Source of the DNA: a virus
DNA: 40,388 nucleotides
Direction: 5' to 3' (one strand)
IMG/VR virus record: IMGVR_UViG_3300040806_002249
Location: 1-40,388 of that record
The position numbers and the translations under genes are program-made. The notes under the pieces are model-generated. The model was not told the DNA's origin, did no database searches, and saw nothing but the letters and a program-made list of their open reading frames with translations. Of this stretch, positions 1-40,388 are shown piece after piece. Within the stretch, counting starts at the first letter, position 1. Every line of letters begins with the position of its first letter.

Positions 1-162
1 ATACTGACGTTCATGAAGGTCATGGCCAGTTTTGGCCTTGAAGATCTGGCGTATCCGATCGTGGTACTGTTGATACCTATAATTGGTATCTACACTTGGT
101 ACTCAATGGGATATGACATGGAGCAGAAGAAAATTATTAGAAAAATAAAGGGAGGAAAATAA
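1..162 (+). CDS. Partial small membrane protein, C-terminal part
   Basis: The frame is open from the first base to a TAA at 160-162, giving at least 53 residues. A hydrophobic stretch (about residues 20-35, PIVVLLIPIIGIYTW) is a likely membrane segment and is followed by a lysine-rich tail ending KIKGGK. An internal ATG at 13 could be the true start, but the gene may equally begin outside the window. The GGGAGG that serves as ribosome binding site for the next gene lies inside the last codons of this one, so the two are probably co-transcribed. The function is not recognised. Confidence 0.55.
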   Translation: MLTFMKVMASFGLEDLAYPIVVLLIPIIGIYTWYSMGYDMEQKKIIRKIKGGK

Positions 163-163
163 T

Positions 164-577
164 ATGTCTGAAAGAAAAGTATATTCGAGAGACAATCCAC
201 ACAAGGACATCGGAGCACAGAAGTTCAGAGTCAGAAAGTATTACACGGCCTGGGTAGAGTACGATGTGGTCGCAGAGAACAAGGACGAAGCGGACAGAGT
301 CGTGATGGAGAACTGTGGCATCGAGAAGATCGAGTGGGAAGAAGGCTACAATGACAGCAACGGTGAGCCCGTAGAAGTATATGCGAATGACCACAACATG
401 GATCATTCGGTAGACACAGAGATCAAGAAGGTCGCGGAATGTGTTCCATATGAAGATTCAGACGGAATCTACTTTGATGATCCAAATTGGACCACGAGTG
501 AGTTTGAATGGCAGGTTGATGAAAATCAGGCTACGACTACAAAAGATGAAAAAAGTAATACGGAGGTACCATTTTAA
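164..577 (+). CDS. Hypothetical acidic protein, 137 aa
   Basis: The ATG lies 7 nt after a GGGAGG Shine-Dalgarno at 150-155, which supports this start. The protein is soluble-looking and acidic, with no membrane segment. Residues about 25-65 (YYTAWVEYDVVAENKDEADR onward) resemble small phage proteins built on an alpha/beta fold with a repeated E-x-x-A pattern, but no family is named with confidence. The tail after residue 115 is low-complexity (Q, T, K, D). The next gene starts on its final stop codon base (TAATG), so translation is probably coupled. It belongs to the left-end plus-strand run of small genes. Confidence 0.6.
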   Translation: MSERKVYSRDNPHKDIGAQKFRVRKYYTAWVEYDVVAENKDEADRVVMENCGIEKIEWEEGYNDSNGEPVEVYANDHNMDHSVDTEIKKVAECVPYEDSDGIYFDDPNWTTSEFEWQVDENQATTTKDEKSNTEVPF

Positions 578-918
578 TGACTGGGACTAGATTAGCAGAC
601 ATCATATTTGATAGGCACGAAGACTTCTTGTATGAAGATTCAAGAGCGATGAAACTGACACCATATGTGATGTCAGAGAGATGTATCCAAGTCGAGGCAT
701 CAAACATCTACAAGGATCACAAGAGTGGTGATTATGACACACTGACCTACATACTTGAAGGTGGGTTCAAAGGTTATCATAACATGGACTCCTCGGAACT
801 GATAGAAGAATACAAAGGCATCGAGGAGCAATGGTACAACCTGTATGAGTGTTCGGAGTTAGAGTTCACTCCATACGAGGAAGACCCGATCCACAAACTG
901 GAAGAGGAGAAGGTTTAA
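577..918 (+). CDS. Hypothetical acidic protein, 113 aa
   Basis: The start overlaps the preceding stop by one base (TAATG), and an AGGAGG-like site (CGGAGG at 562-567) precedes it. The product is acidic and soluble, rich in E, D and Y, without recognisable motifs. The last third (EEQWYNLYECSELEFTPYEE) is strongly negative. Codon choice matches the surrounding left-end genes, with many ATC, AAG and GAG codons, unlike the AT-rich genes further right. No function is assigned. Acidic proteins of this size in phage early regions are often host-takeover proteins, but that is inference from position only. Confidence 0.6.
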   Translation: MTGTRLADIIFDRHEDFLYEDSRAMKLTPYVMSERCIQVEASNIYKDHKSGDYDTLTYILEGGFKGYHNMDSSELIEEYKGIEEQWYNLYECSELEFTPYEEDPIHKLEEEKV

Positions 919-944
919 ATTTATAAAAACCAACAGGAGGAACA

Positions 945-1220
945 ATGGTTAAAATAAAAACACTTGTTTTGATATGCGGAATGATCATATCTGGACAAGC
1001 GATCGCAGACGAGAACAAGACGGTGACCACACAGGAGTTCGTGGAGTCAGTCGTGGCTGTTCCAGGTAAAGTATCCAACCATCTCAAAAACGAGTGGGTG
1101 GACATAAAAGAATACCAAAAGGCAAGTTGGCAGTCGGGCAAAGAGCAGACAGCCAAGAACATCGACACAATCAAAAAGTTTTTTGGATCTTTAACGAACA
1201 AGAAAAATAATGAAGAATAA
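945..1220 (+). CDS. Small exported protein, 91 aa
   Basis: An AGGAGG at 935-940 sets the ATG at 945. The N-terminus is a classical signal peptide: K3/K5, then hydrophobic TLVLICGMIISG, then a QAIA-D cleavage site near residue 22. The mature part (about 70 residues) is charged and probably helical (VSNHLKNEWVDIKEYQKASW) and ends in a lysine/asparagine-rich tail. It is predicted to be periplasmic in a Gram-negative host. It overlaps the next gene, a membrane protein, by 11 bases, so the two may work together at the envelope. No family is recognised. Confidence 0.6.
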   Translation: MVKIKTLVLICGMIISGQAIADENKTVTTQEFVESVVAVPGKVSNHLKNEWVDIKEYQKASWQSGKEQTAKNIDTIKKFFGSLTNKKNNEE

Positions 1221-1449
1221 GATACTGGAAAATTCCGGAATGGTTAATATGGCGATTAATCTCGCCATATTAGGTTTGTTGATTTACCTGGCCGTGGCCG
1301 TGAAAGACCTACAGAAAAGGGTCATATGGACGAAAGGTGAGATGAGACCTTTGATGGGTATGGTTGACTCAAATATAGATCTAGAATATAATATAAAGAC
1401 ATTTATGAACAACCTACTAAAAGAAGCAATCGCGGAACAGGAGAAATAA
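1210..1449 (+). CDS. Small membrane protein, 79 aa
   Basis: The start lies inside the end of the preceding exported-protein gene, a usual sign of translational coupling. One clear transmembrane helix is present at about residues 11-31 (MVNMAINLAILGLLIYLAVA). It is followed by a charged, probably helical domain with acidic patches. Topology is likely N-out/C-in or the reverse with a cytoplasmic tail; the sequence does not decide. No catalytic motif is visible. The pairing with a secreted protein upstream suggests an envelope role, which is inference. Confidence 0.55.
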   Translation: MKNKILENSGMVNMAINLAILGLLIYLAVAVKDLQKRVIWTKGEMRPLMGMVDSNIDLEYNIKTFMNNLLKEAIAEQEK

Positions 1450-1459
1450 TCTATTTGTC

Positions 1460-1840
1460 ATGGGATTCATTCAGATACCACAACGGAAAAGGATTAGGAT
1501 CAAATTGAGCAACACGAAAAGATTGAGAGAAGCAAGAGCCAAACACAAGGCATGGTTAGAGAAGAACAATCTCCATGACCTTAAACCCAGAGATACATCT
1601 AGTGATTATGAACCTGAAAGGTTGGAGGACAGACAAGGAGTACCTTGTGGTGACAAGATCCCGGTCATGACTCCGGGTGTGGGCAGTAAAAGACAACCCA
1701 TGACCTATTCTGGTAAAAGAAAATTGGTGGGCATAGCGACCATGCACAAGAGCAACCAGGTACCTGTGTTCGCAGACGATGATGACACATCGGGTAGAAA
1801 AGCGGCAACGGAGATATCACTAATGAAAGGAAACAAATGA
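1460..1840 (+). CDS. Hypothetical basic protein, 126 aa
   Basis: The N-terminal 35 residues are strongly basic (QRKRIRIKLSNTKRLREARA), followed by a proline- and glycine-rich middle containing a PVMTPGVGSK segment and then an acidic patch VFADDDDTSG. The arrangement resembles small DNA- or RNA-associated phage proteins, but no domain is named. There is no strong Shine-Dalgarno; the ATG follows the previous stop by 10 nt. The last four bases overlap the next ATG (ATGA). It has the same plus-strand direction and codon style as its neighbours. Function unknown. Confidence 0.6.
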   Translation: MGFIQIPQRKRIRIKLSNTKRLREARAKHKAWLEKNNLHDLKPRDTSSDYEPERLEDRQGVPCGDKIPVMTPGVGSKRQPMTYSGKRKLVGIATMHKSNQVPVFADDDDTSGRKAATEISLMKGNK

Positions 1841-2043
1841 CATCTTATTCATCACACGATTGGAGAAAGAACACAGACGATGCAGTGGTCGTCGACGATA
1901 AAGGCGACAATGTGTTGAAGGTAAACTCAAGCAGGGTGATCTTCACAAATCCTAAAACATTGAAAGAGGAAACGGTAGATGTTTCGAGGTTGGTAAGGGT
2001 ATTTGTGAATAACAGGGATGACCTTAAAAGGAGTGTAAAATAA
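1837..2043 (+). CDS. Hypothetical protein, 68 aa
   Basis: The ATG overlaps the preceding TGA (ATGA), so translation is probably coupled to the upstream basic protein. The product is small and soluble, with alternating strand-like segments (DNVLKVNSSRVIFTNPKTLK) and a C-terminus ending in basic residues. No signal peptide or known motif is seen. It is the last gene before a sigma70-like promoter at 2059-2086, so it closes the first transcription unit of the window. Confidence 0.5.
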   Translation: MTSYSSHDWRKNTDDAVVVDDKGDNVLKVNSSRVIFTNPKTLKEETVDVSRLVRVFVNNRDDLKRSVK

Positions 2044-2058
2044 TGAATTGGGTTCAGG

Positions 2059-2086
2059 TTGACGCTAGACAGACCTATGCTATAAT
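2059..2086 (+). promoter_or_regulatory. Sigma70-like promoter with extended -10
   Basis: TTGACG (2059-2064), a 16-nt spacer, then TATAAT (2081-2086) preceded by TGC, which makes an extended -10. It stands 38 nt upstream of the ATG at 2125 and directs the operon that contains the AAA+ ATPase. Confidence 0.75.
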
Positions 2087-2124
2087 TAAGAACATTAAAA
2101 AACTTTTTATTCGGGAGGTAAAAA

Positions 2125-2280
2125 ATGCAGAACAAGGTAAGAGTTGAATTTATAATAAATTCACCCAAAGGTATGTTGTTTGACACAATAGAATCCATAT
2201 CATCGAGTATGGCTCAATCATTGTGTGAGGCGAGATATCCTGGAATGAGAGTATCAATTAAAAACATAACACATCTTTAA
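2125..2280 (+). CDS. Small hypothetical protein, 51 aa
   Basis: The ATG is preceded by GGGAGG at 2113-2118 and lies just downstream of the sigma70-like promoter at 2059-2086, so it is the first gene of that transcript. The 51-residue product starts MQNKVRVEFIINSPKG and has a mixed strand/helix pattern with no membrane segment. No family is recognised. Good signals for both transcription and translation make it more credible than its size alone would. The TTG-started ATPase gene follows after 19 nt. Confidence 0.6.
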   Translation: MQNKVRVEFIINSPKGMLFDTIESISSSMAQSLCEARYPGMRVSIKNITHL

Positions 2281-2299
2281 ATCAAAACGGGAGGTTAAT

Positions 2300-3352
2300 T
2301 TGAAGAAATACATTAAAATAGAAGAAGGGTCCTACAGGAACATAGACCAATCAGGTAGAGTGTTTCCGTTGTTCAAGGACTATCAAAAACACAGCAACCG
2401 AGAAGGTGGCTTCGTCACAGTGACCACAACGGAACTGAACGGCTACGAAGGTTTGGACAAGGTCAGAGTAAATGTACCCAACATCCAATCTATCAAGATA
2501 GTGCCGGAAGGCGAGTATGTGAAGTTCAAAGAAGAACTGAATGATTCGGCTCAGACAGATCCAAAGCCTCAATCAGAAAGTGATGAACAAGCGATCAAAA
2601 GAATTGGAGATCGTTTTGCCATCTTGAATGAGATGACCGAGGCCATAGCACAGAAACAGATCAAAGGTATGATCGTTTCGGGACCTCCGGGCATTGGTAA
2701 GTCTTACGGTGTTGAAACTTCTTTGATGAAGTATTCCACATTCGATGACATAGCAGGAACTAAAAGAAAGTTCGAAGTTGTGAAAGGTGCCATGAGTCCG
2801 ATCGGTCTGTATAAGAAATTATACGAACACGCGGATCCGGGTCATGTGGTATGCTTTGATGACTGTGACGTTATCCTGTACGATGACCTAGCACTTAACC
2901 TGTTGAAGGCCGCACTGGACACAGGAAGAAAGAGAACTCTACAATGGGGGACGGAATCTAGATTCCTACACGCCGAGGGAGTTCCGAACACTTTTGATTT
3001 CAATGCTGGGATCATCTTTATCACGAACGTCAAGTTTGACAACGTCAAGTCTAAGAAGTTGAAAGACCATCTAGAGGCATTGCAGAGCAGATGTCATTAC
3101 TTGGACCTAACGATAGACTCCATGAGAGACAGAATGCTTCGTATCAAACAGATATGTCGAGAAGGTCTATTAGAGAAATACTCGATGTCACAAGAGGTCG
3201 AGGATCAATTGATAGAGTTCATATACGACAATCGTACAAGACTGAGAGAGATATCTTTGAGGATGGTATTGAAGATAGCAGATCTTTGGAAGATGGCTCC
3301 GGACAGGTACCAGCAGTTGGCTGAGCAGACCTGTATGAGAGCGGGGGCATAA
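2300..3352 (+). CDS. AAA+ family ATPase
   Basis: The 350-residue protein has Walker A GPPGIGKS at residues 128-135, Walker B with VVCFDDCD at about 183-190, and a later arginine-containing segment (LQSRCHYLDLTID) that fits sensor or arginine-finger positions. The first 100 residues are a separate, family-specific N-terminal domain. Use of a TTG start is supported by GGGAGG at 2289-2294 with a 6-nt gap; no nearby in-frame ATG fits better. AAA+ ATPases of this type are common in phages and may remodel DNA or protein complexes, but the substrate cannot be read from the sequence. A zinc-ribbon protein gene overlaps its stop. Confidence 0.85.
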   Translation: MKKYIKIEEGSYRNIDQSGRVFPLFKDYQKHSNREGGFVTVTTTELNGYEGLDKVRVNVPNIQSIKIVPEGEYVKFKEELNDSAQTDPKPQSESDEQAIKRIGDRFAILNEMTEAIAQKQIKGMIVSGPPGIGKSYGVETSLMKYSTFDDIAGTKRKFEVVKGAMSPIGLYKKLYEHADPGHVVCFDDCDVILYDDLALNLLKAALDTGRKRTLQWGTESRFLHAEGVPNTFDFNAGIIFITNVKFDNVKSKKLKDHLEALQSRCHYLDLTIDSMRDRMLRIKQICREGLLEKYSMSQEVEDQLIEFIYDNRTRLREISLRMVLKIADLWKMAPDRYQQLAEQTCMRAGA

Positions 3353-3531
3353 TGAGAAACAAGAAACATCAGTGTACGGTGTGTTCCAAATCCTTCGCCC
3401 ACAAGGGCGAGGACACATTGGTGGGAATGTTGGGCATCATACCGGTTCAATTCTGTAAGAAGTGTTATCCAAAAGTGATGGCACAGAAAGAGGAGTTGTA
3501 CCTAAATGATGTTCAACTGAAAGTGGTTTGA
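3352..3531 (+). CDS. Zinc-ribbon protein, 59 aa
   Basis: The ATG shares one base with the ATPase stop (TAATG). The product carries two cysteine pairs, CTVC at residues 8-11 and CKKC at 35-38, which form a typical zinc ribbon, flanked by lysines. It is small and soluble and probably binds nucleic acid or a protein partner. Tight coupling to the AAA+ ATPase suggests a partner or accessory role; this is inference. Its TGA overlaps the ATG of a membrane microprotein. Confidence 0.65.
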   Translation: MRNKKHQCTVCSKSFAHKGEDTLVGMLGIIPVQFCKKCYPKVMAQKEELYLNDVQLKVV

Positions 3532-3632
3532 TGACCAAGACGTCCGTGATAATTGCTCTGTCAGTTTTTGTACTTTACCATTTATTGCCCATGGCAGTCT
3601 GGTTATTGTATTGGATGGCCAACACGGTATGA
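3531..3632 (+). CDS. Membrane microprotein, 33 aa
   Basis: The start overlaps the preceding stop by one base (TGATG). The 33 residues are nearly all hydrophobic (VIIALSVFVLYHLLPMAVWL) and contain one or two short membrane segments. The stop again overlaps the next ATG. The unbroken chain of one-base overlaps, in codon style with the neighbours, argues that it is translated although it is very short. No function is assigned. Confidence 0.5.
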   Translation: MTKTSVIIALSVFVLYHLLPMAVWLLYWMANTV

Positions 3633-3703
3633 TGGATCCGGTATTCGCAGTGATCCTGGTATTGATCTTGTTGCTGGGTCCATATTGGACAAACAGGTTT
3701 TAA
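3632..3703 (+). CDS. Membrane microprotein, 23 aa
   Basis: It starts on the last base of the previous stop (TGATG) and encodes a single hydrophobic helix, DPVFAVILVLILLLGPYW, ending in TNRF. It is the third member of a chain of one-base overlaps that starts with the AAA+ ATPase. Its length alone would not support a call; the coupling and the clean membrane helix do. It is followed by hairpins that probably end the transcript. Confidence 0.42.
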   Translation: MDPVFAVILVLILLLGPYWTNRF

Positions 3704-3705
3704 GG

Positions 3706-3764
3706 CTTCACTATCTTACACCTCCCTGTAAGTGAAGATGGGGTAGATTCTTCGGAGTCTACCC
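3706..3764 (+). terminator. Double hairpin, possible terminator
   Basis: The first hairpin has stem CTTACA/TGTAAG (3715-3720 and 3727-3732) with loop CCTCCC, and an outer CTTCA/TGAAG. The second is a 10-bp stem, GGGTAGATTC/GAGTCTACCC (3741-3750 and 3755-3764), with a TTCG tetraloop. There is no U tract after it, so it may be a stabiliser or processing site rather than an intrinsic terminator. Confidence 0.5.
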
Positions 3765-3809
3765 TCATAAATTGGCTAAAAAGTTCTAATCTATGCGAGT
3801 TTTGGGAGG

Positions 3810-3837
3810 TTGACGCATTGCGGTTCAATGCTATTAT
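3810..3837 (+). promoter_or_regulatory. Sigma70-like promoter with extended -10
   Basis: TTGACG (3810-3815), a 16-nt spacer, then TATTAT (3832-3837) preceded by TGC. It has the same architecture as the promoter at 2059 and lies 24 nt upstream of the ATG at 3862. Confidence 0.7.
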
Positions 3838-3861
3838 GTATTAATAACAAGGGAGGTGCTA

Positions 3862-4089
3862 ATGTCACAGAAAAACGAGAAAGCAAGATACAACTTAACA
3901 GACACATTGACGGTGAGGGAAATGGAACGATTGGAAGACTTGTTCGACAAGATCAAGTTGGACCTATCAGATAACAGTTTTCCAACAAGAACAAACAGAT
4001 TAGAAGCAGTGGAGAACATGAAGAAGGTGTTGGAGATCCACAACTACGAGATATCGGAATACGATCCAGAGAGGGAGATGGCCCAATGA
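3862..4089 (+). CDS. Small helical hypothetical protein, 75 aa
   Basis: GGGAGG at 3851-3856 fixes the ATG at 3862; an in-frame GTG six bases earlier overlaps the Shine-Dalgarno and is rejected. The protein is charged and probably all helical (LTVREMERLEDLFDKIKLDL, later NRLEAVENMKKVLEIHNYEI), with no cysteines or membrane segment. It is the first gene after its own promoter and overlaps the secreted hydrolase gene by four bases (ATGA), so the two are co-expressed. Function unknown. Confidence 0.6.
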   Translation: MSQKNEKARYNLTDTLTVREMERLEDLFDKIKLDLSDNSFPTRTNRLEAVENMKKVLEIHNYEISEYDPEREMAQ

Positions 4090-4976
4090 GACACTTCCTT
4101 GATTTCATAAAATTATCGATAGGATCCGTGGGTGGTGCCATAGCGGTGTTGATGCTATTGGGCGTGGTTTCGTTGCCGGCCAAGGCACATCATGGTTTGG
4201 CGGGTGATTCCATCAGATTCGTGGAGTGTGTGTCCGAGGACTGTAAAGACAAGGGACAGACCGGTCTCTTCACCAAAATGTTAGTGAGTGCCGTTGAGGA
4301 CTCGCCGGCCGTGATCGTTTGGTTGCAGGGTGGCAGGGGTCGTGTCAACTCACTGAACTTTGGTCCCATGGAACACCTTTCCAACATCATTACCACCGTG
4401 GGTGTTGACGTGGGCTATCAGATCATGAACGACAAGAAGATGCCCAACGGTGATTGGGGTGGTCCGGGCAGATGGTCCAAGGACTATGTGGCCAGAGTCA
4501 AGTCAGTGGTGCTATGGGCTCACGAGCAATTTGGAAAACCCGTGTTCATCATGGGTCATTCGGCGGGTGCCCAGGGAGTCTCAGGCTATCTGTTGATGCA
4601 GGAAGAGAACCAAACCTTGGTGTCGGGTGCCATATGGTCCGGGGGCAATCAATCGGCTCCGTATCCGGGCAAACGAGGACTGGAGGTCCAGCAGTTCAAC
4701 ATACCGGCCCTGATCATACACCACGAGAAGGACAGATGTCCCAGCACATCCTACAGGGCGGCCAAGAAAAGATACAAGAAATACACCGACAAAGGCATGA
4801 ACGCCGGACCCACATATTTGGTCAAGATAACCGGCGGTGAGGAAACTTGGAAGGGACCGGGCAAGGATCCCAGAGGTTGCGGAGTACAGGCAGACGCACA
4901 TGGTTTCACTGGAGTCAAGGATGTATTCACACAGGAAGTTCTCAAGTTCATAATCAAGTATGCGGGTCAACAGTAA
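4086..4976 (+). CDS. Secreted alpha/beta hydrolase
   Basis: The first 36 residues form a long signal peptide or membrane anchor with a PAKA-HH cleavage site. The 296-residue protein has a nucleophile elbow GHSAG (Ser159), an Asp in IIHHEKDRCP (Asp216) and a His in DAHGF (His272), spaced as in the alpha/beta-hydrolase catalytic triad. An oxyanion region is plausible at WLQGGRG (about 79-85). It probably acts in the periplasm or outside the cell on an ester or amide; the substrate is unknown. The start overlaps the upstream gene (ATGA). Five cysteines fit an exported protein. G+C is high compared with later genes. An exported esterase in an early-style operon is unusual for a phage. Confidence 0.75.
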   Translation: MRHFLDFIKLSIGSVGGAIAVLMLLGVVSLPAKAHHGLAGDSIRFVECVSEDCKDKGQTGLFTKMLVSAVEDSPAVIVWLQGGRGRVNSLNFGPMEHLSNIITTVGVDVGYQIMNDKKMPNGDWGGPGRWSKDYVARVKSVVLWAHEQFGKPVFIMGHSAGAQGVSGYLLMQEENQTLVSGAIWSGGNQSAPYPGKRGLEVQQFNIPALIIHHEKDRCPSTSYRAAKKRYKKYTDKGMNAGPTYLVKITGGEETWKGPGKDPRGCGVQADAHGFTGVKDVFTQEVLKFIIKYAGQQ

Positions 4977-5054
4977 TAGGCTCGCATATCCACCCAAAAA
5001 ATCCGAACCACAGATATATAGTCTAGGTTCAACAATCCCAACAACAAGGAACAG

Positions 5055-5141
5055 ATGTCGAAGCTCAAGATAGCCATCATATACACCCTACTGATCACTT
5101 ACCTCACGACCATCACGGTTTTGAGTGTGGCCAGTATGTGA
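5055..5141 (+). CDS. Membrane microprotein, 28 aa
   Basis: The ATG is preceded by AAGGA at 5047-5051. The 28 residues are MSKLKIAIIYTLLITYLTTI followed by TVLSVASM, a lysine-flanked single membrane helix. It lies 78 nt downstream of the hydrolase gene. Its size makes the call uncertain; the positively charged N-terminus followed by a clean hydrophobic helix is what one expects of a real small membrane protein. Confidence 0.4.
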   Translation: MSKLKIAIIYTLLITYLTTITVLSVASM

Positions 5142-5466
5142 ATCCGTAGTCCATCCAATCCCTAACCTAGCCACCTCCAGAGCACACAGACATGGTATTA
5201 CCAACCGGAAGCCATAGGCCCTGTCCGCGAAGCGGTGCGCCGCAAAAATTTTACCAAATGCTTGTTTTCATTATATGCCTTACAGGCATATGGCGACAGC
5301 AATTTTTGACACCGAGCCCTACCTTAACCTAGAGTGCCTGCTGATAATCCCAACTGTGATCACTGTGATCTACCCTGACTCCTCTTGGCTGGATCGCCTG
5401 CGAGTTCAGTGTGTGTCCTATAGTTCCAATGGTAGAGCACCGTGGATCGTTTATGGTGGAGGCTGT
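5142..5466. other. Intergenic stretch with GC hairpins and an inverted repeat
   Basis: No convincing gene is seen. At 5224-5243 there are GC-rich self-complementary segments (CCGC-GAA-GCGG, then GCGG-TGCG-CCGC). At 5273-5291 there is a perfect 7-bp inverted repeat, ATATGCC-TTACA-GGCATAT, overlapping a minus-strand TATAAT (5270-5275); it could be an operator. A tRNA-like D-arm and anticodon-arm fold at 5423-5456 lacks a T arm and is not called as a tRNA. Confidence 0.4.
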
Positions 5467-5595
5467 CTAGGCTAGCACGACATGGGCAACGATGATGAGC
5501 AGGGCAACGATGATCAGGCGTATCCTCACACAACCCCAACAGGGATATCCAGTGACCCAGAACAGGAACCATTCCCAATAGTATCTAAACGGCAT
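5467..5595 (-). CDS. Membrane microprotein, 42 aa
   Basis: On the minus strand an ATG at 5595 opens a 42-residue frame. It is aromatic-rich at the start (YYWEWFLFWV), carries a CWGC motif, and ends in a strong membrane helix (RLIIVALLIIVAHVVLA). A minus-strand extended -10 box (TGC-TAAAAT, 5647-5652) lies upstream, giving a leader of about 45 nt. No clear Shine-Dalgarno is visible. It could be a holin-like or other membrane-active peptide, but nothing beyond hydrophobicity supports that. Confidence 0.45.
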   Translation of the reverse strand: MPFRYYWEWFLFWVTGYPCWGCVRIRLIIVALLIIVAHVVLA

Positions 5596-5721
5596 ATGGG
5601 TATGTATGCGGAATCGTGTCGTATGGTGGCTAAAAGCGGTTGCCGTATTTTAGCATAGTACCCCATCCTTAGGATCTTACCAAAAGAAATTGCACCTTCG
5701 CTGTCCTAATCTGGGTCGCAA

Positions 5722-5735
5722 ACGCCTAAAGGCGT
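5722..5735 (-). terminator. Short hairpin downstream of 5851-6125 genes
   Basis: ACGCC-TAAA-GGCGT forms a compact stem about 115 nt beyond the end of the minus-strand pair at 5851-6125. It has no clear U tract, so this is a weak terminator candidate. A direct repeat GGGCCACCG (5761-5769 and 5773-5781) lies beside it. The rest of 5596-5850 shows no gene. Confidence 0.25.
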
Positions 5736-5850
5736 GTTGGGGTTGATCTGGCCGGGGTGAGGGCCACCGATTGGGCCACCGTATGCAAAGGTAGGGAGCG
5801 GTACTGATCTGCTAACCGTATGCCTTAGGGTCGGCGGGGGGTGTGTTGTG

Positions 5851-5925
5851 TTATCTATTGAGTGACCAGGCCATGTAGGCATAGGCCATCACTGCCAGCG
5901 TTATTGTCACTAGGTCCCAGATCAT
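5851..5925 (-). CDS. Membrane microprotein, 24 aa
   Basis: The ATG overlaps the stop of the upstream 67-residue gene (ATGA), so it would be translated by coupling. The product is MIWDLVTITLAVMAYAYMAW plus SLNR, a single membrane helix. The ATGA junction and the clean helix are the evidence; length alone would not suffice. Confidence 0.42.
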   Translation of the reverse strand: MIWDLVTITLAVMAYAYMAWSLNR

Positions 5926-6125
5926 ATGCTGTCGTCCTGTATACAGTAGTAGCCGCTGTCCGCTATCATGAATCCGTTGTCCTGTAGCGTCTGGGTCATT
6001 TGTTGGTACTTGATCTCCGCACGATCCAGGCACTGATCCTGTGTGACATAGGTGCGATGTGTGTCTTCCACGAATTGCACACAGGGGTTGCCCAGGGTAC
6101 AGATCACCAATACTATCTTGAACAT
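5922..6125 (-). CDS. Small cysteine-containing protein, 67 aa
   Basis: The chosen start gives MFKIVLVICTLGNPC, a hydrophobic N-terminus followed by a small domain with four cysteines and the helical segment TQDQCLDRAEIKYQQMTQTL. I recognise the general pattern (short hydrophobic leader, about 65 residues, conserved cysteines) from small uncharacterised marine-phage proteins, but cannot name a family. The frame is open upstream to 6542, but that part is compositionally unlike protein and has a poor start, so I reject it. It is followed by a coupled membrane microprotein. Probably an envelope or exported protein. Confidence 0.5.
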   Translation of the reverse strand: MFKIVLVICTLGNPCVQFVEDTHRTYVTQDQCLDRAEIKYQQMTQTLQDNGFMIADSGYYCIQDDSI

Positions 6126-6450
6126 ATATGGGTACTTATCCGCGGCCGGATATAGTGTGGTAAAGGTGAACTGACCCAGCCGGCGGCCATGCAATAACCA
6201 CAGGCCCGTACGGAGGGGTTGGTAAATCTCCATGCGATAACCACATGCCTGACCCTGGGGCCTCGTTCCACTCGGCCTCCACCTTACCACACGATGTTCG
6301 GCCATGGGATCCGGGCACAGGATTTGGTGGGTTGGTAGACCATTTTCTCCAAGTGTTCGCACGGTGAGCGAACTTGGTAATGGCACATCTACGGAGAGAT
6401 CAACCCGTGCTGTTGAGCTCACTGAGCACAGCGTCATAACTATGTGTATC
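6126..6450. other. Intergenic stretch, nothing recognised
   Basis: Neither strand shows a convincing gene start, Shine-Dalgarno or strong promoter. A weak plus-strand promoter-like pair (TTGAGC at 6413-6418, CATAAC at 6435-6440, 16-nt spacer) lies just before the microprotein at 6451. The stretch also separates divergently oriented small genes. Confidence 0.35.
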
Positions 6451-6549
6451 ATGCACCCACGACTCTGGCTATCGGCAATCTCTATCGCACTGGCAGTGAT
6501 GCTGTTCAGTTGGGCCATGGCCGAGTTCATTGACTGGATCATGATCTAG
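6451..6549 (+). CDS. Membrane microprotein, 32 aa
   Basis: The product, MHPRLWLSAISIALAVMLFS plus WAMAEFIDWIMI, is a single membrane helix with a short basic N-terminus and acidic C-terminus. An in-frame ATG at 6442 would add three residues. A weak sigma70-like promoter is centred near 6427, which would make the mRNA nearly leaderless. It is immediately followed by a tandem repeat. Confidence is limited by the size. Confidence 0.38.
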   Translation: MHPRLWLSAISIALAVMLFSWAMAEFIDWIMI

Positions 6550-6550
6550 C

Positions 6551-6595
6551 ACAGCACACATCCACACAGCACAGCACACATCCACACAGCACAGC
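6551..6595 (+). repeat. Tandem direct repeat, 20-bp unit, 2.25 copies
   Basis: The unit ACAGCACACATCCACACAGC occurs at 6551-6570 and again, without change, at 6571-6590, followed by ACAGC. It is purely C/A-rich on the plus strand. It lies directly after a microprotein gene, in a gene-poor stretch (6550-6845) that otherwise holds only the promoter at 6813. Confidence 0.85.
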
Positions 6596-6812
6596 GGCAT
6601 GGTCGCACAGTCCAGATCTGGCACACCACGGGCACGGTGGCCGGCATGGCAAAGAAAAAAAAGATTTGGCCATGGTGGTCGCATAGCATTTTTATTTTGG
6701 TAATAAATTTGGCAATTTGTAAGCCCCATGGCCTAAAAAGGACCGGGGTGGTGCTAAAATACCCCCATATTAAAAAAAATGCACAGCGTATTTTTTACCC
6801 TGCATACCCAGG

Positions 6813-6840
6813 TCGACACATCGTGTAACTGTGCTATAAT
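6813..6840 (+). promoter_or_regulatory. Sigma70-like promoter with extended -10
   Basis: TCGACA (6813-6818), 16-nt spacer, TATAAT (6835-6840) preceded by TGC. The next gene's ATG is at 6846, only 5 nt past the -10 box, so the transcript would start at or inside the start codon and be essentially leaderless. Confidence 0.65.
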
Positions 6841-6845
6841 GAGCT

Positions 6846-7127
6846 ATGTCACCTTTGAAGTGGATACTGTTGACGGCATTTGTCGTGAGTGCATACTGGT
6901 TCTGGGCCTTGTATGTGATCATAGCCATCATGGTGTTGGGTGCATACTTGGACACGGGCAACAGCAGTCGATCCACACCCAGCAAACGCAGGCCATATCG
7001 ATTCAAAACAGCCAAACGCACAGTGCCAAGACCACCCAGATACAGGCCAGCCAAACCCCATAGATTCCCCAAGACACGACGCAAATGGGGTCGACCAGTC
7101 AAGATAGACAAGATGTGGAAGTTGTGA
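6846..7127 (+). CDS. Small membrane protein with basic tail, 93 aa
   Basis: The ATG at 6846 falls immediately after the promoter at 6813-6840. The first 35 residues are hydrophobic (PLKWILLTAFVVSAYWFWAL then YVIIAIMVLGAYL), giving one long or two short membrane helices. The remaining 55 residues are extremely basic and proline-rich (KRRPYRFKTAKRTVPRPPRY), suggesting a tail that binds nucleic acid or phospholipid head groups. No Shine-Dalgarno is visible, in line with a leaderless message. It overlaps the next gene by four bases (GTGA). No family is recognised. Confidence 0.55.
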   Translation: MSPLKWILLTAFVVSAYWFWALYVIIAIMVLGAYLDTGNSSRSTPSKRRPYRFKTAKRTVPRPPRYRPAKPHRFPKTRRKWGRPVKIDKMWKL

Positions 7128-7294
7128 AGTACTACTACGTCATGTGCCAGAGAGGCAAGTTGATACATTGTTGCTATGTGCAGTTGGATCGGGAATCCGC
7201 TGACGTACTGCATGACTCACTGGAACAGCGATATGATCTGGTACAGGTGTGTGATGTGCCCGCGAGTGAAGTGGACAGGCGATTGCTGTTGTAA
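7124..7294 (+). CDS. Hypothetical protein, 56 aa, GTG start
   Basis: A GTG at 7124 overlaps the stop of the upstream gene (GTGA), so it is probably translated by coupling. An in-frame ATG at 7085 lies deep in the upstream gene and is less likely. The product begins KYYYVMCQRGKLIHCCYVQL and has a small strand/helix pattern with three cysteines and an acidic second half. It is soluble-looking. No function is assigned. Confidence 0.45.
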   Translation: MKYYYVMCQRGKLIHCCYVQLDRESADVLHDSLEQRYDLVQVCDVPASEVDRRLLL

Positions 7295-7377
7295 AAACTG
7301 CCTCCACCCGGTGTTCCTCAGATCAAAAAAATTTGCACAGCAGAAAAAAAAAGGTCTAGCATTACCATTGGGGGCCG

Positions 7378-7386
7378 TGTTACAAT
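7378..7386 (+). promoter_or_regulatory. Extended -10 promoter of the tRNA-like RNA
   Basis: TGT-TACAAT matches the extended -10 form seen at 17465-17473. No good -35 is seen. A start 7 nt downstream would fall on 7393, the first base of the tRNA-like element. Confidence 0.45.
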
Positions 7387-7392
7387 GCGTGT

Positions 7393-7489
7393 GCGGTCAT
7401 GGTGAAATCAGGAGTATCCAGACACATCCGGTGTTTTGACGCTGGAGCTCGAGAGGGCACTACAGGTTCGAGTCCTGTTGACCGTACCA
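7393..7489 (+). ncRNA. tRNA-like RNA, 97 nt, non-canonical
   Basis: The acceptor stem GCGGTCA (7393-7399) pairs with TGACCGT (7479-7485), followed by A and an encoded CCA. The T arm is perfect: ACAGG, loop TTCGAGT, CCTGT (7462-7478). A possible long variable arm GCTC-GAGA-GGGC (7447-7458) suggests a class II (Leu/Ser) ancestor. The middle is abnormal: either a D stem GTG/CAC closes an 18-nt loop, or an anticodon stem TCCAG/CTGGA closes a 20-nt loop. The element is about 10-13 nt longer than expected and no anticodon can be assigned safely. It could be a degenerate tRNA or a tRNA mimic. Confidence 0.5.
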
Positions 7490-7548
7490 AAGGGACTGTG
7501 GGATCCGCCCGGTTTCGTCCACAGCGGAGCCGGGTCAAAAAAGCACCC

Positions 7549-7556
7549 TATAAATA
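7549..7556 (+). promoter_or_regulatory. T4-type late promoter TATAAATA
   Basis: This is an exact TATAAATA octamer, the T4 late promoter consensus, with 5 nt to the ATG at 7562. If T4 spacing applies, transcription would start at the A of the start codon. Confidence 0.65.
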
Positions 7557-7561
7557 TCAGC

Positions 7562-8251
7562 ATGACAGTGGATTTCCGAGTACTGCACGATGTGGTCAGC
7601 ACAGCAGAGCTGGAGCAGATCTGTGCGGAAATGGATCAGTGCCTGGAGCGTGAAACCCTGCCCGACACGGGACGCACGGCGGAGGCCAGGAGATTCAGGA
7701 TCAATGCCCAACAGCACCTCTATCCCATCACACAGCAGTTCGCGATGCGTGTCATGGAGGACCTGCCCGACGAGATGCTCACATTCATGGCCTTCGTGGA
7801 ACAGCACCGGTCAAATGACCTGCACACCGACCACCACCCTAATCAGGGTCGTGGACACAGCATACTGTTGCCGTTGCGTCACGTCACTCCCGGCGTGGAT
7901 CGCACAGTGGTGTTTGATCACAGCACCATCACTGACCTACGACAGGAACAGATCGATGCACACCAGGCCCAACAACGCATAATACACAGTGCGAGCACAT
8001 GGCCCCCTAGGGGTGATCACCAACGACGCTATCAACTGGAACACTGTGATTCAGTGGTGGATCACATGACAGTGGCCGGTGTGTTCGAGTACAGGTTGGG
8101 AGATGCTGTGTGTTTTGATGCACACGCCATACACGCTGGATCTGATTGGCAGAGGCACTCACCGGAACGCCAACACAAGGACTATCTGCTGATACACACC
8201 ACCATCAAACAAGGACCCTTCGCCCGACAGTTCCGCAACGAGTCCTACTGA
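7562..8251 (+). CDS. 2-oxoglutarate/Fe(II) oxygenase-like protein
   Basis: The 229-residue protein has an H-x-D motif in NDLHTDHHP (His88, Asp90), followed by strand-like GRGHSILLPL and RTVVFDH, and a candidate distal iron ligand in CFDAHAIHAGSDW (His188 or His191). The 2OG-binding basic residue may be Lys206 (HKDYLLIHTT), where Arg is usual. This order fits the double-stranded beta-helix oxygenases that use Fe(II) and 2-oxoglutarate; the substrate is unknown. The start is set by the late promoter at 7549-7556; the frame is open further upstream through the tRNA-like element, which I reject. The end overlaps a convergent gene by 7 bases. Confidence 0.6.
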   Translation: MTVDFRVLHDVVSTAELEQICAEMDQCLERETLPDTGRTAEARRFRINAQQHLYPITQQFAMRVMEDLPDEMLTFMAFVEQHRSNDLHTDHHPNQGRGHSILLPLRHVTPGVDRTVVFDHSTITDLRQEQIDAHQAQQRIIHSASTWPPRGDHQRRYQLEHCDSVVDHMTVAGVFEYRLGDAVCFDAHAIHAGSDWQRHSPERQHKDYLLIHTTIKQGPFARQFRNESY

Positions 8252-8499
8252 TCAACACCAAACCAGTGGCGTTGATTGATCAGGCCGTCGTACACCCTTC
8301 TCTGTGATTGTCGATAACTGCAACCGTTCCACCAGTCCTGGCTGGCTATGTCCATGCGGCACAGTTCGCACTCGCCTATGACCCACGTGGGATCGTACCA
8401 CAGGGGTTTGCCCGGTCCCGGTGTGAGGCAGTGAGTGTGATACCACACCGGTTTGCGTGTCATGAGGTATATGGTCTTCCTCTGCTCTATGGTGTACAT
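8245..8499 (-). CDS. Small protein with CxxC, 84 aa
   Basis: The chosen start gives MYTIEQRKTIYLMTRKPVWY. The middle has CELC (residues 48-51) and other aromatic and cysteine residues (WWNGCSYR), suggesting a small metal-binding or redox fold. A longer version with 23 more residues is open upstream but overlaps the late promoter and start of the divergent gene at 8569. The 3' end overlaps the oxygenase-like gene at 7562-8251 by 7 bases. No family is recognised. Confidence 0.5.
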   Translation of the reverse strand: MYTIEQRKTIYLMTRKPVWYHTHCLTPGPGKPLWYDPTWVIGECELCRMDIASQDWWNGCSYRQSQRRVYDGLINQRHWFGVDQ

Positions 8500-8553
8500 A
8501 CAAAAATACTTAATATCGCGTGTGTCACCATAATATGCTGTTTGATTCATGAC

Positions 8554-8561
8554 AATAAATA
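8554..8561 (+). promoter_or_regulatory. Late-type promoter AATAAATA
   Basis: This octamer has one mismatch to TATAAATA and lies 7 nt before the ATG at 8569. The following bases (TCAGC) are the same as after the exact octamer at 7549, which supports a shared promoter design. Confidence 0.55.
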
Positions 8562-8568
8562 TCAGCAC

Positions 8569-9204
8569 ATGATGAAAGTCATATCAGATCATTCTCCCTA
8601 TTACACCACGATCACCTGGCCCGAATTGCCCAAAATAATATCTTGGCTACAGGCGCACGTCAATGACGACAGGGTTTGTCAACCACACCCGTTCCCGACA
8701 GCCCGGAAGCACACTCGCAAAAGCATAGATCTGTCAGAGATATATCATTGCCTGCCCGGCCTGGACAGCATATCGTGGAGCAGAAACGGAAGTGTTCTGA
8801 TATCACAGCCCGGAGATTATTCCTCACTGCACAGAGACAAGACCGACGGTCCGGAGGCCGATGACCTGGTGGGATTGAATTTCCCCATAAAGGTGCTGGA
8901 CCGATGTTGCAACACCTACTGGGTGGATGATGATGTGTTGAAGAATGATCCACGGATAGTGTATGACAATGTACACAACGTGGACGATGAATGGTGGGCC
9001 ATGCAAGGTCAACACCAGACACCTCGGGCCTGTACCACTGTGCTACAGAACGACCAGGCAATGTTGATAAACACCGGCGAGTGGCATTACTGGGGGAACA
9101 CCTCTACCACACACGAGAGGATAATCATGAGTTTGCGATTACAAAACAAAATGAAAAAAGATCATGACTTCCAACAAATACATGATCTGTTGATCAATCA
9201 GTGA
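8569..9204 (+). CDS. 2-oxoglutarate/Fe(II) oxygenase-like protein
   Basis: The 211-residue protein has an H-x-D motif in SSLHRDKTDG (His88, Asp90), a strand VGLNFPIKV, and a distal histidine in NTGEWHYWGN (His173) followed by an arginine in THERIIMSLR (Arg184), where the 2OG carboxylate is normally bound. These features fit the Fe(II)/2OG dioxygenase fold better than those of its neighbour at 7562. The start is taken at the first of two ATGs right after the late-type box; the frame is open to 8308 but the upstream part is antisense to the small gene at 8245-8499. Likely a soluble oxygenase of unknown substrate. Confidence 0.65.
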   Translation: MMKVISDHSPYYTTITWPELPKIISWLQAHVNDDRVCQPHPFPTARKHTRKSIDLSEIYHCLPGLDSISWSRNGSVLISQPGDYSSLHRDKTDGPEADDLVGLNFPIKVLDRCCNTYWVDDDVLKNDPRIVYDNVHNVDDEWWAMQGQHQTPRACTTVLQNDQAMLINTGEWHYWGNTSTTHERIIMSLRLQNKMKKDHDFQQIHDLLINQ

Positions 9205-9212
9205 TAGATCTA

Positions 9213-9986
9213 TCACACTGCTATTTTTGAATAAGGTATATCGGTCAACAGCATACAACCAGGTTGGTGTGTGATCGCTATCTCCACATCCGGCGATGTG
9301 GTCAATATGCTCTGTGGCGTCACACCACAGGCCCAGAACACAGGCAGATGTCCCTGCACAACTTTGGGCACATCTCCGTAATCGGGTTTGGTTAGGTCTC
9401 GTATTCCTATCTGTGTGGGATCTCCGATGTGTACAGGAGTTCCATGTGCCAGTGGATACCTTGACGATATCGCTATGGATTCTATGGCATGGTCCGCACG
9501 GAACTGTCTCATGCTCACCACCAGTCGTCCTCGAAATTTGCCCACGGACTCGCATTCGTTCCAGGTGCGGTACATGGCCACCATCGAACCATCATTGAGA
9601 TGAGGCAACGGCAGTCCTGCATCCAAGAACAGTTGATCAAAACTGAAACTGCATCCGAGAACAAAGGCCACCATGTCGTTGGTCCAGTATGACGAAATGT
9701 CGGAAACTATGTCCACTAATTTACCTTTACGCCACACGCGATATCTGGGAAGATCGGTACATATGTTGATATCCCCCAATGACTTCAACACTGGATCTCC
9801 GGGATCTCCCTGTGCCAACACCGGACACGGTTTTGGATTCAATCTGCAGAACTCTGCGAAATCCTCGGCATCCGACTTGTCCACTATGCACAAGTTACCT
9901 TGAACATAGTCTCTACACCATCCACTGGTATATCCGGTGTATTCCCCGGCACGTATCAGTTGTCTGGCTTCTTTGATGTTTTGCAT
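9213..9986 (-). CDS. DUF1445 / D-glutamate-cyclase-like protein (YcsI family)
   Basis: The 257 residues match the DUF1445 (PF07286) pattern end to end: GWCRDYVQGNLCIVDKSDA, NPKPCPVLAQGDPGDP, TDLPRYRVWRKGKLV, VAFVLGCSFSFDQLFLDAGL, MYRTWNECES, RGRLVVSMRQFRA, GTPVHIGDPTQIGIRDL, PVFWACGVTPQ and a final ITHQPGCMLLTD. The length is close to the family norm of about 260. The eukaryotic relative DGLUCY converts D-glutamate to 5-oxoproline; bacterial YcsI members often sit beside 5-oxoprolinase genes. The phage role is unknown, and no oxoprolinase gene is nearby. It has its own late promoter, on the strand opposite to its oxygenase neighbours. Confidence 0.88.
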   Translation of the reverse strand: MQNIKEARQLIRAGEYTGYTSGWCRDYVQGNLCIVDKSDAEDFAEFCRLNPKPCPVLAQGDPGDPVLKSLGDINICTDLPRYRVWRKGKLVDIVSDISSYWTNDMVAFVLGCSFSFDQLFLDAGLPLPHLNDGSMVAMYRTWNECESVGKFRGRLVVSMRQFRADHAIESIAISSRYPLAHGTPVHIGDPTQIGIRDLTKPDYGDVPKVVQGHLPVFWACGVTPQSILTTSPDVEIAITHQPGCMLLTDIPYSKIAV

Positions 9987-9993
9987 GATGTTT

Positions 9994-10000
9994 TATTTAA
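9994..10000 (-). promoter_or_regulatory. Late-type promoter TTAAATA (minus)
   Basis: TTAAATA on the minus strand lies 7 nt before the ATG of the DUF1445 gene. It is back to back with the plus-strand box at 10029-10035. Confidence 0.6.
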
Positions 10001-10028
10001 TGATCATAGAATAGTCGGCGAAAATTAG

Positions 10029-10035
10029 TTAAATA
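10029..10035 (+). promoter_or_regulatory. Late-type promoter TTAAATA
   Basis: TTAAATA lies 7 nt before the ATG at 10043. There is no Shine-Dalgarno. Confidence 0.6.
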
Positions 10036-10042
10036 CAGATAT

Positions 10043-10786
10043 ATGAACAACAATATAAACGACACTTTCAGGAATGTAGCAAATGTACACAAGGACGTGT
10101 GGAACAGCAATCAGTTGAAATGGCTACGACACGAGATCAAACAGTTGAAAGCATCGGCACGCAAACCGTATGACTTCAAAAACTTTGTAGATCCCGGCAA
10201 CGGTTCTAGGCCTGAATCGGTCTTTCCTTTTGAACCAGTAGACCGATTACAACCACTTTCCAGATCTGTCAACGTGGATCCAAGCAACAGCATAAGACAG
10301 GCAGTGATCAACAAGATACAGCATTTCAAAAGTGAACTAAAAGTTGCCCAGCCTCGTTTTATGTTCCTACAAGAATGCCATGCACCTCACGGCCTATACC
10401 ATCATTCTAGTCATGATATAATGCAGGTCACTAAAATGTTTTTAATGCCAATAAACACCGACCCGTCATCGGACAAGACACTGGTGTTTTCGGACACGGC
10501 TTCCAATCACACGGAAATGTTAGAACGATGTTCTCAACCAATATCGCCAACAGAAAACAGCAACAGTTTTAGATATGACCTACGGCACACAGTGATTCAG
10601 AACAACGGTTATCCGTATAATCGATTAGACAATTTAACCGTGGAAAAAGTATATGATCATGTACCTGGCACCATGCTGGAAGTGACACCCGACAAATTTT
10701 TGGCAAACACTTTTTTCAAATCCGGAAAAAACAAAGATTACATTTTGGTAATATTTCATTTACCAGATATACTCACTATTTTTTAA
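10043..10786 (+). CDS. Unknown protein, possibly oxygenase-related, 247 aa
   Basis: No family is recognised with certainty. Residues about 105-150 (LQECHAPHGLYHHSSHDIMQ, then MFLMPINTD and SDKTLVFSD) can be laid beside the H-x-D region of the oxygenase-like protein at 7562, with the same strand order and a K-T-L-V-F versus R-T-V-V-F strand. A distal part (GTMLEVTPDKFLANTFFKSG, then KDYILVIFHL) resembles the end of that protein, but a clear distal His/Arg pair is missing. It could be a diverged or inactive relative of the 2OG fold. It lies between the DUF1445 gene and the PP-loop array. Confidence 0.5.
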   Translation: MNNNINDTFRNVANVHKDVWNSNQLKWLRHEIKQLKASARKPYDFKNFVDPGNGSRPESVFPFEPVDRLQPLSRSVNVDPSNSIRQAVINKIQHFKSELKVAQPRFMFLQECHAPHGLYHHSSHDIMQVTKMFLMPINTDPSSDKTLVFSDTASNHTEMLERCSQPISPTENSNSFRYDLRHTVIQNNGYPYNRLDNLTVEKVYDHVPGTMLEVTPDKFLANTFFKSGKNKDYILVIFHLPDILTIF

Positions 10787-10796
10787 AAGTTTTTTT

Positions 10797-10812
10797 GTTT
10801 ATTTAAATAAAC
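10797..10812. promoter_or_regulatory. 16-bp palindrome carrying a late promoter on both strands
   Basis: GTTTATTTAAATAAAC is a perfect palindrome. On the plus strand TTAAATA (10803-10809) lies 7 nt before the ATG at 10817. The same box also reads on the minus strand, back into the 10043 gene. Confidence 0.55.
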
Positions 10813-10816
10813 AAAA

Positions 10817-12040
10817 ATGAAACATCATCCACAGGCACACATACAAGGAATACGTTCATCACGGATGGTCGACAACCACTGGATACCCTATCCCAGTGCA
10901 AAAACCGATTTGAAAAATAACGGAACCTATGCAAACAAGTTTGCCGAAGTTTGGAGACGAACTCCAAAAATATTGATCGGAGTACAAGATCTGCGAGCTC
11001 GCAGAGGCACGTTCAACACGCCATGGAACGCACCCAGCAATCCACTGTATGCCATGCCCGAATTGAAATTCATCAACGACACGCTGTCAGATCTAATAGA
11101 CGAGAGAGCCACGGAGTTGTACAACGAGGCCAAGAACTCCAACAAGAAACTGGCAGTGATGTGGAGTGGTGGAATTGATTCCACAGCAGTGCTGACATCG
11201 TTGTTGAAAAACATACCCAACAACGAACACGACATGATAGAGGTCATCATGACAACTTCCTCGATATATGAGAATGTTGAATATTGGAAAAAATACATCA
11301 ATGGAAAGATCAAACAATCTTTTTATCTTGATATAAGTTTGAACACATACTTTCTTGACAAATACATTTTACTACACGGTGACCCGGGTGACTGCTTGTT
11401 TGGTCCCAGTATGCCCATGTATAAAGATTATTTTCTCAAAGGTCTGCACAAACAACCGCATAGCATACACAAAATAAAAATTAAAAACTATTTGACAGAC
11501 GATCTAGCAGTAGATTTCAATCAATGGTACTATGACAAAATAAGTCAAAGCATAGGCGAGATTGATCAGCAAGATTATGTATCAACTGTTGCAGATTTCT
11601 GGTGGTGGACCTATTTCAATTTCAAGTGGGAATTCAGTTGCCAACGTCCATTCTTTTATATGAGAGTTACCAGCGACAAAGACGGAATGCCCTTGTACAA
11701 GAAACCAATATCATACGAGCATCAACAACAGTTTGCAAAAAATACTTTTTTCAACACAGACAAGTTCCAGCAGTGGTCCTACACCAATTTAAAAAGATTA
11801 ATTCCTGACGATGACCAGTCACAACACAAAATAGATGTAAAAAGATATGTGTATGAGTTTGATCACAACGAAATTTATTTTGTTGAAAAACCAAAAGTGG
11901 GAGTCAAAAATCCCATACAACACATAGATATCGATAGACCAGTTTATTATGACAACAACTGGATAGGTTATAGTGGAAACGAAGACAACAGCACGGTTGA
12001 TAAAAGTATGAGATATCTCATAGAAAGGTACGAGGGTTAG
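10817..12040 (+). CDS. Asparagine-synthase-like PP-loop protein, copy 1
   Basis: The 407-residue protein contains the PP-loop SGGIDST at residues 117-123, the signature of N-type ATP pyrophosphatases that adenylate a substrate. A second motif, LHGDPGDCLFGPS (about 190-202), corresponds to the GE-G-DELFGGY region of asparagine synthase. The N-terminal glutaminase domain of AsnB is absent; about 100 family-specific residues replace it. The C-terminal part contains a conserved segment NTFFNTDKFQQWSYTNLKRL. The product is a probable ATP-dependent amide- or ligase-type enzyme; its acceptor is unknown. It shares blocks of identical DNA with copies 2 and 3. It has a late-type promoter and no Shine-Dalgarno. 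Confidence 0.75.
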   Translation: MKHHPQAHIQGIRSSRMVDNHWIPYPSAKTDLKNNGTYANKFAEVWRRTPKILIGVQDLRARRGTFNTPWNAPSNPLYAMPELKFINDTLSDLIDERATELYNEAKNSNKKLAVMWSGGIDSTAVLTSLLKNIPNNEHDMIEVIMTTSSIYENVEYWKKYINGKIKQSFYLDISLNTYFLDKYILLHGDPGDCLFGPSMPMYKDYFLKGLHKQPHSIHKIKIKNYLTDDLAVDFNQWYYDKISQSIGEIDQQDYVSTVADFWWWTYFNFKWEFSCQRPFFYMRVTSDKDGMPLYKKPISYEHQQQFAKNTFFNTDKFQQWSYTNLKRLIPDDDQSQHKIDVKRYVYEFDHNEIYFVEKPKVGVKNPIQHIDIDRPVYYDNNWIGYSGNEDNSTVDKSMRYLIERYEG

Positions 12041-12055
12041 CAACACATTAAAAAT

Positions 12056-13318
12056 ATGGAAAACTATCACAGCAAAAAATATCCAGTTGATCATGTGAAA
12101 AAAATTAAATCATCTCGAATGGTCGATAACTGGGAGGTCCAACAATATCTAAATCAAATAAAAAAAAACAAGTTTGCCGTTGCTTGGGTTCTTATTCCGA
12201 GGATATTGCTAGGAATTCATGACACTCGTCCTCGCAGAGGCACGTTCAACACGCCATGGAACGCACCCAGCAATCCACTGTATGCCATGCCCGAATTGAA
12301 ATTCATCAACGACAAAATGAGTGACTTGCTGGACGAGAGGGCCACGGAGTTGTACAACGAGGCCAAGAACTCCAACAAGAAACTGGCAGTGATGTGGAGT
12401 GGTGGAATTGATTCCACTGCGGTATTGGTTTCGTTGTTGAAAAACATACCCAACAACGAACACGACATGATAGAGGTCATCATGACAACTTCCTCGATAT
12501 ATGAGAATGTTAATTTTTATTTTAAACACATCAGTAACAAGTTAAAACAAAAAAATTACATAGACATAAAACTAGATGTTGATTTCCTAGATCAGTACAT
12601 TCTATTACACGGAGACCCAGCCGACTGCTTGTTTGGTCCCAATATGCCGTCGAGCAATAATCAAACTGTTAAAAATTATGAGTCATCGGGCATCCATTTA
12701 AAATCACACAGCATACATAAAATAAACATCAAACACCCTTTGCTGTCAACATATCAATTAGGTTTTGATTTCAATCAATGGTACTATGACAAGATAAATC
12801 AAACAATACAACAGGCTGGACAATCTGATTATGTATCAACTGTTGCAGATTTCTGGTGGTGGCAATACTTTAACTTCAAGTGGGAATTCAGTTGCCAACG
12901 TCCATTCTTTTATATGAGATCTTTACAGCAAGATAGCAAAAGAATGCCCATGTACAAGAAATCGATACCATACGGACATCAAGAGCAATTTGCCAAGAAC
13001 ACATTCTTCAACACAGACAAGTTCCAGCAGTGGTCCTACACCAATTTAAAAAATTTGATACCTAAAGATGTATCACAACACAAAATAGATTTAAAAAAAT
13101 ATGTGTACGAGTTTGATCACAATGAAATTTACTTCAGTACAAAAACAAAAGTAGGAACCAAAACTCCGGTAAATGTTTTGAGAACTGTGAATGTGAATAG
13201 TAACGGCACGACAAATCCTTTTTATTATGACGACGAGTGGGTAGGACACGCCTGGAATGAAAACGATCATAGGGTCGCTAAAACTTCCAGATTGCTTCTG
13301 GATCGCTACACAGGGTAA
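12056..13318 (+). CDS. Asparagine-synthase-like PP-loop protein, copy 2
   Basis: The 420-residue paralogue of copy 1 has the PP-loop SGGIDST at 115-121 and LHGDPADCLFGPN later. It shares 84 identical nucleotides with copy 1 (12231-12314 versus 10998-11081) and a 55-nt identical block with copy 3 (12587-12641 versus 14717-14771), while the stretches between are AT-rich and diverged. It follows copy 1 by 15 nt with no clear promoter of its own (TTAAAAA at 12048 is a poor match), so it is probably read from the copy 1 promoter. All residues needed for ATP pyrophosphatase chemistry appear intact. Confidence 0.75.
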   Translation: MENYHSKKYPVDHVKKIKSSRMVDNWEVQQYLNQIKKNKFAVAWVLIPRILLGIHDTRPRRGTFNTPWNAPSNPLYAMPELKFINDKMSDLLDERATELYNEAKNSNKKLAVMWSGGIDSTAVLVSLLKNIPNNEHDMIEVIMTTSSIYENVNFYFKHISNKLKQKNYIDIKLDVDFLDQYILLHGDPADCLFGPNMPSSNNQTVKNYESSGIHLKSHSIHKINIKHPLLSTYQLGFDFNQWYYDKINQTIQQAGQSDYVSTVADFWWWQYFNFKWEFSCQRPFFYMRSLQQDSKRMPMYKKSIPYGHQEQFAKNTFFNTDKFQQWSYTNLKNLIPKDVSQHKIDLKKYVYEFDHNEIYFSTKTKVGTKTPVNVLRTVNVNSNGTTNPFYYDDEWVGHAWNENDHRVAKTSRLLLDRYTG

Positions 13319-13329
13319 TAATTAACATT

Positions 13330-14178
13330 ATGTCAAACGAGTTATATGGATTAATAGACCCGGCCGCTAATAAATTTGTCGTGGTGTCAACAAATTTTTC
13401 TGCTATTAAACAAGTACAATTTGTCATAATGCAAAAATATTTCTATCCGGTATTAAACATAACCCAAACAATAGATTACCAAAAAAAATATAATACTGAG
13501 TATAGAGATATAATATTAGATAACATAGACAATACCAATTGTGTAAAATATGGTGCCAACACTACCATGATTCAAAGTCTAGAGCAAACAGTGTCACTGC
13601 ATAATGCCAAAGAATCCGGTATCATGATTTCACCAACTGACATAGATATTTCCTATAAATTGAAAGACGTATTAGAAATAATATTAGAAATTTTTGAAAT
13701 TGTTCAAATACAGTTAGATTCAATAAAAAATTTTAAAATAGATTCAACTAGAGATAAAGATAATGGAATAAAAGAATTTTTTAATTTTTTAAAACTATTA
13801 GTGGACACACCAGATCATAGTGAGGAATTAAAAAAAATATTTGAACAAGAGCTAAATTTAAACGATAGACATAGTGCAGATTTACACGAATACCAAAAAT
13901 ATGTTACAAAATCATTAATCGACTCTTTTAATAAAATAGACATATCAAACAATGACTTTGTTCTAGACTTTATTAACGACATGATAGATAAAACATCAAA
14001 AACAAAAAACACAACGAGTCCGCGTTATCGATATTTTTTATTAGAAGACGGATTTGACAATTTGAGTTCTTTTCAAAAAAATCCAAATCTATATAAAGAC
14101 TTAATCCAAGAGCACAGCATGATAGAACATATAAGATTTTTTTTGAGCAAGAAATTAAATGAAATTACAGATCGTTAA
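13330..14178 (+). CDS. Unknown helical protein inside the PP-loop array, 282 aa
   Basis: No family is recognised. The protein is rich in I, K, N and D, mostly helical by eye (LEIILEIFEIVQIQLDSIKN), with no membrane segment, cysteine pair or catalytic motif. It is in the same direction as the PP-loop copies, begins 11 nt after copy 2 and overlaps copy 3 by 20 nt, so it is probably co-translated with them. It may be a partner or a substrate-carrying protein of these enzymes, which is inference from position. Its codon use is more AT-rich than the conserved blocks in its neighbours. Confidence 0.6.
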   Translation: MSNELYGLIDPAANKFVVVSTNFSAIKQVQFVIMQKYFYPVLNITQTIDYQKKYNTEYRDIILDNIDNTNCVKYGANTTMIQSLEQTVSLHNAKESGIMISPTDIDISYKLKDVLEIILEIFEIVQIQLDSIKNFKIDSTRDKDNGIKEFFNFLKLLVDTPDHSEELKKIFEQELNLNDRHSADLHEYQKYVTKSLIDSFNKIDISNNDFVLDFINDMIDKTSKTKNTTSPRYRYFLLEDGFDNLSSFQKNPNLYKDLIQEHSMIEHIRFFLSKKLNEITDR

Positions 14179-15424
14179 GTTCCAAAATTCTCCATTACCC
14201 AAATCTGTCAAAGACAAATTTGCAAAATCTAATACAGTATCAAATTTTTTAAGCATGGGATATGATCTTCCTTTGAGTAGGTCTGTGTATCCAGAAAATC
14301 CTTATAGTATGTACTGGGGTCAGATTTATAAATTAATGCAAGGTATTTCAGACTGGCGAGCCCGATCGGGTACTTTTAATAATCCATGGAACGCACCCAG
14401 CAATCCACTGTATGCCATGCCCGAATTGAAATTCATCGATGATAAATTAGAGGACATTTACGATTCACGAGCCATGGAGTTGTACAACGAGGCCAAGAAC
14501 TCCAACAAGAAACTGGCAGTGATGTGGAGTGGTGGAATTGATTCCACATCAGTATTGGTTTCGTTGTTGAAAAACATACCCAACAACGAACACGACATGA
14601 TAGAGGTCATTTGTAATACCGATTCTATTTTTGAACATCCAGAATTTTTTATGAAATTTATTTACAGAAAACTAGCAATTCGAAGTTCTGTTTTCTTTTT
14701 AGTCACAAACGAGTTTCTAGATCAGTACATTCTATTACACGGAGACCCAGCCGACTGCTTGTTTGGTCCCAGCATAAGCAGAATGAAAATGGCTATACGT
14801 CAAGGAGTTCACCACGAATCCTGGCAAAAAAATATGGATCTAATAAAAAAACCATTGATACAAATTCTAGAAAACAAAACCAATTTTTATAAAATAAGTT
14901 TGCCAGAAAACTATCTTTCTGACAAGCATATCTCGGAGTTTTCAAAAAACTGCGTTGATTGGTTTTGTGAAAAACTCTCGAATAATATTATTGAAAACAA
15001 ACACAATGATTATCTCACTAGTATAGCAGATTGGTATTGGTGGACATATTTCAATTTCAAATGGGAGTTCAGTTGCCAACGACCGTTTTTATACAATAAC
15101 AGCGGAGAACATATATCTTTTGAAAAACAAAAATTTTTCTCTAAAAATACTTTTTTCAACACAGACAAGTTCCAGCAGTGGTCCTATACTAATTTAAAGT
15201 CACTTATTCCAACAGCAGACATGACCAAACACAAATCTTTGGTTAAAAAATATATTTTCGACTATTCTAAGATGACCGAGTATTACAAGTATAAAAATAA
15301 GATTGCTGGACAACAACCGGCATTAAAAATAACACAACCGGACCTCTTATTTGATCAATATTGGCAACCAAATCATGATGTTGATAATTTTTATGATAAA
15401 ATGCTGAGCGAGTACAAAGGATAG
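14159..15424 (+). CDS. Asparagine-synthase-like PP-loop protein, copy 3
   Basis: The 421-residue paralogue has SGGIDST at 124-130 and LHGDPADCLFGPS later. It is the most diverged of the three at both ends, yet it keeps three-way identical DNA blocks at 14384-14437, 14476-14547 and 14561-14610. The start lies 20 nt inside the preceding gene. It carries an insertion of about 15 residues relative to copies 1 and 2 after the second motif, and a different N-terminus (MKLQIVKFQNSPLPKSVKDK), which points to altered specificity. The ATP-binding residues are intact. Confidence 0.73.
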   Translation: MKLQIVKFQNSPLPKSVKDKFAKSNTVSNFLSMGYDLPLSRSVYPENPYSMYWGQIYKLMQGISDWRARSGTFNNPWNAPSNPLYAMPELKFIDDKLEDIYDSRAMELYNEAKNSNKKLAVMWSGGIDSTSVLVSLLKNIPNNEHDMIEVICNTDSIFEHPEFFMKFIYRKLAIRSSVFFLVTNEFLDQYILLHGDPADCLFGPSISRMKMAIRQGVHHESWQKNMDLIKKPLIQILENKTNFYKISLPENYLSDKHISEFSKNCVDWFCEKLSNNIIENKHNDYLTSIADWYWWTYFNFKWEFSCQRPFLYNNSGEHISFEKQKFFSKNTFFNTDKFQQWSYTNLKSLIPTADMTKHKSLVKKYIFDYSKMTEYYKYKNKIAGQQPALKITQPDLLFDQYWQPNHDVDNFYDKMLSEYKG

Positions 15425-15529
15425 TTATATGCTTATATTATTTAAAACTAGCCAGAAAACACATATTATCATTAATTTAATTGGTAAATATCAGCAAGTC
15501 AAGAATGTAAACACAGCCTTGATTTAACG

Positions 15530-15536
15530 TTAAATA
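15530..15536 (+). promoter_or_regulatory. Late-type promoter TTAAATA
   Basis: TTAAATA stands 16 nt before the ATG at 15553 with an AAGGAAG Shine-Dalgarno in between. Unlike most late-type boxes here, this one would make a short leader with a ribosome binding site. The preceding 15425-15529 shows no gene. Confidence 0.5.
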
Positions 15537-15552
15537 AAAAGGAAGAAACACA

Positions 15553-16023
15553 ATGACAAAAACAACTAAAATCAGATGGGTTATTGCACACGAGCCTTTA
15601 TCTTTATTCGTAAGAGCGGCTAAAGATTTCCAAGATTTCGTGAACAGAGCTCAGACTGCAGAAAAAATCGAAGTTGAAATCATGACATTAAGAGAGTACA
15701 GTGACAAATACAACAACGGTGTATTAGTTACTAAACACGACTTATTAGACTTGATGGAACAAGGTAAAATTGAAATGTCTCAAATGTACACTACATGGTT
15801 AGCAGAGCATTATGAACAAGATATGTTAGCATTAGAAATGCCTTTCATATTTGCAGATCATGATCATGCAACTAGAGTGTTAGAAGGTGAAGTAGGTGAA
15901 GAGTTATTAAACAAAATCACTGACAAATCTAACGTAAGAGGTATGGCATTTACTTACTCGGGTGGTTTCAGAAACGTAGTTTCTAACAAAAAAGTTAGCA
16001 AACTAGGTGACTTAACTGCGTAA
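15553..16023 (+). CDS. TRAP transporter solute-binding protein (DctP-like), N-terminal half
   Basis: The 156 residues match the first half of DctP-type binding proteins: IRWVIAHEPLSLFVRAAKDF, then LMEQGKIEMSQMYTTWLAEH, LALEMPFIFADHDHATRVLE and RGMAFTYSGGFRNVVSNKK, ending at DLTA, where family members continue with G-x-K-x-R. The frame is stopped by TAATAA and reopens at once with ATG at 16027 in the same frame, coding the second half. There is no signal peptide, so the product would stay in the cytoplasm, unlike true DctP. Codons are strongly A/T-ending and uniform (TTA, GTA, AAA), suggesting high expression. It could be one chain of a two-chain protein or a decayed gene. Confidence 0.75.
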   Translation: MTKTTKIRWVIAHEPLSLFVRAAKDFQDFVNRAQTAEKIEVEIMTLREYSDKYNNGVLVTKHDLLDLMEQGKIEMSQMYTTWLAEHYEQDMLALEMPFIFADHDHATRVLEGEVGEELLNKITDKSNVRGMAFTYSGGFRNVVSNKKVSKLGDLTA

Positions 16024-16026
16024 TAA

Positions 16027-16515
16027 ATGAAACTTAGAACTAACAGAAATCCAGTTGCACAAGAAACCTTCAAAGCACTAGGTGTCGAAGACAGACACAT
16101 CTGTGAAATTGAAGATCTTAAAGGTGCGATCGAAGACGGAAAATGTGAGGGTGGCGAAGGAGTTTACTCGAGAGTATATCCCCTGGACCAGAACGAAGTG
16201 ACCAAATCGGTCATTGACACCAAACACAGTTTATTCTTAACAACCATGATCATGCGTAATGATTTCTATGAGAAATTATCTCCAGAAGTCAAGGCTGTTT
16301 TAAAAGCGGCCGCAATTGATGCCGGAAGAAAAGAACGTGAAACAACAATCGCTGATGGAGAGGAAGCCAAGGCTAGATTGAAATCAGAAGGTGTTAACGT
16401 TCACGAGCTTACCCCGGAAGAAACAGCAGAGTTCAAGGAAAAGACTAAAACGGTTTACGAAAAGTTCGAACCAACATTTTCACCTGGCCTAATTGACAGG
16501 ATCAAGAAAGCCTAG
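16027..16515 (+). CDS. TRAP solute-binding protein (DctP-like), C-terminal half
   Basis: The 162 residues continue the DctP fold from the hinge: KLRTNRNPVAQETFKALGVE with the Arg that usually binds the ligand carboxylate, then GGEGVYSRVYPLDQNEVTKS, FLTTMIMRNDFYEKLSPEVK and a helical end AEFKEKTKTVYEKFEPTF. It begins three bases after the second of two in-frame TAA stops that end the first half. No Shine-Dalgarno of its own is visible, so it would depend on termination-reinitiation or readthrough. Codon use is less A/T-biased than in the first half. It is followed by a strong terminator. Confidence 0.72.
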   Translation: MKLRTNRNPVAQETFKALGVEDRHICEIEDLKGAIEDGKCEGGEGVYSRVYPLDQNEVTKSVIDTKHSLFLTTMIMRNDFYEKLSPEVKAVLKAAAIDAGRKERETTIADGEEAKARLKSEGVNVHELTPEETAEFKEKTKTVYEKFEPTFSPGLIDRIKKA

Positions 16516-16538
16516 TTAGTTTTAAATCAACTTTTAAA

Positions 16539-16566
16539 AAGGGTCGCTTCGGCGGCCCTTTTTTTT
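16539..16566 (+). terminator. Intrinsic terminator
   Basis: A 9-bp stem, AAGGGTCGC/GCGGCCCTT, closed by a TTCG loop and followed by a run of T (16559-16566). It sits between the convergent TRAP and beta-keto acid cleavage genes, and the A run before the stem may let it work in both directions. Confidence 0.85.
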
Positions 16567-16568
16567 GA

Positions 16569-17420
16569 CTAAATTTTTAATATTGTTTTTGCTTCGACGG
16601 GGTTTGCAATTGAACCGTTGTTCCTGTTTATCATGGACACACATTGTTCCACCAGTTCTGCATTTGATCTTGCAAGGACATTTTTTTCGGTGTATATGTT
16701 ATCTTCCATGCCAACCCTAACATGTCCACCTTTTTGATGAACGTATTCTGCTATGGGCAAGGACATCTTGCCTACGCCTAACGCACACCATATAGCATCT
16801 TCCGGCAACAACTTCAAAGCATAGTCGATTGTGTCGAACGACGATTCCCAGCCGTATTTGACTCCCGTCACTATTTGCCATATGGGTTGTCTGCTCGTAA
16901 GTCCGTCACTAATAAGTTTTTTTGCAATTCTGAGATCACCGCTGTCAAAAATTTCAAATTCCGGAAGTGTGCCATATGACTGTATTTTCAAAAGCATCTC
17001 AGCAACGACAGGAATAGAGTTTATCCTAACACCGTCGTCATCTTGCATCATGGTGTTAAAGTCTAGACTACATATATCAGGACGTATACTATCTATGTGT
17101 TCCACTCTTGTTTGAGCATCCATTAATCCAGAATTATCATTTGTTAATGGCTTATACACAGCACCCGGACCTGTGGTGAGATTAATAATAAGATTTTCGT
17201 TCTTGTTTCTTATCAAGTCAACAGTTTTTTGGTAAAGATCTTTGTCCATAGACGGTTTACCGTTATCTGGATTTCGAACGTGTATGTGTACTATGGAAGC
17301 ACCCGCCGCCGCGGCATCCAACGAGGATTGTGCAATTTGTTCCGGTGTTATTGGCAAGTATGGTGTGGAGTTTGGATCAGTTTTACCACCAGTTACAGCA
17401 CAAGTTATAATTGTTTTCAT
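16569..17420 (-). CDS. Beta-keto acid cleavage enzyme (BKACE, DUF849)
   Basis: The 283 residues match the BKACE family: MKTIITCAVTGGKTDPN, SIVHIHVRNPDNGKPSMD with the zinc histidines His45 and His47, NLIINLTTGPGA, PEFEIFDSGDL, PIWQIVTGVKYG, and GHVRVGMEDN with Arg235 and Glu239 at the positions of catalytic and metal-binding residues. Enzymes of this family use Zn and acetyl-CoA (or another acyl-CoA) to convert a beta-keto acid such as 3-keto-5-aminohexanoate to acetoacetate and a CoA ester. All key residues seem intact and the length is normal. The gene has its own late-type promoter. The substrate cannot be read from the sequence. Confidence 0.88.
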   Translation of the reverse strand: MKTIITCAVTGGKTDPNSTPYLPITPEQIAQSSLDAAAAGASIVHIHVRNPDNGKPSMDKDLYQKTVDLIRNKNENLIINLTTGPGAVYKPLTNDNSGLMDAQTRVEHIDSIRPDICSLDFNTMMQDDDGVRINSIPVVAEMLLKIQSYGTLPEFEIFDSGDLRIAKKLISDGLTSRQPIWQIVTGVKYGWESSFDTIDYALKLLPEDAIWCALGVGKMSLPIAEYVHQKGGHVRVGMEDNIYTEKNVLARSNAELVEQCVSMINRNNGSIANPVEAKTILKI

Positions 17421-17429
17421 TAGTAGTTA

Positions 17430-17436
17430 TATTTAA
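17430..17436 (-). promoter_or_regulatory. Late-type promoter TTAAATA (minus)
   Basis: TTAAATA lies 9 nt before the ATG of the BKACE gene, about 10 bp from the divergent -35 box of clpP. Confidence 0.5.
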
Positions 17437-17444
17437 GTTGTGTG

Positions 17445-17473
17445 TTGACAGGTGAGAAAAAAAATGTTACAAT
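17445..17473 (+). promoter_or_regulatory. Sigma70 promoter of clpP
   Basis: TTGACA (17445-17450), a 17-nt spacer, then TACAAT (17468-17473) with TG at the extended -10 position. The ATG at 17483 lies 9 nt past the -10, so the leader would be only about 2-4 nt. Confidence 0.75.
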
Positions 17474-17482
17474 TAGAGTATT

Positions 17483-18088
17483 ATGCCACTTACACCAATT
17501 GTTATTGAACAAACATCAAAAGGCGAAAGAAGTTATGATATTTTTTCTCGTCTTTTAAAAGATAGAATTATAATGCTGGACGATGTAGTTGATGAAAGAC
17601 TAGCGTCAGTGCTAACAGCACAACTTTTATTTCTAGAGTCACAATCAGCAGACAAAGATATTACACTGTATATCAATTCTCCCGGAGGATCAGTTACAGC
17701 CGGTATGGCAATTTATGATACCATGCAATACATCAGATGTGATATAAGAACTGTGGTTTTAGGACAGGCCTGTTCCATGGGATCATTGTTAGCCCAAGCA
17801 GGCACGGCCGGTAAACGTTTTATTCTGCCACACGCAAGACACATGATACATCAACCATTAGGTGGAGCAAGAGGACAAGTCACAGATCTACAGATACACA
17901 TCAATGAAATATCTAGAATGAAAAAGTATCTTACTGAAATCTATGTTAAGCACAACACCAAAAATAAAACTTATGAAATGTTGGCCGCGGACATGGAAAG
18001 AGATAATTTTATGACACCCGAACAATCAGTAGAATACGGACTTGCCGACGAAATAGTAACAAAGAGACCAAGTCCAGAAACAATTTAA
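17483..18088 (+). CDS. clpP: ATP-dependent Clp protease proteolytic subunit
   Basis: The 201-residue protein is a full-length ClpP with the catalytic triad Ser98 (QACSMGS), His123 ([10 protein letters not shown]) and Asp174 (MERDNF). It also has the IN-SPGG-V-AG oxyanion strand, and a short leader before the first helix as in bacterial ClpP propeptides. It would form the tetradecameric protease chamber, either with host Clp ATPases or as a phage-specific particle. No ClpX/ClpA gene is present here. Unlike most accessory genes around it, its promoter is sigma70-like, so it is probably expressed before the late genes. Capsid proteases of this fold exist, but no capsid genes are nearby. Confidence 0.93.
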
Positions 18089-18100
18089 AAATTTTGATTT

Positions 18101-18487
18101 ATGGATAGTATTCCAGTTGTTCTAGAAATAGATGCACAACAAAATTCTAAATACAGTATATTGTTTAATGAAAAAAAACTATTCGAAGACATAACATCAG
18201 ATGTTAAGGTTAATAAATTTGACGTTCATGCAATCAAACATAAATTTAATTCAATAACTATAAAAGGTAACGTTGTAGTAAATCGTTTGGAACTTGATGG
18301 TATAGACACTCGTTATTTTATTCATCATGGATTCACTAGTAATAAAAATAGAGGAAATGCAGATTCCATTTTCGTAAAATTTTATTTTTATACACCCATA
18401 TGGAAATGGTATATAGATTGGATAAACAATGACAATTCATCTTTCAGACAAATATCCAAAGATCATTCGGGATTTATTCCGTTATGA
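18101..18487 (+). CDS. Hypothetical protein, 128 aa
   Basis: The gene starts 12 nt after clpP. The product has a beta-rich look: VVLEIDAQQNSKYSILFNEK, then NSITIKGNVVVNRLELDGID, and an aromatic C-terminal segment FVKFYFYTPIWKWYIDWINN. It could be a small jelly-roll or carbohydrate-binding type domain, but no family is named. It overlaps the following oxygenase gene by 59 nt, so the two are likely coupled. Confidence 0.5.
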   Translation: MDSIPVVLEIDAQQNSKYSILFNEKKLFEDITSDVKVNKFDVHAIKHKFNSITIKGNVVVNRLELDGIDTRYFIHHGFTSNKNRGNADSIFVKFYFYTPIWKWYIDWINNDNSSFRQISKDHSGFIPL

Positions 18488-19070
18488 CAACAATTTTGGA
18501 CCATCGAATAGTTTCAAAAATTTAAACTTCCCGTTTGATTATGATCTATCTAAACTTTATGAAGAAGCATCTAGTTTTGATTGGATCGGGATTGGAAAAA
18601 CAAAGAGTTTAGAAAAAATTGATCGCATTCTATTATACAAATCTAAATCAGAAAGTAATATCATAGGTATTCCTATTGTACAGCAGAAGCATGACGAAAA
18701 AGAAGAGGTGTGTTTCAATACAGAATCATATCCTGAATGGAATAATTTTTTAAAAAACATAAAATTATTAGGCGGTGCTCTACTTATAACTATGAGTAAA
18801 ATGAGTCCGGGTGGTTTCATATATCCACACAAAGATTCAAATTTTGTTGCACACAAAATATATTTTCCGTTGAATTGGCCACGTGGTTGTTATTTTAAAA
18901 TTTACAAAAACGGATTAGTAGACTTTTCTGATCTTAAACCAAAAATTATAAATTCCGGAGAGTATATACATTCGGTCATTAATGACAGCAAAGAAGAAAG
19001 AATTATTGTCAGTATCTTTGTTGATTGGAATGTAGAACCATGGAAAAAGATATTTGAAGAAGAATTTTAA
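18429..19070 (+). CDS. Aspartyl/asparaginyl-hydroxylase-like 2OG oxygenase
   Basis: The 213 residues contain an H-x-D in FIYPHKDSNF (His134, Asp136), the strand HKIYFPLNWPRGCYFKIY typical of the aspartyl/asparaginyl beta-hydroxylase-like group, a distal His in GEYIHSVIN (His181) and Arg191 in ERIIVSIFVDW for 2-oxoglutarate. All iron and cosubstrate ligands appear present. The start at 18429 lies within the preceding gene; there is no later in-frame Met before the core fold. It probably hydroxylates a protein or peptide side chain, but the target is unknown. The 3' end overlaps a convergent gene by four bases. Confidence 0.75.
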   Translation: MTIHLSDKYPKIIRDLFRYDNNFGPSNSFKNLNFPFDYDLSKLYEEASSFDWIGIGKTKSLEKIDRILLYKSKSESNIIGIPIVQQKHDEKEEVCFNTESYPEWNNFLKNIKLLGGALLITMSKMSPGGFIYPHKDSNFVAHKIYFPLNWPRGCYFKIYKNGLVDFSDLKPKIINSGEYIHSVINDSKEERIIVSIFVDWNVEPWKKIFEEEF

Positions 19071-19342
19071 TCTTTATGATGTTTAAAATCTAATTCTAAT
19101 ATCTTGATAATTTGTTTATTAATATTTTCTCGCATCACAGTTATTTCATCCTTTACAACCGAACGTTGTTCTCCGTGTGTGTATTCCAGTTGTTGTAATA
19201 ACTCCCACAAGTTCATTTGAAAAGTCATGAGCTCTTCTCGTGCCAGAAACTCCTCAAATTCTAATTCAAATTTTTTATGATCGGTATGTCCGATCGACAT
19301 ATATATAATAGCAGTTATAATAATAACAAAAAAATAACGCAT
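19067..19342 (-). CDS. Small membrane-anchored helical protein, 91 aa
   Basis: The start at MRYFFVIIITAIIYMSIGHT gives an N-terminal membrane helix (or uncleaved signal) and a charged, probably coiled-coil remainder (ELEFEEFLAREELMTFQMNL, then VVKDEITVMRENINKQIIKI). The frame is open 20 codons further upstream, but a late-type GTAAATA box sits right before this ATG. One helix plus periplasmic coiled coil next to two small lipoprotein genes is the arrangement of phage inner-membrane spanins; this is a hypothesis, not a match. Confidence 0.5.
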   Translation of the reverse strand: MRYFFVIIITAIIYMSIGHTDHKKFELEFEEFLAREELMTFQMNLWELLQQLEYTHGEQRSVVKDEITVMRENINKQIIKILELDFKHHKD

Positions 19343-19349
19343 AGGAAAG

Positions 19350-19356
19350 TATTTAC
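19350..19356 (-). promoter_or_regulatory. Late-type promoter GTAAATA (minus)
   Basis: GTAAATA on the minus strand lies 7 nt before the ATG at 19342. It overlaps the start region of the divergent lipoprotein gene. Confidence 0.4.
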
Positions 19357-19557
19357 ATGAAACATTTGATAATGATAGCAACCGCGGTAATGCTCGTGTC
19401 ATGCACGGCTATACCGACTTCACCAAAAGTTTCTTTTGGTAAAAAATGTTTGGCGTCTACAGATAAGGTCACGTATTCATATGTATGGATATATGACAAA
19501 AATTCTGGTTTGCCGGCCAACACCGAAGATTGTAAATTGATAGAAAAAAAGAAGTAA
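19357..19557 (+). CDS. Small lipoprotein, 66 aa
   Basis: A signal peptide MKHLIMIATAVMLVSC ends in a lipobox (LVSC, Cys16), so the mature protein of about 51 residues would be lipid-anchored. It contains two more cysteines and the segment SYVWIYDKNSGLPANTEDCK. An AGGAAAG at 19343-19349 is a fair Shine-Dalgarno. I recall similar small lipoproteins from marine alphaproteobacteria, so a host origin is possible. It is divergent from the membrane-helical gene at 19342 and convergent with another lipoprotein gene. Confidence 0.6.
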   Translation: MKHLIMIATAVMLVSCTAIPTSPKVSFGKKCLASTDKVTYSYVWIYDKNSGLPANTEDCKLIEKKK

Positions 19558-19562
19558 TACTA

Positions 19563-19811
19563 TTATTTTGATGAGCTTATTGCTTTGTCAACCTCTTCAA
19601 AATCTTTGGTTATCTCGTCTTGTTCAACCTGTTGCTTGAATTTGTTACATTCAGCCGGGTTGAACATACAACCTAGGACCAATCCAATAGATCCGTCATA
19701 TATGTTTGGCTCTTTGTTACTTGCTACGTCTTTGTTTTTAGACGCACAACTTGTCAAAAGAATGGCGAATAAAAATAATATCAATATTTTTTGAATTTTT
19801 AAAAATTTCAT
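19563..19811 (-). CDS. Small lipoprotein, 82 aa
   Basis: The signal sequence MKFLKIQKILILFLFAILLT is followed by SC, giving the lipobox LLTSC with Cys22 as lipidation site. The mature 61 residues contain two cysteines (GLVLGCMFNPAECNKF) and a charged helical end. An exact TATAAATA octamer precedes the start by 10 nt, so late expression is likely. As a late small lipoprotein near a membrane-anchored helical protein, it is a candidate outer-membrane spanin; an ordinary envelope lipoprotein is equally possible. Confidence 0.6.
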   Translation of the reverse strand: MKFLKIQKILILFLFAILLTSCASKNKDVASNKEPNIYDGSIGLVLGCMFNPAECNKFKQQVEQDEITKDFEEVDKAISSSK

Positions 19812-19821
19812 AATTACGCCA

Positions 19822-19829
19822 TATTTATA
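19822..19829 (-). promoter_or_regulatory. T4-type late promoter TATAAATA (minus)
   Basis: This is an exact octamer on the minus strand, 10 nt before the ATG of the lipoprotein gene at 19811. Confidence 0.6.
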
Positions 19830-19861
19830 ATAGATTGATATCGACGTGTCAATACAATTTC

Positions 19862-19893
19862 AACCGGTGAACAAATCTGCTCACCGGTTTTTT
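19862..19893 (+). terminator. Strong hairpin with T run
   Basis: A 9-bp perfect stem, AACCGGTGA/TCACCGGTT, with a 10-nt loop is followed by TTTTTT on the plus strand. Flanking genes run on the minus strand, so it may block plus-strand readthrough or end the 19910 transcript as a bare hairpin. Confidence 0.65.
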
Positions 19894-19909
19894 ACCATAC
19901 ACAAATAAT

Positions 19910-20110
19910 TTAGAAGTTGGACGGATCTACTTTGATGTGTTTTAATATTTTGCCAGCATTTGATCCATGCTTGATCATGTAGCCAGTTGTTCCGTTTCCG
20001 TATGTGTCAACGGATTGAACTGCTCTTTTCATAGCGTTCTCTTTGTGCTCGATGTCTTTCTTTTTGTAATATGAGGACATCATATAAGTGTGTCTATCTT
20101 TGGTGTACAT
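19910..20110 (-). CDS. Small basic protein, 66 aa
   Basis: AAGGAGG at 20116-20122 (minus strand) gives a perfect Shine-Dalgarno 5 nt from the ATG. The product is basic and polar (DRHTYMMSSYYKKKDIEHKE), with a central YGNGTTGYMIKHGSNAG segment; there is no membrane part. A leader of about 75 nt with a 24-bp tandem repeat separates it from an exact TATAAATA at 20191-20198, so its expression may be regulated at the RNA or DNA level. No family is recognised. Confidence 0.55.
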   Translation of the reverse strand: MYTKDRHTYMMSSYYKKKDIEHKENAMKRAVQSVDTYGNGTTGYMIKHGSNAGKILKHIKVDPSNF

Positions 20111-20137
20111 AAGTAACCTCCTTTTTTCTTTAAGTTG

Positions 20138-20185
20138 GCCACTTTTAACTGATGTGGATCAGCCACTTTATGTCCATGTGGATGG
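20138..20185. repeat. Imperfect 24-bp tandem repeat in a leader
   Basis: Two 24-bp units (20138-20161 and 20162-20185) each begin GCCACTTT and carry ATGTGGAT at the same offset, with differing bases between. They lie between the late-type promoter at 20191 and the gene at 20110, in the position of an operator or leader RNA structure. Confidence 0.6.
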
Positions 20186-20190
20186 TTCAG

Positions 20191-20198
20191 TATTTATA
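20191..20198 (-). promoter_or_regulatory. T4-type late promoter TATAAATA (minus)
   Basis: This is an exact octamer on the minus strand, 80 nt upstream of the ATG at 20110. It is the only late-type box here with a long leader and a strong Shine-Dalgarno downstream. Confidence 0.5.
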
Positions 20199-20262
20199 TG
20201 CAAATAGCACATATCACCTATGTTTATATTACAACCCAAAACAAAAAAAGTCAAGTTGATCG

Positions 20263-20291
20263 TTGACCGAATTTGTTTGATAGTGTATAGT
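20263..20291 (+). promoter_or_regulatory. Sigma70-like promoter for the FTR1-tRNA unit
   Basis: TTGACC (20263-20268), a 17-nt spacer, then TATAGT (20286-20291). A second candidate -10 with extended TG (TGC-TATAAG, 20293-20301) follows closely. Either would transcribe the permease and probably the tRNAs. Confidence 0.55.
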
Positions 20292-20338
20292 GTGCTATAA
20301 GTAAATGCAAATAATAACTATTCGCAACTAATAAAATT

Positions 20339-20944
20339 ATGATTACCACTCTACTAGCAACCACGTTTGTAATAGCCAGAGAAGGACTTGAAGCATGGCT
20401 GATAGCGGTGCTGGCCATCACAGCGGCCAACAACAATCCCAAACATATAAAAGTCATTATATGGGCAGTTTTAGGGTCTATTTTGGCCACTATTGCTTTG
20501 GGCACTACAACTGCCCAGTTATTAGGCAATCACGCAAATACAGAGCGATTTGAAGGGTTTATAGGGGTCATTACGGGTGTTGTACTAGCCTGGGTAGCAT
20601 GGTTCTGCCATGGTGCCAGCCAGCACGTTAAAGCCTTGCCTTTTGGAAACTCTTTGTTATTAGGACTTGCTGTTTTTGGTATAATGTTTCGAGAGGGAGT
20701 CGAAGTAGTTATATTCCTTACAGGCATAATCATCAATAGTCAGGACATTCAAATGGTATATTTGGGTATTTTGGCTGGTTTGGTAATATTGGTGACTGTA
20801 TCAAAAATTATGTATAATCAAATAACAAAATTACCTATCAAAAATATTTTTAAAATTAGTCGTTGGATTTTTAGCATACTTGCTGTATACTTTCTATATA
20901 CAGGTATTTCAGAAATAATTGAATACGGTATTTGGCCCCAATAG
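20339..20944 (+). CDS. FTR1-family iron permease
   Basis: The 201-residue membrane protein carries the two R-E-G-x-E motifs of FTR1/EfeU permeases: AREGLEA (residues 13-19) and FREGVEV (117-123), each inside a membrane helix. About six helices can be counted. The usual length is near 270 residues, so this is a compact version shortened toward the C-terminus, but both iron-translocation motifs remain. It would move iron across the inner membrane, by family knowledge with an oxidase or carrier partner, none of which is encoded here. The stop codon TAG lies inside the 5' end of tRNA-Thr: the last ten bases of the gene are tRNA acceptor-stem and adjoining bases. Confidence 0.85.
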   Translation: MITTLLATTFVIAREGLEAWLIAVLAITAANNNPKHIKVIIWAVLGSILATIALGTTTAQLLGNHANTERFEGFIGVITGVVLAWVAWFCHGASQHVKALPFGNSLLLGLAVFGIMFREGVEVVIFLTGIIINSQDIQMVYLGILAGLVILVTVSKIMYNQITKLPIKNIFKISRWIFSILAVYFLYTGISEIIEYGIWPQ

Positions 20945-21010
20945 CTCAGTTGGTAGAGCAACTGATTTGTAATCAGTAGGTCGTCTGTTCGAATCGGACT
21001 TGGGGCACCA
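20935..21010 (+). tRNA. tRNA-Thr (TGT)
   Basis: Acceptor stem GCCCCAA/TTGGGGC, D arm AGCTCAGTTGGTAGAGC, anticodon loop TTTGTAA (anticodon TGT), a canonical T arm GTTCGAATC region and encoded ACCA. All stems pair. The 5' end overlaps the permease gene by 10 nt. Confidence 0.95.
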
Positions 21011-21019
21011 CATCGATGT

Positions 21020-21095
21020 GGGGGTATAGCTCAGTTGGGAGAGCACTTGATTTGCATTCAAGGGGTCGTGGGTTCGAATCCCTCTACCTCCACCA
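21020..21095 (+). tRNA. tRNA-Ala (TGC)
   Basis: Acceptor GGGGGTA/TACCTCC (one G-U), D arm AGCTCAGTTGGGAGAGC, anticodon stem CTTGA/TCAAG with loop TTTGCAT (anticodon TGC), canonical T arm and encoded CCA. It lies 9 nt after tRNA-Thr. Confidence 0.95.
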
Positions 21096-21098
21096 AAA

Positions 21099-21173
21099 GG
21101 TCCCTTCGTCTATCGGTTAGGACACGTGGTTTTCATCCTCGAAAGAGGGGTTCGATTCCCCTAGGGACCGCCA
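21099..21173 (+). tRNA. tRNA-Glu (TTC)
   Basis: Acceptor GGTCCCT/AGGGACC, anticodon loop TTTTCAT (anticodon TTC), T arm AGGGG-TTCGATT-CCCCT and encoded GCCA. The anticodon stem CGTGG/CCTCG has one central T-T mismatch. It lies 3 nt after tRNA-Ala. Confidence 0.93.
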
Positions 21174-21176
21174 ACA

Positions 21177-21183
21177 TTAAATA
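21177..21183 (+). promoter_or_regulatory. Late-type promoter TTAAATA
   Basis: TTAAATA lies 5 nt before the ATG at 21189, starting 4 nt after tRNA-Glu. Confidence 0.6.
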
Positions 21184-21188
21184 CAAAC

Positions 21189-21902
21189 ATGAAATACGGA
21201 CATTATTCAGATAATCAATTTCCGACATTTAATCACAAAGATTATAAAACAAATTCACATGGTTTTAGATGTCCAGAATTTTCTCCTCTGCCGGACGGAG
21301 GAAAAAATATAGCAGTTCTAGGATGTTCTCATACTTTCGGCGAAGGTCTGGAACAACCCGAAATTTGGATCTCACAGTTAGAAAAATTATTGAATAATAA
21401 AAGGTTAAGATTTTGGAATCTGGCACAACCCGGTGCATCTCCCGATATGTGTGTAAGGATGTTGTATGCATCTGAAAAAGTGTTGTTTCCTAAAATTATT
21501 ATAGTGTGTTGGCCAGCATGGAGCAGAAGAGAACGTTTAGACATATATCCAATTTCTATAACAAGCGATGACAATTCCCTGAAATATGAAAACAGTGTCA
21601 CAGATCAAAACAATTTTTTAAAGTGTGTGTTTCAGGTTGAGAAATTTGCCGAATATAATAATGCTGTTGTGTTTCATTGTTTTGCTCAAGATATCTACAT
21701 GATACCCGATACTAGATATGTCCTCGACGACAGTTCATTGAGATCTTGTTGGCCTGTGTGGGACAATCACCATGGTGCCGATGCTAGGAGAACCATTGAA
21801 GGAAAACCAGATCTGGCCAGGGATGGAATACACTATGGCACAAAACATCACCGTACATTTGCTGAGAATATCTATAATCGTTTTAGTAGTAAAATAAAAT
21901 AA
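21189..21902 (+). CDS. SGNH/GDSL-like hydrolase
   Basis: The 237-residue protein has a block I nucleophile motif IAVLGCSHTFGEGL (Ser47, in place of GDS), a block II-like NLAQPGASPD, and a final D-x-x-H in ARDGIHYGTKHH (Asp212, His215). This is the SGNH hydrolase order, used for ester or deacetylase chemistry, often on glycans. No signal peptide is present, so it acts inside the cell or in the virion. It is the first gene of a run with radical SAM, TauD and cupin proteins, each individually promoted. The end is convergent with a radical SAM gene. Confidence 0.7.
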   Translation: MKYGHYSDNQFPTFNHKDYKTNSHGFRCPEFSPLPDGGKNIAVLGCSHTFGEGLEQPEIWISQLEKLLNNKRLRFWNLAQPGASPDMCVRMLYASEKVLFPKIIIVCWPAWSRRERLDIYPISITSDDNSLKYENSVTDQNNFLKCVFQVEKFAEYNNAVVFHCFAQDIYMIPDTRYVLDDSSLRSCWPVWDNHHGADARRTIEGKPDLARDGIHYGTKHHRTFAENIYNRFSSKIK

Positions 21903-21904
21903 TT

Positions 21905-22900
21905 TTAGGTCAATGCCCACAAACGGCTTTTGGTATCTTTCTTTATTTTAGAATATATTTTTTTAAACTCTTCCATGTCTGTAAATTGTTGTTCAGAAAA
22001 ATTTAGAGCGGTGTTCCAGTTTTGTATTTTGTTAAAATAAACTTTATCAACATCATATCTATGAGCGATATCTAACATCAAAGGCATTTCGTGCCAGTTG
22101 TCTTTCTGTACGACCATGTGCAAATTAAAAATAAATTTGTCTTTGATGTGCTTGATAAATTCGAGGTTCTCTAGAATTTTTTCAAAGTTGCCTCCCAGTC
22201 GAAGTTTTTCGTATGTATTTTTAGTGGCACCATCGATGCTGATGCCTAGCACAGTCAATCTATCAAACATCTCTTTGTTTTTTATATACATTTTTTTAAC
22301 AAGCAGTCCGTTAGTTTGAAGGCTAAATTTCAGATGCTCAAGGTGTTTGGTGTTTTTTATAAAATATCTATAGACCAAACTTGCGAAAGGATCGCCGTCA
22401 CTACCGATGTGTACATTTGTATTAGTCTGTTGTTTTTTCAAATAATCTATAATCTTATCTGCGATAGACATTCTTTTTTTGAGTTCGGGTCCGGATTTGT
22501 AAAATATCTGTTTGTTCCTACAACTTGGACAAAATAAATTACAACTTTCATCGATGGCCAATCTAATATTTTTTATTTTCACATTTGGTACTGTTTCTGG
22601 CCATCCTAGGTCTCTGTCTTTTAACAAAAATGTGCATTGATGATTATTGCAGTAACGGTACGATCCGTCCGCAATAGATTCCTGAAGTATTTTTGCTGTG
22701 TTTGAAGTAATAATTTTTTCCAAAGGTTGCACTTGGATATTGCCAACACTTTGTGGTAACCAGGCCTGGCATTCGCAAAGATAACAGGAACCGTTTTTAT
22801 CAATTAAAACAGTATCAAAAGGTCTAGTACAGTAAGAGTTAAACTTAAGATCTTTGCTTGTATCTATGTTATACCAGTCAAATAAACGTTGATTTATCAT
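21905..22900 (-). CDS. Radical SAM protein with N-terminal cysteine-rich (SPASM-like) domain
   Basis: The radical SAM motif CNLFCPSC (cysteines 120, 124, 127 from MINQ) binds the 4Fe-4S cluster, and HIGSDGDPF and LGISIDGATKNTYEKLR are further family segments. Before it stand six cysteines (24, 39, 42, 44, 84, 89; SYCTRPFDTV, CYLCECQAW, CNNHQC) in the pattern of a SPASM auxiliary-cluster domain, which usually follows the radical SAM domain. The start is taken at MINQ because a TTAAATG box lies 6 nt upstream; an ATG three codons earlier overlaps that box. It probably modifies a peptide or small molecule; the substrate is unknown. Confidence 0.8.
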   Translation of the reverse strand: MINQRLFDWYNIDTSKDLKFNSYCTRPFDTVLIDKNGSCYLCECQAWLPQSVGNIQVQPLEKIITSNTAKILQESIADGSYRYCNNHQCTFLLKDRDLGWPETVPNVKIKNIRLAIDESCNLFCPSCRNKQIFYKSGPELKKRMSIADKIIDYLKKQQTNTNVHIGSDGDPFASLVYRYFIKNTKHLEHLKFSLQTNGLLVKKMYIKNKEMFDRLTVLGISIDGATKNTYEKLRLGGNFEKILENLEFIKHIKDKFIFNLHMVVQKDNWHEMPLMLDIAHRYDVDKVYFNKIQNWNTALNFSEQQFTDMEEFKKIYSKIKKDTKSRLWALT

Positions 22901-22948
22901 GATGCACATTTAATTAGTCACAAAATTAATAGCCATTTATTTTTGTAA

Positions 22949-22955
22949 TTAAATA
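22949..22955 (+). promoter_or_regulatory. Late-type promoter TTAAATA
   Basis: TTAAATA lies 5 nt before the ATG at 22961. A minus-strand TTAAATG (22907-22913) faces the other way, 6 nt before the radical SAM start, so this is a divergent late promoter pair. Confidence 0.6.
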
Positions 22956-22960
22956 AGAGT

Positions 22961-23785
22961 ATGGAAATTGAAAATTTAGAAAACAGTAGTTACGGTGTAA
23001 AAATTAAAACATCATATGATGAGATGATCGAGAACTTTGACGAGATAGTTCAACTGCAAGATCAGTATAAATTGCTTATTTTTAAGAACATTGATCTTTC
23101 AGCAGATCAACTGGTATCGATTATAAAAAAAGTAGGTGAGCCAGTCAGACATGCAAAATGGAGAACCAATGCATTGCAAAGTCATCCAGAAATATATGTG
23201 CTCACAAATGACAAAACCAAAGGACAATTGAGTCCAGAGATTTGGCATATCGATCAATCATTTTTACAAAATCCTCCTACACATAGTTTTTTATATTCAT
23301 TAAAAGTGGCTCAGGAAGGTGGAACGACTGTGTTCTCTGATCAATCGGCTGTGTATAGAGATCTTCCCCTAGATTTAAAAAAGAAAATTACAGGAAAAGT
23401 TTGTGTACACGAACACGCTACTGACTATCATCTAGCGGCTGTACCCAATCCGGATGAACTAAAAGGAATTGGTGGAGGGGAACCTGTATATCATCCACTG
23501 GTTATGCCACACTGGACGACAGATGAAAATTGTTTATTTTCTGTGTTTGGTCATATTAGAAAAATATTGGGAATGGAACAAGACAAAAGTGATGCACTCA
23601 TGAAGACGTTACAAGAACACGCAATAAACGAAAATTATGTTTATGAGCACCATTGGGAAGAAAAAGATTTTTTAATGTGGGATAATATTTCTTTACTACA
23701 TTCGGCTAGAGGAACAGTAGATAGCCTAGACCCAAAACACGAACGATTAATCTGGCGTTTGAATGCCAGACACACACTTGCCTAA
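22961..23785 (+). CDS. TauD/TfdA-family dioxygenase
   Basis: The 274-residue protein shows the TauD pattern: KLLIFKNIDLSADQLVSIIK near the start, then EIWHIDQSF with iron ligands His96 and Asp98, LYSLKVAQEGGTTVFSD, and the distal His247 (LLHSARG) with Arg262 and Arg266 (HERLIWRLN) for 2-oxoglutarate. All ligands are present and the length is normal. Members use Fe(II) and 2-oxoglutarate to hydroxylate taurine, other sulfonates or diverse metabolites; the specificity cannot be read here. It is separately promoted and flanked by radical SAM and cupin genes. Confidence 0.9.
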   Translation: MEIENLENSSYGVKIKTSYDEMIENFDEIVQLQDQYKLLIFKNIDLSADQLVSIIKKVGEPVRHAKWRTNALQSHPEIYVLTNDKTKGQLSPEIWHIDQSFLQNPPTHSFLYSLKVAQEGGTTVFSDQSAVYRDLPLDLKKKITGKVCVHEHATDYHLAAVPNPDELKGIGGGEPVYHPLVMPHWTTDENCLFSVFGHIRKILGMEQDKSDALMKTLQEHAINENYVYEHHWEEKDFLMWDNISLLHSARGTVDSLDPKHERLIWRLNARHTLA

Positions 23786-23790
23786 AAAAA

Positions 23791-24336
23791 TTATTGTTGT
23801 CCGTCGACTAGTGTGAATGCTATCACACAAGGTTCATTAAAAGGATTATACCAGGCATGGCGAGCTCCTCGCTGTACTAAAACATCTCCCTGTGATAATT
23901 CAACCTCTTCGTCTCCTTCGTCAAGCAGTAGTTTTATTTTTCCAGAAATAACATATCCATAATCAACAGTTGGTGTTGTGTGCATATAAGGATGTCTCTT
24001 GCTAGGCTTAAGATTTTCTAAGGCATTCATTTTTTTAAAACCGTCCTGGGGATTTAATTTTTTCAGTACTTCGTCGTCTTGTGGATCAAACTGTACAACC
24101 AAAAAAGTTGTACCTCCCGGTGCCGGAAAGGTTTTGAAATTAGAATCAATCGGATCGTTGAATCCTGTGAAATCTTGTTTTTCGTTTTTGGTTTTCCAGA
24201 GATACGTGTGCGTATGGAACGGTCGGTCGTCGCCAAAATCTAAAACTCCCTTGGCAATATCGTTTGACATTACTGTTGATTTGCCTTGTTCGTTGATTCC
24301 TGTTACTATTCTTTTAAATGTTTTAATTGTTTTCAT
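23791..24336 (-). CDS. Cupin-domain protein
   Basis: The 181-residue protein has a C-terminal single cupin (about residues 115-175): HTTPTVDYGYVISGKIKLLL, then LSQGDVLVQRGARHAWYN, with the GD-x-x-V-QRG-x-H-x-W motif that places a metal-binding His. The N-terminal 110 residues include HTHTYLW and may form a second, less regular barrel half. It may be an oxygenase, isomerase or ligand sensor. A TATATAAT sequence, not a TTAAATA box, lies just upstream. It is convergent with the TauD gene. The role is unknown, but the company of oxygenases suggests a common pathway. Confidence 0.75.
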   Translation of the reverse strand: MKTIKTFKRIVTGINEQGKSTVMSNDIAKGVLDFGDDRPFHTHTYLWKTKNEKQDFTGFNDPIDSNFKTFPAPGGTTFLVVQFDPQDDEVLKKLNPQDGFKKMNALENLKPSKRHPYMHTTPTVDYGYVISGKIKLLLDEGDEEVELSQGDVLVQRGARHAWYNPFNEPCVIAFTLVDGQQ

Positions 24337-24355
24337 AATTCATTATATAATATTT

Positions 24356-25642
24356 TTAATAATTAAACAACCGTTTTAATTCCGGAACATGATCTTGTAT
24401 TGCAATACCACGTTGTTTGTTAAAAAAATCAGTCCACAGTTTGGCTTGGTGTAATTTTTGTTGATAGAAAATTTCCGTTTCTCCTTGTGTCATTTTAAGT
24501 ACATCCGCCAGTGTGTTAACACATCTAACGTTGTAAAAATTTTCCAATTCGTGAAACTTCATTCCTTTTTGGGTATAATGATTTACTGCATCCGCGGTGC
24601 GAGATTTTTGTTCCTCCAACATGGGTTGAGGTATCAAACGATTAGAAGTATACATGGGCGACGTCACAAGTCCTATATCCATGTCTCTTATGTCTGTGTT
24701 GTCATGTATTACTTGTATCTGTTCCGGAACGTTAAAAGACGAGTGTAACGTCAAGGATGTACGTACACATATACTGTGTCCACTCTTACACAACCTTTCT
24801 ATGTTTTTCATAGTATTAGAATAATCACCGCCCCTGATCCATTCATATTGCTTACCTATACCGTCTAGGCTGATGTTGATTCTTAACTTTCCTCGAGGAT
24901 ATTCTTCAACGGCTTTCCATGCATCCTTTGATATCAAACTGAGGTTTGTGGTCATGACTATACGAGGTGGTCTTTTTTGCCTGGCCGCTTCGGACATCAC
25001 TATAAAGTTTCTTTTTTCTACCAACGGTTCTCCACCTTTCAATTGTATTACTTCCACAGTAGGCAACACTTTTAAAATTTTTTGGAAATCTTCTTCGGAC
25101 AATTTGTTCATGAACAATCTCTTTCCCTCGATCAGTCTTCCTTCTCTGCCTTCCATGGTTTCTATTCCTGTTTGTTCCTTTTGTATCTTTTTTTCTAGAT
25201 CATACCATTTTGAACTATAAAGAGGACCACACATGATACAAGTTTGATTGCAAACATTTGATAACGAAAGATCTAAATACAGTATTGGCATATCTTTGTT
25301 AGATAAGTTTTTGGGAGGATTGTTGTTTGGAACAACGTCCGCAGTCCAGGTATCAATGGGTGCAGAGAGTCCTCTACTTTTTTTAAATTCACATGTGAAA
25401 CAATATTTAGGAAATACGTTGTTTTTAAATTGCTGTCTCATACTATTATACTCGATGGAGTTAGTAAAAAACTTTTGTAAGTCGTCGACCTTGCTAATAT
25501 GTTTGATTACAGGATTTACGGAAGAACAGCACACAACCAAATTTCCGTCCGGGTTGATCGTGAGACCCGACCATGGCAACTCGCAAAGTTTTCCTGGCTT
25601 CGAAGAGATGTTTAGTTCGTGTCTGTGCTGATTTTGATTCAT
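24356..25642 (-). CDS. Radical SAM protein with N-terminal SPASM-like domain
   Basis: Counted from MNQN, the radical SAM motif is CNQTCIMC (131, 135, 138), followed by VEVIQLKGGEPLVEK and RINISLDGIGKQYEWIR. An N-terminal cysteine domain, CELPWSGLTINPDGNLVVCC then YCFTCE (Cys 20, 38, 39, 81, 84), resembles a SPASM domain placed ahead of the radical SAM core, as in the gene at 21905-22900. A further 13 codons are open upstream, but a TTAAATA box at 25654-25660 lies within them, so the later ATG is chosen. The 428-residue protein probably modifies a peptide or protein; no obvious precursor gene was found. Confidence 0.8.
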   Translation of the reverse strand: MNQNQHRHELNISSKPGKLCELPWSGLTINPDGNLVVCCSSVNPVIKHISKVDDLQKFFTNSIEYNSMRQQFKNNVFPKYCFTCEFKKSRGLSAPIDTWTADVVPNNNPPKNLSNKDMPILYLDLSLSNVCNQTCIMCGPLYSSKWYDLEKKIQKEQTGIETMEGREGRLIEGKRLFMNKLSEEDFQKILKVLPTVEVIQLKGGEPLVEKRNFIVMSEAARQKRPPRIVMTTNLSLISKDAWKAVEEYPRGKLRINISLDGIGKQYEWIRGGDYSNTMKNIERLCKSGHSICVRTSLTLHSSFNVPEQIQVIHDNTDIRDMDIGLVTSPMYTSNRLIPQPMLEEQKSRTADAVNHYTQKGMKFHELENFYNVRCVNTLADVLKMTQGETEIFYQQKLHQAKLWTDFFNKQRGIAIQDHVPELKRLFNY

Positions 25643-25653
25643 CTTGATAGATA

Positions 25654-25660
25654 TATTTAA
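25654..25660 (-). promoter_or_regulatory. Late-type promoter TTAAATA (minus)
   Basis: TTAAATA lies 11 nt before the ATG at 25642. Three TTACGC elements (25689, 25699, 25731) lie between it and the divergent gene at 25757. Confidence 0.5.
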
Positions 25661-25756
25661 TGGTAAAAACATAAAGATCAAATAAATCTTACGCTAATTT
25701 ACGCTTCGCTAAAATAATTTTTTGTAAATTTTACGCAATAAGTAAAAAGATAATCA

Positions 25757-27313
25757 ATGACAAATCTTATAATTTTAAATGATTTACCAACTTACGATGT
25801 ACCATCAAAAACTGCTGGTGCATATAGGATAGCCTCATCTTGCAGACAGCACGGACACTCTGTAAATGTTTTAGATCATTTCAGTTATTTTGTAGACAAA
25901 GACCCGGTATCTTTTTTCAATATCTTATCCAAGCAAATTACCAAAGAAACTTATGCTTTAGCAATTAGCGGAACTTGGTTTTCTAGTTTAGACTTTGATC
26001 ACAAAAAAGTCACAATAAATGATAGCATCACATATGAAGGTACCGGACAATATTCAGATGCCAAATGGTTCAATTGTTTTTATAAACTTTTTACATACAT
26101 CAAAAAAAATCATCCAAATCTAAAAATATTGTTAGGAGGACACAGTTCCGGGTCTGTCGCCATTTATAACATTTTTGGAAATTTGCCTTTTAACTTTATT
26201 GATTACTGGATAAAAGGTTTTGGTGAAAGTTCTATGATTCAATTTTTAAATAATTGTAAATCAAATAAATCAAATCCTGTTGAAAAAATATTACCCGGAG
26301 ATCCTTTAGGTTTATTATATGATTTTCATAATTGTCCACCCATGTTTTCAAAAAACGATGTAATACTTCCAAACGAAACATTACCTTTAGAATTAAGCAG
26401 AGGTTGTAGATTCAAATGTAAATTTTGTTCATATCCTCTGTTAGGAAAAAATCCAAAAGAACATAGATATCTAAGAAGTAAAAATAGTATTAAGGAAGAA
26501 CTTAAATTTAATTACGACACATGGGGAGTTACTAATTATTTTGTCTTGTGTGATACTTTTAATGAAACAACTGAAAAATTACAAACACTTGCAGATGTTG
26601 TTGACGATCTCAAACTTGAATTAAATTTGACTGCATATATTAGATTAGATCTAGTTCATGCACATCAAGAAAAACAAATACCGTTGTTAAAAAAGGTTGG
26701 ATTACGTTTCGCCAATTTTGGAATAGAAAGTTTACACGATCCCTCATCTAAAGCAATCGGAAAAGGTTTGGGTAAAGAAAAAACAATAAAAGCGTTGTCT
26801 CTCATGAAGAAAGAATGGCACAATGACATACACCTACACGGAAATTTTGTTGTGGGATTACCTCATGAAACAATAGACACCATTGAACAAAATAATAAAG
26901 AATTGTTGGATGGTACAATAGGATTAGACAGTTATACATGGCATAGCCTAAGCATAGTCAGAAACAGAGGTAAGTCCAGAAGTTTTTCAAGTGAGTTTGA
27001 TAGGAATTACAAAGATTACGGTTACGATGTATTTGAAAATAATATACCTGGTAGAAACGGAGATGCTTGGAAGAACGAACACTGGGACAGTTTTATGACA
27101 GATAGGTTAAGTAGACAATGGAACGAATACGCTAGAACAAATAATAAATCTAAATTAGATGCTTGGCGTATGGCTTCGATTTTAAATTATGGTATATCGT
27201 ATAAAGAAGCATTGACAAAATATCATACAGATCTACTGTCAGATGAGTATAAGAATTACAAAAAAGTTTTTTTGGATGATTATATTAAGAAAGTAAAAGA
27301 AAAATTCTTATAA
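25757..27313 (+). CDS. B12-binding-type radical SAM protein
   Basis: The 518-residue protein begins with a Rossmann-like region (IILNDLPTYDVPSKTAGAYR; ILLGGHSSG at about 124-132) in the position of a cobalamin-binding domain, followed by the radical SAM motif in LSRGCRFKCKFCSYPLLG (Cys 217, 221, 224) and later segments FANFGIESLHDPSSKAIGKG and GNFVVGLPHETIDTIEQN. The usual D-x-H-x-x-G cobalamin motif is not evident, so B12 use is uncertain. Such enzymes methylate or rearrange unreactive carbons. No promoter box of the TTAAATA type precedes it; three TTACGC repeats do. Confidence 0.8.
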   Translation: MTNLIILNDLPTYDVPSKTAGAYRIASSCRQHGHSVNVLDHFSYFVDKDPVSFFNILSKQITKETYALAISGTWFSSLDFDHKKVTINDSITYEGTGQYSDAKWFNCFYKLFTYIKKNHPNLKILLGGHSSGSVAIYNIFGNLPFNFIDYWIKGFGESSMIQFLNNCKSNKSNPVEKILPGDPLGLLYDFHNCPPMFSKNDVILPNETLPLELSRGCRFKCKFCSYPLLGKNPKEHRYLRSKNSIKEELKFNYDTWGVTNYFVLCDTFNETTEKLQTLADVVDDLKLELNLTAYIRLDLVHAHQEKQIPLLKKVGLRFANFGIESLHDPSSKAIGKGLGKEKTIKALSLMKKEWHNDIHLHGNFVVGLPHETIDTIEQNNKELLDGTIGLDSYTWHSLSIVRNRGKSRSFSSEFDRNYKDYGYDVFENNIPGRNGDAWKNEHWDSFMTDRLSRQWNEYARTNNKSKLDAWRMASILNYGISYKEALTKYHTDLLSDEYKNYKKVFLDDYIKKVKEKFL

Positions 27314-27344
27314 TATGTTTGCCTGCATTACACAGGCAAACATA
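27314..27344. terminator. Bidirectional hairpin between convergent genes
   Basis: A perfect 12-bp stem, TATGTTTGCCTG/CAGGCAAACATA, with loop CATTACA fills the gap between the radical SAM gene and the porin gene. It has no good U tract on either side, but position and stem strength fit a two-way terminator. Confidence 0.65.
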
Positions 27345-27355
27345 AAAAATAACAA

Positions 27356-28294
27356 TTAGAATGTAAATTTCATTCCTACTGCCATGTCGTTTGTGTCTGT
27401 ACCTGATGGTACGTCAGTGATTTCGTAACCGGCGTACATACTAAAGTTGCTACCAATTTTTTTCTCGGCACCATACGTATGATACTTGTTACCATCTTCG
27501 ATCTCACCGTAACCTGCTGAAAATGTTGTTTGTCCAATGGTGTATGAACCAACTAGTTCATTCGCAGTAGTGTCTAATGATGTTGACTCGACTGATTTAA
27601 TTGTATAATTGTAACCAAGTGTAACAGCATCGTTTAAATCAAAATTTAAACCCGCACCTTTGTACTCGATCGAATTTACTTTGTCATCTGAGTAAGCAAT
27701 ACCTACATTTAGTTTATCACTTACATCCATAGAAGCCGCAGTTTCATAAACATCAACACCTGATTTACCAGTTGTTCCGTCAACTTTGATCAAGTTATCT
27801 AACTGTATTGCACCAAATGTGTTAGAGTAGATTACTGTGTGTGAATCTCTACTGAACAGTTTTTGTGATGCACTATTACCATATTCTGGAAACACATCTG
27901 TTTTAGATGTTACTGCACCTTTGAATACAGAGTTTTGTCTACCTGCTGACAGCATACCTGCATCGCCCATGTCAACACCAGCATATGCTAGTTTTGAATC
28001 AAATGGTGTTGAACCAGAATCATCTGCATCGATGTCCACTTCTAATTTGGCAAAGCCGTCGATACCTTCTGATAAGTTGCTCGAGAAATCAACACCAATA
28101 GAAGAACCGTTGTTCTCCGCTTTCGATGTTGCCACGCCGTTAGCGTCCTCGTTATTAGAAAGCATATAGTTTAATGAACCATAAACTTTCATATCAGCCG
28201 CTTCTGCTGGAGCCGGTTTTAAAACCGACCATAATATGCCAAGTGCAATAATAATCGCTACACCTAGGCCTATTTTTTTCTTTGTTATTTTCAT
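27356..28294 (-). CDS. Outer-membrane porin
   Basis: GGAG with a 6-nt gap selects the ATG at 28294; the frame is open 12 codons further upstream. The 312-residue protein has a signal peptide (MKITKKKIGLGVAIIIALGI, cleaved after APAEA near residue 32), then alternating short beta strands (DMKVYGSLNYMLSNNEDANG, DGFAKLEVDIDADD, KLAYAGVDMGDAGMLSAGRQ) and a C-terminal strand ending MAVGMKFTF with the terminal Phe required for outer-membrane insertion. This fits the Gram-negative porin family (Porin_4-like), a trimeric 16-strand channel. Codon choice is AT-rich and uniform, as for highly expressed genes. Horizontal transfer from a host is likely. Confidence 0.85.
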   Translation of the reverse strand: MKITKKKIGLGVAIIIALGILWSVLKPAPAEAADMKVYGSLNYMLSNNEDANGVATSKAENNGSSIGVDFSSNLSEGIDGFAKLEVDIDADDSGSTPFDSKLAYAGVDMGDAGMLSAGRQNSVFKGAVTSKTDVFPEYGNSASQKLFSRDSHTVIYSNTFGAIQLDNLIKVDGTTGKSGVDVYETAASMDVSDKLNVGIAYSDDKVNSIEYKGAGLNFDLNDAVTLGYNYTIKSVESTSLDTTANELVGSYTIGQTTFSAGYGEIEDGNKYHTYGAEKKIGSNFSMYAGYEITDVPSGTDTNDMAVGMKFTF

Positions 28295-28445
28295 AGTTTT
28301 CTCCTTATTTTTGTGTGGCTGTAAAGCCATTCACAAATTCTTTAAACTTTTGGGAATTTTAATTGATTTTTTCTATATGGTAACTTTTATGAAATGTTGT
28401 TTTTTCATTTTTTTTACAGACACTATTTATCATAAACTATGTCTA
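28295..28445 (-). promoter_or_regulatory. Upstream region of the porin gene
   Basis: This AT-rich, non-coding stretch lies between the helicase stop and the porin start. A short hairpin TGGCT-GTAA-AGCCA (28316-28329) lies in the leader, 22 nt before the ATG. No convincing TTAAATA or TTGACA/TATAAT pair is seen. Confidence 0.35.
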
Positions 28446-29876
28446 TTATTGCTCTTCATCTGAGTGTAAATCATTTAATAATTGTCTCAATTTGGCCCCT
28501 TCAACTGTGGCTTTAACTTTACCTATATCGTTTCCTTTTGTAGGATCGATAGTAATATTTTTGTTACTATCATTAATAATTTTACTTTTTTGTTTTAAAG
28601 AATCGTACATTGCTGTTGCTGGTTTTTTAAATTGTGAATGATCGCCTTCCTCTTCGAGTAAATCTTTTATTCTAAGAGTATCTAAATCAAATTCTAAATC
28701 CACTTTTTGTCCCACACCGCTTGAACTTCTTGTTTTCATAAACTGTATTTGATAACGTCCACGCTCTTTCATTGCACGACTTGTAAAGATACCAATCACG
28801 TTATCTGCTGTTTGAATCTTACTCAACCCGCCCGAAATATGTGAATGGTCAAACTCGATTTCTTCAACTGATGCTCTATTCAATTGTGATGCCGTTACCA
28901 TGATCATCTGAGATTCAGTTGCGAAATTTCTAAGTTCTTCCGATACATATTTGTCTTTTATAAAAAGATCTGCAGGACTGATACGTTTACTTTTAGGCAT
29001 CATCAGATCCAAATAATCAATCAATATACAATCAAATTTCTTTTTATTTTTCAATTCAAGTTCTTTGAGATACGCTTTAATGTCATTTACGTTACTGCCA
29101 CTTGGTAGATATTTTATCTGTAAAGCACCGGATTTTTTCTCAATCATTTTTACTTTCATTTCCACGTTGTCAATTTCTGGAAATATTCTTCTTGTTGCTA
29201 TGCCAGACATCATGGCATCGAGTCTCATTGCCACCAACGATTCACTTAATTCAAATGAAAGATAGCAAGTATTCAACCCGGCAGTTGCCCAATTCACAGC
29301 AAGATTCTGTAGGAAAATAGATTTACCTGCACCCGATCCTCCAGCAAAAATGTTTAATTCTCCTTTATTAAATCCGCCAAACAATTTTTTATCTACGTTT
29401 ATCCATCCTGTGCTAACCTGTCCGTTGGCACTCTTAAGATTCTCTAATCTTCCTTTAGGGTTTTCAAAATAGTTTGTTCCTAGATCTTTAGTAAGACTTA
29501 TACTAACAGCCGCTTTGATCTTGTCTTCTACTGGATTATAATCTCCCTTTTCGAGCAAATCTGCAGACTCCAATATTGCTCTCTCCATTGATTTGTGCCT
29601 AGAAAATGTTTCAAATTCATCTAGTAGCCAATTAAAATGTGCCGGATCTAGATCCTTTGCAGTTTTTAATTTTGTATCATGTACAGCATTAATTTGTTCA
29701 ACGTCGGGCATGACTTTATATTCATCGACATAATCCTTAACAAATTTTGCAATTGGTTGTAGTTTCCTGTCAAAATTTGCAGGTTCAAAAATATTTTGTG
29801 CCCTAGCAAATGATTCAGCATCTGCCATTAGCATTTCTAAATAAAGTTTTTGTACGTCAAATGTATATTCAGCCAT
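28446..29876 (-). CDS. 41: DnaB-like replicative helicase, T4 gp41 type
   Basis: The 476-residue protein has Walker A GGSGAGKS (179-186), the RecA-like strand CYLSFELSE, Walker B CILIDYLDLM (about 283-292), the TASQLNR motif and SHISGG, all in the order of DnaB-family helicases. The N-terminal 150 residues are the helical domain that contacts the primase. It unwinds DNA 5'-3' at the phage fork with the gp61-type primase, whose gene lies directly upstream and overlaps by 8 nt. The start follows MAEYTFDVQK. No promoter box of its own is seen, which fits co-transcription with the primase. Confidence 0.93.
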   Translation of the reverse strand: MAEYTFDVQKLYLEMLMADAESFARAQNIFEPANFDRKLQPIAKFVKDYVDEYKVMPDVEQINAVHDTKLKTAKDLDPAHFNWLLDEFETFSRHKSMERAILESADLLEKGDYNPVEDKIKAAVSISLTKDLGTNYFENPKGRLENLKSANGQVSTGWINVDKKLFGGFNKGELNIFAGGSGAGKSIFLQNLAVNWATAGLNTCYLSFELSESLVAMRLDAMMSGIATRRIFPEIDNVEMKVKMIEKKSGALQIKYLPSGSNVNDIKAYLKELELKNKKKFDCILIDYLDLMMPKSKRISPADLFIKDKYVSEELRNFATESQMIMVTASQLNRASVEEIEFDHSHISGGLSKIQTADNVIGIFTSRAMKERGRYQIQFMKTRSSSGVGQKVDLEFDLDTLRIKDLLEEEGDHSQFKKPATAMYDSLKQKSKIINDSNKNITIDPTKGNDIGKVKATVEGAKLRQLLNDLHSDEEQ

Positions 29877-30885
29877 TTATTTTTCTTTTTAAATCGATCT
29901 TAAGTTTATTAGTTTCTGTTCCTTTTAGTATCGACTGTATTGTATATAATCTTCCATATTGTAACACAGATTCGGCCACATCATCAACTCCTTTTTGCCA
30001 TTCTGGAAAAGATACAGACCACCCAAACTCTATTGCTTGGTCTATTAGTTTTTCTCCGGCTTTGTCTTGATCCGGCACTACAATTACCTGTCTATTCAAA
30101 CTGTTTATAATATCTTTCTGCGTATCATTGACCTCTGAACCTAAAATGCTCACACCCGAAACAGTGATAGCATCAAAAGGACCTTCGGTTACAATCACAA
30201 ACTTTCTTTTCCAATCCTGGACACCTATGTTAAACACATAACCCGGTTGTGTTTCTGTCCAATATTTAACTTCCTTGTTTCTTGTATCAAAAATTCTTCC
30301 TGTGTGTCCTACTATATTATTTTTCCAATAAAAAGGCACAATTACTCTTCTATGGAAATCTCCTGTTTGATCCGGACTATAATAAAATTTATACCAATCG
30401 GGAGAAATACCTCTTTTTTTTAAGTAGTTCAATAATTGATCAATTTTTTTATATTGAACTTCTGTTAGATCTTTTGCAATATATTTTTCCAACCAATAAT
30501 CTAGTGTGTGTGAATTTTTTGGCAACGTCTTGATAGCAAAATTTATATTTTTTTTTGTTTCAAATGTATTGCCGGATTCTTCATAACGCATGGCCTCTAT
30601 TGATAATTTTCTTATAGTTTCTTCACTAATTCCTAACCAGCTCATGAGTTGTCTTGTTTTCGCATTGAGTTTTCTTCCAACAACATACGAAGTTTTATAA
30701 CCACAATTAAAACAATGATAACTTAAAGTACCGTCGGCAGAAGTCATGATGCCTCCACGTTTTCTTTTATCAGCACCTGTGCCGTTGTGTACACAACACG
30801 GGGCATTAAAAGATAACCAACCAGAGGGTGTTTTTTTCTTTCCGCTAGGAAGCGAATTCAGAATAGTAGACTGAATTAAATTCAT
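29869..30885 (-). CDS. 61: DNA primase, T4 gp61 type
   Basis: The 338-residue protein has an N-terminal zinc-binding region with PCCVHNG (Cys30, Cys31, His33) and YHCFNCGYK (Cys58, Cys61), and a Toprim core with IVTEGPFDAI (catalytic Glu234) and VVPDQDKAG (Asp271, Asp273). It makes RNA primers for lagging-strand synthesis as partner of the gp41-type helicase, whose gene overlaps its 3' end. The length agrees with T4 gp61 (about 340). The gene follows a virion-like gene by 10 nt and has no late box, in line with early or middle expression. Confidence 0.93.
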   Translation of the reverse strand: MNLIQSTILNSLPSGKKKTPSGWLSFNAPCCVHNGTGADKRKRGGIMTSADGTLSYHCFNCGYKTSYVVGRKLNAKTRQLMSWLGISEETIRKLSIEAMRYEESGNTFETKKNINFAIKTLPKNSHTLDYWLEKYIAKDLTEVQYKKIDQLLNYLKKRGISPDWYKFYYSPDQTGDFHRRVIVPFYWKNNIVGHTGRIFDTRNKEVKYWTETQPGYVFNIGVQDWKRKFVIVTEGPFDAITVSGVSILGSEVNDTQKDIINSLNRQVIVVPDQDKAGEKLIDQAIEFGWSVSFPEWQKGVDDVAESVLQYGRLYTIQSILKGTETNKLKIDLKRKING

Positions 30886-30895
30886 ATTCTACATT

Positions 30896-31711
30896 TTACT
30901 GTCTATATAAGATTTTGTCAATCACACCGTTGTTACCGCCGGTGTTTTGCCAACTGAATCTGATGTTTTCCCAAACTCCAATGAAATTAAAGTATTTGAC
31001 TCCGGTTGAATTGGTAAATGTAATTGGGTTGGTTTGATCAGTTGCTGTGATGTCTGCGAAGTCCGAGTCTTGTACTGCTGTTGTGACCAATGTGCCTTGT
31101 ATCTTAAATGTTCCAGTAAACCCGTTGGTATAAACAGCGATCGTGTGCAAAGAGTTATTACCATTTTGACTAGACTTACCGTCGATGTAAGCAGATGTTT
31201 TTGAATATGGTCCTGTTGTTACAGGCCATGTGATTGTTTCATTGCTAGGCACAAATTTTGGAAATGCACCGTCTAGTATCTCAAGTGTCCCTTCAGAATT
31301 ATATGAGGTATTAGCATAGGTCACAGTATAAGTCACAGTAGAATCATCTCCTATTGCAATTTCTCTAACACTGTAATTGTAAAATCCCGGCTCTAGATCT
31401 AATAAATCTCCGTCGGTTAATGTTACTGTTGCTTTTCCTCTCGTGCTAACAGTTGACCCATCGTCCACAAGTGTTAATGTTTTTTTGATCACCGATCTGT
31501 CGTTTTTTGTGTCGATCAGATCAAATTCAAATTCTTTGGTCGTAATGCTTTGTACTGCTTGATCTTCGTTTTTGAATACAAATGTTATTGGATTTGATAC
31601 ACCTTTATACACTTTTAGACGTCTATCGTACACTTTTGAGTTCCTTCCATTATAACCATTAATGTAGGCTATTACCACATTGTTTATTAAATACCTTGTA
31701 ACTGTTTGCAT
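30896..31711 (-). CDS. Beta-rich probable virion protein, 271 aa
   Basis: The protein is dominated by T, N, S, V and G in strand-like repeats: ATVTLTDGDLLDLEPGFYNY, VTYTVTYANTSYNSEGTLEI, IAVYTNGFTGTFKIQGTLVT and a final VIDKILYRQ. It has few charged clusters, no signal peptide and no cysteine. This is the look of tail-fibre, baseplate or neck decoration proteins. The exact role is not recognised. A TTAAATA late box lies 6 nt before the start, which supports a structural role, although the following genes are replication genes. It could also be a receptor-binding or carbohydrate-binding protein. Confidence 0.6.
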   Translation of the reverse strand: MQTVTRYLINNVVIAYINGYNGRNSKVYDRRLKVYKGVSNPITFVFKNEDQAVQSITTKEFEFDLIDTKNDRSVIKKTLTLVDDGSTVSTRGKATVTLTDGDLLDLEPGFYNYSVREIAIGDDSTVTYTVTYANTSYNSEGTLEILDGAFPKFVPSNETITWPVTTGPYSKTSAYIDGKSSQNGNNSLHTIAVYTNGFTGTFKIQGTLVTTAVQDSDFADITATDQTNPITFTNSTGVKYFNFIGVWENIRFSWQNTGGNNGVIDKILYRQ

Positions 31712-31717
31712 AACACA

Positions 31718-31724
31718 TATTTAA
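31718..31724 (-). promoter_or_regulatory. Late-type promoter TTAAATA (minus)
   Basis: TTAAATA lies 6 nt before the ATG at 31711. A second AATAAATA is at 31729-31736 on the same strand. Confidence 0.6.
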
Positions 31725-31742
31725 CAGTATTTATTGAAACAT

Positions 31743-32117
31743 ATGAATGAAATTTTTGAAACATTAAGAAAGAAATTTCCATTTTTATCTCTTATACGAA
31801 AGGGAGATATGGAGTTTGTGGGGATCGTGCAAAACCAAGATAATCAAGTGACAAGTTTTTATGATTATGGTAGAATCATGTCTCCAGAAGATAAAATGGA
31901 TTTTTTGAAATATGGTGAAATATGGTGGTGGGAATCAAATAGAAAAATACCTATTAACATATTTTTAAAAAAAGATTTCCAATACTTTAGATCTACACTG
32001 GTAACACTTACCACTAAAGATATCGAAGTTGTACACGGTCCTGTGCTTAGGCTCGATGAGATATCTAAAAAACGAATTAAAAGAAGAACAATTCAATTAA
32101 TGAGAAGACCTAGTTAG
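31743..32117 (+). CDS. Conserved-looking small protein, 124 aa
   Basis: The ATG at 31743 is preferred to an in-frame TTG at 31734. The product has a notable aromatic core GEIWWWESNRKIPINIFLKK and a basic C-terminus (KKRIKRRTIQLMRRPS). I recall small proteins with this WWWESNR-like segment from marine T4-like phages, but no function is known to me. It is the only plus-strand gene inside the minus-strand replication block, so it may be expressed on its own. There is no Shine-Dalgarno and no clear promoter. About 100 nt of AT-rich non-coding DNA follow. Confidence 0.6.
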   Translation: MNEIFETLRKKFPFLSLIRKGDMEFVGIVQNQDNQVTSFYDYGRIMSPEDKMDFLKYGEIWWWESNRKIPINIFLKKDFQYFRSTLVTLTTKDIEVVHGPVLRLDEISKKRIKRRTIQLMRRPS

Positions 32118-32218
32118 GTTTTTTCTCAATGTATTTCAAGTAATATATAGTCAGTGGATTATTTGGCTGATACGAACTATACTCTATTGATGTTTGTTGA
32201 TTTCTTTTTTTTGATTTT

Positions 32219-32818
32219 TTAAGTTTTTTCTTTTTCTGATGGTGCATCAAAAATGTATTTATCATTTGAAATTAAATTCATCTGCACAACTATCAACTGA
32301 GCATAAGCAATCGCATGAGATTTTTTAAAAAAATAACTACCGTCTGTTGGACGTGTCCAGACCTCGGTTAATATCGTGTTCCAGTCTTTATACATCAATC
32401 CTCTTTTTGCTGGTCTTATAATTGCCAATACAGCCGCAAGTTGTTCAATATTTTTAGGCTCAAGTTTTGAGACAATGTCAAAATGTCCGTTCAAATGGAA
32501 CAATTGATTTACAACATTTATATCTAATAACATATTCCAGTCGGGCTCTGTCAACATTAATTCAATTAAGTGTTCTTCGGATTTAACTTTTTCGTAAACA
32601 CTAACATTTAAACAATCAATCTTAAAATATTTTCTATCTTCTGCTCTTTTATAATCTAAACTACAAAAACCTCTCAATGGGTCAACCGGAGCATCGTGAA
32701 AATATATTCCTGTTTTATGTTTCTCGGCATTTTCTTTTTTTATTATAGAAGCCGGAATGTGTTTGAATAACTTCAACGCATTTTCTCTATCAAAAAAATC
32801 TATATCTACATCAGGCAT
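32219..32818 (-). CDS. Miniature DnaE-like polymerase III alpha relic, 199 aa
   Basis: The protein starts with PDVDIDFFDRENALKLF, which aligns with the DnaE palm motif PDFDVDF that holds two catalytic Asp residues (here Asp5 and Asp7). YFKIDCLNVSVYEKV aligns with the third-Asp motif (KFDFLGL; here Asp68). KLEPKNIEQLAAVLAIIRPA aligns with the fingers segment (LxP-x-F-x-DL-x-A-x-x-ALYRPG), and KSHAIAYAQLIVVQMNLI with the SHSAAYALVSYQTA segment. Thus four landmarks of bacterial DnaE occur in order in 199 residues instead of about 1100, without PHP, thumb or beta-binding domains. It is probably not a replicative polymerase; it may be an accessory or regulatory derivative. It overlaps the next gene by one base (TAATG). 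Confidence 0.65.
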   Translation of the reverse strand: MPDVDIDFFDRENALKLFKHIPASIIKKENAEKHKTGIYFHDAPVDPLRGFCSLDYKRAEDRKYFKIDCLNVSVYEKVKSEEHLIELMLTEPDWNMLLDINVVNQLFHLNGHFDIVSKLEPKNIEQLAAVLAIIRPAKRGLMYKDWNTILTEVWTRPTDGSYFFKKSHAIAYAQLIVVQMNLISNDKYIFDAPSEKEKT

Positions 32819-33042
32819 TAGTTCATCCTTTTCCTGTCGGTATTATCGAACGTGTCAACTTTTGCCATTGGGTCAAAAAGTTTTAATATTTCAAAAACTT
32901 TCTTGGTTCCTTCTGTACGAGGGTCTTCACTGCTCAATCCAGAGACAACTATCTTTTTAAGTTTCCCGTCACTACCTATGACCAAAACACTGTCTCCCGG
33001 TCCAATTTCTAATCCTTGTTTTATATTTTTGCTCTTACTCAA
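32818..33042 (-). CDS. Small beta-barrel-like protein, 74 aa
   Basis: The first 40 residues (GLEIGPGDSVLVIGSDGKLK then KIVVSGLSS) look like a small SH3- or KOW-type barrel, and the rest is a charged helix (GTKKVFEILKLFDPMAKVDT). It overlaps the upstream zinc-finger gene by 8 bases and the DnaE-like gene by one, in the middle of the replication operon. It could be a nucleic-acid-binding accessory factor. No family is named. Confidence 0.55.
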   Translation of the reverse strand: MSKSKNIKQGLEIGPGDSVLVIGSDGKLKKIVVSGLSSEDPRTEGTKKVFEILKLFDPMAKVDTFDNTDRKRMN

Positions 33043-33721
33043 TTCTTGCCTCCTTGGCTGTTTCGTTTACAAAAATTGCATCGGCCGGATTTGATCTAAA
33101 TTTGTTAGACCAAAATTCGGGATTTATAAATCGTTGCACCATTTGTAATTGTTCATCCGAAAAAGATTTCAACATTTTTTTACCCGCAGGACATCCGAGG
33201 ATCAACCATGGAGATATACTGCCTTTTTGTATATGTGAAACTGCTCTATTGGTAGTAACTAAACGAAAATAATCTGCCCATTGTACTTTTTGTTCGTCGG
33301 CCCATTCCATCATTGTTTTAATAGATCTTTGTAGAGCAGATTCTAAAGGTTCTGTTTTTAAAGTTTCAATTAAGTAAGATTCATATAATTCATCTCTTGC
33401 CCAATGATCTAATTTAACTTTTGATCTCACAATAAAATCAATATATTTTTCTGGATATAATGGATTGATATACATAAGATATCTACCAAATTTTACAAAT
33501 GCATTATAGTATGATGATTCGCAAAATTGTTTGTATGTCTTTGGCTTTCCTGTGTTTTGATGAACCTCATAAAATTTTTGAAAAACCATGAATCCATTTT
33601 TAACCCATTTTTCGTCCTTTTGCAAATGTCTTCTTTTGGGTTCGCATACATGAACTTGTAATGTTCTTTCTTTTTGAAAAGTTTTATTACAGTATGTACA
33701 AGTATTAAGATTGTTTTCCAT
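33035..33721 (-). CDS. Zinc-finger protein of the replication operon, 228 aa
   Basis: The N-terminus has a C2HC finger, CTYCNKTFQKERTLQVHVC (Cys8, Cys11, His24, Cys26), close to classical C2H2 fingers. The remaining 190 residues are mostly helical and aromatic (KTYKQFCESSYYNAFVKFGR, then VQWADYFRLVTTNRAVSHIQ). The combination of a DNA-type finger with a large helical domain within a uvsW/clamp-loader operon suggests a recombination or DNA-loading role, but no family is known to me. It overlaps the clamp-loader gene by 17 bases. Confidence 0.6.
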   Translation of the reverse strand: MENNLNTCTYCNKTFQKERTLQVHVCEPKRRHLQKDEKWVKNGFMVFQKFYEVHQNTGKPKTYKQFCESSYYNAFVKFGRYLMYINPLYPEKYIDFIVRSKVKLDHWARDELYESYLIETLKTEPLESALQRSIKTMMEWADEQKVQWADYFRLVTTNRAVSHIQKGSISPWLILGCPAGKKMLKSFSDEQLQMVQRFINPEFWSNKFRSNPADAIFVNETAKEARIE

Positions 33722-34157
33722 ATAATTCTAATATTTCTTCGAGCTCGGCATCGGTTAATATCTTGTCAAGGGTTTCAATGTCGTCTTCCTTCATATGAGG
33801 ATATATTTCCAACAGTTGTTGCATACTTTTATTAACTGTCTTCTTCATTGGTTTGACCCATGGATGGAACTGTTGTTTTAATCCACCACACATGGCAGTC
33901 AATATCCAGCAGAGTTTTTTGTGTTTGCTGGACAATGTAAAAAGATGTTTGTTAACACATTCGTTAATCATCTCAACATAGTGTTCTTGATAAAATTTAT
34001 CGCCGGATACAGAACTAGCATATCTCATGATCATATATGGAGAATATAAACTTTTTTCTTTATCATCGATACGATCGTAATAATCCTTATTACGAAAATC
34101 AACGGCTTTCATGCCATTCCTGAGCTCAAAAAATTTTCTATTTTTTTCTTTTACCAT
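33705..34157 (-). CDS. Probable clamp-loader small subunit, T4 gp62-like
   Basis: The 150-residue helical protein has a segment SPYMIMRYASSVSGDKFYQE followed by LCWILTAMCGGLKQQFHPWV and a C-terminal helical part KEDDIETLDKILTDAELEEI. The order (PYMI-R-S, then a basic KK-F-W segment, then a D-E-D-I-E-x-L end) matches what I know of gp62 in T4-like marine phages, which are shorter than the 187 residues of T4. With gp44 it would load the gp45 sliding clamp; neither gp44 nor gp45 is in the window. Assignment is by motif and context, not certain. Confidence 0.5.
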   Translation of the reverse strand: MVKEKNRKFFELRNGMKAVDFRNKDYYDRIDDKEKSLYSPYMIMRYASSVSGDKFYQEHYVEMINECVNKHLFTLSSKHKKLCWILTAMCGGLKQQFHPWVKPMKKTVNKSMQQLLEIYPHMKEDDIETLDKILTDAELEEILELYGKQS

Positions 34158-34654
34158 ACCGATCCATAATCCAGTTGTTCAGACTGTCTTGATATATCTT
34201 TAACAAAATAAGCACACTTGGGATCCTTACCGTTCTCTAACGGAACTGCTAATATCTGTCCTGATTTTAATTTTGGAAAATACCATTTTACTTCTTGATA
34301 GATGTCTTCTATATCAACTAGCATAAAGTCGGGTTTGGCACTAGTCATCGGATTAAACACAAATGCTTCAAAGCCTCTATCATTTAAACTAGTGATAGGC
34401 ATAACAAATAATTCGCCTTCCTCTGGATCACCGACAATCATTTTCCAATCTAACGGCATTTTGATCTTGTAGTTTCCAATAGACAAAACAGCCGCCGGAG
34501 CATTAAAAGATTCTAAAAAAATTAAAGGCACATAAAAATAATCTGGATCAGCAGGATTGCTATTATCTAAAACCGCAAATCTCAAATTATCGTCAACATA
34601 CTCTGGTATTTTTTCTAAGGTATATGTTCTATTTTCTAATGTAAGGATTTTCAT
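34151..34654 (-). CDS. Conserved-looking hypothetical protein, 167 aa
   Basis: The protein is soluble, with a beta-rich first half (YFYVPLIFLESFNAPAAVLS, then IGNYKIKMPLDWKMIVGDPE) and a tail ending SEQLDYGSVW. The segment around GELFVMPITSLNDRGFEAFV looks like a small barrel domain. It overlaps uvsW upstream by 26 bases and the clamp-loader-like gene by 7, so it is surely co-expressed with them. I recall a similar gene next to uvsW in marine T4-like phages, without known function. Confidence 0.6.
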   Translation of the reverse strand: MKILTLENRTYTLEKIPEYVDDNLRFAVLDNSNPADPDYFYVPLIFLESFNAPAAVLSIGNYKIKMPLDWKMIVGDPEEGELFVMPITSLNDRGFEAFVFNPMTSAKPDFMLVDIEDIYQEVKWYFPKLKSGQILAVPLENGKDPKCAYFVKDISRQSEQLDYGSVW

Positions 34655-36098
34655 AATTTATCTTTTCTATATTATAAGGGTAATTTGCCTCTTTGTAAAA
34701 CTTTTTTCTTTCAGTTAAATGTCTTTTTGCAAATTTACACGAACTGGTTATATCCCAAATCTGCACACTGTCCTTGTCTTCCGCTTTCCTGATTCCACGT
34801 CCTATGCTCTGTATGACCCTGACGAATGACTTGCCTGGCTCTATAAGAACAAGATTAAAAATCCTAGGAATATTAATACCAACAGCGGCAACTCCATATG
34901 TGGCGATAATAACTTTATTTGTTGCAGTAGATATTTCATCATATTGTTCCTTTCTGTCTGTGTTTTTGGTTGATCCCGACACGAACACTGCGCCGTCGAT
35001 CTGTTCTTCTAATATCTTTCCCGCGGAAATCCTATCCACAAGTATCAGTGTGTTTCCCGAGCTCGATATATCTTTGATAGTATTTGCCACCCATTCCATC
35101 CGGGTTTCGTCAGTGGTTAACCATTTCAATTCTTCTCCGTATGTCTTGAACTGTGGGTGATCCTGTGTCTGCAGAACGTTGACATGACAGTTCGCCAACA
35201 CACCTTTGTCTTGAAGTTCACTGGCCTGAATCCTGTTGGACACTTCGCCTATGCTACATTTCAACCCCATGAATTCATAATCTGCTTTGGGCACAGTACC
35301 TGTCAGACCCCAACGTATACCACAGTGTGCGAATGGTCCTGTCAGCAATCTTTTCAAAACGTCTGCTTTGGCCATGTGTACCTCGTCGATTATTACTGTG
35401 TTGATGCCTTGTATGGCTTCTAAGAAATCTGTTGTGTGTTCATCCTTGCTTTTCTTTTCTAACACGTTAAGTGACTGCCATGTTGCTATGGTGTTAAACC
35501 TACCCAACTCTTTCCTGTCGCCGTAGTACACACCCACATCTAAGTTACAAGCCAGGAAGTCCTCTTCCGTCTGTGTGACGAGACTCTTGTTTGGAACGAT
35601 GGTCAGTGTACGACCATATGGTTCTACTAATTGACACAAGGCCGCTGTGATTATAGTCTTCCCTGCACCTGTGGCTATCTCTTGTATGCTCTGTGGATGT
35701 TCTATGAACTTGTTTATTGTTTCCACTTGATAGTCCCTCAGCTCAATCGATTGTCCAGCACACGGATGATTTTCTGGCCATTTTATATGTGACAAATAAT
35801 CTTTGTCTATAAGTTTGAATTCAAAGTTGTGTCCGTCACGTTCGTCCTTTAAGTCTACATACACATTATGATCTTCGAGTATTGGTAATATTTGATCAAC
35901 CAAGTTTAGGTATGTTGTACCGCCTAGACCAAAGAAACTGATCTTGCCGTCCCACCTTCCTAGTTTGACCGCAGGCAAATGTCTAGCATATGGAATTTCA
36001 AATTTAAATTTATTATGTAATTTTTTACGAAATTCTAATGATAAGTTTTCAAACTTTACATTTACTTCGTCCTTAATCACTAGTTTACATGAGCTCAT
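34629..36098 (-). CDS. uvsW: UvsW-type recombination DNA-RNA helicase
   Basis: The 489-residue SF2 helicase has Walker A in ATGAGKTIIT (142-151), TIVPNKSLVTQ (Ia), the DEVH box (238-241), LTGTVPK (III), VFVSGSTKN (IV) and QSIGRGIRK (VI, 430-438). An N-terminal domain of about 110 residues (KLGRWDGKISFFGLGGTTYL) matches the UvsW substrate-binding domain. T4 UvsW unwinds branched DNA and R-loops and helps switch from origin- to recombination-dependent replication. It lies directly downstream of an unknown 446-residue gene and upstream of the clamp-loader and zinc-finger genes. Confidence 0.92.
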   Translation of the reverse strand: MSSCKLVIKDEVNVKFENLSLEFRKKLHNKFKFEIPYARHLPAVKLGRWDGKISFFGLGGTTYLNLVDQILPILEDHNVYVDLKDERDGHNFEFKLIDKDYLSHIKWPENHPCAGQSIELRDYQVETINKFIEHPQSIQEIATGAGKTIITAALCQLVEPYGRTLTIVPNKSLVTQTEEDFLACNLDVGVYYGDRKELGRFNTIATWQSLNVLEKKSKDEHTTDFLEAIQGINTVIIDEVHMAKADVLKRLLTGPFAHCGIRWGLTGTVPKADYEFMGLKCSIGEVSNRIQASELQDKGVLANCHVNVLQTQDHPQFKTYGEELKWLTTDETRMEWVANTIKDISSSGNTLILVDRISAGKILEEQIDGAVFVSGSTKNTDRKEQYDEISTATNKVIIATYGVAAVGINIPRIFNLVLIEPGKSFVRVIQSIGRGIRKAEDKDSVQIWDITSSCKFAKRHLTERKKFYKEANYPYNIEKINYENPYIRK

Positions 36099-36100
36099 AT

Positions 36101-37441
36101 CTATTTTATGTCAGTTTCAAAACTTGGTTTCGTACTAACATAATACAATCTTTTTGGAAGGTTATCAACCATTCTCTTGATAGATTCCGATGAAGTTGGC
36201 CAAAACACAGTATCTTGCAACGCAAAACTACATTTTACTTTTACTTTTGACTTAATCAATGTTCTTGGTATTCTGTTTCGTATAATTATGATTTTGGTAT
36301 TTTCATCTACATACCGTGATGCTTTAGATTCCAACACTATATTAAACCACCGGTCCTCCATTAATTCTCTGTCGGCCATCGGTGTTTTTTCACCATAAAC
36401 ATAATCGGCCGTCCCGGCAAAGAAAAAATTCTTATCATCACGACGGTTATCAATGCTCGGGGGATCTTCCAGTTTAACACCCCAGGCTATTTCGTTCTTG
36501 TCGTAGCCTATCTTGTCAAATGCTTCATACCATTCTTCAAATTCGGTTACTTGTTTAAAATTTTCAAGAAGTCCGCTCATGGGTGCTATTGCTGGAAACA
36601 TATCTAATTCTTCTAATGCTTTTAAAAAATCTACTTTTGAATATTTTGTTCTATCTATCCACAAATCTGTTTTCATCGATAAAGCAATTTTTTCTGATAA
36701 TTTGTTATCGGTTAAATCAATTTTAGGTATTAAGGAATCGATTTGTAAGTTTTTTATTACGTCAAATTGATGTAAAATATTTTTCTTTTGATATTCGTTC
36801 CACCAGTCTACTAAATTTTCATTACCGTTTACTATAGATAATTCTTTATTTTCAAATTTAATACAAGGAGTTTTATATAAAATTTTTTCTTTTTTTATTT
36901 CCTCGTAATCGTCTAGTAAAACAGTATTCAAAATTTTGAAGTCATATCTCACTGCTATCAATGTTACATAATAACAAGTAACTTCGGTGTAAGGTATGAT
37001 CCATTTTTTTGATTCTCCGTCATAACTCATTGGTAATAAACTTTCTGTTTTATAATTTTTTAAGCACCTTATCAGTCTAATAATCTTTTCATCGTACGGA
37101 AATTTTAATTCAATAATTTCTTTCTTTAATTCTTCATCGACATAAACATCAACTGATTTAACAAAGTCAATTATTCTAAAAGGATTTTCGTATATGGGAT
37201 TGTTTAATAAGTCAGAAAGGTCAATTTGGTATTTTTGAAAAAGTGTGTGATATCTTTTTAGTATTGCCAAAGCCAGTTTTGCCTGTTTCTCTGTCCAAGT
37301 ATAAGGCGAGTCGGCTAAACTTATCACCGTTTTTTTGTCTTTATGATGAGGTTGAAATCCTTCCCAAAAATACTCATTATACGCTAAAACACGTATAGCG
37401 GCTTCGATTGTTGATATAGAAATGTTAGTTGTTTTACGCAT
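36101..37441 (-). CDS. Large unknown protein upstream of uvsW, 446 aa
   Basis: No family is recognised. The first 110 residues (ISTIEAAIRVLAYNEYFWEG, YTWTEKQAKLALAILKRYHT) look helical and carry the W-T-E-K-Q-A-x-L-A segment that I associate with phage helicase-like proteins, yet no Walker A or DExx box is present. The middle is mixed, and the C-terminus (NTKIIIIRNRIPRTLIKSKV) is beta-rich. It may be a helicase-derived or DNA-binding partner of UvsW, whose gene starts 2 nt downstream. A good minus-strand sigma70 promoter lies 19 nt upstream, so it heads the uvsW operon. Confidence 0.6.
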   Translation of the reverse strand: MRKTTNISISTIEAAIRVLAYNEYFWEGFQPHHKDKKTVISLADSPYTWTEKQAKLALAILKRYHTLFQKYQIDLSDLLNNPIYENPFRIIDFVKSVDVYVDEELKKEIIELKFPYDEKIIRLIRCLKNYKTESLLPMSYDGESKKWIIPYTEVTCYYVTLIAVRYDFKILNTVLLDDYEEIKKEKILYKTPCIKFENKELSIVNGNENLVDWWNEYQKKNILHQFDVIKNLQIDSLIPKIDLTDNKLSEKIALSMKTDLWIDRTKYSKVDFLKALEELDMFPAIAPMSGLLENFKQVTEFEEWYEAFDKIGYDKNEIAWGVKLEDPPSIDNRRDDKNFFFAGTADYVYGEKTPMADRELMEDRWFNIVLESKASRYVDENTKIIIIRNRIPRTLIKSKVKVKCSFALQDTVFWPTSSESIKRMVDNLPKRLYYVSTKPSFETDIK

Positions 37442-37460
37442 GGTAATTTTTGATAATTAT

Positions 37461-37488
37461 ATTATAGCACATATGGTAATAAAGTCAA
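37461..37488 (-). promoter_or_regulatory. Sigma70-like promoter with extended -10 (minus)
   Basis: On the minus strand: TTGACT (37483-37488), 16-nt spacer, TATAAT (37461-37466) with TGC before it. It has the same extended -10 form as the promoters at 2059, 3810 and 6813, and directs the uvsW operon. Confidence 0.75.
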
Positions 37489-37497
37489 CCACCCATT

Positions 37498-37989
37498 ATG
37501 TGCGTACTTTATATGAAGTTAAAAAAACAAAAAAAAGTATCAAAATTAGCACTCAAAAAAGTGCGATATCAGGTAAAAAATGCTCTAGAAAAAAGAGCCA
37601 AAGTAACGGATCATAGACCAACAGTGGCACAATGTCAGAGTTGGTTCAATATATTAAACAAAGGACTATTTGAGAACTCATTAAAAATGCCTCCTTTTTA
37701 CATAAGAAGATTAAAGGATTGCTGGGGGCAGTGTATCTGTGCCTGGGACGCTCGGGTAGTAAAAGTACCGGAAGGAAACATACCTCATATAGAACATCAT
37801 TCTATCGAGTATTATATAGACATGAATTATAAGTATCCTACCTGGAAAGATTTTGTTGAAACACTAGCACACGAAATGATTCATTTATGGCAAATGACCA
37901 TAAAAAAAGACAAGACAGCAAATCATAATAAATCCTTTTACAGTTGGCGTAGCAAACTACAAAAATTTAATTTAGGATTGACTCTGTAA
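37498..37989 (+). CDS. SprT-like zinc metalloprotease
   Basis: The 163-residue protein contains the zinc motif HEMIH (His125, Glu126, His129) followed by HNKSFYSWRSKL with a likely third ligand, and upstream WFNILNKGLFENSLKMPPFY, typical of the SprT/Spartan domain start. A second in-frame ATG at 37513 (MKLKKQKK) may be the true start. In eukaryotes the domain cleaves DNA-protein crosslinks; in phages its role is unknown but may be similar. It is short, with no C-terminal zinc ribbon. It is divergent from the uvsW operon and overlaps the next gene by 23 bases in convergent direction. Confidence 0.8.
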   Translation: MCVLYMKLKKQKKVSKLALKKVRYQVKNALEKRAKVTDHRPTVAQCQSWFNILNKGLFENSLKMPPFYIRRLKDCWGQCICAWDARVVKVPEGNIPHIEHHSIEYYIDMNYKYPTWKDFVETLAHEMIHLWQMTIKKDKTANHNKSFYSWRSKLQKFNLGLTL

Positions 37990-38710
37990 ATTCTCTATAA
38001 GTTATTAATTTAGTATTGCCTAGATCTGTTCCTGTTTGAGTATTGTACAAGTAGTTTGGAGGATTGTCATGAACAATTATAAAATTACAATAAGGTCGTT
38101 GTTTAATTATTTTTCGAAAAGTACTGTACCATTCGGTAAAGATCATATCACTATTTCTTTCTCCATAGTTTTTTGAATCTTGATAAATGTTGTTTAGTTC
38201 TCCCTTACCGTATTCTCTAAAATCAAATCCAATTAGGTAGATATTTTTATGACCGTGTACGGCCGCTGTCCATATGGCTTGATTACCACTGGTATAGTGT
38301 TGGTTGTACGGGATAAGATTTAATTTTGCTTCTGGATATGCATTTACTTCCAAACTAGGAGCATAACACACAGTTTTTTTATCAACTTCATTTTCTACAA
38401 TTTCTTTTGTCATTTGTCTATCAACTGTAAACAAATAGTCTGGAGTAAAATCTCTATATAATGCATTACACCCATACGTTTGTCCAGTAGATTTTAATAA
38501 GGTTAAATCAAAATTTTTACGACTTGGTCCGTTACCGATACAATAAGCATTTCCCGTTGGAACCGCTTTGACTTTGTCCTCAAAAAAAGCAGTTTCTTGA
38601 GTTTTCTTTCCACCTTTTATCACGGTCCTCACAATAACTGTTTCACCTGTATAAGGTTCCCATTCAATCGGATCAATAACACCTTTTCTTTTATCATGTA
38701 CTATTTTCAT
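37967..38710 (-). CDS. DUF115 / MptE-like protein
   Basis: The 247-residue protein has the nucleotide-binding-like motif AYCIGNGPSRKNFDLTLL (about 56-73), then TYGCNALYRDFTPDYLFTVD and SGNQAIWTAAVHGHKNIYLI with GFDFREYG, a pattern I associate with DUF115 and 6-hydroxymethylpterin pyrophosphokinase MptE-like proteins, which are also frequent near surface-sugar genes. Its actual reaction is unknown; a sugar- or nucleotide-transfer role is plausible. A TTAAATA late box lies in the 3' end of the upstream gene, 5 nt before this ATG, so it can be expressed separately. Confidence 0.7.
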   Translation of the reverse strand: MKIVHDKRKGVIDPIEWEPYTGETVIVRTVIKGGKKTQETAFFEDKVKAVPTGNAYCIGNGPSRKNFDLTLLKSTGQTYGCNALYRDFTPDYLFTVDRQMTKEIVENEVDKKTVCYAPSLEVNAYPEAKLNLIPYNQHYTSGNQAIWTAAVHGHKNIYLIGFDFREYGKGELNNIYQDSKNYGERNSDMIFTEWYSTFRKIIKQRPYCNFIIVHDNPPNYLYNTQTGTDLGNTKLITYREFTESILN

Positions 38711-38714
38711 AATT

Positions 38715-39590
38715 TTATTTAATGTATTTTTCTAACAACCTTTCTCTAATTCTTCTCCATGGTATACCGTCTCTAATTTCGTCAGTTGTCCATTCTGTAT
38801 ATGCTAATTTATTTGCCCATTGTTGTCTGTTTGGCATAGCCGGATGTTCTATATCTGTGATTGAACTATTTCCTACGTCATAACATAAACTAGATTCCGA
38901 TACAAACACAGGTATACCATTGAATACAGATTCCATGGCAGGATTAGAAGAATGATTAATAACTGCCCACGTGGATGTCAACGTTTTTTTAAAATCTGTA
39001 TCGTCGTATGTTGATAAATCTCTTATAGGACGTTTGATTCTTACAGCGGGCCATGTTTTATTTTTTAATTCAAAAGGATTTCTAGGATGTGGTCTAACCA
39101 AGATCGGGCGTTGTGTATATTTTCTTATTTCTTTTATTTGTTGTTCAACCCACACATTCATTTTGGGTTGCCCTACCCATTGGTTACTAGTATCGTGTTG
39201 TCCACATATTACAATGACATTTCCAGTTTTGTTCCATGGTTTCATTTCTATATTAAATTTTAGCCATCTCTTGTCATCAAAAACATGATTGGCAAAATCG
39301 GCGTCTCTATTAATTCCGTTTATTCCCATTTTCCATGTGACATTTCTTTTGATTCCACCCACTTCTAATACTACTATTGGCTTATTATGTTTTTTAAAAA
39401 AATCCCAAACTTCCTTGTTTTTTTCCATTCTTCCTCGCCAAAGCACACTCCATATAACAGCAATATCACAAGTGTTATCGTACTTGTTAATCATAATCTT
39501 TTCATTTTTTTCTTGTAGATGTTTTATGAATGCCTCAAACACAGGCTTTGAATTTAAACTACCGTATTCTGGAAAGATTGCTATTTTCAT
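38715..39590 (-). CDS. Putative GT-B-type surface-glycan enzyme
   Basis: The 291-residue protein has an N-terminal Rossmann half (MKIAIFPEYGSLNSKPVFEA) and a C-terminal half with VIVICGQHDTSNQWVGQP, PILVRPHPRNPFELK, and INHSSNPAMESVFNGIPVFV, where the S-x-x-P-A-x-E-x-x-x-x-G-I-P segment resembles the nucleotide-sugar-binding site of GT-B enzymes and capsule-synthesis proteins. It may transfer a sugar or sugar-phosphate to the host surface or to a phage component. It overlaps the next glycosyltransferase gene by four bases. Confidence 0.6.
   Translation of the reverse strand: MKIAIFPEYGSLNSKPVFEAFIKHLQEKNEKIMINKYDNTCDIAVIWSVLWRGRMEKNKEVWDFFKKHNKPIVVLEVGGIKRNVTWKMGINGINRDADFANHVFDDKRWLKFNIEMKPWNKTGNVIVICGQHDTSNQWVGQPKMNVWVEQQIKEIRKYTQRPILVRPHPRNPFELKNKTWPAVRIKRPIRDLSTYDDTDFKKTLTSTWAVINHSSNPAMESVFNGIPVFVSESSLCYDVGNSSITDIEHPAMPNRQQWANKLAYTEWTTDEIRDGIPWRRIRERLLEKYIK
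38716..38722 (-). promoter_or_regulatory. Late-type promoter TTAAATA (minus)
   Basis: TTAAATA lies 5 nt before the ATG at 38710 and overlaps the stop codon of the gene at 38715-39590. Confidence 0.55.
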
Positions 39591-40388
39591 TTTAATGTTG
39601 GTGGAACTTTTGTCCAGTATTCTATTTCTGTTAAGTTTTTTATATCTGTTAATTTTTGTTGTCTAAAATCATTTTTGGCACTGCTCCCTAATTTCTTTCT
39701 TTTTCCTTTCATGTGATCCATGTAAAGTCCAAGTTCGCTATTAACAAAAACATGATGACCTTTTATGCCTTTCCAGTATCCTATATCGTTGACTGCTATG
39801 TGTTTTTCTTTTTGATATTTTTTTACAAGATGCCAAAACACATATGAATCATGCCATTCCAATAATTTAAATACTTCGTCGGTCACATAAAGTTGTTCCC
39901 ATTCGTTTACGAAATTTTGTATCTCAGGATGTTTCAAATTATAACCAACAAAACCACATTCCGGATATTTTCCGCCATCCTTTAAATTAGGATTTTCTCT
40001 TCCTAGGTAAGTGACCATAGTGTTTTCTGGTAATAAAGATTCAAAAAAGTTTTTTGGTACAGGTCTAAATGTAAAAGTATCTGCATCGACCCATATGACA
40101 TAATCGTAATCTTTAGAATTTCTTACACCGTTAATAACACAGAACACTTTGTTAGCAAATCGAACAGCCGCCCATAAAAATGATCCTTTGGTAGCATCTT
40201 TTCCACCTTTGTCTTTCAGCTCAATTGGTCTTCTTACACCGCCTGGTATCTCTTGAAGTTCTCCGTTGGCGACAGGATCGTGTTTGTGTTTGTTTTTAAA
40301 ATTAAATAATTCTGGTTCAGCGGAGTTTAAATCAATCCATTTTATTCTTTCGTAACTGCATTGAGGCTTTGGTTCTTCTGCATATACT
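39587..40388 (-). CDS. GT-A-type glycosyltransferase-like protein, 5' part outside window
   Basis: The frame is open on the minus strand to the window edge, giving at least 267 residues, so the true start lies outside. DYDYVIWVDADTFTFRPVPK holds a D-A-D (D-x-D) motif that binds a metal and nucleotide-sugar in GT-A enzymes, and GGKYPECGFVGYNLKHPEIQ resembles the acceptor-side loop of small galactosyl- or GT8-like enzymes. A GTG at 40147 could be used as an internal start but is unlikely, since the coding pattern continues upstream (AVRFANK before it). It is the first gene of a three-gene surface-type set. Confidence 0.65.
   Translation of the reverse strand, partial: VYAEEPKPQCSYERIKWIDLNSAEPELFNFKNKHKHDPVANGELQEIPGGVRRPIELKDKGGKDATKGSFLWAAVRFANKVFCVINGVRNSKDYDYVIWVDADTFTFRPVPKNFFESLLPENTMVTYLGRENPNLKDGGKYPECGFVGYNLKHPEIQNFVNEWEQLYVTDEVFKLLEWHDSYVFWHLVKKYQKEKHIAVNDIGYWKGIKGHHVFVNSELGLYMDHMKGKRKKLGSSAKNDFRQQKLTDIKNLTEIEYWTKVPPTLK

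Follow-up and report, generated by a model that had tools for sequence, protein, structure and literature searches.

The window, by which we mean the whole stretch of 40,388 bases of viral DNA that was analysed, carries T4-like replication genes; a search with its first 9 kb turned up no closely related cultured phage. On the plus strand an AAA ATPase gene with a TTG start (2300-3352) leads a chain of short genes. Its product belongs to the NrdC.10 family (phrog_1250, E=3e-81) by a profile match over residues 48-347, which is most of the protein, and the homologue in phage VR5 (VR5_091) is annotated as T4 NrdC.10-like. T4 NrdC.10 itself falls in the same sequence family and is known only as an AAA motif (PMC1524935). 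The predicted fold is AAA-like, a fold search returned generic AAA relatives only, and a sequence search of the PDB with this gene gave none. NrdC.10-type AAA genes match more than 1,200 sequenced phage records. The gene is preceded by the Shine-Dalgarno (SD) sequence GGGAGGT (2289-2295, plus strand) and, further upstream, by a predicted promoter-like site, TTGACG-N16-TATAAT with TG before the second hexamer (2059-2086, plus strand; 11/12 matches in a consensus scan). Such promoter-like sites with an extended -10 recur ahead of genes (2059, 3810 and 6813). A scan for T4-type late promoters (TATAAATA) gave a frequency about equal to that in shuffled sequence, with one exact match upstream of 7562.

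Behind the ATPase gene the reading frames are linked by overlapping stop and start codons. A 59-aa protein with two C-x2-C pairs (3352-3531) begins in a TAATG overlap and is followed by two microproteins that each begin in a TGATG overlap: one of 33 aa with a single membrane helix and no SD (3531-3632), and one of 23 aa without a clear SD (3632-3703; 24 aa if read from the ATG at 3629), which closes the chain. Two hairpins come directly after. The first (3712-3735, outer stem approximately 3706-3737) begins eight bases past the last microgene and carries the loop CCUCCC (3721-3726), and the second (3741-3764) folds as a strong terminator-like hairpin with a UUCG loop; all of these features lie on the plus strand. 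The next unit, on the same strand, starts with a 75-aa protein (3862-4089) whose gene shares an ATGA overlap with that of an exported alpha/beta-hydrolase-like protein (4086-4976, GHSAG; weak Pfam match at E=0.002, below cut-off).

For comparison we collected 17 related viral loci through homology to the ATPase gene (2300-3352). The closest relative, L002, has an ATPase gene that is approximately 97% identical, and most of the region can be aligned to the window. The 59-aa protein has homologues in L002 (90%) and L008 (67%, elsewhere in that locus), the 75-aa protein in L002, L005, L006 and L007, and the hydrolase-like protein has a close relative in L002 only. In the slot of 3531, homologues are found in L002 (82%), L005 and L006; in the latter two the ATPase is followed by a 36-aa helix protein, and 0 and 1 of 3000 shuffles, respectively, score as high. 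Against L002, six amino acids of 3531 are replaced, all conservatively, and one further change is silent, with frame, overlap and hydrophobicity kept, a pair that alone does not establish selection on the exact sequence, and 3632 shows a pN/pS of 0.12. Judged by these comparisons, which establish the order of the chain (ATPase, two-CxxC protein, 3531, 3632) and the conservation of both microgenes, 3531 and 3632 close an operon whose lead gene is a T4 NrdC.10 homologue.

An earlier note on this DNA had described six short hydrophobic frames in this region (3531, 3632, 5055, 5467 minus, 5851 minus and 6451). All six were found in the window at these coordinates, and the sequence does contain the overlaps claimed for three of them (TGATG at 3531 and 3632, ATGA at 5922-5925). 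Between 3531 and 6549 hydrophobic microORFs are also more numerous than expected: we counted 7 frames that start with ATG, are 20-45 aa long and include a strongly hydrophobic stretch, whereas 100 dinucleotide shuffles gave 0.5 on average and never more than 3. Such shuffles do not model frames lying opposite coding sequence; the observed count takes in the minus-strand frames at 4967 and 3791 and excludes 5851, whose helix is weaker.

Outcomes differ between the frames when they are held against L002, the kind of check that the note had proposed. Frame, overlaps and hydrophobicity are kept for 3531 and 3632, and the reading of the overlaps as a sign of coupled translation is backed for these two by their conservation in relatives. 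The 28-aa membrane microORF at 5055-5141 (plus strand) has an AAGGA SD, and its L002 copy keeps the ATG, SD and stop and carries an in-frame deletion of 3 bases. The 42-aa frame at 5467-5595 (minus strand) is the same in L002, where the surrounding DNA is equally similar; 3 nonsynonymous and 2 synonymous changes are too few to judge. Also on the minus strand, the 24-aa frame at 5851-5925 keeps its frame and its ATGA overlap with the 67-aa gene at 5922-6125 (pN/pS 0.68 on few changes). A longer frame with a GTG start contains it at its 3' end, and in L013 the homologue of the gene upstream of it precedes a different gene; no further relatives of that upstream gene were found. The 32-aa frame at 6451-6549 (plus strand) is nested in longer frames and not conserved, being absent from L002, where the segment has diverged with indels; by the refuting condition set in the note itself, this frame fails. 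On this comparison 3531 and 3632 are well supported, 5055 is plausible and 5851 possible. That the region encodes membrane microproteins below the usual limits of gene finders is supported for 3531 and 3632, with the other four unproven. Small phage genes overlooked by gene finders are likewise the subject of the catalogue of Fremin et al. 2022, as far as it is described where cited in PMC11323111.

The note had read all six frames as a single envelope module acting in superinfection exclusion or host-channel control. They fall, however, in at least three units, namely the ATPase operon, the stretch after the hydrolase gene and the minus-strand genes, and the six frames are not one module. T4 Imm is an example of a short phage membrane protein with a function in superinfection exclusion, and single-helix proteins coupled to an apparently early-type operon would suit an exclusion or host-channel role. 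Nonetheless, none of the six frames was matched to a known function in the PHROGs search, no PADLOC defence match was obtained for the neighbours tested, and the strongest neighbour link is with an NrdC.10-type AAA ATPase and not with exclusion genes. Given also the scatter of the frames across several units, we regard such a module as unlikely. Coding density is low between 5000 and 6800, and G+C content is approximately 50% at 4000-9500 against 30-45% elsewhere in the window.

Microproteins behind the ATPase recur among the relatives, whose operons we read by following chained starts after the ATPase stop codon. Three helix microproteins are chained to the ATPase in L008 and two in L017, a 198-aa protein and two microproteins follow it in L007, and L003 has one microprotein of 21 aa in its chain. 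In L010 and L011 several microproteins surround a membrane-anchored glucosaminidase (PF01832). Overall, a chained one-helix microprotein lies within the first three genes after the ATPase in 10 of the 13 marine loci, compared with 20 of 109 other genes that served as controls (Fisher p=4e-5; 8/11 and p=4e-4 after collapsing near-duplicates). Another conserved membrane microORF, of 22 aa (MFNLAFWLTVIAVSIYLGIYVW), occurs in L012 (1401-1469), L017 (2732-2803), L003 and L013.

The glucosaminidase has endolysin matches and sits between microproteins, and one 40-aa neighbour in the L010 and L011 chains is weakly holin-like (E=0.19). It might be argued, then, that the slot after the ATPase is a lysis cassette, with the microproteins as holins, antiholins or endolysin regulators. 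An endolysin is found only in these two close lineages, though, and in no chain of the other relatives or the window, which makes a lysis cassette improbable.

The last gene of the chain encodes 24-26 aa in five marine lineages (e.g. MGIEIIVFATVFTLIVLLTGGPGNTL). Changes in the 26-aa family fall almost only at third codon positions among three of these lineages (3, 0 and 19; 3, 0 and 13; 4, 0 and 14 at the three positions), which is strong evidence of coding and indicates that the family is under strong purifying selection at the amino-acid level. In other viruses, largely of a freshwater type (a label inferred from the sequence groups and not from a record field), peptides of 27-37 aa with G[HYEQN]P sit behind NrdC.10 genes. 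A pattern scan for this G-x-P family, which was defined in this analysis, was made independently of the ATPase gene and found 62 viral contigs, 49 of them distinct; the same scan of genome_contigs gave none. An ATPase gene ends shortly before the microprotein in 27-28 of the 49 distinct contigs, with a gap mostly within 20 nt or of a few hundred, and it directly precedes the microprotein in most contigs with enough upstream sequence. Some G-x-P microproteins occur away from the ATPase, which weakens the case for an obligate partnership. For one member of the larger family, a single-sequence fold gave one continuous helix. In seven contigs (L305, L306, L301, L262, L077, L285 and L318) an SPFH/Band_7 membrane protein gene (PF01145), of lipoprotein type, is found near the G-x-P microprotein.

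The microprotein at 3632 occupies the same position at the end of an ATPase operon. Compared to its own shuffles, 134 of 20000 score as high under the marine model and 21 of 20000 under the AWL model, i.e. modest ranks of 0.001-0.007. Since its helix is followed by G-P without the middle residue of the motif, we call it a relative and not a member: it is probably a diverged relative of the G-x-P family. A search with the pattern GGPGNTL returned only three contigs that were already known. Peptide searches of cultured phages gave no match, where the low-complexity filter of BLAST may have masked the peptides.

The two hairpins lie directly behind the last gene of the chain in every marine locus examined. 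In ten aligned sequences the A-CCUCCC-U core of the first hairpin is identical, whereas 6 of 7 stem pairs show compensatory changes on both sides; the alignment was anchored on CCTCCC, so that the loop identity is partly due to selection of the sequences, which does not apply to the stem. Stem pairing reaches 94%, against 61% in shuffled and at most 47% in slid alignments. With a covariance model of the hairpin, a single strong copy was detected in each of 12 loci (203 kb searched), L012 having a shortened variant. The second hairpin is similar in the relatives, several of which show a U-run. Among 4227 Rfam models run on window positions 3300-7600 only a tRNA reached the cut-off, and none of the models covers the hairpin. 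Comparison thus establishes a conserved, covarying structured element at the 3' end, as expected of an autoregulatory RNA that pairs its 3' UTR with an SD.

In 11 of the 12 marine loci the last stop codon precedes the loop core by 10-20 nt; in L013, where the ATPase itself is the last gene, the distance is 26 nt. Such spacing would suit a terminal microORF that matters by its translation, in that the stopping ribosome unfolds or covers the hairpin and tunes its formation. Against this, the amino-acid-level selection on the 26-aa family argues that the product matters too, and we give an effect of translation in place of the product only a small chance.

The loop is complementary to SD sequences. 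In the window, positions 3720-3726 match the SD of the ATPase gene over 7 nt, but the SDs at 164 and 2125 match equally and that of gene 3862 (3851-3858, plus strand) matches best, with 9 nt and -17.7 kcal/mol, so the target in the window may be broader. In wider NrdC.10 loci analogous hairpins carry loops such as GUUGGCUCC, UCUAGCUCCU, UUAGCUCCU and UUCGCUCC, each complementary to the SD region of the ATPase gene in the same locus. The loop changes together with the SD between operons, GGAGCCAAC occurring with GUUGGCUCC and AGGAGCUAGA with UCUAGCUCCU.

An SD-loop match of at least 9 nt is present in 77 of 187 loci, whereas about 60% of them show no long match. When the downstream DNA is shuffled the rate is 2.8%, and an upstream stretch used as a control matches in 4 of 182 loci (approximately 2%). 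Start-codon choice in these scans favoured good SDs, which may favour GGAG but not the bases after it. Swapping loci alone yields 15% long matches because relatives share loops, and the joint variation of SD extension and loop is therefore more telling: across types the observed value is 115 against 84, the best of 2000 permutations, although the 187 loci are related and permutation values are not true probabilities. Covarying complementarity to the own SD is thus established by comparison across NrdC.10 loci, with 7 nt in the window itself. In the T4-like phages VR5 and KARL-1, the two examined, no SD-matching hairpin was seen, in which they differ from the window.

Position at the operon end, beside a strong second hairpin, would also be expected if the first hairpin were an ordinary terminator or processing stem with an incidental C-rich loop. 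A variable stem around an unchanging loop, a second hairpin that already looks like the terminator, and loops that shift with the SD from one phage group to the next all speak against it, and we hold this to be quite improbable. A more general trans-acting anti-SD RNA, directed at many phage or host messages and not at its own operon, deserves more weight: GGGAGG is common to the SDs of several genes in the marine clade, and the best match in the window is that of gene 3862. Yet extended SDs such as GGAGCTAG are almost only found at the ATPase gene; outside the marine clade, the freshwater groups included, hardly any other gene shares the extended match. A general role is accordingly possible but doubtful.

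Known systems offer parallels for autoregulation. The icaR message of Staphylococcus aureus has a C-rich 3' UTR motif that pairs with its own SD (PMC3868564). The phage motif is likewise set against an SD of the same message; icaR pairing has been demonstrated by experiment and is followed by RNase III cleavage, whereas the phage case is inferred and its motif, unlike that of icaR, lies in the loop of a covarying hairpin directly before a terminator-like one. OppZ and CarZ of Vibrio cholerae are sRNAs derived from 3' UTRs that pair with their own operon and inhibit its translation (PMC7398697). Here too an RNA from the 3' end would be aimed at its own operon, in the phage on the grounds of sequence comparison and with no sequence relation claimed. 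The rhizobial sRNAs SmelA075 and SmelA099 have CCUCCUCCC anti-SD loops (PMC3927594) in hairpins that are similarly variable in the stem and invariant in the loop. They differ in having three or four hairpins and being trans-encoded, as opposed to one loop at the operon end that tracks the SD of one gene.

Autoregulation by base pairing from the 3' end, in the manner of icaR or OppZ, is what the comparison suggests. We consider it somewhat better than an even chance that the locus is one ATPase operon with coupled membrane microproteins, whose 3' hairpin pairs with the ATPase SD to control its own expression. The NrdC.10-like ATPase would be translated from its own SD, and stop-start coupling would carry ribosomes into the two-CxxC protein and then into the single-helix inner-membrane microproteins 3531 and 3632. 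At the end of the transcript the first hairpin would offer its CCUCCC loop to SDs, above all that of the ATPase gene, with the second hairpin acting as terminator. As transcript accumulates, the loop would pair with the ATPase SD, in cis or as an sRNA cut from the 3' end, and shut off the ATPase and, through coupling, the microproteins. Both the coupled translation and the repression are drawn from sequence comparison. Were this confirmed, control of microgenes that have no ribosome sites would be accounted for by the hairpin, and phages would provide a case of 5'-3' base-pairing feedback whose loop and SD can be traced co-evolving over many lineages.

The host inner membrane is the most likely location of the microproteins, which would act together with the ATPase. 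That they are a membrane adaptor for it is the weakest step, taken from linkage alone, and we put it forward tentatively, at rather less than an even chance; a lysis or exclusion role is possible. A wider reading covers NrdC.10 operons of T4-like marine viruses and of very large freshwater phages: a widespread phage riboregulator in the form of a 3'-terminal hairpin whose loop co-evolves with the SD of its own ATPase gene, with translation-coupled membrane microproteins immediately upstream that are partners of the ATPase and gate the hairpin. This we think conceivable, though on the unlikely side. For the role of NrdC.10-type ATPases, the microprotein neighbour and the self-matching 3' hairpin provide two direct handles.

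Other parts of the window were noted in passing. Frames at 6637-6828 and in L008, L012, L013 and L017 share a KYPHIKKNAQ similarity, which seems to point to a conserved noncoding DNA element and not to a protein. Three related proteins of 407-421 aa that share MWSGGIDST are encoded at 10817-15424, the second and third being separated by a protein of 282 aa; NCBIfam gave no match for the first of the three. A DctP-type TRAP solute-binding gene (15553-16515) consists of two adjacent frames with a stop between them, and genes of metabolic or cellular type follow at 16569-20944 (3-keto-5-aminohexanoate cleavage enzyme-like, ClpP-like and FTR1 iron permease). Finally, the virus encodes a Gram-negative outer-membrane porin on the minus strand (27356-28330; Porin_4, E=1e-19), to which a protein of L003 is similar at its N-terminus.
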